Below are positions 1 through 64,000 of a stretch of DNA of 64,000 nucleotides, one piece after another. Made by a program: the position numbers and the translations under genes. Within the stretch, counting starts at the first letter, position 1, and every line of letters starts with the position of its first letter. The notes below the pieces were generated by a model. It worked only from the letters and a program-made list of their open reading frames with translations, did not search any database and had not been told where the DNA came from. The stretch lies in NCBI GenBank assembly GCA_014871385.1, contig CM026433.1, forward strand, positions 6,955,585 through 7,019,584. The letters are read 5' to 3'. This DNA comes from Ceratodon purpureus (Eukaryota; Streptophyta; Bryopsida; Pseudoditrichales; Ditrichaceae).

Positions 1-195
1 ACTAAATGACAATGAATGACATAGTGGTGCAAAATTACTAGTTAGTAAATTTAAGGTAATACTGACAATGAATGAGTAATTCGTACATAATTACTAGCCA
101 GTAAGTTTAAGGCAATAGTGACAATGAATGAGTAAGTGGTATATAATTAGCAGCCATTAAATTCAAAACATTATGACAATGAATGAGAGAGTGGT
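1..195. repeat. Decayed ~56-bp minisatellite, about 4 copies
   Basis: The motif tgacaatgaatga recurs at about 7, 63, 119 and 174, a spacing of 55-56 bp. It is followed each time by related text (agta..., ataattact/ag, ccagtaa/ccatta). Copies are clearly diverged. The array may continue left of the window. Confidence 0.75.
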
Positions 196-1600
196 ACAGT
201 AAGCTGAAATTTGGTGAAACTCCATGCATCCATGAACACATTCATTATCCACCAAATTCAAGTTCCATAATTGTCATCCAAATGACAAATTTCCATCCAT
301 TTTTTCTTTCATGTTATAAAGTTGTGAAGACAACAGAGTAGTGGCCATGGGCTAAAATTAGATGCAACTTAAGGGCAATACTAGTGGTAATACATCTAAC
401 AAATGGTGATATTTGAATAAAATCCAACTAATTTTACAAAAAACAATTAGTAACACTCAATTATTAATTAGGTGTATAATAGACTGGTGTAGTGGTATTT
501 CGTAGTAATTTTCCTTCCGCCACCCTTTCAAAATTCTCAACTTATTCAATTTACATAAAAAAAACACTATTCAAATTGTTTTGATTTCTTTGCCTAATTT
601 TCTTCCCAAAAAAAAATACTCAAAAATTCTCACAATATTTGCAAACTTGCAAAAAGCTGCATATTCCTAATGGTGCTAGTGATGGGCAGGTCCACCTCAA
701 TGAAGGGACATGTGCTGGTACCATATTGCGGCATGAGTGCCGGATATGGGAGTCCTCCCAAATTGTACAGTACAACCCCACTCATGCGTGGGAATGGGAG
801 CGCTACACAACAAAAGGTCCCACTCCCCATGCTCCACCATCATCACACTCTCATCCAACATCCCACTACATTCATCCAAATTCCGTCTCAGCGGACATCT
901 AATCCATCCAACCAGACACTCTGTCCATCTCCAAAACACTCTCCCAAACCCGTCGAATCAACCAAACGGAACCTCATCCCTTAATTCCGTGGATACTTCT
1001 CACCAGAATCTAGGACTCTATTACAGACTGCCGGCTTTGACGTTATGTGACGGTTTTAGGATATCTGATGCGTGACGGGGTTGTACCTGTCCATGAAGCC
1101 ACCAGCTGACGATCCCGCTTCATGAGACTCCAGAACCGTTACCAAACCCAACACCGTTAACTCCATCCGGAGAGATCATCATAAATCATCGCTCCGTACT
1201 TATCATCGCCTTTATGTCAAGTGCCGGCGTATCAATCAAAGCAGCGCACGTTCCATCTCCCGTCACAGAACTCATCCAACTTCGCCCCTCCACTCTTAAA
1301 ACCGTCAGTAAACTCCAAAACCAACACCAAATCCACCACGTAGTAGATAACCGTTCTGTAAAATCTACATAAATCGTAGACACAGACGCTCTTAGGATCA
1401 GTGTTGGGTTTGGATATCTGTCAAGTTAAGCGGATGAATCCCGCAATCCAACTCTAACAGTCACAGAAATCGTCCTCTGTCCAATTGCTACACCCGTAAA
1501 ACCGTCACAAGCGTTAAATCCACTACCCCATCTAACTCGTTGATCGCATCGTGTAATATCTACTCCACGAGTACATATCGCCGCTTCTAGGTTCAGTGAC
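196..1600. other. Intergenic, no gene recognised
   Basis: The first 450 bases are AT-rich. From about 700 the base composition becomes more GC-rich and CpG-containing, as expected near a plant promoter. Several open frames of 65-112 codons occur on both strands, but they overlap each other and resemble no family I know. I see no RNA gene or transposon end here. Confidence 0.5.
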
Positions 1601-2828
1601 GAGGTTTAGTTCTTTGTCTGGACAAGGACGGAGCGCGCGACGTGAGCACAGCGTTCGAGTTCGAATGCGAGGAATCTCGACGCACTGCGAGGACACGCAC
1701 ACTCACAGTACGTGAATTGGCGCATTACTCAATCGCTTCCATCAATGCAGACGCACTGCAAGTTACACGGCAAGAATCGGCTCAAGAATCAGGTCAGGAG
1801 GGCCTTCACTCGCCCGGCTTCACTTCTCTCTTCTACTCAGGGTTTGCATTGTGATCCTGGTTAGCTTAGTTTCGGTATTTGCTTACATGGGTTGGATCGT
1901 TTCGGTCCCTGAATGCGTCGCGCAAGTGGGTTTTCGATTTCCTGGAGGTTTGCGCTCTGAGCTCCTCGGTTTTCTCTCGGTTTCAGGATAATTGCTGGTA
2001 GCGCGCGTGGGTGAAGCTCGGTGCTGTGAATTGGAGGTGAGCTTTGGGAATTTGGTTTGTGAGCTTGTTGAATTTTGTTTCGGTGAGTGGAAGTTTGTCG
2101 TGTTGAGAAACTGGTGGTAATCGGCAGGGTTTATCTGATTTTTTAATGTTTTTTTTTTTTTTTGGTGTTTTTCTGTATGTTTTGTTTGAGTGGGGGTCAT
2201 GGTTGGGACATTCTTGGATGTTTGATTGGATTTTATGTTTGATTTTCTGGTCCGGATAATTGTGGTGCGATTTTTGGTTTGTTGATGTTCTTGGTGTTTA
2301 CTTTTGTGTTTGGGAGGTTCTGGAAGATTCTGGTAGGTGTGGGTTTTTGTTCATTAGGATATTTGTGTGTATGAGGTTTTCCATTGATGTGTGTGTTTGT
2401 TGAGTAGTGGTTTTTATTGCAATGTAGAGGCTTATGTCTGTGTTGATGTGTTCTTCTTGCTGTTGGGAGGTCTACAGGCGAATGTTATTGTTCTTCCGTT
2501 ACTTTCTTTAGTTTGTGAACAACGGTTGACAGCCCTAAACATGTGGTGGAACCTCAACGGTTCTGGTGTACCAGAGGAGCTGATAATGCTGGTGGCAGTT
2601 TTTGGGCTGAGTGTGTGACACATTGGGCCTTTATATTGCCACTAGCATTGTCGTTGAATTGAAGCATATTGTGTTGGATTACATTTTCCCTTTTGTGTCT
2701 TAGAATTTTGTATATCGTGGAGATTAGTTGGTGCAACAAAGATATTCTCAGCTCAAGGACATTGGTACAGATTCTCATGCTTTCTTGACAAGAATTTCTC
2801 CTTAATGGGTTCTTTGTTTTTCCAGGCG
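1600..2828 (+). promoter_or_regulatory. Probable 5' leader and leader intron of the EDM2-like gene
   Basis: A T/G-rich stretch of about 1 kb ends in a pyrimidine-rich tract and acceptor (tttttccag) at 2825, three bases before the probable start codon. This is the usual look of a long intron in the 5' untranslated region. The leader exon itself probably lies around 1600-1900 but its donor cannot be fixed by eye. Confidence 0.4.
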
Positions 2829-5800
2829 ATGGAGGAGATGGAAGAGACAGAGGGAATAAATTTTATTGATGATTTCTTCCTGCTTTCTGACGGTAATCAT
2901 CCCTCGCTGCTTGAGGTGCCCTTTGCCAATGGAAAACTCTCGTGGGAGAGATCGGGATCAGGGACAATACATGTCCATGGCAAGTGTAACGGAGTTTACT
3001 ATGGATCTTTTGAGATTGACAAGTGGAGATTGGAGCTTCCGTCAGAAGGCAAGCCAACGGTCCTGGTTCGTCAAGTGACCGTCAGAAGGCAAGCCAACGG
3101 TCCTGGTTCGAACCATCTCGGTCCTGGTTCGTCAAGTGACCGTCCTGGTGCATGGTTAGCTCATTACCCATTGTACTCCTAAGCTTGACGTAGAGTTTTA
3201 ATTTTATTTAGACTTTATATTGCCAACGAGAACCGACATTGGATGGAGAATGGAGTACATTTTGATGCAGTACTTCAGATTCCTCGAGGGTCTGAGAAAG
3301 TGACTAAGTATGTGCTTGGTGGTTTCTCTTCCAGTCAAATAACTTCCGTCACATTTGCTTGGATGTACCTGATGAGCGATAGAGACCTTAATATTTACAC
3401 CTTGCAAATCTAATTTCAATCTGATCCACTTTTGCTGGCTTCTAGGATGGAACTTCGAAATCCGTGTGACTTTTACTTGGAGACCATGAGAATTGTTTTG
3501 GTGGGAGCTTATTTCTTGACCTTCGCTAAGCAGAGCCCCAATTCAACTAAAGGTGACGTCTGGCGATACTTGCGCAAGGAATGTGGGTAAGCTATGCGAC
3601 TCATTGGATGTGTTAATGTTTTGAGGGTGCCGAGGGTCATGCTATGAACATCAACAGAGACTTCGATGTATCACAAGTAGGGAGTTAGAGAATTGGCGAG
3701 ACTCTGTTAGACGGAGTTACCCTCTTTTCTTTCCTTGGAGATTCAAGAATTTGATGAGTTGAGTTTCTCAAGCTGGGCCTGCGTGGTATCTAAGGAAGTA
3801 TTGAGTGCCCTAATGGGCTTTGGTTGACTAGTTGGATGCCTATTGTGCTTTTAGTTATTATCTTCATTGTAGAAGCTGACTTTATTTAATCTTGTAATTG
3901 CAGTAAATTCAAGCCGAAGCCACATCAGAAAGACCTAATCGAGGCTTTTCTTTTGTGCCGCTCGGTAGTGACTAGTGATCCAATGCTACAGGAATCTCCT
4001 GTGAGTTCAAGCTCACACTCGACCAGTTTTTCACGAAGTTTTTCACTGTAGTCAGCTGGAAATATACACGAGTATTTGCTATTCTTTACTAAGTCTGGGT
4101 TCCTGTTGTGTGTAGATTATACATCAGATTTATCCAAGTTTTTCTACGAAGCGGAAACCACGAGTCGCTCAGGTGGGTGAGGAAGCCAGTCTGAAGCTTC
4201 TAGAGGTATATTTTCTTATTTTCCACATGGAAAATCTTCAATGCTGAATAACAACACGGTCTTTGGTGAAATCAGGGTTCTGACGGGAGCAGGAAGTGGC
4301 TGCATGTGAACAATGAGTGTTCAGCTATTCCAGAAGATCCCACATTTGGAGTACAGAGTTTTGGCAAGCCCGAGCCTAACGTGGAGGCGTTTCCCTCAGC
4401 AGTCCATTCATCTATGGGAAGATCAAGCTCACAATTCACACCAAAGACGCAAAGGTCTGCTGAATATGAAGATTCTCCGCCAGTGGGTCACAGCTTTAGG
4501 GGAAATACAAGATTGCAATTCACCCCAAAGATGCAAAGACCTACTGTCGATGATGTCTACCCTCGAGTAGTTGGTATTTCAAAAGGAGAAACATTCTTGC
4601 CATCGACTCCAACGGCGCATGGACAAGCTGTGTTCGAAGCGCCCCCTACAATAGCCGATTTATTAAAAGGAGGATCGAGCTTGCAATCCACGCCAAAGAC
4701 GCACAGAACTCTTGAGTGTGAAGCTTCCCCTTTAGTGGCTGATATTTTGAGAAGAGAAAAAAACTTGCAATCTCCTCCAAGGTCGCGCAGTCTTAACGAA
4801 TTTACAACAGAGACAGACCCTCCCCTTCCAAAAAGGCATACCACGGAATCGAAGAAGAGGAAACCTGGGAAACCGGGACGTCGAAATTTACACAAAAAAA
4901 GCAAGAGAAGTGGTATAGACAGTGTTGCGGGAGATGATGAGTGGATCGACGAGCCTGACGTGTGCGCGTTTTGTGATGACGGTGTGGAGAAAGGTGACAA
5001 ACTCCTTTGGTGAGTTCCTTACCATCGAATGTCGAGTAAGCTGTTTCTGATATTTACATTTGAGTGGGTATACTCGAAGTTTGGGGGATGCAGCATAGAG
5101 GTCTTGTAATTTATGTCATTAACCCTTTTTCTGTGTGATCATGCAGTTGTGATGGTCCATGCATGCGATCTTTTCATCCAACAATATATTCTGGGAAGCA
5201 AAATAAATGTCCATCTCTTGGCCTGACAACATCAGCTTTCTCTGTGAGCTCACTCACTTTTTGCTGTTCTTTGAAAAACCTATGTTGCAAGAGAAGCTTT
5301 AATTTGTTAATACTATGTATCCTTGAATCCTGTGTGAAGTTTTATGAATCCTGTTGATCGGGTTTTGTGTGTAAGCAATGGTCATTTGGTCAACTAACGA
5401 GCCTCTAGTAATTCGATTAATCGTTTTGTTCAATACCTGTTAGGTTGAGACTTGGATTTGCCCGAATTGTGAAGCTGGGCAGCACCAATGCTTTGCTTGC
5501 GGGAAGCTTGGGAATTCCAACCCGTCAACAGACTCTCAAGAAGTAAGAACCATAGTATTTATCTTCGGATCTATTGTCCCTGGTTGGTCATAAGTTGTTT
5601 TTGTCAAACTTAGGTAGAGGCTTACTCAGTGATTGCATCCTGATTCAGGTATTTGTATGTGGGTCTAAGAAATGCAAGCGTTTCTATCACCCTATGTGTG
5701 TGGCCGAGCTCCTTGTTCCAGACCATCTTGAGCCCAATCTCCTTGTAGCAAAGCAGAAGGACCTTGCTTGCCGCATCCTGTCGAAACCGGAATCGTTTAT

Positions 5801-6740
5801 TTGTCCACTTCATAACTGTGCGAGCTGCAACGTGGAGGAAGACAAGACAGACTCCCGTCTATGCCTCATTAAATGCAGGCGGTGCCCTACTGCATGGCAT
5901 GAGAAGTGCTTGCCAGAGTATGCACCACTTTCGCAACTATGTGGATGTTTCGTGCTAGTTGACAATTTGACATCTCATGCTTACAGGATTTGTCAGAAAC
6001 CATAGTAGTACTGATTGTGCATTGCGGTTGTTGAATCTTTTCAGAGAATGCCGCAGGCAATTGTGGCTACTTGAAGATGGCAAGCATGTTATGTATTGTG
6101 GGTTAGTGTCTCGAACTTTTTCCTTTGGTTTAATCCGCATGTGAGCAGAATCAGCGCTTGAAATTAGATGGTCAATAGATTGTTCGATTATTTACTTCGT
6201 TCGTTTAATCGTGTTCAACTATCGTAATGAAAGCCTCGTTGACTTTCTTTTTTGTGCATGAGCAGACGACACACACTTGACCCGGGGTTGCTGACTCCCA
6301 AGCGGGACCACATTACATTCCCAGCACTCACACCAGTAGGTTGTACATGAACTTTAAGGCTATTGAGTTCGGGTTTTGATTTCTTAAAGTAGTCTACACG
6401 CAATGAGGATGTGGATTCCTCACTTTGTGTTACAGGACGGTAGAATGAGGAGCTCAAAGTTTTCAAGGGTTTTATTATCATTCATAAGGCCATCATCAGG
6501 TTAGAGGAGATCTGTACGACATGTCTTACTAATCATAATTTGAAACAGGTCCTCTTTGTGCTTCCAGAATGATGCCTAACGAAACCCCATCTTTTCTTTT
6601 CAGTGAACCCCGATCTAGGTGGAGAGCCTCACATTCGAAGACCATATCAAACGTGGATTAAAGACATAATCTCAGAGACTTCCAGACTGGTTACCATAGA
6701 ATCAGTAAAGAAGGGAATGGGGATGTTCCAGAACACGTGA
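2829..6740 (+). CDS. EDM2-like PHD-finger protein, C-terminally short
   Basis: Thirteen coding exons fit one frame: 2829-3074, about 3223-3307 (tentative), 3446-3586, 3904-4000, 4116-4205, 4276-5009, 5147-5243, 5444-5542, 5649-5917, 6045-6101, 6266-6335, 6436-6499 and 6604-6740, giving about 725 residues. The start is the ATG just after the acceptor at 2825. The N-terminal part matches the EDM2 pre-PHD region (WRLELP..., METMRIVLV-like segment). Next come a Ser/Pro-rich repeat region, a basic KKRKPGKPGRR nuclear signal, then paired PHD-type zinc clusters: CAFCDDG, CCDGPCMRSFHP, CPNCE, CFACGKLG, CGSKKCKRFYHPMC, CPLHNCASC, CRRCPTAWHEKCLPE, and LLTPKRDHITFP. Arabidopsis EDM2 is a nuclear chromatin reader acting in intronic heterochromatin, alternative polyadenylation and immune-gene control. 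The C-terminal methyltransferase-like half of EDM2 is not found downstream. The last exons are uncertain: an alternative join near 6733 to an exon at about 6857 would run to about 7000. Confidence 0.75.
3041..3141 (+). repeat. 40-bp tandem duplication spanning a splice donor
   Basis: The block at 3041-3080 (gtcagaaggcaagccaacgg...tcaagtgacc) is repeated at 3081-3110, and its 3' half again at about 3120-3141. The copied text includes the end of the first EDM2-like exon and its candidate donor caa|gtgacc, so at least two equivalent donors (3075 and about 3134) exist. Confidence 0.85.
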
Positions 6741-7000
6741 ATGCAGGCAAGTCTCTGGAATCTCAAACTCTCATTTCTTTCATTCTGTTCTGTTTCAATA
6801 AAAGACGTCTATCTCCTATGTACTAAATCTGCTTATACACCCAATCTACTTGCAGGAACAAATCCCAATGTACAAAAAGAACCAACTCGAATGGACGACA
6901 ACTACAAGTGCTGGCCAGGCACTCAAACCTGTTGATGTGTGGGAGCAGCACTCTCCATCATCAGAGTTCCATCACGGAGGAACAAACTTTTCTTCCTAAG

Positions 7001-7494
7001 TGAAGCACTTGGGTCACTATGTTATAAATATATATAGAGAGAGACCCCAAACTCCTACTTGTCAGCTGGCCATTTTACAAGTTAGACACGTTGCAGTAAT
7101 TCTGAAGCTACGCATCATATCAAGTGTACAGTCTATCAAACAGGAACAAAAATTATTTCAGCTACTGTACATTACACATATTATTCACCATGGAACTCAA
7201 GTTTGTGCTCCTCCCGACAACAACTCCCTGAATCCCTTGTCGCAAAATTTCTGTCCAACGTCTTAATCCTTAAGCCATCACCTTGGTTTGTAGTCCAACA
7301 CCTTGGATCCTAATCCAGTTACCTTCACACTTATCAGAGAGTAAATCATAATGAGTAAAACAGTACCAATTAAGATTAAAAACATTTCTAATATGGATCC
7401 TTACAAGTAAAACACTACCAACATGGATAAATGGATAATGCATACACAAGATTAGATTAATCTACTAACAAATACAAAGAACTACAAAGATACA
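7001..7494. other. Intergenic, probable 3' end of the EDM2-like transcript
   Basis: AT-rich sequence without a credible gene. A short (ta/ga) run lies at 7024-7045. Only short open frames occur. Confidence 0.4.
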
Positions 7495-7824
7495 TTTCAA
7501 TAATTCATAAGAAATTCATGATAAATCCTGATTAAAGTTGAAACATGCATTTCAATAATTCGTAAGAAATTCATGATAAATCCTGATTAAAATTGAAACA
7601 TGCATTTCAATAATTCATAAGAAATTCATGATAAATCCTGATTAAAGTTGAAACATGCATTTCAATAATTCATAAGAAATTCATGATAAATCCTGATTAA
7701 AGTTGAAACATGCATTTCAATAATTCATAAGAAATTCATGATAAATCCTGATTAAAGTTGAAACATGCATTTCAATAATTCATAAGAAATTCATGATAAA
7801 TCCTGATTAAAGTTGAAAAATGGA
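7495..7824. repeat. 55-bp minisatellite, six copies
   Basis: Units start at 7495, 7550, 7605, 7660, 7715 and 7770, each opening with tttcaataattcataag (copy 2 reads ttcgtaag). Copies differ by only one or a few bases, except for the last end. Across each join the sequence ttgaaa-catgca-tttcaa forms a short inverted repeat whose centre, catgca, is the RY motif bound by plant B3-domain factors. The array lies 260 bp upstream of the fumarase start codon. Confidence 0.9.
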
Positions 7825-7945
7825 TTTGAGCTTTCCACTCTAAGTTCTATCCGTGGATTAAACTGACGGGAATAGGGTCACCCCGAGGTTTCAGCGACTT
7901 CGACTTCACCGTCCCCCGTCACCGTCACCGTCAGCGACTCCCGGG

Positions 7946-7966
7946 TATACCGGTACATATACCGGT
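7946..7966 (+). promoter_or_regulatory. Direct repeat of tataccggt upstream of fumarase
   Basis: The 9-mer tataccggt occurs at 7946 and 7958, spaced 12 bp. It lies about 120 bp before the fumarase start codon in GC-rich sequence. Each copy holds the palindrome accggt. Regulatory function is a guess from position and repetition. Confidence 0.3.
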
Positions 7967-8086
7967 GCCTCAGCAGCAGCAACAAGAGCTATAGCGTTGG
8001 CTGGAAGGGAATTGCATTCACTTGTGTTTCGCCATCGCCATCGCCATCGCTGCTGCTGCTGGTGCGGGCGGAGGGAGCTTCACGCC

Positions 8087-11000
8087 ATGGCCATCCTCAC
8101 CAAGATGGCGTCCGCCAGGCGCCTGCTGCACTCCCCCTCTGCCTCGGCTGCCGCCTCGCGCGACTTCTCCAAGCTCCTCTTGCGCTCGCTCACCGGCGGG
8201 AGTGGTGGCTTTCGGGAGGAGCGCGACACATTCGGCCCGATTCAGGTCCCTAACGATCGGTACGTGCGGTTTCGTGGTTTTGGATTTCCTGGAGTGGTGT
8301 CGTTGGTGTGATTCTCGGAATTGTGGTTTTTGGTTGAGAATTCGTGGAGGATTGATAGTTGGAGGTTTTTGTGATCGTCGCGAGGATTGGCAATGCGGTT
8401 AGGTTTAGTGATTTCGGTGTTGGATTGCGCTTCTGCGTCGATTTTGTGTCTTGTTAGGCATTGGCGAATTCGTTGCGGATGTGATTGTGTGCTCTGTTTT
8501 TGGAGGAATTGAAATTCTAGCTTGGATGTGTTTGATTTTTTGATTTTTTCTGGTAGGCGTGGTTTGTGGAGCGTTAGTTGACTGCGAGGTTGTGGATTTT
8601 GGTTTCCTTTTAGTGTGGTTCTATAGATTGGCACTCGTGGTGGATTAGGATGGAAGTTGACGTTGCAGCTGCTCTTTATCAGCTGCAGTTTAGCCATTTT
8701 AGCAATCGAATGTGACTTTGTTTTGGCGTTCTATTGATTTTTATTATCTTGATTTTTTGAGGTTTTATGCTAGGTGAGTGCAATTTGTGTAGAGGACTAG
8801 GAATCCAAAAATGCGATTAGAAACCCTAGCTCCTGAGCTGAGTTTTTATTATGTGATTTTGATTGGTTTGGCTGTTTAGAAGTACAGCTCACCAGGGAAT
8901 GATTTGCAGCTTGCGTTCTGCCTTTGTCTCACTGCCACTGGTGTTTGTTTTACCACTTGTTTTTGCACTCGATTACAAAGCCTTGGCATGTAGAGTGTGT
9001 ACCTAATGTTTGTGTTGCTTGTAACTGTGCTGAGCAGCTATTGGGGAGCCCAGACACAGAGGTCTGTACAGAATTTTGAGATCGGAGGCGAGTCAGAGCG
9101 GATGCCGAAGCAACTTATTGAAGCATTTGGCATTCTGAAGAAGTCTGCTGCCATTGTAATGCTCAGCTTGCCTTTCCTTTATCCCTGAAGTTACCGTATG
9201 CAGCCTATAAAATTCTGAATATGTAGAAAGGATTTTTTGATTTTTTGCATTGATTACCACGCATCTTGGATTTTCATCCTGGAAATTCTTAGTGAGAAGC
9301 GCTCTGATCAACATCCTTGGGTTATTCATGAATTTTCTACTGGAAATTCTGGAACTTGCATGAACTTATGAGGGAATTGCTCTACCTGTTACGTGATGAA
9401 ACACATGCAAGTCGTTTAACGACGCATTAGTTTCTACTTTGGATCGTAATCTATGGTTCTTAAGCTTGCTTACTCACAGCAGATCGATTTTCATGGTTGA
9501 GATAGGTGAATATGGAATATGGTTTGGACAAGAAATATGGCGATGCTATTGTAAAGGCGGCGGGAGAAGTAGCTCAAGGAAAGCTGACCGATCATTTTCC
9601 ACTTGTTGTTTGGCAAACTGGCAGTGGCACTCAAACGAACATGAATGCCAATGAGGTATTTGCTCAACTGCTTTGCAATGTTGTTTAGACTGGTTGTTGA
9701 AACTTACATTTATTCTCGACAACTATTTTTCATTGAGTCCAGACATTTCAGGAAGAGCTGTAGTATTTCCCAACCATTTGTTTTGACTTCGTATATGTTG
9801 TTCAGGTTATTGCTAACCGTGCTGGTGAGATTATTGGCATTCCTATCGGGAGCAAGGGTGTCCACCCCAATGATCATGTCAACATGAGTCAGTCTTCAAA
9901 TGATACCTTTCCTACGGTTGGTAGCTATACTTTCGTATTCTCGTTCTGATCGCATGAAAGTTTCACTGCAAATGTCATTGATTTGACGATGTTTAAAGGA
10001 TGTCATTTTCAGTTCCTGCTTTTATTAACCTCTCCTAATTTCGGAAGTAAATAAAATGAATGTCTAATAGCTTTTGTTCTTTGATCAATGCTGAAATGAA
10101 GTTTTCGATCTACAGATGTACGTCGTTTTCGTTTCCTCATATGCTCTGTATCTCTGGAACTGATAAGAATCATGCGAAAGAAGAATTTTCTGTCACAAAA
10201 ATATTAATAGGTCTCATGTGCATTTTAAAGGAGTTGCCTATTAATAACTCTACTTGTGGGATTCCATTGGACTGTTTTTAGGCAATGCACATTGCAGCAG
10301 CAGTTGAGGCCAACGGCAGGCTTATCCCTCATCTGCATGCCCTTCATGAAGCACTGGTCGAAAAGGTAACTATCTTTTATACTGAAGGATGCTGCTGAAA
10401 ATTCTTCGACATTGAGAAACGGAAGAGAGTGTGTAGTGTACGAATTGTGATGATGATGAATGTTCATGTCCAATTGCAGGTCGTCTGCAAGAGACTGGTC
10501 TGAGAACAAGATTTGATTATTAGGTCATGTATCGTTGATAGTGTATGCCATATCACAGAATTAGGATTGTGCAGTGGTTTTTGTTTATCTTCTACACCTC
10601 TGTCCCCTTTGGATGACGATGCATGGACATCGGATGTATTCACATACTGCGACTTGGTCTAAGATAGATTTTAAGATCGTGGCACTGAAACAAATTCTTT
10701 TGCTTGTGGTCATTCCCGTGTTTTTCTTGAGCCCGATTTGCTGTGGTGTAAATAAGCCCGGCTTTGACAGTTTGTCTCTTTGATATTTGACAGCAAAATG
10801 AGTTTGCCGACATCGTTAAGATTGGTCGCACTCACACTCAAGATGCCGTCCCAATCACCCTTGGACAAGTTTTTAGCGCTTACTGCACACAGGTGCGATA
10901 TGGAATAGCTAGGGTTGAGGATACTCTTCCTCGCCTTTATCAGCTGGCACAAGGAGGGACAGCTGTTGGAACTGGTTTGAACACCAAGAAGGGGTTTGAT

Positions 11001-12653
11001 AAGAAGATTGCAGCACAAGTTTCGAAAGAGACGGGATTGCCGTTTGTGACAGCGCCTAACAAGTTTGAGGCATTGGCTGCGCATGACGCTCTTGTAGAAT
11101 GCAGTGGTGCACTTAACACTGTCGCTGTTTCTCTAATGAAAATTGCCAATGATATTCGTTTGTTGGGAAGTGGACCTCGATGCGGACTGCACGAGCTTAT
11201 CCTACCTGAGAATGAGCCTGGCAGCAGTATTATGCCTGGAAAGGTCAATCCCACACAGTGCGAAGCACTAACAATGGTTTGCGCTCAGGTACTTCTTCAC
11301 TAAACTAAAACGGAAGTAGTTTTGGTTTGGCATTAGGTGCTTCTCAGTGTCAGAGTTGTGCTTTATTTGTTTAGTCATGAAGAACTGATGTGGATTGCTC
11401 TCTACTTCAACGTTTTATCACCGTCAGAAACATTGTAGCTGCTTGACTTACACTTAATTTTTTATGCAGGTCATGGGTAACCACACTACCATCACAGTGG
11501 CAGGCTCTAATGGCCACTTTGAATTAAACGTTTACAAGCCGGTCATGATCAACGCCTTGCTACAGGTATTTGTTTCTGTTCGCTGCAGAATATTTACGCG
11601 AAGCAATTTTTCCCCACATGCATTTTCTGCACACATGAGTTACTCTATACTTTTACACATAAGTTGTACGAGTGTAGTGTTTCATACTGACATATTACTG
11701 CATTTCCTCTGGCAGTCAATGATTTTGCTCGGAGACGCCGCAGAGTCTTTCAGAAAGAACTGTGTTGTGGGCATTGAAGCCAATCGTGACCACATCGACG
11801 ACTTGATGCGAAGGGTATGCGAAGCGAATTAAATTTGATTTTGTTGCTAATTTGTGTGTAATTGTCTCTGTGTTAGTGGAATTTTACGTTTTATATGCAT
11901 TCTATCAAACAGATTGGTCATTCGCCAATTGCACAATTTATCTCCCTTTGATATATTCTGATTGATCAATTTGTTGTGGGGTGGCTGATGTGAACTTGCA
12001 GTCTCTTATGCTTGTGACCGCGCTCAACCCTGTAAGCTACTCAAAAACCCTTAAATTTTTATTGCTAGCTGAGTGTTATTGGGCATAATCTGTAATTCTT
12101 CAAGGTGTTCGTATCGTAGAGTGATGGTGTAGTCATGGCCTCTGAATTTGACGTTATTGATATTCTTTTTTTGGGGCAGAAAATCGGGTACGACAAAGCT
12201 GCGGCATGTGCTAAGAAAGCTCACAAGGAAGGAAGCACATTGAAGGCAAGCACTTTACTCTTGTGTTATATGTTCTGCAATTGTGGATGTCTATTATTTG
12301 TATGTTGCTGTTTTTACTGCAGTGCTGTTTTTTTCTGTAGAACCTATGTTCTTGCTGTTGTCAAATTCTAGGAACCATTACTTGACCGCGCTAGTCCTTA
12401 TGATAATGTTACTTCATTCGTATGGTTAGCTAACCTCTCGGAATAATCTCAGTATATCTATCTTAGAAGCTTGTATCTGCTCGTGGTCTACCTATTTTTT
12501 CAAGCACGTGTAGTGCAACAAATATTCATTGAATTTTATGTTAATGTCTTCTTTATGTTTGGTATACAGGAAGCTGCCATGAGTCTCGGCTATCTCACAT
12601 CCGAGGAGTTTGATGAGTGGGTTGACCCTAAGAAAATGTTGGGACCATCGTAG
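8087..12653 (+). CDS. FUM1: Fumarate hydratase class II, mitochondrial
   Basis: Eleven exons join in one frame to 501 residues: 8087-8259, 9038-9155, 9506-9655, 9806-9916, 10282-10365, 10794-11288, 11470-11565, 11716-11814, 12002-12031, 12180-12245 and 12570-12653. The enzyme interconverts fumarate and malate in the citric acid cycle as a tetramer in the mitochondrial matrix. Residues 1 to about 50 are rich in Arg, Ser and Ala with few acidic residues, fitting a transit peptide. Recognisable blocks are [49 protein letters not shown] and the fumarase/aspartase signature [10 protein letters not shown] at about 355-364. Length agrees with plant fumarases (about 490-500). The start at 8087 is the first ATG in the exon frame; a second Met lies seven residues in. 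Intron 10 appears to use a GC donor. I see no disruption, so the gene should be active. Confidence 0.96.
12246..12569 (+). other. GC-AG intron in the fumarase gene
   Basis: The frame requires the exon ending ...GSTLK to join EAAMSLGY. The donor there reads AAG|GCAAGC, the common form of the minor GC donor class. The acceptor is atacag at 12569. No GT donor nearby keeps the frame and the family sequence. Confidence 0.8.
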
Positions 12654-14159
12654 GCACATTTCAACACTTGAGGCTGCTAATTGTAACACAGGCGTTTTAC
12701 AATTATTAATTTATAAATGAGGTATATGGCAGGGGTCTCTGGTACAGAATGCGATTGTACAATCTCTCCCGATCGTGAGCATTGAGCACCCCAGATAATT
12801 TTGGATCGGCTACTTCATCAAGTGCCTGGCTGGCCCGCCTGACCGAGCCTTGCCTGGCTTGAGAAACCCTTCATGGATTACTTGCAATCTGTAGTACCTG
12901 GGTCTTTGACATCCAACTTTCAAATAAAGTACAAGTTGAGGAACTCTTGTGGAGTTTGAAAGGGGAGTGATTGGTATTTGAAAGTGGGAAATTACATCCT
13001 GCTGAGCATTGCTCAGTTCGTTAGTGTCGAGTTGATCTGGCATTGTACTATATTGGTGCATTTGGTTCATAATGAAATTGAAATAAATATTTCACAAGTT
13101 CACAAATTTCTGCATTGCATGGCGTAGAAATTTGGTGTTGTGATACAAATTTTTACCAAGGTTAAATCTCAATGAGATGTTTTCTAAAATCCATTGCCCT
13201 CATATATAACCTCTTTGTTATGTTTGATGGAGATAAATGTTATTGTTACTTAAATACAAATAAATAAGTATATAGTTGTAAGTTGACCTGGATTGGTTAA
13301 TACACTATAAGTGATTTTCTTGATTGATTTTGAAGAGTTGAATAATGCAGTTTTTACTAGAGACTATACTTCAAAACATCTATTAAAAATGGTATATTAA
13401 ATTATTAAATTAGATTTTTTAATCTATGATGACCAAATTGGTCACCCTTGACATTTAAGGATTATGAGAATCCTATTATCATTTACTAGAACTTTTGCAT
13501 TTAAACCTTCAAAAATTCACCAAAAACTCAATACAACTCCAATAACTTTGAATCTTTTTTTTTCATATTCTCTATGATTGACCGATCTTTCTGTATTTTT
13601 TTCCACACCAACTCTGCCATTCAAGCAGGAAAAAGGCTTTGATAGTACCTAAGACTTATAATACCCACTGTACGAAATCTCCTCATTGGCAGCACATCAT
13701 ACAAATCATACAAAGAGCCCTTCCCTTCACAATGACGACGCAAACTGCCTTCGAACGCAGTAAACCCCAACACCCGCCATAGTATCACCCCAACATCACA
13801 CCCAACATCAAAACGGGTATCACAGGTACATAAACACAACAAAACCCAAGCATCACCACAGTATCAAAAGTCTAGAAACCAAGTATCACAAAAGCATCAT
13901 AACAGTATCACCATAGTATTACCATAGTATCGGCCGGCATCCTGAGCTTTCGCTTCACTCGCTTCGAGTTTCCCAGTTTTCTTTCTTCGCGTTGTGCGGC
14001 GAAGTGCATGGAGCGGATCGAGAGGAGCGATGTCGCGATTCCAGGACCAGAGCGGACAGATTGCGCATCAGTCTGAAGGAATTAAGCTTAAGTTTGCGCG
14101 TGTTTCGTCGTTTCAGAGGGAGTTCTAGGCGCCGGGATTCACAGGGATTGACAGACACC
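12654..14159. other. Intergenic between fumarase and phosphoserine phosphatase
   Basis: Fumarase 3' untranslated sequence comes first, then AT-rich DNA without a gene. Between about 13850 and 13930 the words agtatcac and catagtat recur, forming a weak microsatellite. From about 13930 the sequence becomes GC-rich, probably promoter and leader of the next gene. Confidence 0.45.
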
Positions 14160-17100
14160 ATGGCGACGCTGCGCTCGCGCTTGGTGCCGTCGTCGTCGTG
14201 CTCATTCGCCAGGCGGACTGGCGAGGCTGTTTCGGTGCGATCGCCGCAGGGTGTGAAGTTCCAGAGCTTGAGTTCGTTTGGGAGCTGGAAGGTTGTTGCC
14301 GGTGAGACTCGGTTGGCGTTGCGGGAGGCGGGTGGAGGAGTGATGGTGGCGCATGCCGGGAGTGGCGAGAATGCGACGTCGTCCGGGAGTTTGGCAGCAG
14401 GTTTGGTGCATTCTCTATAGGGGGTTACTTGTTGGATTTCTTAGGTGTTCGGTTTTGATCCTCGCTCTCTGTTTTTGGTGGAGAGGAATTGCGGTTTAGG
14501 ATTGTTTGTATTGTGTGTGATCGCACGAGAATGGTAGTTTTTTTAGCGATGGTGCTTGTTGGAGAATTTAGGTTACGAGGGGCTGCAGTAGTGCCGTGAA
14601 ATGCGAGATTCGTTGTTATTGTAATTGAACTTCACCTTCTCTGATTCAAGTACTTTGCGCTTGGTTTTCATTAGCAGCTAATTATTCTCCTTCCTGTGAT
14701 TAGCAGAGATCTTTTAAATATGGGAAGCTTGAAATGTAATTTTCTTGGTTATGGGAGCTTTCTTATCGCTGGGCGCATTTTCCGATTGCCTTTCTTGCGA
14801 GTCGCATGAGTTTAATTATTGTCTTCTGCGTATGTTGTTGTGATTAGTTAAGGGAGCTTTTAGTTGAATTAGAGTTTAGGATTTTGATAGTGAGCCTCAT
14901 TTTAACCTGCAACCAAGAGGAAGGCATCTCGTGTGAAGTCCCTCGGTCTTAGAGACAGCCTCCATTTCTTAGAGTGATGGAAGCATCCGCTGGGAGGTTT
15001 ACTGACGTGTGTGAGGTAGTCACAATTCATTCTATGAAAGTTAGATGCATGAATCAATCTTGTTGTGTGCGCTGGTGAATTCCTGTCTATTGATTAATTT
15101 TGCTAAAACAATTTCCATGACTGGGTGGACTTTGCAGAGGTTGTAGCAACATGGCAAAATGCACAGGCTGTGTGCTTCGACGTTGACAGTACGGTGTGTG
15201 AGGACGAAGGAATTGATGAGTTAGCTGCCTTTTGCGGGGCTGGAGATGCAGTTGCCGCGTGGACGGCCAGGTCTGAACTTCCTTTTCCATTCCGTGCATA
15301 GAGGTATTCTGAGCTTCCTTAGTATGGGTAATTGTTTTCCTTCATTACCATGAAAAACAAAATGTGGTATGATTGTATAACATGAATAAACACTGGTACG
15401 GGGGAAAAGAAAAGCTACGAAAGCTCCTTGGAGCTTCAAGCAACCGGTCCATTTAAAAAAATAAATTAAAGCAGAGGCGTGAACATACTCTTACAATGAG
15501 TATAACATTTCTCTTCTTGAATCTTTTAACCTACTGCTGAGGAGGTTGATGAAGCTCTAACAATGCTTGAAGAATATTATTTTCTATATATGTCAAGGCT
15601 AATTCACTCTGAAGTTCCTTGTAACATGACTCCAGCAACAGTGGAGATTTGTAGGTGTAGTTCTCAATAGACACATTGGTCCTCTTGTATGGCAGGGCCA
15701 TGGGTGGATCAGTACCTTTTGAAGATGCACTTGCTGCTAGGCTGGCATTGTTTCGGCCCTCTGTGAAAACTTTGGCGAAGTTTCTAGATACGAGGCCTCC
15801 ACGGTACGTACTTCCTGACTTAATCAGCAGTGGTACCTTTAGTTGAGACCGTAACATGGTGAATGTTATTGATGACGTCACTTTGAATTATCCCTGCCTT
15901 CCTGGACCCCTGCCATACTTGACTTATTGAGATGACTAGATGGTAAAGTGCAGATGTTATTAACCTGGAGAAATAATCCTTGTGAAGAGCAGTTCTACGT
16001 ACAGAAATTCCTGATATAGAATTTTTTCCAAGGATAAATTTACTAGGCCTTCACTAGGCTAGCATCTAGTGGCATAGTGGGGTTGGGAGCAGACACTTTT
16101 GCTTGAGTTTATCAAAATTAAAGCTCTCTAGTCTTTCACTTGTAATCAAAATACCTTACGATGCTAAGATGAATAGTTTTCGCTCTATATGTGCAGCTTT
16201 AGCAAAGGCATACGGGAGTTGGTATCGAAGTTGCAGTCACGTGGAACCGACGTATATCTTGTGTCGGGTGGCTTTCGCCAGATGATTGCGGTAGTCCTTC
16301 ACTCGTTTACTTGAAGAGTTTAAAATACTGCGATTCGCTTTTGTCTACGAGCAATGATACTGATTAGAGGGCACAATCTTACCATATATTCACTTCTTTC
16401 TGTGAGTGTAGCCTGTAGCTGCTCAGTTGCATATTCCAAGCGACAATGTGTTCGCTAATACTCTTCTCTTCGGTGACGATGGCGAATTCACTGGTTTTGA
16501 TGCCACTGAACCTACTTCAAGAAGTGGAGGCAAGGCGCAGGCTATAGAACAAATAAAAAAGGTGAGCTTATATACTCATGCCCGCTGCAACTAGCTATGT
16601 AGTTGATCATCTATGCTATAGTCCTGTTCTGCCACCTCTTAGTGTTGTTGCATGATTACGAAGGATGAGTTGTTCATTTTACTGCACTTGTGTTGGTGGC
16701 TTTAAATACGGTAACTTTCTTAGATTGCATGATGGGCATGCTCAAGTTGCATGTTCACCTGCACACCTCAACTCTCTTGTACGCACACACACACAACAGA
16801 GCTAGTGTTATAATGCCGCGTCTGAGAAAGATGTTATATAAAATTAAAGCCAATAGGGCATGTGCTTTCCAAGAACCGATGCGTTACTAAAGTACATCTT
16901 GATTATTGTTGTAACAGGAACATGGATATCAAACCTTGGTGATGATAGGAGATGGTGCGACAGATCTGGAGGTAGGTTATTCTCCTTTCATGAGTGAAAC
17001 GTGCTAAATATGAATTGGATTGAGGATAGAACGAGTATTCAGACAGCTCGAATCATTATTGTGTGCGACTAATCGATGTGATATTCGTATTCCTATTCTC

Positions 17101-17489
17101 AATGTCAAATTCGGTATCGAGTGATGGTGTCAAGTTTCTGTGCTGTCCCGGATTTACATGTTCGAGGTTCAAACCTTGAACATGCAAAAATGTTTTGTCT
17201 ATACCCTGTAGAATGCACCAACTAGTCTCTACGCTTTCCACGTCGTAGTGTTCATATGTTCGTATTTTTTCACGAGCCTTCTCCTCAAAACGTATTCAAT
17301 AGTTTTTGGTTTTCGCTGTTTGTCAGTATTGACCATATCTGACAAAAGACTCTTCACAAGCAGGCCCGAAGACCAGGCGGTGCAGATCTGTTCATCTGTT
17401 ACGGTGGGGTGGTGGCACGTCCTAGTGTGGTGGCTGGTGCCGATTGGTTTGTTACATCATTTAAAGATCTCATTGAGTCGCTGGATTGA
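14160..17489 (+). CDS. PSP: Phosphoserine phosphatase, plastid
   Basis: Seven exons keep one frame: 14160-14400, 15138-15270, 15696-15803, 16197-16290, 16412-16561, 16918-16971 and 17364-17489, giving 301 residues (Arabidopsis PSP is about 295). The enzyme removes phosphate from 3-phosphoserine, the last step of the plastid phosphorylated route to serine. Residues 1 to about 75 are Ser/Arg/Val-rich and look like a plastid transit peptide. The HAD-family motifs are present: DVDST at 95-99 (motif I, Asp nucleophile), SGGFRQM (motif II region with Ser), a Lys in GGKAQAIEQIKK, and GDGATD at 253-258 (motif III/IV). The ATG at 14160 sits in a fair context (accATGg). Everything needed for catalysis is there. 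Confidence 0.95.
17157..17184. repeat. Short hairpin inside the last PSP intron
   Basis: catgttcgaggtt and aaccttgaacatg form a 13-bp stem with one G-U/mismatch position and a 2-base loop. It lies in the intron 16972-17363. It may be chance or the remnant of a small inverted-repeat element. Confidence 0.5.
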
Positions 17490-20400
17490 GAACATCTACA
17501 GCCTGGCGATAGTACACAACGAATCACTAAAAAAATTAATTGGAGCTGCTGTATTGTGTTGGGCAAAGCTAGACAGGCTCTAGTGATGCTGATCAAATGT
17601 AAATCATTTCATTGCCCCCGCGTTCTGTTTGCTACAACAAGGTGTTACACACAGTTCAGCAAAATGCAAGTTCGATGAGTGCGTTTGAATGTTTCTCTGA
17701 AAGTGAAATGCACTGTTAAGCTTTCTGACATAGGTATCCCAGGGGTTGATATCCAATCCACTTCAATTTCCCAGCCTTCTCGTACTACGGGCCGTCTCCT
17801 GCTCAGTAGTGCTTGTAAGTAATCGTTATTCGCTGGAATGTTTTTGGCCACTTCTGTACTTGCTGCTAAACTAGGGTGTAGTCATACTGTGAACAGAAGG
17901 TTAGGGGGACCGCTGGCCTTGATTTGATCATTAGATTCAATTTGGAATAAAATGTGCGTCTAGCTGATAAAATACTTGTACAGTAGAACAAAACAAATGT
18001 TCCGAAATGCACAGCCCTAGTCATCTAGGGCTTTCTAACGGTGCCTAGCAGGAACACCCTCTTGGCTTATCACATGGGAGGTTTATGTACTACGCAGTTT
18101 CCTTTGGAAGCCTTCGCGAGAAACCAATGCATAAGGTGGACAACTCGCGAGTGAATCGGTGCACAAGTAATCGACTTTCAATAATTATAATTCCCCCTGA
18201 ATCCCCTCAATGAAGCTGATTCGCTGAAGGACCAAGCAAGTACACAAAAGACAAGGAATTGGCGCGATGCTGTCATGGAGTGTCGAGGTCAACTCAACAG
18301 TAGCATTAATGCTTCGTTTTTGAAGGTGGTTGACTTGGATTCAAGCATCAAAGTCTCACAAAAATCAAGGAAAAAGTGGACCATCATGCAAGTTGACTCG
18401 AGATCAGCACTGTTTGCGTATGGGACAAAAACTGGCGGAGAATTTCTTTTCCAAAAATGCTTGTCTGTATTTTGAGTTCAATGTACCGAAGTTAAAATGA
18501 AAGTACTGCTTGCGTACAAAAATTGTACGAGATGAGCCTAGATCATCGAGTCCACCTCACTTACCTCTGAGTCATAACTGGAACTGCCTCTCTCAATGAG
18601 TTGAGCGGCATTCGACTGCAGAGTGATTGACATCCGAAGAATCTTCACCTTGAGGCATGTGAAAGTACTCAACTTTCAAGGGTGAAGTGTGCTCCCCCTT
18701 TGCTCCTGGATCGATTTTGGGTGAGGCAGCAGTGAACCAAAGCAGTAGATCCTGCTCTGTCTTGGTTTATTTGCTACCCAATTGATCCTGTCACCTTGCT
18801 CTGTTTTCCTTTCATGAAAGCTTAGCTTTTCATCTTGCTCTGCTTTCCCTTGCCCTGTTCAGGAACTTAAAGAAAAGAGGATGAGAGTGCTGTTTGTGTA
18901 AAAAAACATGTGCAATACTGGAATCGTTCTTGCCAGCCGCATTAGATAGAGTAGGCAGAAGTTGAGGGCCCGGGAGGACTGGGTGCTGGGCCCAAGTTGC
19001 GTTGCGTATTGACATGGTCAATGCTCTAACTTACAAAGATCAAGTTGTCTTCAATACAGTGGATACCGTGGAGTACAGTGATGAAATTATGAAAAGTATT
19101 TGGTTGTTGTACTAAAAAGCAATGTTTCTTATGTTTTTAAAAACCAATTTGCTATATTTCAAGTATAGTGGGTAAGCTTTACAAAAAAATTCTGGAAATA
19201 TGGAAAGGAGAATAGTCCAATTGAGTTACAGAAAAAGCTCTCTACACAATCAATTCTAATGGAATCATTTTTTCGGAAGTATGCATATGTGAAATGAAGG
19301 GTGGGGTATTGGCTCAATATGGCATTGTATGAATAAAATGTGTTTATATTAATTTTAAGAATTGGAATGCATACTTCAATGCCATATCATTTCACCTTTT
19401 TAATTAGAGCACACATTTGAATGTAAGACTAGCAACCTGAATCACTCACCAAAACATTATAACTTTGTAAATAATTCTAATATTTTTGAATCAATCAAGT
19501 GAATAGTCAAATTATGTATAGCAAAATTATTTGGTACGGTTTCATTGAGTTTCATCCAAATATCACATGAGTACTGTGAAAAGACCTCTTGCTTCAAAAA
19601 TGTAACTTTAATATAAAAATTAAAACCAATAACACGTAATAATATTTTTGCATATTTTGGTTCAGTGTATTATCTACTATTCTTACATATTGATACAAGA
19701 ACTATGAATATAGGTGATTCTGTAATCATAAAGATATTTCAAAATCAATGATATTAATGCAAACTAGTGAATCATTTCTATGTCTACAAAATAAATTACA
19801 TTGATACAACTCATGTTTACCGTCTAATATTGAATTCTGATCGCAATTTTGCCACTCTCCCGAATACAGCGTTCTTCGGTCCTAGTGCCCATACATCGTA
19901 ACTTTCCAGCAAGCAACAGGGAAGCGTGATCTGCCGTGCGCAGCAACCAGAGCAGCGACGGATCACGATTCACACGCCGCGGCAACGACGCTGGTGAGCG
20001 GAGTGATAACCCACCCCATCCTGGAATCTCCATCTCCATCTCCATCTCCTCCCCCAGTGCACCTGCATGGCAACCTCCATCCAAGGACCACGACAGTACC
20101 CCACTGCAAGGACAAACTGTACTGTAACACTCAATCCACACTTCCACTATTCCACCACTGCTCCTTTCATCTCCAGATTATTCCTCATTCAACCCCTTCG
20201 ATCAAAAGTCTTCGCTCACCAGTCTGCAAAGACGAGTGGAACAACTGTGAACAGTGCTCTTCATAAGTTCCAAGTTCCAACTCACCTACCCTTCAACTCC
20301 GAACTTGGCAAATTCCAAATTCCAACTCGTCCACAGTCCACATGGGGCGATGAACTTCGTTCCACACGTGCTGCTCACAACCGAGTCAATTCAGTGCGTC

Positions 20401-20831
20401 CGTCGACGATGCCCACTTGCAGCTTTTGTCCAACGCGGATACATCCTTTTATAGCTCCAAGCCTCCTGTTTCTGCTCTGATGAGTCCGATGAGTGTGATG
20501 AGTCTGATCGTCTGATCCTGGTTTCTCCAAGTTTCAATCTCATCTTAGTGTGAAGTTACTGTATCAAGGTTGTTGGCTTCTCGTGGAGGCGCTCGGTTTC
20601 TGGTAATCGAGCTCCTGGAGTCTGGTGTGTTGGTTTGTCTAGGAAACATATACCTTCGACGTTCACGGTGATCTTGCAGGGTGGAGGTTGCTTTTGTTGT
20701 CTAGATTATCTGCTGGAAGAAGTCTACCTCAACCTAGTGTTCATTTGAACAAGCTGGTGAACTTGCATAGTTGAGCTCTTCGAATCAGTTTCTTGTTGCA
20801 GCAGTTTTGATATCTATGCGAGTCTGTCACC
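17490..20831. other. Intergenic, 3.3 kb, plus promoter of the metalloproteinase gene
   Basis: After the PSP 3' end there is mixed-composition DNA with no recognisable gene. It is strongly AT-rich at about 19100-19830. From about 19850 it is GC-richer and probably holds the metalloproteinase promoter and leader. A (catctc)n microsatellite sits at about 20028-20050, and a run of gatgag words at about 20474-20512. A 66-codon open frame at 18275-18475 begins with ATG but matches nothing I know. Confidence 0.45.
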
Positions 20832-23068
20832 ATGTCGACTCCGACTAGATCTGGTTTGAATTGTCACCTGGTGGTTGCGACTCTTCTGCTAGCGCTTCTA
20901 GGAATCGCGCAGGTTGAATCTCATTTACATGGACATGGGCACGGGCACGACACGGTTGTGGAGCTCAGTGGTCACCGCAAGCTGGGAGCTCTGTCGGAGG
21001 GAGTGACGCGGGTGGCTTCGTTGACGGATGAGGCAGGGCCCTGGAATAGCTTCAAAACGCTCCTGGACACGAAACTCGGAGACGTGCGTACAGGGGTGGG
21101 GGCGCTGAAGTCCTATTTGCAACAATTCGGGTACATTTCCAAGACGGACGCCCCAGCCGGAACCCCCTTCACCGATACATTCGACAACATCACCCAGACC
21201 GCCGTCATGAATTACCAGCGCAGCTTCGGCCTCACCGTCACGGGTCGCCTGGACGTCGCTACTCTGACGCAGATGATCACCCCCCGGTGCGGTAGGGAGG
21301 ATGTCATCAATGGCACGCTTATCATGGTAAGCAGTTCACTCACAATTGGGTTCCATTGGTTTGAATTCCCCACTTGTTGGATCCCCATCTTCCGATCGAG
21401 GAACGTGACTGATTGAGAGACGAGGGTGTGATTTTTGGTCTCTTGGGTGAATGGCATTCCCGAGATGATGTACAGTGTTTTATCGAACTTCGTGGTGATT
21501 CGTTCCATAGTTCGAAACTTGGGTGATGCTAGATTGCGGCGACCGTTCTAGCTACTGGATACTACATTTTTCAGAGAAAAGTAGAAGACCAGGCGTGTTG
21601 ATTTTAGGGTTTTGAAGTTAATCACAAATGCAGAATACGGTGTCGGTAACAGAGCAACTCTCTTCACCTGGAGGCTTAAACCAACTGAAGATTAGCCTCT
21701 AATCAGTAGAGCCCAATTCTCCTTTAGCTATGTGGTAGTCTCAAGTGGCCCTTACATACGTTGAGATGAATTGCATCATCGAATCTGATTTGGAGTGGGT
21801 TTTCCCATGTGCAGCTGCAAAGGGGATTAACCGCGACGGGCACACAACACGTCAGTGTGGGCAGCCAGAAATGGGCGTCATTCGCAGGAAACCCACGGTG
21901 GACGAGGAAGAACCTAACCTACGCCATCGACTCGACGCTGCTCAGCCCGGCCGTGACCCAGACGGACACCGAGATCGCCATCGACACGGCCTTCGCGCAG
22001 TGGTCAGCCGTCACCAACCTCACCTTCACTCGGATCCAGTCCTTGACTACGGCGGACATCACAATCAGCTTCGACCTACTGGACCACGGCGACGGTAACC
22101 CCTTCGACGGGCAGTTGGGCGTGCTGGCCCACGCGTACGCGCCCACCAACGGGCGCCTGCACTTCGACAACTCGGAGTCGTGGTCGATAAACATCCAGAG
22201 TGCGAGCTCGACATTGAAAGACTTCGATCTGGTGTCCGTCGCAGTGCACGAGATCGGGCATCTCATTGGATTGGAGCATTCGAGTGTGCCGGACGCCATC
22301 ATGTACCCCAGCATCTCCCCATTGTCATCCAAGCAGGTGTGTTTTGACATTTATTTTTTTGGTTTGAATTTTTTATTTCTAATCGAGGTGGTGCAGCAGA
22401 AGTTTCATTCGCAGAGCACTTAGTGTGTTACTGTGCTCAATCCCACATTTGTTAGTATAAATTTCACTGTACAGATGACCTAATGAATTCGCAGGAGTGA
22501 GAAACTCCTGCCTAATGATTTAACAAGATGAATCAAGAGTTTGTTAGAGGTGGTGACCTACAATATATTTGATTCACCACTAACACCCAGATTGGTTATG
22601 AAATTATGCATCTCACTTCTAAGCTCAGACCAAATGAACATTTTCTTTTAGTTTTAAAGTTTTGTGGGAGATGCACGTTGTGCAATGAAGTGGTAAAAGA
22701 GATTTGGTGCTACATGATCAATTTCATTCGTGTGAAGTGTAAGTTGGTAACATTTGATTAGGAGCTGGTGCTGAATTGCACTCAGCCATGGCAAATGGAA
22801 CACGTGCAGAGGAATTTTGTTCAGATCAGTTGGAGTATAATTTCTTTGCTAAAGCAGCGCGTGTTTGTTGTCCGTGCAGGCGTTGAATGCGGATGATATT
22901 GCGGGCGCACAGTCGTTGTATGGGGCTAACCCAACGTTTACGCCAGGTACCACCACGCCAGGGACTGGCGGCAACCTCGGTGCTGCAGTTGCATCGTGGC
23001 GTCGTCTTCGGGCCATGGATGTTGCTCTGAGCTGCTTTGGGCTGCTGGTTGCATCCCTTTTTATTTAG
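20832..23068 (+). CDS. Matrix metalloproteinase (MMP, M10A), probably GPI-anchored
   Basis: Three exons (20832-21326, 21815-22336, 22880-23068) join in frame to 401 residues. This is a secreted zinc endopeptidase of the plant MMP type, acting at the plasma membrane or in the wall space. Residues 1-30 form a signal peptide; a His/Gly stretch (HLHGHGHGH) follows. The propeptide has a peptidoglycan-binding-like fold with the cysteine switch PRCGREDV near residue 151. The catalytic domain ends with HEIGHLIGLEHS at 310-321 (three zinc His and the catalytic Glu) and the Met-turn AIMYPS. After a Thr/Gly/Pro-rich linker, the last 16 residues are hydrophobic, as in a GPI-attachment signal. The Arabidopsis MMP genes lack introns, so two introns here differ. 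Start is the ATG at 20832 (caccATG). Confidence 0.94.
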
Positions 23069-23353
23069 ATACACTCTTGGAGAAACAAACGTTGGACTTC
23101 GGATGGTGAAAGAGAGAGGCGTGAATTTTATCATGACATTCTCCAGGCATTTGTGGAGTTCACCGTGGCCGTCAACAATGAGGATGTTGTGGAGCTAAGT
23201 GCAAAAACGCAAGACCTTTCCATTCTTCACTTCAATTTGCTCAAAACATAATGGCTCCGAGCGATCACTTATGAATGTTGTCAGTGGGTTAGATAGTGTT
23301 AGCTATCTATGCCTGAGGGATTTAGAATGTGTTATCCTCTTTCTCTCTTGTAC
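23069..23353. other. Probable 3' untranslated region of the MMP gene
   Basis: Sequence from the MMP stop to the left edge of the tandem array. It occurs only here, not in later array units, which fixes the array's left boundary at about 23354. Confidence 0.5.
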
Positions 23354-24305
23354 CATAGTTCGGCTCGGCCTCTGCTGTGCTAAGTTGGAACAGGTTGGTT
23401 TTTTTATGCAACTCAGGAAGGGTTGCAACTAAAAGATTAAATACCGGAGATGAAGCAATAGATCGAGTCTGCCAAGAGTGAACTCTCCTTTTGTCAAGGA
23501 GTTCTTTCAGATTTGAGTGCGTTGAACCGTCTTCCATGTAGTATAGATTCTTACTGATTCTCAGGGTAGATCCCAATTCAGAGTCCTGTACTGTCTGATG
23601 ACTCTGGCAGCAATCATGTATGATACTGAAAATCCAATCACGAAGTTGAGGAAATTTTTAACAGCCCCTCACTCATCGTCTCGTCTCTCTGAGAATTACT
23701 TCCTTTGAGGAACACATTACACATTAAGCGAATGCTTACTTCGGGACATTTAATTCGTTTGTAGAGCTATGGGTTGAGAGACTCAGTGCTTACAGAATCT
23801 GCAGAAGACTCTCTGCCTACATTATGTATGCACATCAACTGAGCTAAGGAGATGAGAACAGCTTCGTGAACATGGTGACGCAAAACCTGAAACGCGGATG
23901 CATGGGTTAACCATAATGGCTGTTAGCCACCACCGCCCCTACCTTGTGACGTGTTGATCGTTTGGCGGTGGTGCAGTACTACTCGGTACCATCACAATAG
24001 TTCTTATACTTCGCTTCTCCACTTCATGTGTATTTCATAGCTCTGTCAATGCTTGGCGCCCAAGTTATAGTCATGGCTTGTGCTTCACGTCACGTAATTA
24101 ACCCATATGTTTTGCATTACACTGGCTTAGTACAGAGTACAAATGGGCACTCGCCCACTCTATTTTCACCATTCTATTCAACTACGGTCTTCACAGAATT
24201 CTGTGCGCGTGTGCCTTGAAGGAGATTGTAAGAGTTCCAGAATTGGTTGGTTTCAAATACGAAGTGGGACAACGATAAATTCTTTTGACTGCTTGTGTGA
24301 AGGCA
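23354..24305. other. Unit 1 leader region, more diverged than in units 2-5
   Basis: Aligns with 31142-31985 of unit 2 and its counterparts, but with more substitutions and indels. For example, the 34-bp repeat just upstream of the gene is present once here but several times in the other units. This is the region expected to hold the promoter of the double-Dof gene. Confidence 0.6.
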
Positions 24306-24500
24306 GCTTTTACTAGAGATTCAGAACCTGCTGCTTCGAAGCTATTGGAAGGGAATCGCTCAAAGAGAGCCGCACTCTGATCATCACGAAAGTGTGAGCA
24401 AAATTCAAATTCCTTGGCTCCAACACACAGACCCAAAAGTAATCCGCGGGATCTGGATACCAGGTTATCCCAAGCAAAGAATTGTGTGGGGATTGCAAAT

Positions 24501-25628
24501 ATGGAGAAGGAGGTGTCTTGCGTGCATTGCGAGTCCAAGAATGTGAAGTTCAAGTACCTGAACAATGGGAAGAGTGACCAACATAGGTACCTATGCTTGG
24601 ATTGCGAGGTGGTGTTCACTTGGGAGAATCATGATAGGCCAAAACCCAAGCACTACAAGAAGGTTCGCAACCAAGACCCGGTTGAGATCCAAGGTCAGCG
24701 GACGCAATGCAACAAGTGTTTTGCCGTGAATAACGCACAATTCAAGTTCTACAACAACAAGAGGCAGTATGGCGAGACCCAACCCCGGTTCAAATGTTTG
24801 AGCTGTGGAGATTTCTTCCAGATGCACTTGGAGGGAGGAGTTTTGGTGGCCATCGAGACGAGCAGGAAGAGGTCACGCAATCTGAATGCAAATGAAGTCG
24901 CCAATATGCCAGGCACATTGGTTAAGGCTGCCGAGGGTGAAGGTGCAGATGGATACTACATGGGTGCAAATGCAGATTTCATCGAGGCTGGTGGCATAGT
25001 TGAGAATACCGAGATTGATGCGGTTGGAAATAATACCGAGGACGTTGATGATGGTGATATAGATTATCTTGTTTCCGTTGTTGAATCTATTGTGGCGGCT
25101 GGTGGTTGTACGTGCGAGGATTGTGTTGCTGCATATATCAAAGCAGCCAGTGGTGTCGACAACTGGGCAACAGTTGATGAGGCTTGTACAACTGGGCCTT
25201 CTGCAAACCAGATTCCAGTTGAGCACACGAACTACGGTCTCTTGGACCTGATCACCATGCCGGAGGGTGATGACCTGATCCTTGTGCCCAATGAGTGGGA
25301 TGAGCTGAATTCCTTGGACCTCACCATGCCGGAGGGTGATGACCTCCTTGTGCCCAACGAGTGGGACGAACTGAATTCCTTGGACCTCACCATGGCGGAG
25401 GGTGATGACCTCCCTGTGCCCAATGAGTGCCCGGATGAACTGAATTCCTTGCTTGAGCCTGTCAATGACTCAGTGGACCAAGATTGCGATCCGGAAACGT
25501 TAAACATAGATTCCTATGTCGAGGAGTTGGAGAATATCCTGGGAGACGACTCGGATGATGTCGATGACGGTTGCACAGACATGCCAAATCCATGGGCACT
25601 CTGGGATTCTGAAGTGGTGCTACAATAA
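24501..25628 (+). CDS. Double Dof-like zinc-finger acidic protein, copy 1
   Basis: Intronless frame of 375 residues. The ATG at 24501 is chosen because the 29 in-frame codons upstream contain no ATG. Finger 1 is C7-X2-C10-X21-C32-X2-C35 with KFKYLNN and QHRYLC; this is exactly Dof spacing. Finger 2 is C70-X2-C73-X25-C99-X2-C102 with QFKFYNN, TQPRFKC, then GGVLV and a basic KRSRN, paralleling the Dof pattern FCYYNN...QPR..C..C...GG.LRNVPVGG. The rest is strongly acidic, with a CTCEDC cluster. Three tandem 22-23-residue repeats (PEGDDL...VPNEWDELNSL) start at about residue 253. The last repeat here reads MAEGDD and NECPDELNS, unlike copies 2-4. A DNA-binding regulator with an acidic activation-type tail is likely by inference. 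Known Dof proteins carry a single finger. Confidence 0.8.
   Translation: MEKEVSCVHCESKNVKFKYLNNGKSDQHRYLCLDCEVVFTWENHDRPKPKHYKKVRNQDPVEIQGQRTQCNKCFAVNNAQFKFYNNKRQYGETQPRFKCLSCGDFFQMHLEGGVLVAIETSRKRSRNLNANEVANMPGTLVKAAEGEGADGYYMGANADFIEAGGIVENTEIDAVGNNTEDVDDGDIDYLVSVVESIVAAGGCTCEDCVAAYIKAASGVDNWATVDEACTTGPSANQIPVEHTNYGLLDLITMPEGDDLILVPNEWDELNSLDLTMPEGDDLLVPNEWDELNSLDLTMAEGDDLPVPNECPDELNSLLEPVNDSVDQDCDPETLNIDSYVEELENILGDDSDDVDDGCTDMPNPWALWDSEVVLQ
25257..25460 (+). repeat. 66-69-bp coding minisatellite in the double-Dof gene
   Basis: Three direct repeats each begin with atgccggagggtgatgacct (third copy here atggcgg...). They encode PEGDDL(I)LVPNEWDELNSLDLT-type acidic repeats. The same three-repeat block lies in copies 2 (from about 32990), 3 (about 40754) and 4 (about 48545). 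Confidence 0.9.
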
Positions 25629-27169
25629 TTTTGTCACCCACTGCCACTGGAAAGCTACAAACAGTACTCACTGGAGAGTGAGTGAGTCTGGAGGGAAACC
25701 ATGATCATATGGCGCCTAAGTTGATGTCAAGATTGCAAAACATTGATGACAAATTCAATCTTGAGTACGGTGGACTCCTGAAGCAAAAACAATGAACAGT
25801 TACCCAAGCTTGGAAGGTTGACAAACTAGTCTGTCTAACAATTTATTTTCAGATTCATCTGTATGCACTAAGTCTATAAATCCAATGACAGCACTTGCTT
25901 TGTAGTGCATTCAGGTTTCCTTCCTGCAGACAGCTCTTGAATTGTACTAGAACTTTCAAGCGAATGTACTAGACAAAAGCTTCCAGGAATTGTAGTAACT
26001 GTGAATAATCCAAGTGGGCTTACAAGTGGCAAGAACCCAAACAGTTTAGATGGTCATGATCATATAGAAGTTTTAGACTTGGTTCGAGATCATAATTCTT
26101 GAAAATGTTATAGTCCTTCTCAAATTATATAGTAGCCCATGTAAATCACAAAACATCATCATGGTCACTTTGTCACTGTAGAGCTGATCTGAACAACAAA
26201 TTATGGCTGAATCCATGTAACTTCAAAGTTTCTAGTTTGAAATGAAATTGGAGACCGTCCAGCTCTCTTTTTCATCTTTGGTGGTTGGTTACTATTACCA
26301 TTTACAATTTAGAGCTAGACTTGTAAGTTGTACAACTTGTGACCACCCAATCACGGTAATTGGGTGAATTTTGATTTCGTTCTAATTCATGAAGAATTAG
26401 ATTTCCAACTTGATTTTGATAAGTAGATATCTTGGAATTCTTACAAATGTAATGATGAATGTAAAAAGTGTTTATAAATCAAAATTACAGACCTTGATTT
26501 CCTTTGTGCTATTTTTTACTTATGGAAGATGACTGTTTGTAGATTTTTTTGAAGTTTAGGATTGAGGTTTTGATTTTATTAAATTCAATTAAACTAGTAT
26601 ATTCGTTCAACTATTTGAAACCCTCCTTGGAGAAGTAGGGAATTCGATAAGCCCCCTCTAAGTGAATATATACTCACTGGTGAATAGGTTTTAAGAAAAA
26701 AACAATGTTCTTTCAAACCATTATTCTCTGACATGGGCCACCTTGGAAAAACATTGGTACACATGTGTTACGGACATATAATCTACATCACCTTGTCGAA
26801 GGTTAAAACTTTTGTTGGATCTTCTAGAACTTATCTAAGATCTAAGTATAGATTGGATTTGCATTGACCTTTGTGAGCTCTTAAAGTATATTCGTATAAT
26901 ATCTTTAGTGACTCTTAGAACTTTGTAAGGCTAGGTTGATTGTCAACTATCCTTATCACTTCCGCAAGCCAACTAAAGCCTATCTTGTAGATTAATTATA
27001 TTATTTTTTAATAGGAACCATAGTAGTATATAATGAAGGCAAGGTGAGGGGACCTCAATCTTGCCAACACAAGTCTTGGAGCATTCTAGCTACATGTATC
27101 TTGTACTTCAATTGTTATAAAGCTTTAGCATTCGTTTTGAACTTTTGAGATTTGTTTATCCATTATGTG

Positions 27170-27430
27170 TATCACTCTTTGGCTAGTGCAGCACATTGTA
27201 GTGCGACAAGTATTACATAGTTTCTGTCCATCAAGGCTTAATACCTGGTACGGCACATCATAGTGCAGTATGTATTGCACAATTTTTGCAGCCTATCAAG
27301 CTCTGTACTTCGTGCGGTAGATTAGTAGTGCGGTAGGTATTGCATAGTCTTTGTCCATTAGGCTCTACATTCCGTGCGGCACATTAGTAGTGTACTGTGT
27401 GGCAGGTATTGCACACTATCTATGTGTTGG
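27170..27430. repeat. ~65-bp diverged satellite, four monomers (unit 1)
   Basis: Monomers contain variants of cgtgcggcacattagtagtg, then ggtattgcatagt and tgtccattaggctct, starting near 27180, 27247, 27312 and 27374. The same block recurs in unit 2 (about 34910-35140), unit 3 (about 42680-42930) and unit 4 (about 50470-50720). Confidence 0.75.
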
Positions 27431-28539
27431 AAGGTTTTTGTGTCTGTGACAACCTGCTTTTTGAACAAGTAACCAAAATAATTGCTTTTGAGGTTGTCAA
27501 AACAAAAGGTAGTTACCTTGAAAAAAAAATATACAGTTTTAGTACGGATCAAAGTTATCTTGCCCATTTTTATTAGAATGTGGAGAAAACCTTTCTCTTT
27601 ACTACATAGTAGAGGTTTTGTTAGTTTTTCATTTCTACTTCAATGGTATACTCAAAGTTCCATTGTTTTTACTACACTTAAAGTAAAACATACAAATCCT
27701 AATAGCTTAGTGGTATAGTTACAGATCTAGTGTTGATTTGAATTTAACTAGTATCCTTAAAACTTTATAGATTGAGATATCATATTGTTTTATTACCCAT
27801 GTTTGGTTGTTCAACTTGATTAATAGTACTTGGGCATTTAAATATATTATTAAACATTTGCTAATATAAATTGATTTTACATGAATGATTATTTAACATC
27901 GTTTTATACAAACATTTGATTGTTTTTACTAATTTACCAATTTAATAATTCTAGATCTATATTCCTCGAATTAAAACACTTGCCAACTTCTTAGATTGAA
28001 GTGAGATTTTTCTAACTTGCATAAACTTGAATTGCAAATCAATCCATTGAATTATTGAATAGAACTTCGAATGGAGAAAAATGATTGTTTGAAGGTTGAG
28101 TTGTTCATAGTGTCAAAAGCAATATTAAAACCTATTATGGGTTTAGAACAAAATTATGAGGAAGTAGATTAAGTTTAAGCATAAGTTGTTTATGACTTTG
28201 ATCTTTTGAATAAACATAGAGTAGCCTTCTAAAATATACGGCAAGATTATTAGTTTGAAAGAGTGGTTCATTTCATATTATACATTCATGACATGGAATT
28301 TTGACAATATAACATGGTGGATATGAACTTGTATCAATCTAATTTTTTTGAAAATCTCATGAAATTATAACATTTGTTCTTTTGTTCTATTGTTAAATTA
28401 AAGTGAGCATAGGAATTACTTGAATTGAAAAGATGTAATGTAACACCAACCTCAATGCAATAATTTCTTAAATCATTACTTATCAAGGATGTAAATGGAA
28501 GTTGTTGAACTCACTACATGTGACATAGCAACAAACTCA

Positions 28540-29640
28540 ATACTTCCACTACTAAAATCTACTTTTGCAGAGTTGTCAATTTAGCAAGATGTGACACAAG
28601 ATGGTTGGAGCACTGGATTTTTAGTTTTATAGGGCTGTAAAACTAGCAACGTGAAACATGACAACATTTCCAATGTTTTGATTGCATCAATTTACATTTT
28701 GATTTTGACAAGACTATAAACCTATCACCATGAAACATGGCAATATGTTCGACTCTATTATTGAATCAACTTTACAACAAAAATTTGATAAGGTCGTGAA
28801 TATGACAATATAAAACATGTAAAGACTCTAGTTGTCTTAACTTTGCATTGTAATTTTGATAAGATCATTGTAAATTGACAAGATGAAAAGTTGGCAATAT
28901 ATTAGGCTCTTCACTTGAGTCGGCTCTGCAAAGAAAAATTGCCTCCATTGTAATTAATAGGATGAAATTGAGGGTATAGTCAATACTTTGATTGAGTGAG
29001 CTTTGGAGAGGAATAACGTGAGTTGGTCATAAATTTGACAAGATAAAATACAACAAAATATTCAACACGTTTACTCTGTCAACTTTGCACGGAGAAAAAC
29101 TAACATGGTTGTAAATATGACAAGATGAAATGCACCAACACGTTTACCACTTTTGTGGAGTCAGATTTGCACGCCGAAGATTTGATATGGCCATAAATCT
29201 GACAAAATGAAACACGGCAACATGTTACAACTTTATTGAGTCAGTTTTGCAGACAAAAGAATTGACTTGGCCGTTTAATCTTACACCATGAAACATGGTC
29301 ACATGTTCAATACGTCTATGGAGTCGGCTTTGTAGAGAAAAGACTGGCCTAGTCGTAAATATGACAAAAGGCGTACGTAGTCGTAAATTTGACAATTGAC
29401 TTAGCCAAAAATATGACAGATAACAAAATGTTCAACCCTTTTATTAAGCCAACTTTGCAAAAATGCAATGTGACGTTGTCGTACATTTAATAAGGTGAAG
29501 CATATTTGATACTTTAATTGCATTAGTTTTGCATTGTAATTTTGACACAACTCTAAATATGACATGATGAAAAATGGCAATGTGTTTGATACTATAATAT
29601 AGTGAGCTTTTATATGTAATTTTGAGAAGATGAAACTTAC
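28540..29640. repeat. ~81-bp diverged satellite, about 13 monomers (unit 1)
   Basis: The phrase gtaaatatgacaagatgaaa with variants recurs at about 29032, 29113, 29194, 29274 and 29355, and less clearly upstream. It is followed by ...caacatgttcaa...ttgagtcagctttgcaga. The equivalent blocks are at about 36230-37310 (unit 2), 44070-45170 (unit 3) and 51860-52960 (unit 4). Confidence 0.8.
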
Positions 29641-31128
29641 CAACATGTTAAAGATTAAGCTTTGGAGCATGTAATTATACTTATTGATTATGAATAGAAA
29701 GTCGGAAGAATGACCCCATATATAGTTATACTGCACAAAGTTAGCTCTAAAGTTTTCAGACATAAATGTTTTGCTATACTTCTCAACCATCTTTACGAAT
29801 TTTTATGCAACTAACTAATATATTTGTCTTTGAAATCGTCAAAAACCAAAATCCTTTCATAATGAAACTTTTTCATTCTAAAAATTATCAAGGGGTTTAG
29901 TGTATTCTCTTTTTGGACATTCTTTTTATAAAGTAACAAACTTTTGACAATTTTTATTGTGAATTTTTTCTACTAAATTTTTTTTTCCTTTGGAAAAATC
30001 TCAAAGTTAAGAATTATGCTAATTACTTGTATAATAAGTCTAAGAGGTAGAGAAAGGATGCAACAAATGTTTTGGAGTTGCCGAAAGATAGGAAAAATCA
30101 CATTGGGCACTATAATGTTTTTTTAATGTTTAGCAAAAACAAATAAATTTGTTTTTACAACACTTTTGCAATTCTCTCCGTCTAATTTTGTTTTCAAAAA
30201 TCACATTCAAAATAGACGCTGTATATAATTTTACGGTCAATATGATTCTTTTAATGATTTGATAATTGAGGTTCCAAGATATGTATGTACAATCCAAGTC
30301 TAGTGCTCCAGCAATTGGCAACCAGTGGAAACATATTCACCACTTTTAAGACTTGTATTGAGAATATAAAAAATCTACAATATATTCCAATGTATTATGC
30401 AATAATTTTGAACTTTGTTTTTAGACTGATCATTGTTAAACTCAAAAATCAAAATAATGCCACCTTAATTTAAAATGCAACAAAAAAGTTATATCATTTT
30501 GAAAAATAGAAATAAAGCATTTATTTATATCATTCACATTTTTTTGGTAATCATATCAATGTCAAATGATGAATTTTTACTCAAAAACATACTAATTTTC
30601 TAAATCATTCAACCAATGATAGATATATAACTTAGAATTTAGAGATTTGTATGCTCACAACAAGCTTAATTTTTTTTCCCGAGGCAAATATGTCAATGGA
30701 TTCAAAACAACTAAAAATATAATAAAATATAATCTTCAAGTATAGGGATATATAAACATTTACGAAGTTCAGGTAGCCACACAGTGAAAAACATGCATAC
30801 CGGTATATAGAAGAATTTATACTTCGATCTACAGGTCCTATGTATAAGAATTTAAAAAAAGTACAAGCTATATGATTAACCAACAAAAGGAAAATAAAAG
30901 AAAATTATTGAGCATCACCCAAGGTGTAAAATGGCTTTTGAAAATTCGTTTGATTTTTGGATGGAAAAATGACATGGAAACACTGTTTACAGTTGCAAGA
31001 AAATACCCGGACAGATCATTTGTAATGCACATCAAAGCTCTATCATAGAACTTGACATTTACACATCTTTAACTTGATTGAAATTACACTTTCTGTAGTA
31101 CAACAGCAGGTTCGTTAATATACTCTAG

Positions 31129-31140
31129 TACTGTACAGTA
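31129..31140. repeat. 12-bp perfect palindrome at the unit junction
   Basis: tactgtacagta is its own reverse complement and ends one base before the shared unit sequence tcatagttcgg. It also lies at the unit 4 and unit 5 starts (about 46656 and 54447). It is lost in the deletion at the unit 3 start and is absent left of unit 1. Confidence 0.85.
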
Positions 31141-31199
31141 TCATAGTTCGGCTCGGCCTCTGCTGTGCTAAGTTGGAACAGGTTGGTTTTCTTATGCAA

Positions 31200-31508
31200 C
31201 TCAGGAAAGGTTGCAACTAAAAGATTAAATACCGGAGATGAAGCAATAGATCGAGTCTGCCAAGAGTGAACTCTCCCTTTGTCAAGGAGTTAGACTTTCA
31301 GATTTGAGTAGGTTGAACCTTCTTCCATGTAGTATAGATTCTTACTGATTCTCAGGGTAGAGCCCAATTCAGAGTCCTGTACTGTCTGATGACTGTGGCA
31401 GCAATCATGTATGATACCGAAAATCCAATCACGAAGGTGAGGAAATTTAACACAGCCTGAGTCACGCATTGTCTCGTCTCTCCGAGAATTACTTCTTTTG
31501 AGGAACAC
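31200..31508 (-). pseudogene. Possible minus-strand coding remnant in each unit leader
   Basis: In units 2, 4 and 5 a 72-codon ATG frame on the minus strand (here 31508-31290) ends with ...YMEEGSTYSNLKV. Beyond its stop the same frame continues as LLDKGRVHSW...ASSPVFNLLVATFPELHKK. In unit 1 the three-base insertion that makes the stop is missing, so the tail is open (23576-23322), but a two-base indel closes it further upstream. Unit 3 carries the block too. The text looks more protein-like than chance, yet I recognise no family. It may be the remains of a gene or a fortuitous frame. Confidence 0.3.
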
Positions 31509-31984
31509 ATTACACGTTAAGTGAATGCTTACTTCGGGACATTTATTTCGTTTGTAGAGCTATGGGTTGAGAGACTCAGTGGTTACAGAATCTGCATACT
31601 GGTGCCAATGTGCAGAAGACTCTCTGCCTACATTTTGTATGCACATCAACTGATCAGGTAAGGAGATGAGAACAGCGCCACCATGGTGACGTGAAACCTG
31701 AAATAGGCTAACCATAATGGCTGTAATAGTGATGGCTTGTGCTTCACGTCACTGAATTAATATCCCATAGTTTTCGCATTACACTAGCTTCAGTGTAGAC
31801 TACAAAAAGGGCCTCGCCCATTCTGGATTCCACCATTCTATTCCTCTGCAGTCTCCACAGAACTCTGTGCGCTTGTGCCTTGAAGGAGATTGTAAGAGTT
31901 CCAGAATTGGTTGGTTTCAAATACGAAGTGGGACAACGAGAAGTTCTTTTGACTGCTTGTGTGAAGGGAGCTTACTAGAGTTTC

Positions 31985-32095
31985 ACAACCTGCTGCTTCG
32001 AAGCTATTGGAAGGGATCAGAACCTGCTGCTGCTTCGAAGCTATTGGAAGGGATCAGAACCTGCTGCTTCGAAGCTATTGGAAGGGAATCGCTCA
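31985..32095 (+). repeat. 34-bp leader repeat, three copies (unit 2)
   Basis: aacctgctgcttcgaagcta followed by ttggaagggatcag is repeated three times; the middle copy has one extra ctg. Unit 1 has one copy (about 24323), units 3, 4 and 5 have four each (about 39720-39850, 47511-47641, 55301-55431). It ends about 140 bp before the gene ATG. Each monomer holds the palindrome ttcgaa. Confidence 0.9.
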
Positions 32096-32233
32096 AAGAG
32101 AGCCGCACTCTGATCATCACGAAAGTGTGAGCAAAATTCAAATTCCTTGGCTCCAACACACAGACCCAAAAGTAATCCGCGGGATCTGGATACCAGGTTA
32201 TCCCAAGCAAAGAATTGTGTGGGGATTGCAAAT

Positions 32234-33358
32234 ATGGAGAAGGAGGTGTCTTGCGTGCATTGCGAGTCCAAGAATGTGAAGTTCAAGTACCTGAACAATG
32301 GGAAGAGTGACCAACATAGGTACCTATGCTTGGATTGCGAGGTGGTGTTCACTTGGGAGAATCATGATAGGCCAAAACCCAAGCACTACAAGAAGGTTCG
32401 CAACCAAGACCCGGTTGAGATCCAAGGTCAGCGGACGCAATGCAACAAGTGTTTTGCCGTGAATAACGCACAATTCAAGTTCTACAACAACAAGAGGCAG
32501 TATGGCGAGACCCAACCCCGGTTCAAATGTTTGAGCTGTGGAGATTTCTTCCAGATGCACTTGGAGGGAGGAGTTTTGGTGGCCATCGAGACGAGCAGGA
32601 AGAGGTCACGCAATCTGAATGCAAATGAAGTCGCCAATATGCCAGGCACATTGGTTAAGGCTGCCGAGGGTGAAGGTGCAGATGGATACTACATGGGTGC
32701 AAATGCAGATTTCATCGAGGCTGGTGGCATAGTTGAGAATACCGAGATTGATGCGGTTGGAAATAATACCGAGGACGTTGATGATGGTGATATAGATTAT
32801 CTTGTTTCCGTTGTTGAATCTATTGTGGCGGCTGGTGGTTGTACGTGCGAGGATTGTGTTGCTGCATATATCAAAGCAGCCAGTGGTGTCGACAACTGGG
32901 CAACAGTTGATGAGGCTTGTACAACTGGGCCTTCTGCAAACCAGATTCCAGTTGAGCACACGAACTACGGTCTCTTGGACCTGATCACCATGCCGGAGGG
33001 TGATGACCTGATCCTTGTGCCCAATGAGTGGGATGAGCTGAATTCCTTGGACCTCACCATGCCGGAGGGTGATGACCTCCTTGTGCCCAACGAGTGGGAC
33101 GAACTGAATTCCTTGGACCTCACCATGCCGGAGGGTGATGACCTCCCTGTGCCCAATGAGGGGGATGAACTGAAGTCCTTGCTTGAGCCTGTCAATGACT
33201 CAGTGGACCAAGATTGCGATCCGGAAACGTTAAACATAGATTCCTATGTCGAGGAGTTGGAGAATATCCTGGGAGACGACTCGGATGATGTCGATGACGG
33301 TTGCACAGACATGCCAAATCCATGGGCACTCTGGGATTCTGAAGTGGTGCTACAATAA
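32234..33358 (+). CDS. Double Dof-like zinc-finger acidic protein, copy 2
   Basis: 374 residues, intronless, same architecture as copy 1: two Dof-like fingers at 7-35 and 70-102, basic KRSRN, CTCEDC cluster, and three acidic repeats. The third acidic repeat reads PVPNEGDELKSLLEPV, as in copies 3 and 4 and unlike copy 1. Upstream, the codon before RDLDTRL is CGC-type (SNP in the non-ATG extension) as in copy 1, so this copy shares left-end variants with copy 1 and right-end variants with copies 3-4. That points to exchange between units. The frame is fully open. Confidence 0.8.
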   Translation: MEKEVSCVHCESKNVKFKYLNNGKSDQHRYLCLDCEVVFTWENHDRPKPKHYKKVRNQDPVEIQGQRTQCNKCFAVNNAQFKFYNNKRQYGETQPRFKCLSCGDFFQMHLEGGVLVAIETSRKRSRNLNANEVANMPGTLVKAAEGEGADGYYMGANADFIEAGGIVENTEIDAVGNNTEDVDDGDIDYLVSVVESIVAAGGCTCEDCVAAYIKAASGVDNWATVDEACTTGPSANQIPVEHTNYGLLDLITMPEGDDLILVPNEWDELNSLDLTMPEGDDLLVPNEWDELNSLDLTMPEGDDLPVPNEGDELKSLLEPVNDSVDQDCDPETLNIDSYVEELENILGDDSDDVDDGCTDMPNPWALWDSEVVLQ

Positions 33359-36300
33359 TTTTGTCACCCACTGCCACTGGAAAGCTACAAACAGTACTCA
33401 CTGGAGAGTGAGTGAGTCTGGAGGGAAACCATGATCATATGGCGCCTAAGTTGATGTCAAGATTGCAAAACATTGATGACAAATTCAATCTTGAGTACGG
33501 TGGACTCCTGAAGCAAAAACAATGAACAGTTACCCTTGGAAGGTTGACAAACTAGTCTGTCTAACAATTTATTTTCAGATTCATCTGTATGCACTAAGTC
33601 TATAAATCCAATGACAGCACTTGCTTTGTAGTGCATTCAGGTTTCCTTCCTGCAGACAGCTCTTGAATTGTACTAGAACTTTCAAGCGAATGTACTAGAC
33701 AAAAGCTTCCAGGAATTGTAGTAACTGTGAATAATCCAAGTGGGCTTACAAGTGGCAAGAACCCAAACAGTTTAGATGGTCATGATCATATAGAAGTTTT
33801 AGACTTGGTTCGAGATCATAATTCTTGAAAATGTTATAGTCCTTCTCAAATTATATAGTAGCCCATGTAAATCACAAAACATCATCATGGTCACTTTGTC
33901 ACTGTAGAGCTGATCTGAACAACAAATTATGGCTGAATCCATGTAACTTCAAAGTTTCTAGTTTGAAATGAAATTGGAGACCGTCCAGCTCTCTTTTTCA
34001 TCTTTGGTGGTTGGTTACTATTACCATTTACAATTTAGAGCTAGACTTGTAAGTTGTGACCACCCAATCAATGCAATCATGATAATTGGGTGAATTTTGA
34101 TTTAGTTCTAATTCATGAAGAATTAGATTTCCAACTCGATTCTGATAACTAGGAGATATGTTGGAATTCTTAGAAATGTAATGATGAATGTAAAAAGTGT
34201 TTATAAATAAAAATTATATACTTTTATTTACTAGATGTGCTATTTTTTACTTATGGAAGATGATTGTTTGTAGATTTTTTTGAAGTTTAGGATTGAGGTT
34301 TTGATTTTTTTAAATTCAATTAAACTAGTAGATTCGTTCAATTATTTGGAACCCTGCTTGTAGATGTAGGCAATTTGATGAGCCCACTCTAAGTGAATAT
34401 ATACTCACTGGTAACTGGGTTCTAAGGGAAAAAAACAATGTTCTTTCAAACCATTATTCTCTGACATGGGCCACCTTGGAAAAACATTGCTACACTTGTG
34501 TCACGGACATATAATCTACATCACCTTGTCGAAGGTTAAAACTTTTGTTGGATCTTCTAGAACTTATCAAAGATCTTATAGATTGGATTTGCATTGACCT
34601 TTGTGAGCTCTTAAAGTATATTCGTATAATATCTTTAGTGACTTTTAAAACTTCATAAGGCTAGGTTGATTGTCAACTATCCTTATCACTTTTCTAGCCA
34701 ACTAAAGCCTATCTTGTAGATTAATTATATTATTTTTTAATTGGAACCATAGTAGTAATGATAATGAAGGCAAGGTGAGGGGACCTCAATCTTGCCAACA
34801 CAAGTCTTGGAGCATTCTAGCTACGTGTATCTTGTACTTCAATTGTTATAAAGCTTTAGCATTCGTTTTGAACTTGTGAGATTTGTTCATCCATTTTGTG
34901 TATCACTCTTTGGCTAGTGCGGCAGGTCATACATAGTTTCTGTCTATTAAGGCTTAATACCTCATACGGCACATCATAGTGCAGTAGGTATTGCATAGTT
35001 TCTGCCTATCAGGCTCTGTACTTCGTGCGGTAGATCAATAGTGCGGCAAGTATTGCATAGCCTTTGTCCATTAGGCTCTACACTCTGTGCGGCACATAAT
35101 GCACATTAGTAGTGTGGTAAGTATCGCATAGTATCTATTTGTTGGAAGGTTTTTGTGTCTCTGACAACCTGCTTTTTGAACAAGTAATCAAAATAATTGC
35201 TTTTGAGGTTGTCAAAACAAAAGCTAGTTACTTGCAAAAAAAAAACTACTTTAGTAGGGGTCAAAGTTATCTCGCCCATTTTTATTAGAATGCGGAGAAA
35301 ACCTTTCTCTTTACTACATAGTAGAGGTATTGTTAGTTTTTCATTTCTACTTCAATGGTATACTCAAAGTTCCATTGTTTTTACTACACCTAAAGTAAAA
35401 CACACAAATCCTAATAGCTTAGTGGTATAGTAGATCTAGTGTTGATTTGAATTTAACTCGTATCTTTAAAACTTCATATATTATTAAACATTTGCTAATA
35501 TTAATCAATTTTACATGAATGATTATTTAACATCGTTTTATACAAACATTTGATTGTTTTTACTAATTTACCAATTTAATAATTCTAGATCTATATTCCT
35601 CGAATTAAAACACTTGCCGACTTCTTAGATTGAAGTGAGATTTTTATAACTTCTACATAAACTTGAATTGCAAATCAATCCATTGAATTATTGAATAGAA
35701 CTTCGAATGGAGAAAAATGATTGTTTGAAGGTTGACTTGTTCATAGTGTCAAACGTAACATTAAAACCTATTATGGGTTTAGAACAAAATTATGTGGAAG
35801 TAGATTTAGTTTAAGCATAAGTTGTTTCTGACTTTGATCTTTTGAATAAACATAGAGTAGCCTTCTAAAATATACGGCAAGATTATTAGTTTGAAAGAGT
35901 GGTTCATTTCATATTATACATTCATGACATGGAATTTTGACAATATAACATGGTGGATATGAAAATGTATCAATCTAATTTTTTTGAAAATCTCATGAAA
36001 TTATAACATTTGTTCTTTTGTTCTATTGTTAAACTAAAGTGAGCATAGGAATTACTTGAATTGAAAAGATGTAATGTAAGACCAACCTCAATGCAATAAT
36101 TTCTTAAATCATTACTTATCAAGGATGTAAATGGAAGTTGTTGAACTCACTACATGTGACATAGCAACAAACTCAATACTTCAACCACTAAATTCTACTT
36201 TTGCAGAGTTGTCAATTTAGCAAGATGTGACACAAGATGGTTGGAGCACTGGATTTTTAGTTTTATAGGGCTGTAAAACCAGCAACGTGAAACATGACAA

Positions 36301-38929
36301 CATTTCCAATGTTTTGATTGCATCAATTTACATTTTGATTTTGACAAGACTATAAACCTATCACCATGAAACATGGCAATATGTTCGACTCTATTATTGA
36401 ATCAACTTTACAACAAAAATTTGATAAGGTCGTGAATATGACAATATAAAACATGTAAAGACTCTAGTTGTCTTAACTTTGCATTGTAATTTTGATAAGA
36501 TCATTGTAAATTGACAAGATGAAAAGTTGGCAATATGTTAGGCTCTTCACTTGAGTCGGCTCTGCAAAGAAAAATTGCCTCCATTGTAATTAATAGGATG
36601 AAATTGAGGGTATATTCAATACTTTGATTGAGTGAGCTTTGGAGAGGAAAAACGTGAGTTGGTCATAAATTTGACAAGATAAAATACAACAAAATATTCA
36701 TCACGTTTACTGTGTCAACTTTGCACGGAGAAAAACTAACATGGTTGTAAATATGACAAGATGAAATGCACCAACATGTTTACCACTTTTGTGGAGTCAG
36801 ATTTGCACGCCGAAGATTTGATATGGCCATAAATCTGACAAAATGAAACACGGCAACATGCTACAACTTTATTGAGTCAGTTTTGCAGACCAAAGAATTG
36901 ACTTGGCCGTAAATCTGACACCATGAAACATGGTCAGATGTTCAATACTTCTATGGAGTCGGCTTTGTAGAGAAAAGACTCGCCTAGTCGTAAATATGAC
37001 AAAATACCCTAGTCATAAATATGACAAAAGGCAAACGTAGTCGTAAATCTTACAATTGACCTAGCCAAAAATGTGATACAATGAAACACAACCTGTTCAA
37101 CCTTTTTATTGAGCCAACTTTGCAAAAATACAATGTGACGTTGTCGTACATTTAATAAGGTGAAGCATATTTGATACTTTAATTGCATTAGTTTTGCATT
37201 GTAATTTTGACACAACTCTAAATATGACATGATGAAAAATGGCAATGTGTTTGATACTATAATATAGTGAGCTTTTATATGTAATTTTGAGAAGATGAAA
37301 CTTACCAACATGTTAAAGATTAAGCTTTGGAGCATGTAATTATACTTATTGATTATGAATAGAAAGTTGGAAGAATGACCCCATATATAGTTATACTGCA
37401 AAAAGTTAGCTATAAAGTACTTTTCAGACATAAATGTTTTGCTATACTTCTCAACCATCTTTACAAATTTTTATGCAACTAACTAATATATTTGTCTTTG
37501 AAATCGTCAAAAAACAAAATCCTTTCATAAATTATAATGAAACTTTTTCATTCTAAAAATTATCAAGGGGTTTGCTGTATTCTCTTTTTGGACATTGTTT
37601 TTATAAAGTAACCAACTTTTGACAATTTTTATTGTGAATTTTTTCTACTATAAATTCTTTCCTTTGGGACAATCTCAAAGTTAAGAATTATGCTAATTAC
37701 TTGAATAATCACTCTTAGAAGTAAAAAAAAGGGTGCAACAAATGGTTTGGAGTTGCCAAAAGATAGGAAAAATCACATTGGACACCATAATGTTTTTTCA
37801 ATGTTTAGCAAAAACAAATAAATTTGTTTCTACAACACTTTTGCAATTTTGTAGGTCTAATTTTTTTCAAAAATCACATTCAAAATTGACTTTGTATATA
37901 ATCTTACGATTGATATGATTCTTTAAATCATTTGATAGTTGAGGTTCCAAGATACATATTAAAATTAGTAAAATTACATTCTTGGTAATAATAAGGTATT
38001 TTTAAGTCATGTAATTCTATTTTCAGAATTATGTGGTAAAATGACTAAATTCATTTTTTCTTAATGAAATCTTACTTTTTCAAAATGAAACAAAATATTC
38101 ATACAACCCAAGTCGAGTGCTCCAGCAATTGGCAACCACTGGAAACAAATCCACCACTTTTAAGACTTGTATTGAGAATATAAAAAATCTACAATATATT
38201 CCAATATATTATGCAATAATTTTGAACTTTGTTTTTAGACTGATCATTGTTAAACTCAAAAATCAAAATAATGCCACCTTAATTTAAAATGCAACAAAAA
38301 AGTTATATCATTTTGAAACATACCGATAAAGCATTTATTTATATCATAAACACTTTTTTGGTAATCATATCAATGTCAAATAATGAATTTTTACTCAAAA
38401 ACATACTAGTGTTCTAGATTATTCAACCAATGATAGATATATAATTTAGAATTTAGAGTTTATATGCTCACAACAAGCTTAATTTCTTTTCCCGAGGCAA
38501 ATAAGTCAATGGATTCAAAACAACCAAAAATATAATAAAATATAATCTTCAAATATAGGGATATATAAACATTTAAGAAGTTCAGGTAGCCACACAGTGA
38601 AACACATGCATATATAGAAGAATTTATACTTCGATCTACAGGTCCTATGTATAAGAATTTAAAAAAAGTACAAGCTATATGATTGACCAACAAAAGGAAA
38701 ATAAAAGAAAATTATTGAGCATCACCCAAGGTGTAAAATGGCTTTTGAAAATTCGTTTGATTTTTGGATGGAAAAATGATTTGGAAACACTGTTTACAGT
38801 TGCAAGAAAATACCCGGACAGATCATTTGTAATGCACATCAAAGCTCTATCATAGAACTTGACATTTACACGACTTTAACTTGATTGAAATTACACTTTC
38901 TGTAGTACCACAGCAGGTTCCTTAATATT
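33359..38929. other. Unit 2 spacer, diverged form
   Basis: Same order of elements as the unit 1 spacer, but with many differences. It has lost the aagttgtacaactt inverted repeat at about 34050, lacks about 90 bp near 35470, and has an insertion of about 140 bp near 37960-38100. No credible gene is seen. Confidence 0.65.
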
Positions 38930-39997
38930 ATGCAATTCAGGAAGGGTTGCAACTAAAAGATTAAAGACCGGAGATGAAGCAATAGATCGAGTCTGCCAAG
39001 AGTGAACTCTCCCTTTGTCAAGGAGTTAGACTTTCAGATTTGAGTAGGTTGAACCTTCTTCCATGTAGTATAGATTCTTACTGATTCTCAGGGTAGAGCC
39101 CAATTCAGAGTCCTGTACTGTCTGATGACTGTGGCAGCAATCATGTATGATACCGAAAATCCAATCACGAAGGTGAGGAAATTTAACACAGCCTGAGTCA
39201 CGCATTGTCTCGTCTCTCCGAGAATTACTTCAATTGAGGAACACATTACACGTTAAGTGAATGCTTACTTCGGGACATTTATTTCGTTTGTAGAGCTATG
39301 GGTTGAGAGACTCAGTGGTTACAGAATCTGCATACTGGTGCCAATGTGCAGAAGACTCTCTGCCTACATTTTGTATGCACATCAACTGATCAGGTAAGGA
39401 GATGAGAACAGCGCCACCATGGTGACGTGAAACCTGAAATAGGCTAACCATAATGGCTGTAATAGTGATGGCTTGTGCTTCACGTCACTGAAATATCCCA
39501 TAGTTTTCGCATTACACTAGCTTCAGTGTAGACTACAAAAAGGGCCTCGCCCATTCTGGATTCCACCATTCTATTCCTCTGCAGTCTCCACAGAACTCTG
39601 TGCGCTTGTGCCTTGAAGGAGGTTGTAAGAGTTCCAGGATTGGTTGGTTTCAAATACGAAGTGGGACAACGAGAAGTTCTTTTGACTGCTTGTGTGAAGG
39701 GAGCTTACTAGAGTTTCACAACCTGCTGCTTCGAAGCTATTGGAAGGAATCAGAACCTGCTGCTTCGAAGCTATTGGAAGGAATCAGAACCTGCTGCTTC
39801 GAAGCTATTGGAAGGGATCAGAACCTGCTGCTTCGAAGCTATTGGAAGGGAATCGCTCAAACAGAGCCGCACTCTGATCATCACGAAAGTGTGAGCAAAA
39901 TTCAAATTCCTTGGCTCCAACACACAGACCCAAAAGTAATCAGCGGGATCTGGATACCAGGTTATCCCAAGCAAAGAATTGTGTGGGGATTGCAAAT
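38930..39997. other. Unit 3 leader with a deletion at its start
   Basis: The junction reads ttccttaatattatgcaattcagg. Compared with the other unit junctions, about 50-70 bp are missing, including the palindrome tactgtacagta and the catagttcggctcgg mark. The rest of the leader, including four 34-bp repeats, is present. Confidence 0.75.
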
Positions 39998-41122
39998 ATG
40001 GAGAAGGAGGTGTCTTGCGTGCATTGCGAGTCCAAGAATGTGAAGTTCAAGTACCTGAACAATGGGAAGAGTGACCAACATAGGTACCTATGCTTGGATT
40101 GCGAGGTGGTGTTCACTTGGGAGAATCATGATAGGCCAAAACCCAAGCACTACAAGAAGGTTCGCAACCAAGACCCGGTTGAGATCCAAGGTCAGCGGAC
40201 GCAATGCAACAAGTGTTTTGCCGTGAATAACGCACAATTCAAGTTCTACAACAACAAGAGGCAGTATGGCGAGACCCAGCCCCGGTTCAAATGTTTGAGC
40301 TGTGGAGATTTCTTCCAGATGCACTTGGAGGGAGGAGTTTTGGTGGCCATCGAGACGAGCAGGAAGAGGTCACGCAATCTGAATGCAAATGAAGTCGCCA
40401 ATATGCCAGGCACATTGGTTAAGGCTGCCGAGGGTGAAGGTGCAGATGGATACTACATGGGTGCAAATGCAGATTTCATCGAGGCTGGTGGCATAGTTGA
40501 GAATACCGAGATTGATGCGGTTGGAAATAATACCGAGGACGTTGATGATGGTGATATAGACTATCTTGTTTCCGCTGTTGAATCTATTGTGGCGGCTGGT
40601 GGTTGTACGTGCGAGGATTGTGTTGCTGCATATATCAAAGCAGCCAGTGGTGTCGACAACTGGGCAACAGTTGATGAGGCTTGTACAACTGGGCCTTCTG
40701 CAAACCAGATTCCAGTTGAGCACACGAACTACGGTCTCTTGGACCTGATCACCATGCCGGAGGGTGATGACCTGATCCTTGTGCCCAATGAGTGGGATGA
40801 GCTGAATTCCTTGGACCTCACCATGCCGGAGGGTGATGACCTCCTTGTGCCCAACGAGTGGGACGAACTGAATTCCTTGGACCTCACCATGCCGGAGGGT
40901 GATGACCTCCCTGTGCCCAATGAGGGGGATGAACTGAAGTCCTTGCTTGAGCCTGTCAATGACTCAGTGGACCAAGATTGCGATCCGGAAACGTTAAACA
41001 TAGATTCCTATGTCGAGGAGTTGGAGAATATCCTGGGAGACGACTCGGATGATGTCGATGACGGTTGCACAGACATGCCAAATCCATGGGCACTCTGGGA
41101 TTCTGAAGTGGTGCTACAATAA
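39998..41122 (+). CDS. Double Dof-like zinc-finger acidic protein, copy 3
   Basis: 374 residues, intronless and open. Differs from copy 4 by one visible residue, SAVES instead of SVVES, in the acidic middle part. All eight finger cysteines, the basic segment and the three acidic repeats are intact. The 34-bp leader repeat occurs four times upstream. The start choice is as for copy 1. Confidence 0.8.
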   Translation: MEKEVSCVHCESKNVKFKYLNNGKSDQHRYLCLDCEVVFTWENHDRPKPKHYKKVRNQDPVEIQGQRTQCNKCFAVNNAQFKFYNNKRQYGETQPRFKCLSCGDFFQMHLEGGVLVAIETSRKRSRNLNANEVANMPGTLVKAAEGEGADGYYMGANADFIEAGGIVENTEIDAVGNNTEDVDDGDIDYLVSAVESIVAAGGCTCEDCVAAYIKAASGVDNWATVDEACTTGPSANQIPVEHTNYGLLDLITMPEGDDLILVPNEWDELNSLDLTMPEGDDLLVPNEWDELNSLDLTMPEGDDLPVPNEGDELKSLLEPVNDSVDQDCDPETLNIDSYVEELENILGDDSDDVDDGCTDMPNPWALWDSEVVLQ

Positions 41123-44100
41123 TTTTGTCACCCACTGCCACTGGAAATTAGCTACAAACAGTACTCACTGGAGAGTGAGTGAGTCTGGAGGGAAACCATG
41201 ATCATATGGCACCTTTGATCTCAAGATTGCAAAACATTGATGACAAATTCAATCTTGAGTACGGTGGACTCCTGAAGCAAAAACAATGAACAGTTACTCA
41301 AGCTTGGAAGGTTGACAAACTAGTCTGTCTAACAATTTATTTTCAGATTCATCTGTATGCACTAAGTCTATAAATCCAATGACAGCACTTGCTTTGTAGT
41401 GCATTCAGGTTTCCTTCCTGCAGACAGCTCTTGAATTGTACTAGAACTTTCAAGCGAATGTACTAGACAAAAGCTTCCAGGAATTGTAGTAACTGTGAAT
41501 AATCCAAGTGGGCTTACAAGTGGCAAGAACCCAAACAGTTTAGATGGTCATGATCATATAGAAGTTTTAGACTTGGTTCGAGATCATAATTCTTGAAAAT
41601 GTTATAGTCCTTCTCAAATTATATAGTAGCCCATGTAAATCACAAAACATCATCATGGTCACTTTGTCACTGTAGAGCTGATCTGAACAACAAATTATGG
41701 CTGAATCCATGTAACTTCAAAGTTTCTAGTTTGAAATGAAATTGGAGACCGTCCAGCTCTCTTTTTCATCTTTGGTGGTTGGTTACTATTACCATTTACA
41801 ATTTAGAGCTAGACTTGTAAGTTGTACAACTTGTGACCACCCAATCACGGTAATTGGGTGAATTTTGATTTCGTTCTAATTCATGAAGAATTAGATTTCC
41901 AACTTGATTTTGATAAGTAGATATCTTGGAATTCTTACAAATGTAATGATGAATGTAAAAAGTGTTTATAAATCAAAATTATATACTTTGATTTCCTTTG
42001 TGCTATTTTTTACTTATGGAAGATGATTGTTTGTAGATTTTTTTGAAGTTTAGGATTGAGGTTTTGATTTTATTAAATTCAATTAAACTAGTATATTCGT
42101 TCAACTATTTGAAACCCTCCTTGGAGAAGTAGGGAATTCGATAAGCCCCCTCTAAGTGAATATTTACTCAGTGACTCACTGGTGAATAGGTTTCAAGAAA
42201 AAAACAATGTTCTTTCAAACCATTATTCTCTGACATGGGCCACCTTGGAAAAACATTGGTACACATGTGTTACGGACATATAATCTACATCACCTTGTCG
42301 AAGGTTAAAACTTTTGTTGGATCTTCTAGAACTTATCTAAGATCTAAGTATAGATTGGATTTGCATTGACCTTTGTGAGCTCTTAAAGTATATTCGTATA
42401 ATATCTTTAGTGACTCTTAGAACTTTGTAAGGCTAGGTTGATTGTCAACTATCCTTATCACTTCCGCAAGCCAACTAAAGCCTATCTTGTAGATTAATTA
42501 TATTATTTTTTAATAGGAACCATAGTAGTATATAATGAAGGCAAGGTGAGGGGACCTCAATCTTGCCAACACAAGTCTTGGAGCATTCTAGCTACATGTA
42601 TCTTGTACTTCAATTGTTATAAAGCTTTAGCATTCGTTTTGAACTTTTGAGATTTGTTTATCCATTATGTGTATCACTCTTTGGCTAGTGCAGCACATTG
42701 TAGTGCGACAAGTATTACATAGTTTCTGTCCATCAAGGCTTAATACCTGGTACGGCACATCATAGTGCAGTATGTATTGCACAATTTCTGCAGCCTATCA
42801 GGCTCTGTACTTCGTGCGGTAGATTAGTAGTGCGGTAGGTATTGCATAGTCTTTGTCCATTAGGCTCTACATTCCGTGCGGCACATTAGTAGTGTACTGT
42901 GTGGCAGGTATTGCACACTATCTATGTGTTGGAAGGTTTTTGTGTCTATGACAACCTGCTTTTTGAACAAGTAACCAAAATAATTGCTTTTGAGGTTGTC
43001 AAAACAAAAGGTAGTTACCTTGAAAAAAAAATATACAGTTTTAGTACGGATCAAAGTTATCTTGCCCATTTTTATTAGAATGTGGAGAAAACCTTTCTCT
43101 TTACTACATAGTAGAGGTTTTGTTAGTTTTTCATTTCTACTTCAATGGTATACTCAAAGTTCCATTGTTTTTACTACACTTAAAGTAAAACATACAAATC
43201 CTAATAGCTTAGTGGTATAGTTACAGATCTAGTGTTGATTTGGATTTAACTAGTATCCTTAAAACTTTATAGATTGAGATATCGTATTGTTTTATTACCC
43301 ATGTTTGGTTGTTCAACTTGATTAATAGTACTTGGGCATTTAAATATATTATTAAACATTTGCTAATATAAATCGATTTTACATGAATGATTATTTAACA
43401 TCGTTTTATACAAACATTTGATTGTTTTTACTAATTTACCAATTTAATAATTCTAGATCTATATTCCTCGAATTAAAACACTTGCCAACTTCTTAGATTG
43501 AAGTGAGATTTTTCTAACTTGCATAAACTTGAATTGCAAATCAATCCATTGAATTATTGAATAGAACTTCGAATGGAGAAAAATGATTGTTTGAAGGTTG
43601 ACTTGTTCATAGTGTCAAAAGCAATATTAAAACCTATTATGGGTTTAGAACAAAATTATGAGGAAGTAGATTAAGTTTAAGCATAAGTTGTTTATGACTT
43701 TGATCTTTTGAATAAACATAGAGTAGCCTTCTAAAATATACGGCAAGATTATTAGTTTGAAAGAGTGGTTCATTTCATATTATACATTCATGACATGGAA
43801 TTTTGACAATATAACATGGTGGATATGAACTTGTATCAATCTAATTTTTTTGAAAATCTCATGAAATTATAACATTTGTTCTTTTGTTCTATTGTTAAAT
43901 TAAAGTGAGCATAGGAATTACTTGAATTGAAAAGATGTAATGTAACACCAACCTCAATGCAATAATTTCTTAAATCATTACTTATCAAGGATGTAAATGG
44001 AAGTTGTTGAACTCACTACATGTGACATAGCAACAAACTCAATACTTCCACTACTAAAATCTACTTTTGCAGAGTTGTCAATTTAGCAAGATGTGACACA

Positions 44101-46668
44101 AGATGGTTGGAGCACTGGATTTTTAGTTTTATAGGGCTGTAAAACTAGCAACGTGAAACATGACAACATTTCCAATGTTTTGATTGCATCAATTTACATT
44201 TTGATTTTGACAAGACTATAAACCTATCACCATGAAACATGGCAATATGTTCGACTCTATTATTGAATCAACTTTACAACAAAAATTTGATAAGGTCGTG
44301 AATATGACAATATAAAACATGTAAAGACTCTAGTTGTCTTAACTTTGCATTGTAATTTTGATAAGATCATTGTAAATTGACAAGATGAAAAGTTGGCAAT
44401 ATATTAGGCTCTTCACTTGAGTCGGCTCTGCAAAGAAAAATTGCCTCCATTGTAATTAATAGGATGAAATTGAGGGTATAGTCAATACTTTGATTGAGTG
44501 AGCTTTGGAGAGGAATAACGTGAGTTGGTCATAAATTTGACAAGATAAAATACAACAAAATATTCAACATGTTTACTCTGTCAACTTTGCACGGAGAAAA
44601 ACTAACATGGTTGTAAATATGACAAGATGAAATGCACCAACACGTTTACCACTTTTGTGGAGTCAGATTTGCACGCCGAAGATTTGATATGGCCATAAAT
44701 CTGACAAAATGAAACACGGCAACATGTTACAACTTTATTGAGTCAGTTTTGCAGACAAAAGAATTGACTTGGCCGTTTAATCTTACACCATGAAACATGG
44801 TCACATGTTCAATACGTCTATGGAGTCGGCTTTGTAGAGAAAAGACTGGCCTAGTCGTAAATATGACAAAATACCCTAGTCGTAAATATGACAAAAGGCG
44901 TACGTAGTCGTAAATTTGACAATTGGCTTAGCCAAAAATCTGACAGATAACAAAATGTTCAACCCTTTTATTAAGCCAACTTTGCAAAAATACAATGTGA
45001 CGTTGTCGTACATTTAATAAGGTGAAGCATATTTGATACTTTAATTGCATTAGTTTTGCATTGTAATTTTGACACAACTCTAAATATGACATGATGAAAA
45101 ATGGCAATGTGTTTGATACTATAATATAGTGAGCTTTTATATGTAATTTTGAGAAGATGAAACTTACCAACATGTTAAAGATTAAGCTTTGGAGCATGTA
45201 ATTATACTTATTGATTATGAATAGAAAGTCGGAAGAATGACCCCATATATAGTTATACTGCACAAAGTTAGCTCTAAAGTTTTCAGACATAAATGTTTTG
45301 CTATACTTCTCAACCATCTTTACGAATTTTTATGCAACTAACTAATATATTTGTCTTTGAAATCGTCAAAAACCAAAATCCTTTCATAATGAAACTTTTT
45401 CATTCTAAAAATTATCAAGGGGTTTAGTGTATTCTCTTTTTGGACATTCTTTTTATAAAGTAACAAACTTTTGACAATTTTTATTGTGAATTTTTTCTAC
45501 TAAATTTTTTTTTCCTTTGGAAAAATCTCAAAGTTAAGAATTATGCTAATTACTTGTATAATAAGTCTAAGAGGTAGAGAAAGGATGCAACAAATGTTTT
45601 GGAGTTGCCGAAAGATAGGAAAAATCACATTGGGCACTATAATGTTTTTTTAATGTTTAGCAAAAACAAATAAATTTGTTTTTACAACACTTTTGCAATT
45701 CTCTCCGTCTAATTTTGTTTTCAAAAATCACATTCAAAATAGACGATGTATATAATTTTACGGTCAATATGATTCTTTTAATGATTTGATAATTGAGGTT
45801 CCAAGATATGTATGTACAATCCAAGTCTAGTGCTCCAGCAATTGGCAACCAGTGGAAACATATTCACCACTTTTAAGACTTGTATTGAGAATATAAAAAA
45901 TCTACAATATATTCCAATGTATTATGCAATAATTTTGAACTTTGTTTTTAGACTGATCATTGTTAAACTCAAAAATCAAAATAATGCCACCTTAATTTAA
46001 AATGCAACAAAAAAGTTATATCATTTTGAAAAATAGAAATAAAGCATTTATTTATATCATTCACATTTTTTTGGTAATCATATCAATGTCAAATGATGAA
46101 TTTTTACTCAAAAACATACTAATTTTCTAAATCATTCAACCAATGATAGATATATAACTTAGAATTTAGAGATTTGTATGCTCACAACAAGCTTAATTTT
46201 TTTTCCCGAGGCAAATATGTCAATGGATTCAAAACAACTAAAAATATAATAAAATATAATCTTCAAGTATAGGGATATATAAACATTTACGAAGTTCAGG
46301 TAGCCACACAGTGAAAAACATGCATACCGGTATATAGAAGAATTTATACTTCGATCTACAGGTCCTATGCATAAGAATTTAAAAAAAGTACAAGCTATAT
46401 GATTAACCAACAAAAGGAAAATAAAAGAAAATTATTGAGCATCACCCAAGGTGTAAAATGGCTTTTGAAAATTCGTTTGATTTTTGGATGGAAAAATGAC
46501 ATGGAAACACTGTTTACAGTTGCAAGAAAATACCCGGACAGATCATTTGTAATGCACATCAAAGCTCTATCATAGAACTTGACATTTACACATCTTTAAC
46601 TTGATTGAAATTACACTTTCTGTAGTACAACAGCAGGTTCGTTAATATACTCTAGTACTGTACAGTAT
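41123..46668. other. Unit 3 spacer
   Basis: Very close to the spacers of units 1 and 4 for most of its length. Near 41978 it reads attatatactttgattt, sharing atatact with unit 2, whereas units 1 and 4 read attacagacctt. It is thus a mosaic. Contains the ~65-bp and ~81-bp satellites; no credible gene. Confidence 0.65.
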
Positions 46669-47788
46669 CATAGTTCGGCTCGGCCTCTGCTGTGCTAAGT
46701 TGGAACAGGTTGGTTTTCTTATGCAACTCAGGAAAGGTTGCAACTAAAAGATTAAATACCGGAGATGAAGCAATAGATCGAGTCTGCCAAGAGTGAACTC
46801 TCCCTTTGTCAAGGAGTTAGACTTTCAGATTTGAGTAGGTTGAACCTTCTTCCATGTAGTATAGATTCTTACTGATTCTCAGGGTAGAGCCCAATTCAGA
46901 GTCCTGTACTGTCTGATGACTGTGGCAGCAATCATGTATGATACCGAAAATCCAATCACGAAGGTGAGGAAATTTAACACAGCCTGAGTCACGCATTGTC
47001 TCGTCTCTCCGAGAATTACTTCTTTTGAGGAACACATTACACGTTAAGTGAATGCTTACTTCGGGACATTTATTTCGTTTGTAGAGCTATGGGTTGAGAG
47101 ACTCAGTGGTTACAGAATCTGCATACTGGTGCCAATGTGCAGAAGACTCTCTGCCTACATTTTGTATGCACATCAACTGATCAGGTAAGGAGATGAGAAC
47201 AGCGCCACCATGGTGACGTGAAACCTGAAATAGGCTAACCATAATGGCTGTAATAGTGATGGCTTGTGCTTCACGTCACTGAAATATCCCATAGTTTTCG
47301 CATTACACTAGCTTCAGTGTAGACTACAAAAAGGGCCTCGCCCATTCTGGATTCCACCATTCTATTCCTCTGCAGTCTCCACAGAACTCTGTGCGCTTGT
47401 GCCTTGAAGGAGATTGTAAGAGTTCCAGAATTGGTTGGTTTCAAATACGAAGTGGGACAACGAGAAGTTCTTTTGACTGCTTGTGTGAAGGGAGCTTACT
47501 AGAGTTTCACAACCTGCTGCTTCGAAGCTATTGGAAGGAATCAGAACCTGCTGCTTCGAAGCTATTGGAAGGAATCAGAACCTGCTGCTTCGAAGCTATT
47601 GGAAGGGATCAGAACCTGCTGCTTCGAAGCTATTGGAAGGGAATCGCTCAAACAGAGCCGCACTCTGATCATCACGAAAGTGTGAGCAAAATTCAAATTC
47701 CTTGGCTCCAACACACAGACCCAAAAGTAATCAGCGGGATCTGGATACCAGGTTATCCCAAGCAAAGAATTGTGTGGGGATTGCAAAT
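46669..47788. other. Unit 4 leader
   Basis: Begins with the catagttcggctcggcc mark right after the tactgtacagta palindrome, and ends with four 34-bp repeats and about 140 bp before the ATG. This is the presumed promoter and leader of copy 4. No clear TATA box could be fixed. Confidence 0.55.
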
Positions 47789-48913
47789 ATGGAGAAGGAG
47801 GTGTCTTGCGTGCATTGCGAGTCCAAGAATGTGAAGTTCAAGTACCTGAACAATGGGAAGAGTGACCAACATAGGTACCTATGCTTGGATTGCGAGGTGG
47901 TGTTCACTTGGGAGAATCATGATAGGCCAAAACCCAAGCACTACAAGAAGGTTCGCAACCAAGACCCGGTTGAGATCCAAGGTCAGCGGACGCAATGCAA
48001 CAAGTGTTTTGCCGTGAATAACGCACAATTCAAGTTCTACAACAACAAGAGGCAGTATGGCGAGACCCAGCCCCGGTTCAAATGTTTGAGCTGTGGAGAT
48101 TTCTTCCAGATGCACTTGGAGGGAGGAGTTTTGGTGGCCATCGAGACGAGCAGGAAGAGGTCACGCAATCTGAATGCAAATGAAGTCGCCAATATGCCAG
48201 GCACATTGGTTAAGGCTGCCGAGGGTGAAGGTGCAGATGGATACTACATGGGTGCAAATGCAGATTTCATCGAGGCTGGTGGCATAGTTGAGAATACCGA
48301 GATTGATGCGGTTGGAAATAATACCGAGGACGTTGATGATGGTGATATAGATTATCTTGTTTCCGTTGTTGAATCTATTGTGGCGGCTGGTGGTTGTACG
48401 TGCGAGGATTGTGTTGCTGCATATATCAAAGCAGCCAGTGGTGTCGACAACTGGGCAACAGTTGATGAGGCTTGTACAACTGGGCCTTCTGCAAACCAGA
48501 TTCCAGTTGAGCACACGAACTACGGTCTCTTGGACCTGATCACCATGCCGGAGGGTGATGACCTGATCCTTGTGCCCAATGAGTGGGATGAGCTGAATTC
48601 CTTGGACCTCACCATGCCGGAGGGTGATGACCTCCTTGTGCCCAACGAGTGGGACGAACTGAATTCCTTGGACCTCACCATGCCGGAGGGTGATGACCTC
48701 CCTGTGCCCAATGAGGGGGATGAACTGAAGTCCTTGCTTGAGCCTGTCAATGACTCAGTGGACCAAGATTGCGATCCGGAAACGTTAAACATAGATTCCT
48801 ATGTCGAGGAGTTGGAGAATATCCTGGGAGACGACTCGGATGATGTCGATGACGGTTGCACAGACATGCCAAATCCATGGGCACTCTGGGATTCTGAAGT
48901 GGTGCTACAATAA
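47789..48913 (+). CDS. Double Dof-like zinc-finger acidic protein, copy 4
   Basis: 374 residues, intronless and open, with the two Dof-like fingers, basic KRSRN segment and three acidic repeats as in copies 2 and 3. Its protein equals copy 2 wherever I compared them. The surrounding unit is almost identical to unit 3, with only scattered single-base differences (for example at about 49351 and 50168), so the duplication or a conversion event is recent. Confidence 0.8.
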   Translation: MEKEVSCVHCESKNVKFKYLNNGKSDQHRYLCLDCEVVFTWENHDRPKPKHYKKVRNQDPVEIQGQRTQCNKCFAVNNAQFKFYNNKRQYGETQPRFKCLSCGDFFQMHLEGGVLVAIETSRKRSRNLNANEVANMPGTLVKAAEGEGADGYYMGANADFIEAGGIVENTEIDAVGNNTEDVDDGDIDYLVSVVESIVAAGGCTCEDCVAAYIKAASGVDNWATVDEACTTGPSANQIPVEHTNYGLLDLITMPEGDDLILVPNEWDELNSLDLTMPEGDDLLVPNEWDELNSLDLTMPEGDDLPVPNEGDELKSLLEPVNDSVDQDCDPETLNIDSYVEELENILGDDSDDVDDGCTDMPNPWALWDSEVVLQ

Positions 48914-51900
48914 TTTTGTCACCCACTGCCACTGGAAATTAGCTACAAACAGTACTCACTGGAGAGTGAGTGAGTCTGGAGGGAAACCATGATCATATGG
49001 CACCTTTGATCTCAAGATTGCAAAACATTGATGACAAATTCAATCTTGAGTACGGTGGACTCCTGAAGCAAAAACAATGAACAGTTACTCAAGCTTGGAA
49101 GGTTGACAAACTAGTCTGTCTAACAATTTATTTTCAGATTCATCTGTATGCACTAAGTCTATAAATCCAATGACAGCACTTGCTTTGTAGTGCATTCAGG
49201 TTTCCTTCCTGCAGACAGCTCTTGAATTGTACTAGAACTTTCAAGCGAATGTACTAGACAAAAGCTTCCAGGAATTGTAGTAACTGTGAATAATCCAAGT
49301 GGGCTTACAAGTGGCAAGAACCCAAACAGTTTAGATGGTCATGATCATATAAAAGTTTTAGACTTGGTTCGAGATCATAATTCTTGAAAATGTTATAGTC
49401 CTTCTCAAATTATATAGTAGCCCATGTAAATCACAAAACATCATCATGGTCACTTTGTCACTGTAGAGCTGATCTGAACAACAAATTATGGCTGAATCCA
49501 TGTAACTTCAAAGTTTCTAGTTTGAAATGAAATTGGAGACCGTCCAGCTCTCTTTTTCATCTTTGGTGGTTGGTTACTATTACCATTTACAATTTAGAGC
49601 TAGACTTGTAAGTTGTACAACTTGTGACCACCCAATCACGGTAATTGGGTGAATTTTGATTTCGTTCTAATTCATGAAGAATTAGATTTCCAACTTGATT
49701 TTGATAAGTAGATATCTTGGAATTCTTACAAATGTAATGATGAATGTAAAAAGTGTTTACAAATCAAAATTACAGACCTTGATTTCCTTTGTGCTATTTT
49801 TTACTTATGGAAGATGACTGTTTGTAGATTTTTTTGAAGTTTAGGATTGAGGTTTTGATTTTATTAAATTCAATTAAACTAGTATATTCGTTCAACTATT
49901 TGAAACCCTCCTTGGAGAAGTAGGGAATTCGATAAGCCCCCTCTAAGTGAATATTTACTCAGTGACTCACTGGTGAATAGGTTTCAAGAAAAAAACAATG
50001 TTCTTTCAAACCATTATTCTCTGACATGGGCCACCTTGGAAAAACATTGGTACACATGTGTTACGGACATATAATCTACATCACCTTGTCGAAGGTTAAA
50101 ACTTTTGTTGGATCTTCTAGAACTTATCTAAGATCTAAGTATAGATTGGATTTGCATTGACCTTTGTGCGCTCTTAAAGTATATTCGTATAATATCTTTA
50201 GTGACTCTTAGAACTTTGTAAGGCTAGGTTGATTGTCAACTATCCTTATCACTTCCGCAAGCCAACTAAAGCCTATCTTGTAGATTAATTATATTATTTT
50301 TTAATAGGAACCATAGTAGTATATAATGAAGGCAAGGTGAGGGGACCTCAATCTTGCCAACACAAGTCTTGGAGCATTCTAGCTACATGTATCTTGTACT
50401 TCAATTGTTATAAAGCTTTAGCATTCGTTTTGAACTTTTGAGATTTGTTTATCCATTATGTGTATCACTCTTTGGCTAGTGCAGCACATTGTAGTGCGAC
50501 AAGTATTACATAGTTTCTGTCCATCAAGGCTTAATACCTGGTACGGCACATCATAGTGCAGTATGTATTGCACAATTTCTGCAGCCTATCAGGCTCTGTA
50601 CTTCGTGCGGTAGATTAGTAGTGCGGTAGGTATTGCATAGTCTTTGTCCATTAGGCTCTACATTCCGTGCGGCACATTAGTAGTGTACTGTGTGGCAGGT
50701 ATTGCACACTATCTATGTGTTGGAAGGTTTTTGTGTCTATGACAACCTGCTTTTTGAACAAGTAACCAAAATAATTGCTTTTGAGGTTGTCAAAACAAAA
50801 GGTAGTTACCTTGAAAAAAAAATATACAGTTTTAGTACGGATCAAAGTTATCTTGCCCATTTTTATTAGAATGTGGAGAAAACCTTTCTCTTTACTACAT
50901 AGTAGAGGTTTTGTTAGTTTTTCATTTCTACTTCAATGGTATACTCAAAGTTCCATTGTTTTTACTACACTTAAAGTAAAACATACAAATCCTAATAGCT
51001 TAGTGGTATAGTTACAGATCTAGTGTTGATTTGGATTTAACTAGTATCCTTAAAACTTTATAGATTGAGATATCGTATTGTTTTATTACCCATGTTTGGT
51101 TGTTCAACTTGATTAATAGTACTTGGGCATTTAAATATATTATTAAACATTTGCTAATATAAATCGATTTTACATGAATGATTATTTAACATCGTTTTAT
51201 ACAAACATTTGATTGTTTTTACTAATTTACCAATTTAATAATTCTAGATCTATATTCCTCGAATTAAAACACTTGCCAACTTCTTAGATTGAAGTGAGAT
51301 TTTTCTAACTTGCATAAACTTGAATTGCAAATCAATCCATTGAATTATTGAATAGAACTTCGAATGGAGAAAAATGATTGTTTGAAGGTTGACTTGTTCA
51401 TAGTGTCAAAAGCAATATTAAAACCTATTATGGGTTTAGAACAAAATTATGAGGAAGTAGATTAAGTTTAAGCATAAGTTGTTTATGACTTTGATCTTTT
51501 GAATAAACATAGAGTAGCCTTCTAAAATATACGGCAAGATTATTAGTTTGAAAGAGTGGTTCATTTCATATTATACATTCATGACATGGAATTTTGACAA
51601 TATAACATGGTGGATATGAACTTGTATCAATCTAATTTTTTTGAAAATCTCATGAAATTATAACATTTGTTCTTTTGTTCTATTGTTAAATTAAAGTGAG
51701 CATAGGAATTACTTGAATTGAAAAGATGTAATGTAACACCAACCTCAATGCAATAATTTCTTAAATCATTACTTATCAAGGATGTAAATGGAAGTTGTTG
51801 AACTCACTACATGTGACATAGCAACAAACTCAATACTTCCACTACTAAAATCTACTTTTGCAGAGTTGTCAATTTAGCAAGATGTGACACAAGATGGTTG

Positions 51901-54459
51901 GAGCACTGGATTTTTAGTTTTATAGGGCTGTAAAACTAGCAACGTGAAACATGACAACATTTCCAATGTTTTGATTGCATCAATTTACATTTTGATTTTG
52001 ACAAGACTATAAACCTATCACCATGAAACATGGCAATATGTTCGACTCTATTATTGAATCAACTTTACAACAAAAATTTGATAAGGTCGTGAATATGACA
52101 ATATAAAACATGTAAAGACTCTAGTTGTCTTAACTTTGCATTGTAATTTTGATAAGATCATTGTAAATTGACAAGATGAAAAGTTGGCAATATATTAGGC
52201 TCTTCACTTGAGTCGGCTCTGCAAAGAAAAATTGCCTCCATTGTAATTAATAGGATGAAATTGAGGGTATAGTCAATACTTTGATTGAGTGAGCTTTGGA
52301 GAGGAATAACGTGAGTTGGTCATAAATTTGACAAGATAAAATACAACAAAATATTCAACACGTTTACTCTGTCAACTTTGCACGGAGAAAAACTAACATG
52401 GTTGTAAATATGACAAGATGAAATGCACCAACACGTTTACCACTTTTGTGGAGTCAGATTTGCACGCCGAAGATTTGATATGGCCATAAATCTGACAAAA
52501 TGAAACACGGCAACATGTTACAACTTTATTGAGTCAGTTTTGCAGACAAAAGAATTGACTTGGCCGTTTAATCTTACACCATGAAACATGGTCACATGTT
52601 CAATACGTCTATGGAGTCGGCTTTGTAGAGAAAAGACTGGCCTAGTCGTAAATATGACAAAATACCCTAGTCGTAAATATGACAAAAGGCGTACGTAGTC
52701 GTAAATTTGACAATTGGCTTAGCCAAAAATCTGACAGATAACAAAATGTTCAACCCTTTTATTAAGCCAACTTTGCAAAAATACAATGTGACGTTGTCGT
52801 ACATTTAATAAGGTGAAGCATATTTGATACTTTAATTGCATTAGTTTTGCATTGTAATTTTGACACAACTCTAAATATGACATGATGAAAAATGGCAATG
52901 TGTTTGATACTATAATATAGTGAGCTTTTATATGTAATTTTGAGAAGATGAAACTTACCAACATGTTAAAGATTAAGCTTTGGAGCATGTAATTATACTT
53001 ATTGATTATGAATAGAAAGTCGGAAGAATGACCCCATATATAGTTATACTGCACAAAGTTAGCTCTAAAGTTTTCAGACATAAATGTTTTGCTATACTTC
53101 TCAACCATCTTTACGAATTTTTATGCAACTAACTAATATATTTGTCTTTGAAATCGTCAAAAACCAAAATCCTTTCATAATGAAACTTTTTCATTCTAAA
53201 AATTATCAAGGGGTTTAGTGTATTCTCTTTTTGGACATTCTTTTTATAAAGTAACAAACTTTTGACAATTTTTATTGTGAATTTTTTCTACTAAATTTTT
53301 TTTTCCTTTGGAAAAATCTCAAAGTTAAGAATTATGCTAATTACTTGTATAATAAGTCTAAGAGGTAGAGAAAGGATGCAACAAATGTTTTGGAGTTGCC
53401 GAAAGATAGGAAAAATCACATTGGGCACTATAATGTTTTTTTAATGTTTAGCAAAAACAAATAAATTTGTTTTTACAACACTTTTGCAATTCTCTCCGTC
53501 TAATTTTGTTTTCAAAAATCACATTCAAAATAGACGCTGTATATAATTTTACGGTCAATATGATTCTTTTAATGATTTGATAATTGAGGTTCCAAGATAT
53601 GTATGTACAATCCAAGTCTAGTGCTCCAGCAATTGGCAACCAGTGGAAACATATTCACCACTTTTAAGACTTGTATTGAGAATATAAAAAATCTACAATA
53701 TATTCCAATGTATTATGCAATAATTTTGAACTTTGTTTTTAGACTGATCATTGTTAAACTCAAAAATCAAAATAATGCCACCTTAATTTAAAATGCAACA
53801 AAAAAGTTATATCATTTTGAAAAATAGAAATAAAGCATTTATTTATATCATTCACATTTTTTTGGTAATCATATCAATGTCAAATGATGAATTTTTACTC
53901 AAAAACATACTAATTTTCTAAATCATTCAACCAATGATAGATATATAACTTAGAATTTAGAGATTTGTATGCTCACAACAAGCTTAATTTTTTTTCCCGA
54001 GGCAAATATGTCAATGGATTCAAAACAACTAAAAATATAATAAAATATAATCTTCAAGTATAGGGATATATAAACATTTACGAAGTTCAGGTAGCCACAC
54101 AGTGAAAAACATGCATACCGGTATATAGAAGAATTTATACTTCGATCTACAGGTCCTATGCATAAGAATTTAAAAAAAGTACAAGCTATATGATTAACCA
54201 ACAAAAGGAAAATAAAAGAAAATTATTGAGCATCACCCAAGGTGTAAAATGGCTTTTGAAAATTCGTTTGATTTTTGGATGGAAAAATGACATGGAAACA
54301 CTGTTTACAGTTGCAAGAAAATACCCGGACAGATCATTTGTAATGCACATCAAAGCTCTATCATAGAACTTGACATTTACACATCTTTAACTTGATTGAA
54401 ATTACACTTTCTGTAGTACAACAGCAGGTTCGTTAATATACTCTAGTACTGTACAGTAT
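48914..54459. other. Unit 4 spacer
   Basis: Nearly identical to the unit 3 spacer and close to unit 1. Contains the ~65-bp satellite at about 50470-50720 and the ~81-bp satellite at about 51860-52960. No credible gene. Confidence 0.65.
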
Positions 54460-55579
54460 CATAGTTCGGCTCGGCCTCTGCTGTGCTAAGTTGGAACAGG
54501 TTGGTTTTCTTATGCAACTCAGGAAAGGTTGCAACTAAAAGATTAAATACCGGAGATGAAGCAATAGATCGAGTCTGCCAAGAGTGAACTCTCCCTTTGT
54601 CAAGGAGTTAGACTTTCAGATTTGAGTAGGTTGAACCTTCTTCCATGTAGTATAGATTCTTACTGATTCTCAGGGTAGAGCCCAATTCAGAGTCCTGTAC
54701 TGTCTGATGACTGTGGCAGCAATCATGTATGATACCGAAAATCCAATCACGAAGGTGAGGAAATTTAACACAGCCTGAGTCACGCATTGTCTCGTCTCTC
54801 CGAGAATTACTTCTTTTGAGGAACACATTACACGTTAAGTGAATGCTTACTTCGGGACATTTATTTCGTTTGTAGAGCTATGGGTTGAGAGACTCAGTGG
54901 TTACAGAATCTGCATACTGGTGCCAATGTGCAGAAGACTCTCTGCCTACATTTTGTATGCACATCAACTGATCAGGTAAGGAGATGAGAACAGCGCCACC
55001 ATGGTGACGTGAAACCTGAAATAGGCTAACCATAATGGCTGTAATAGTGATGGCTTGTGCTTCACGTCACTGAAATATCCCATAGTTTTCGCATTACACT
55101 AGCTTCAGTGTAGACTACAAAAAGGGCCTCGCCCATTCTGGATTCCACCATTCTATTCCTCTGCAGTCTCCACAGAACTCTGTGCGCTTGTGCCTTGAAG
55201 GAGATTGTAAGAGTTCCAGAATTGGTTGGTTTCAAATACGAAGTGGGACAACGAGAAGTTCTTTTGACTGCTTGTGTGAAGGGAGCTTACTAGAGTTTCA
55301 CAACCTGCTGCTTCGAAGCTATTGGAAGGAATCAGAACCTGCTGCTTCGAAGCTATTGGAAGGGATCAGAACCTGCTGCTTCGAAGCTATTGGAAGGGAT
55401 CAGAACCTGCTGCTTCGAAGCTATTGGAAGGGAATCGCTCAAACAGAGCCGCACTCTGATCATCACGAAAGTGTGAGCAAAATTCAAATTCCTTGGCTCC
55501 AACACACAGACCCAAAAGTAATCAGCGGGATCTGGATACCAGGTTATCCCAAGCAAAGAATTGTGTGGGGATTGCAAAT

Positions 55580-55852
55580 ATGGAGAAGGAGGTGTCTTGC
55601 GTGCATTGCGAGTCCAAGAATGTGAAGTTCAAGTACCTGAACAATGGGAAGAGTGACCAACAGAGGTACCTATGCTTGGATTGCGAGGTGGTGTTCACTT
55701 GGGAGAATCATGATAGGCCAAAACCCAAGCACTACAAGAAGGTTCGCAACCAAGACCCGGTTGAGATCCAAGGTCAGCGGACGCAATGCAACAAGTGTTT
55801 TGCCGTGAATAACGCACAATTCAAGTTCTACAACAAACGCCATATTCATTAA
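55580..55852 (+). pseudogene. Double Dof-like gene, copy 5, truncated in finger 2
   Basis: The unit matches copy 4 until about 55836, then changes abruptly to unrelated AT-rich sequence. The frame adds five foreign residues after FKFYN and stops at 55852, giving 90 residues. Finger 1 is complete (one change, QQRYLC for QHRYLC). Finger 2 keeps only its first CX2C pair, and the whole acidic part is lost. The promoter and leader are intact, so it could still make a one-finger peptide. Most likely a dead end of the array. Confidence 0.85.
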
Positions 55853-58604
55853 ATTGGCCACTACACGTTATATTGGCCACTTGAAATAGTGTGAGTTCCT
55901 GAAAATTAAAAAACACGTACTGTGGCATAATGCAATGGTGAGTAGATTATGGAGGGATTAAGGAGAAATAAAAAATAATACTGGAAATAAATTTCATTGA
56001 AGGTAAAAGAAAAGGTGTTAAAGAAGAATTTAGCATGTTTGACAATAATGGGATATAAAGAAATGTTTGTAAAGATAAAGAAATTGACTCATGTAAAGAT
56101 AAAGAAATATTTGTAAAGATAAAGAATGCGACTCATGTAAAGATAAAGAAATGTTTGTAAAGATAAAGAATATGGCTCCAAGCTCCAGCAAGCTCACTCC
56201 CCCATCCATCCAGCACCCCCACTCAGCATACAAGACATCCACAACCACTAAGCATAAAAAAACAGCCTCGCCTCCATCCTCAACTCCTACCTTCAATAGC
56301 TTTGTCAAAAACAAAGAGAGGGCATTAGCAAAGCATTCAGGTTTTTGAATAGGTGCAAGCCCATATCCCATATCGAATGGGTCTCCTAGGACAGCCTTGA
56401 ATATAAGTGAGAAATGGGTGTTCCCAAGATGTGAAAGGGGAACCATGTAATGCGAAGTTGTCGTGGCAGCCACTGTGGTGCTAGTGCCGGATTTCGTTCA
56501 CCCATGGGCCCCTCTCCACCTACCCCGACCCTAACCCACCCTACCCTACCCTGCCCTACCTTGCCCTACCCTACCCTACCCACCATGTCCACTAACCTTT
56601 TTATGGATTTTTACACAAGTTCTGTATTATATTTTTCTCTTTTAATTATAAATTTCCAGCACTTATTTGATGTTTTGAAAATTGAATCTCAATTCCCACT
56701 TAAATAAAAGTTCTAAAAGTATAATCTTCCAATTTGAAAAAATTGATTATAATGTTTATTTTTTGATTAGGGATTATTTAATTCTCTATTAAATTTTGTA
56801 TAAGATAGAAATTCAAATTTTTTGTTCTTTGGTGATTTGAATAAAATGATTCATGTGAATAAGTTTAAATGTTTCACAGAATGAGTCTCAAAGAGGTTGA
56901 ATCCATTCATCATGTAGTAAAATAGTAGTTTCCAACTTTCCAAAAATGCAGTCAAACGTTTTCATAATTAGTATGATTTTCCACATCAGTTTTATTTTAA
57001 GTGAGGCATTTGAATATCAGGATCTAATGAAGTAGCATATAACATATAAAACCCAAAAGTATGGAAATCTTTTGTCATAAAACTGACTATACAATATCAA
57101 ACACAATTTAGTAGTTTTTGAGTTCTTAGAAACCCTGAGTCTTATTCTTTGAAATTTGAATGTTGGTGTAATAAAGTATGAAAAATTGACAAGTCAAGGA
57201 CCTCATCTATAAACTCAGTTAGAATTACAACCAAAACCATTATAGTTATGTTTATGCTTGTAGACAATGTGTCAACAGTCTTTTACAGCCACAAGAAAAG
57301 TCAAACCATACATATAAATCAACGGAAGAGAGGAAAGACTCCAATTCCAATCATAACTTGGAAGCCTTAATCAACTATTCCATCCAACACTATGCTTTAG
57401 CTCCACACCGCTATATACCTCACAAATGATTTATCATAAATTTCATCTTCTAAACATTATATTATATTTTATTTTATTTTATTAAGATCCAATCCTTGAG
57501 AGATTTTACCAGCCACTGTATGATCATAAGGACAAAATGATTCAACTCTAATTTTCGAGGTATCCAAATTTTGGATGATGTGACTAACAATTAATATTTT
57601 GACCACTTTCAAGCTTTGAACACCACATTGGCCATCACAAACTAGCTCAGCTTTTTTTGCACTGAAATGGAAAACAAAACTCTGTGACACAACAGCTCAA
57701 TGCGTATCAAGTCTCTTACCGTCGTGGAACACAACTTAGGTGGCTTGGATAAGGCTGATGAGCTAGTGTTATTTGACAACCAGGTCAATTACTGGAATCA
57801 GAATCCCTTCACTCGAAATATAGAACCAATGTATAATTTATTAATTTACCAGATTTTGCAGAGGAAACTGGTAGTTCAGGGAGGTAGCTTCATTTTACAA
57901 AATAGGAAAAAAGGTTATCATCTACATTGTTATTTTTATAATTTCACTATGGAAACCGGGCCATGAATCTGATTGACCTCCATGGCCCATGGGTGAGTTT
58001 ACATCCAAGTTCTGAGTCTGCTTTTATTTACATTTTTTGTAGAAATTGCAATTGTCTATTGGTGAAGTACTTTATATTTACATTATTCTATGCACAAATC
58101 ATGCTCGGCACTTCCAATCGAATGTCCATCCTCTTAGCATGAACTTGAAGTGTCAAACCAATATACAGACTCGTTCTGTAACAGTTTCAAATTCCAAGCT
58201 TAACCCAGGCTGATTGAACTTTGTAGTAAGTTTGCTCCACACAATATTATGTGCACTGTGCAGCAGCTGCATCTCTGTCCAGCAAGTTGATCAGCTAATT
58301 AACTTGAAATGTGGGCTTCTCAGGCTGGTGTGCTAGCTCACATTGCTTGTACCCTAATCCATGCCCACTTTCGAACAAGTTTTGCACAAATGTCTCAAAG
58401 TCCAGTACATGGAGGCTTGTGCTTGCTGTGCCTGAATTTCCGATAGACATACAGAGACAATGAAACTAAACCACCAAAGTAGCTTTACAGACAAGCATGT
58501 GATCAGAGTGGTGACTTAGGGACAAAGATATAAAAATATTAAGTATATAAAAATATATAGATATAAAAATATAAAGTACCATATCAACTACTACAGCTAT
58601 TATT
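55837..58604. other. Right flank of the array, no gene recognised
   Basis: AT-rich DNA with simple repeats. At about 56066-56170 the word gtaaagataaag occurs five times, alternately preceded by tt and at. A C-rich tract is listed separately. An 88-codon ATG frame at 57700-57966 (MRIKSLTVVEHNLGG...) has no homology I can name. Confidence 0.5.
56521..56585. repeat. (CCCTA)n-type tract, G-quadruplex-prone on the minus strand
   Basis: A run of ccctacc, ccctgcc and ctaaccc words. Read on the minus strand it is GGGTA repeated with variants, giving well over four G3 tracts a few bases apart. It resembles but does not equal the plant telomere repeat (TTTAGGG). Confidence 0.8.
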
Positions 58605-61600
58605 TTACTCTAAATCTATATCTTTGCTTCTCTTATTGGCTCCATTAATTATTTTCATTTTGGTATATACACAAGCACCAACTTGTGTATACCCAATATT
58701 CCTCCTTGTTCCATGGTAAACCATAGTAGCTTTGAAACAAAAAATTGTGCCATGCCTTGGTTGTAAAAACATGCCATACTCTGGCATTAAGAATTCTCCA
58801 CCTGCACACAAACCAGTACCTCTATACTGGTTTTTGCTATGAAACCAACTAATAAAACCAAATCCATAATCCTTGTCTAGATGTGGCAAACTAGCAAAGT
58901 TTTCTGTGATTCCCATACCTGAAAATGGACTATCACCCATCCTACCAAGTCCAGTGGGATTCTTGTATAAGTCACATAGGCTTCTATAAGTATTTGGAAA
59001 ATACTTCTGTAGATGCTTGGAGAGATCCTTAACAAAACCGTCTGCTGCAACCTCTAGCTCAAAACCATCTGCAATCTTCTGTTCCTCTTTGTCTTCTGGA
59101 ATTTTCTGTCTCTTCACCAGTGGATGTACATACCTACAAAATAAATAAAATAAAAAAGATTAAAATAAATAAAATAAAATAGATTAAAATAAGACCATCA
59201 AAATAACACATTCAAAATAAAACAACTGTAACATTCAAATTGAATGGAAAAAAAATTACCTTCCAAGTTTCGCAGCAAAGCGCCATCCAAACATGGCCAT
59301 CAACCCGGATAGTTTATCGGGGGACCTTTCAACATAACCTCCACTTCCCCATAACCGAGATGCCCTACTTCCTAATGATGAAGCTTCATCATCTGAAATT
59401 CCATTCAACACTAAAATTCCTATAATTTCCTCTCCATCTAAAATAAGACAAGAATGAACTAATTCTACAGAATTAACCAAACTTTCTTCAAAATCGAATT
59501 CTTTTGACATTTCCTTGTAGTTAAAAATTTTCAAAACCTTTACTACACACTTGACACAACTAGGAATATCAGCCCCCTGTTTACGAAGTCTATCAATTAG
59601 TACCATTGCTTTTTCTCCCATCAAAACTTCTAAGGGTGAGGGTTTTTCTTCCACCTTACTCTTCCCACTTACATATGCAAGAGTGGAGTGTACTGGAGAA
59701 AACCCCCTCGCAGCAAGAACTCCCAAGTGCATCTTTCCCAAGTTGTGCGCTTCAACTTGATTCATAGAGTTCAAGTTCACACTACAAAGTCCACACGTAA
59801 AGCTCACTTTCCCTACATTCTGCACCCAAAAAAAATAAAAATTCAATTAATACAATGATAGTTTTAAAAATAAAAAAATAAAATTGAAATGGAGAAACTG
59901 AAATGAGAGACAGTGAGAGCAAATTACAAATTGCAAAAAACTCACAAGAAGAATAGAGGAAGTGGAGACATTTAATCATTAGCAATATTTCCACAAAGAA
60001 TGGACAATGCAGAAACTGAACTTCAGAAATGGACAATGCAGAGAGACTAATCGAATATTTATAAAAAGAAGAAACATAAGAGAATTTTTAAAAACAGAAT
60101 TAGATCAAAGGATAAACCGGTAGAAGATGCACAGAGATACATTTAAAAAAAATAAAGGTGAATCAAAGGATAAACTGCAAGATAAAGCTCTTTGAGAAAC
60201 TAAAAAAATAAAATATAAGAATCAAATAACAAACTCTGTGAGAAATAGTAAGCTCTGTGAGAAATTTAAAAAAAAAAAAAAAAAAAAAAAGGAATCAAAT
60301 CAGAAAACGCAGGCGACAGCTCTGTGAGAAACTAAAAAAAAAAAAAAAATTGATTCAAATGAGAAAACGCAGGCGACAGCTCTATAAGAAATTGAAAAAA
60401 AATAAAGATAAAAAATAAAATATTGAATAAAAAGAGAAAACACAAGAGACAACTCTATGAGGAATTAAACCACAAGAAGGCTCTGTGGGGAAAAAAAAAA
60501 TCAATCATCCTAAACAAACAAACAGTAAACTAGTAACTAAAATGAAACTAGTAACTAAATACTAGTAACTAAATGCACAACAAACAGTGGTAGCAGTGAA
60601 AGGCATATTGAATAAAGAAAAACTCCAAACTGAGAACCAAAACCCAGTTAATTAGCAAACAATAAACCAAATCTGCTAAACCAAATCTGACTGATACCCA
60701 GTAAGTAAAACAAATAAACAAAAAGACACCCAGTAAGCAAAACAAATAAACAAAAAGCAGTAAACAAATGAACCACATAAAGCTCCTCCTGGCTCTAGAA
60801 CTGGGTACAGTGCAGTCATCAATTGCATAGTTGATGAGTCCGAAATTTGACAGATACTTTAATTCTCCATAGAAGTGGAATTTGTGAAAACTGAAGCAGA
60901 AAACATAACAAATTGTGATACATTATGGAAAAACTGAGCAAAACAGAATAACCATGAGAACAAAAATCAACCGGTAAACAAACAAACAGTAAACTAGTAA
61001 CTAAAATGAAACTAGTAACTAAATACTAGTAACTAAATGCACAACAAACAGTGGTAGCAGTGAAAGGCTAAAATGAAACTAGTAACTAAATACTAGTAAC
61101 TAAATGCACAACAAACAGTGGTAGCAGTGAAAGGCGTATTGAAATTAACCAGAGCAGAATCAATTAGCAAACAATAAACCAAATCTGGTAAACCAAATCT
61201 GACTGATACCCAGTAAGTAAAACAAATAAACAAAAAGACACCCAGTAAGCAAAACAAATAAACAAAAAAGCAGTAAACAAATGAACCACATGAAGCTCCT
61301 CCTGGCTCTAGAACTGGGTACAGTGCAGTCATCAATTGCATAGTTGATGAGTCCGAAATTTGACAGATACTTTAATTCTCCATAGAAGTGGAATTTGTGA
61401 AAACTGAAGCAGAAATTATAAAAAATTGTGATACATTATGGAAAAACTGAGCAAAACAGAATAACCATGAGAACAAAAATCAACCAGATTAGTGACCAAA
61501 TCATTGTGATCAAATCAAACCAAATCATTGTGACCAAATCACAGTGACCAAATGAAAGCAAATGAACAGTGACCAAGAGCAAATGAACAGTGACCAATAG

Positions 61601-61920
61601 TAAGAGCAATAGTGAGAAGCAATGAGCAATAGTAAGAAACAATGAGCAATAGTAAACAAATCAAGAGCAACATGAGAAGAAACAAGGAAAAAAAAAATTG
61701 CAAAAGAGAAAAAAAGACAAAATAAAAAATGATCAATGACTAATAAATATGTAATAAAATAACTACTTACTTTTGAATCTCTACTCTTCTCCTCTTGAGT
61801 TTTAACCCTTTTATCTTCACTTTTCACCTTCTCCTCTTTGCATTCTCTAATTTCAAGCTTCTTTTCAATTTCTTCTCTAGCTCTTTTCCTTTGTCTTTGG
61901 CTTAGACTTTTAGAACCCAT
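58605..61920 (-). CDS. TET/JBP-like 2-oxoglutarate/Fe(II) dioxygenase with U1-type zinc finger
   Basis: Three exons on the minus strand, 61920-61771, 59819-59260 and 59133-58605, have correct splice signals and one frame of 412 residues. Residues 1-50 are basic and Glu/Lys-rich, with a QRQRKRARE nuclear-signal-like segment. Next comes a C2H2 finger of U1/matrin type, C-X2-C-X12-H-X5-H (CGLCS...HNLGKMH). The C-terminal part has the TET/JBP-type oxygenase pattern: FSGMGITEN, LPHLDKD (Fe-binding HxD), AGGEFLMPEYG, GTIFCFKA and MVYHGTRR (distal His). TET/JBP enzymes oxidise 5-methylcytosine or thymine in DNA; related families exist in fungi, algae and some early plants. The 2-oxoglutarate-binding Arg expected about ten residues after the distal His is not obvious (TQVGACVY), so activity is uncertain. 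The ATG at 61920 is the first in frame; the codons just upstream lack one. Confidence 0.7.
60200..60490. repeat. Degenerate A-rich repeats in intron 1 of the dioxygenase gene
   Basis: The phrase gaaaacgcaggcgacagctc and the word ctctgtgagaaa recur with poly(A) runs between them (a 24-A-class run near 60268-60291). This fits replication slippage in a long intron. Confidence 0.7.
60512..61485. repeat. ~460/510-bp tandem duplication in intron 1
   Basis: Copy A (60512-60972) and copy B (60974-61485) both run from taaacaaacaaacagtaaac to accatgagaacaaaaatcaa. Copy B contains an extra ~64-bp internal duplication of the actagtaactaaatgcacaa region. Both lie in the 1.95-kb first intron of the dioxygenase gene. 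Confidence 0.9.
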
Positions 61921-62325
61921 ACCTTCCAATCAAAACACCAAACAATAATTAGTATAAGATTTGTTAGTATAATGTAAAATGTAAAATGAAATATTGCATC
62001 ATATGTTGTAATATATGACTAAATCTAATATAAAAGTGTTGTTTAGGACCATAGAAACAATGGAAAGTGGAATCAAACTTACAATTTATTGGTAGGGAAA
62101 AGGAATTTCTTCCTTTGTCCACAAGTCCAATAGAACTATAGAGTTTTCTTCCTAGGTATAAGTAGGTTTTAGTGGATGAATACCAAAATTGATATTGATA
62201 TCCCAAAACCTACAAAATACCCCCTCCCAAATTTCCACACCTCTAACAACATTCTTATATTGATTCAATCCTCTACAACAACATATAACACAACCTTTCA
62301 GAATGCCATGCAAAACAAGCTTTAA
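61921..62325. other. Short intergenic region upstream of the dioxygenase gene
   Basis: AT-rich, no credible gene. It would hold the promoter of the minus-strand dioxygenase gene and the 3' end of the thiolase-ubiquitin chimera. Confidence 0.45.
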
Positions 62326-62583
62326 CTATGCATAAAAATAATACTTCATTTCAATACCTCCTCTTAGACGAAGTACTACATGTAGAGTAGACTCCTTCTT
62401 GATGTTGTAGTGAGCCAAGGTATGCCCATCTTCTAATTGCCTATGAGCAAAGACCAAACGCTGCTGGCTGGGAGGAATGCCAATTTTATACTGAATTTTT
62501 GTCTTTACAGCATCGATGGTATCAAAGCTTTGAATCTCCAAGGTGATGGTGTTGCCAGTCAATGTTTTCACAAAGATTTGCAT
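62326..62583 (-). CDS. Divergent ubiquitin, C-terminal part of the chimera
   Basis: Starting at the Met coded at 62583, 76 residues align to ubiquitin without a gap, from [10 protein letters not shown] to [10 protein letters not shown], followed by nine extra residues and a stop. About 18 positions differ from plant ubiquitin. These include K11N, D39S, I44V, G47H, K48R, R54H and D58H; K6, K27, K29, K33 and K63 remain. Plant ubiquitin itself is almost invariant, so this copy is under relaxed or altered selection. The diglycine is present, but use would need removal of the nine-residue tail. The frame continues upstream into the thiolase exons without a stop. It may be a pseudogene or an unusual ubiquitin-like fusion. 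Confidence 0.75.
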
Positions 62584-63906
62584 ACTACCCTTTAGCATCG
62601 GTTGGATTTTACTTATGTGTTTGGGCCTATGGCCAAACTGCAAAGTCAGAAATATGCTTGCAAACAAAGCTATTAATTCTACTCTGTAACCGGATGAGCA
62701 TTGCTTGTTGACGGTTCTCCGCATGGTCTCTGTTGCCACCACACAATTAGGCTGGTCAGACTCTAGACTTCGCAACTAATTTTAGTCAGCTACAAAAGAA
62801 ACTAAAAAATCATTCCGGATGGTTGGCTACAAAGTGGAAACTTAGATATTCAACGAGCTCAAGGTATTAGTTATGGCTGAATTGCATGTCCGGCTCTGAC
62901 TAAGAATCCCACCTGGGAACCAAGCGAAGAATGCAGCCATGCGGCACTCATCAGCACGCTGTGCACCGGAAGCAAGGACAATCACAATGTCGCCCACTTC
63001 TGCAGCCTTCACACCTGTTTTCTCAACGACAGCCTGCATCCAAAACTCGAGTTACTCCAACAACTGCGACCAAACTACCAACCCTAGTAGACTTATGCTC
63101 AACTTCCTGATCGACAGTAAGTGGCACAGGCATAACGAACATAACAGTAAAATTACAATGAGCTAATAAAGGTGGTAGAGCCTCTGACCCTAAGGACTGG
63201 TGCCAACAGGTCATGTGGGTAAGTGTCCTTGAAGCCCCCCCTCTTCGCTCTGCAAATTTCCGTCCGGTATGCTCTGCAACATGAAGCCGAACATGATTTC
63301 AACACTCTTTAAAACCGAGTTCTAAGAAGTGCCGCAAAATGGATTCAACACTAACACTCGATACGTCACTTCACCAATAGGTTGTCAACAAAGAGGGTAC
63401 GACTACAAAGACAGAACTCAGTATTGAAGACTTCATAGCACTGCTTACGCCACAACAACGACATCATCGAGGAAGTCGGAAGACCGCTGATAAGCTGCGC
63501 TATTGTTGGCGATCGAAGACTGCAAGAGGAAAACACCACATATCAAGTGTGTGAACCATCAGCATCGACTTCAAAGGGTTAATTAATCAACGAAAATTCT
63601 CATTTGTCCATTCTTGCATAAGTCAGGCTTAATTTCTCGTAATGGTAAAGAAAAGCAATGTCGTTTACAACCTTATTCTACTTTATTCCCACTGCCATTG
63701 CCAGCAGACTCTTGGCCACTGCTTCCTTAGGCTGAAACTAAGCAAAGCAATTAAGAACAGTACAGCTTTAATTATTAATGTACTCAGTAAATGGCTCAAG
63801 CAGTATCACAGTGTAGAGATAACCGAGTCTGAAATACTGAATTAATTCAGAAATATGAAACACAAATGTTGAGCTCTACAACAGCTACCTTGCTGTCTTT
63901 TTCCAT
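62326..63906 (-). pseudogene. Chimeric gene: N-terminal 3-ketoacyl-CoA thiolase exons fused to ubiquitin
   Basis: Minus-strand exons 63906-63889, 63519-63449, 63273-63189, 63033-62913 and 62729-62326 have correct donors and acceptors and join in one frame of 232 residues. The first part matches plant peroxisomal KAT thiolase: SAAYQRSSDFLDDVVVVAAYRT, then KRGGFKDTYPHDLLAPVLR, EKTGVKAAEVGDIV, QRADECRMAAFFAWFPET, and TVNKQCSSG with the nucleophilic Cys. Here the usual LQAVAD continuation is missing; instead about 50 linker residues lead in frame into ubiquitin. The thiolase motifs NEAFA, GHPLG and CIGTG are absent, and two residues before the APGSQ-equivalent are deleted, so no thiolase activity is expected. 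The PTS2 signal (RQRVLLEHL in Arabidopsis) is not seen. All splice sites being intact suggests recent origin or continued expression. Labelled pseudogene because the enzyme is incomplete. Confidence 0.7.
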
Positions 63907-64000
63907 CACAAGAGAACGGAGCCGTAAGTGAGTTGTCTCCACAATTATTCCCTTCGTTAAATAACACTCGTCGCTGCCCTGTACAAGACCCCGATGAATC
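63907..64000 (-). other. Open frame running off the window edge upstream of the chimera
   Basis: On the minus strand the frame of the presumed MEKDSK start stays open to the window end and reads ...GIIVETTHLRLRSLV before it. This looks protein-like, but I cannot name a family. The true start of the chimera may therefore lie outside the window, or this is an exon of another gene joined here. Confidence 0.35.

Follow-up and report, generated by a model that had tools for sequence, protein, structure and literature searches.

Dof proteins are named for a single finger and are regarded as an AAAG-binding family. The 64,000-nucleotide stretch of the Ceratodon purpureus genome that we analysed (hereafter the window; contig C13, assembly size 362.5 Mb) contains an open reading frame at 24501-25628 on the + strand, which the initial annotation had read as a plant protein with two tandem Dof-like zinc fingers and an acidic repeat tail. 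Such a protein raises the questions of whether both fingers are related to Dof, and whether the protein would bind a spaced pair of AAAG sites or derive from a domesticated transposon, as the annotation had suggested, or serve another function.

Two Dof-like fingers in one reading frame

The frame is open from 24381, its first ATG is at 24501 and its stop codon ends at 25628; the first Met of paralogs on contig C2, such as L037 and L050, matches this start position. The features are as follows.

24501..25628, + strand: copy 1 coding sequence, 375 aa, with two Dof-like fingers, a basic linker and an acidic tail
24519..24623, + strand: finger 1, residues 7-41, CX2C-X21-CX2C (PF02701, 39.8 bits for residues 1-64 alone)
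24624..24707, + strand: linker, residues 42-69, containing RPKPKHYKKVRNQDPVEIQGQRTQ, strongly conserved in the closer relatives
24708..24830, + strand: finger 2, residues 70-110, CX2C-X25-CX2C (PF02701, 31.4 bits for residues 65-130 alone)
24831..24878, + strand: EGGVLVAIETSRKRSR segment 3' of finger 2, similar to the end of the Dof domain; the PF02701 match extends into it
24879..25625, + strand: acidic tail, 249 residues, net charge -60
25252..25451, + strand: in-frame 66-bp repeats in the tail, 2.9 copies

The cysteines are arranged as C7-X2-C10-X21-C32-X2-C35 in finger 1, which is exactly the Dof spacing, and as C70-X2-C73-X25-C99-X2-C102 in finger 2, where X25 takes the place of X21. The whole protein matches the Dof profile (PF02701; cut-off, 26.6 bits) over two stretches with 55.7 bits (E = 5.5e-15), and each half passes the cut-off alone: residues 1-64 with E = 5e-10 (profile positions 2-39 of 59) and residues 65-130 with E = 2.1e-7 (positions 3-52 of 59). 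In a Pfam scan of the window protein no family besides Dof exceeded its own cut-off; the unrelated ribbon InsA reached 10.3 bits (cut-off, 26.1 bits). A PDB search with a profile of seven double-finger proteins returned the Dof protein CDF1 (8xuf) as the best match (E = 1.6e-5; next, 0.14), as did a search with the window sequence alone (E = 0.0096; next, 0.026). The AlphaFold2 model built from the window sequence alone is poor (pLDDT 51), so the fold is unconfirmed. Both fingers are Dof homologues; the spacings and motifs quoted in the annotation are all present in the frame, the acidic repeat tail is borne out by its charge and its 66-bp repeats, and the plant origin of the protein is supported.

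The window protein nevertheless departs from Dof factors in three respects. All four intact gene copies in the window (see below) have two fingers, not one. The C-terminal half of the Dof domain, GGxLRNVPVGGG, lies outside the match of finger 1, which ends at profile position 39, and is reduced in finger 2 to a degenerate GG.L, with the match running to position 52. The residues that grip DNA are replaced: in CDF2, changing either Y171 or W172 to alanine (Y171A, W172A) abolished binding to DNA, and the same study names K166 and R170 as additional residues involved (PMC9477738). In the order K166, R170, Y171, W172, the equivalent residues are L, V, V and F for finger 1, and for finger 2 they are L, D, F and F. 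The motif [KR]..RYW follows the third Cys in 10/10 ordinary sequences (nine distinct ones from the genome, and CDF1), whereas RYW occurs in none of 70 distinct divergent fingers; the 66 of these that are in CxxC register have K/R in two cases, R in three, Y in four and W in none at the four grip places. The window protein is homologous to Dof but no classical Dof factor, since tests showed that it breaks the one-finger rule and that it lacks both the DNA-grip residues and the full C-terminal half.

A family of divergent genes and its arrays

A genome search with PF02701 gave at least 116 matches, comprising 10 ordinary Dof genes, which score 113-120 bits, and weaker matches, many of which are paired about 190 bp apart; with the 130-aa double finger as query, at least 87 matches were obtained. 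The divergent matches of both searches combined fall into at least 82 gene-sized loci in at least 53 clusters. Contig C2, 7.3% of the assembly, holds 46 of these loci in 26 clusters, where its length would predict 3.9 clusters; among the matches listed, contig C6 (110.5 Mb, 30% of the total) has no such locus. AP2 domains, counted by eye as a control, number 3/87 on C2 and 8/87 on C6 among the matches listed.

In the DNA retrieved around these loci we counted, from stop to stop, 49 frames that encode at least two Dof-like fingers; 41 of them are distinct, 24 are on C2 and one has three fingers. Some frames are short (L036, 119 aa; L071, 104 aa; L040, 157 aa), and that of L062 has no Met ahead of its first finger. 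A loose pattern finds the Cys4 set in every finger of 43 of the 49 frames; the other six fail it, one by spacing alone. Ten further divergent frames have one finger above the score limit, which brings the frame census to 59 divergent frames against at least 82 loci, the remainder being fragments or lying outside the retrieved DNA. Double-finger genes are thus more numerous than ordinary Dof genes (49 frames versus 10 among the matches listed), and Dof is the best Pfam match in all 10 divergent relatives chosen for scanning.

Two other loci of the family have unusual architectures. On C2, seven near-identical, almost tailless two-finger ORFs (frames of 176-190 aa) lie head to tail at 1353-bp spacing (5969933-5978407). 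On C10 (about 12338670-12339420), the three-finger gene L011 has a 658-aa frame scoring 127 bits in total against PF02701, with a basic EP-type stretch ahead of each finger.

The window ORF is itself copy 1 of a tandem array of four intact genes (375, 374, 374 and 374 aa) and one cut copy, in units of about 7.8 kb, with gene starts at 24501, 32234, 39998, 47789 and 55580.

24321..55399, + strand: four tandem units, start-to-start 7733, 7764, 7791 and 7791 bp
32234..33358, + strand: copy 2, 374 aa
39998..41122, + strand: copy 3, 374 aa
47789..48913, + strand: copy 4, 374 aa
55580..55852, + strand: copy 5, about 257 bases of gene sequence, cut within finger 2, with unrelated DNA after

Each unit carries one + strand gene, and its non-gene portion is largely AT-rich; a Pfam scan of one non-gene ORF of an array unit gave no match. 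Units 3 and 4 differ at 12/7791 aligned sites, units 1 and 3 at 31/7724 and units 1 and 2 at 234/7522. The differences between units 1 and 2 are unevenly distributed: the first 2000 alignment columns, which include the gene, are 99.4-100% identical, and the other twelve bins are 92.4-99.3% identical. Gene conversion over the gene would account for this pattern.

Copy 5 breaks off within finger 2, and the DNA that follows (window positions 55837-64000 and beyond) is unrelated. A further 3' half copy lies beyond the window end, adjoining an N run, and begins at nearly the codon at which copy 5 breaks; the pair could stem from a large insertion, from a rearrangement or from a join made during assembly. 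A 3633-aa frame beyond the window end was considered as a giant protein and rejected, as it is mostly N run in the stretch retrieved.

Other features neighbour the array in the window. Adjoining it on the + strand (20811-22423) is a matrixin (peptidase M10) ORF, with an ORF upstream that has a peptidoglycan-binding-type domain. On the - strand, ORFs at 58605-59846 have a weak match to TET/JBP dioxygenase (24.1 bits, below the cut-off of 34.9) and a zf-met finger (23.0 bits; cut-off, 21.2); TET/JBP genes are transposon-linked in some fungi. Also on the - strand, at 62326-62775, a 148-aa ORF has a ubiquitin domain at residues 66-137 and an N-terminal part with no Pfam match.

Age of the second finger, selection and sequence exchange

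The history of the two fingers was examined in trees based on 45 columns. The main tree comprises 21 finger-1, 21 finger-2 and 10 ordinary Dof sequences (nine from the genome, and CDF1), and omits 12 fingers, all fingers of L011, L013, L066 and L067, and the single-finger genes. In this tree, finger 2 of the 21 genes forms one group (support 98/98) and the ordinary Dofs form another (100/100); the finger-1 sequences do not come together in the best tree, although a single finger-1 group is not rejected (p-AU 0.205). In a wider tree, which omits 6 fingers, three remote genes on long branches (L013, L066 and L067) violate the split between finger 1 and finger 2. Since finger 2 groups across genes, the two fingers were already distinct before the genes multiplied.

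Selection acts differently on the two parts of the protein. Of 28 pairs, which share genes, 18 have a finger-module dS of 0.1-1.8; in these 18 the module has omega of 0.04-0.37, and their tails have omega of 0.26-1.98, or are saturated or missing. Pairs with finger-module dS below 0.1 give omega of 0-0.48 where it is defined, except the single-finger pair L014-L069 (omega 2.34 at dS 0.05). Taken separately, finger 1, linker and finger 2 have omega of 0.03-0.39 wherever defined (15 pairs), and dN of the linker is the lowest of the three in 11/15 pairs. The fingers and the linker are under purifying selection while the tails drift. This selection, together with the grouping of finger 2 across genes, establishes that the second finger is old and retained, and no artefact.

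The variability of single positions was compared with that of random sets in 14 core genes. At the four CDF2 contact positions, a set fixed beforehand, variability is unexceptional, since 2529 of 20000 random sets reach the same level. Variability is exceptional in the three residues that follow the fourth Cys (4 of 20000), a set picked post hoc in related and thus non-independent genes.

Sequence exchange between family members is suggested by the extent of homology in blastn comparisons of flanks. In 4/21 pairs (L042 with L044, L045 and L046; L046 with L049), homology begins at or near the ATG and stops no more than about 30 nt past the stop codon, and the flanks are unrelated. The homology of other pairs continues upstream (L044-L045), downstream (L045-L046) or both ways (L020-L023 and L041-L047). 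Between L046 and L048, finger dS is 0.47 and tail dS is 0.07. Conversion between copies is the likely cause of these patterns, and movement of the coding part by an element a less probable one.

Function, competing explanations and known systems

All 38 proteins examined have a basic finger module, with a net charge of +5 to +25. Among the 35 whose tail is longer than 20 residues, 28 have a tail charge of -15 to -61 (array and near-identical copies are included in both counts); the remaining seven tails, at +3 to -6, are slightly positive, neutral or weakly acidic. Several relatives have a related stretch of the type [DE]P.E(F/Y/L) ahead of a finger, and 4/38 proteins have a GRP core ahead of a finger, which we take to resemble an AT-hook. 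Judged from sequence, this is the layout of a putative DNA-binding module with a putative acidic activation tail and an apparently altered recognition surface, from which we infer the mechanism.

We weigh five accounts of the locus, and favour, with a probability of about 0.6, that the window protein belongs to a moss family of Dof-based nuclear regulators. Its two zinc ribbons and conserved basic linker would form a single DNA-binding module, and its acidic tail, with scattered aromatic residues, would be an activation domain; the module would most likely read a site that is different from and longer than AAAG, as the Dof grip residues are gone from both fingers. The fingers would have become distinct and the genes then multiplied, the family having expanded through tandem duplications and through exchange among its copies. 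For the window protein itself, we infer zinc binding, nuclear location, DNA binding and activation. The annotation's proposal, a double Dof bound to a spaced pair of AAAG sites, would fit the Dof homology of both fingers and the ordinary spacing of finger 1; the idea is improbable, however, given that CDF2-type grip residues are replaced in both window fingers and that the finger-1 match stops at profile position 39/59, and the loss of RYW from all 70 divergent fingers, against its presence in 10/10 ordinary sequences, argues against a simple AAAG pair. The replaced grip residues could also signal that DNA binding was lost instead of changed, in which case the module might serve as an adaptor for proteins or RNA, or compete with ordinary Dofs. 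That dN is lowest in the linker in 11/15 pairs, as for a protein-protein surface, points the same way, but the basic module in all 38 proteins, the acidic tail in 28/35 and the AT-hook-like GRP core in four point back to DNA, and we regard such an adaptor as the less likely case, if the most plausible of the alternatives.

An origin from a transposon, either as a transposon-derived zinc ribbon or as a coding sequence moved as a cassette, is very unlikely, although copies are spread over many contigs and four of 21 pairs share homology confined to about ATG to stop between unrelated flanks. Against it, Dof is the best Pfam match in 11/11 proteins scanned (the window protein and 10 chosen relatives), with no transposase family above cut-off in any of them; the scores of L014 against IS1595 (11.7 bits; cut-off, 25.4) and ISL3 (11.5 bits; cut-off, 25.5) are low, like that of the window protein against InsA. 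Moreover, the homology of other pairs continues into the flanks, and no relatives were found in viral and prokaryote contig collections by pattern search and tblastn. The suggested domesticated transposon thus has little in its favour. That the double finger is an artefact of assembly or gene modelling is the least credible account of all: array copies are near-identical and an N run adjoins the further partial copy past the window end, but two or more fingers share one uninterrupted frame at 49 places, the array units differ from one another (1 and 2 as well as 3 and 4), and the finger-2 sequences of different genes join one another in the tree and not the finger 1 beside them.

Proteins with several Dof domains have a precedent in print. 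A study of 2024 (PMC10842470) reports 16 plant genes in which the DOF domain occurs more than once: three from Ceratodon purpureus, four from Physcomitrella, five from Aquilegia, three from Actinidia and one from Rhododendron. It describes such genes as previously unreported, could not exclude artefacts, and found that domains from one gene always clustered with each other. The annotation's statement that described Dof factors carry one finger accordingly holds for the usual Dof but not for these 16 genes. They resemble the family described here in having more than one DOF domain per protein, a likeness drawn from their description, not their sequences, and the moss genes among them may belong to the window family; they differ in that their domains cluster by gene, whereas here, across 49 frames, finger 2 clusters across genes. 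A literature search on Dof, as far as the accessible portions of the papers go, gave no further report of multi-Dof proteins; other papers with a matching multi-Dof phrase concern, in those portions, binding motifs or single domains. The family bears on the artefact question that the 2024 study raised. The presence of 49 multi-finger frames beside 10 ordinary Dofs, with grip residues replaced, alters the meaning of moss Dof counts, and the family provides natural variants in which to study how the target of a plant zinc ribbon can change.

Compared with CDF1 and CDF2 of Arabidopsis, the family shares the Cys4 ribbon, the motifs KF.Y.NN and QPR(Y/F).C..C, and the finger-1 spacing; unlike them, it has two fingers (three in one gene), X25 in finger 2, a conserved inter-finger linker and an acidic repeat tail, and it lacks RYW and the full GGxLRNVPVGGG half. 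With the InsA/IS1-type and other transposase ribbons it has the Cys4 pattern in common, but it scores far below their cut-offs. The vertebrate KRAB zinc-finger clusters are another lineage-specific tandem expansion of multi-finger proteins that is clustered on some chromosomes. It is conceivable, if rather unlikely, that mosses evolved fast-turnover multi-finger regulators of a comparable kind from Dof, through tandem amplification, concentration on one chromosome and coding-limited exchange, with a constant scaffold, variable residues beside the fourth Cys that maybe set DNA specificity, and possibly an arms race with mobile DNA. The KRAB clusters differ in their unrelated fold, in having many fingers instead of two, and in carrying a repressor domain in place of an acidic tail.
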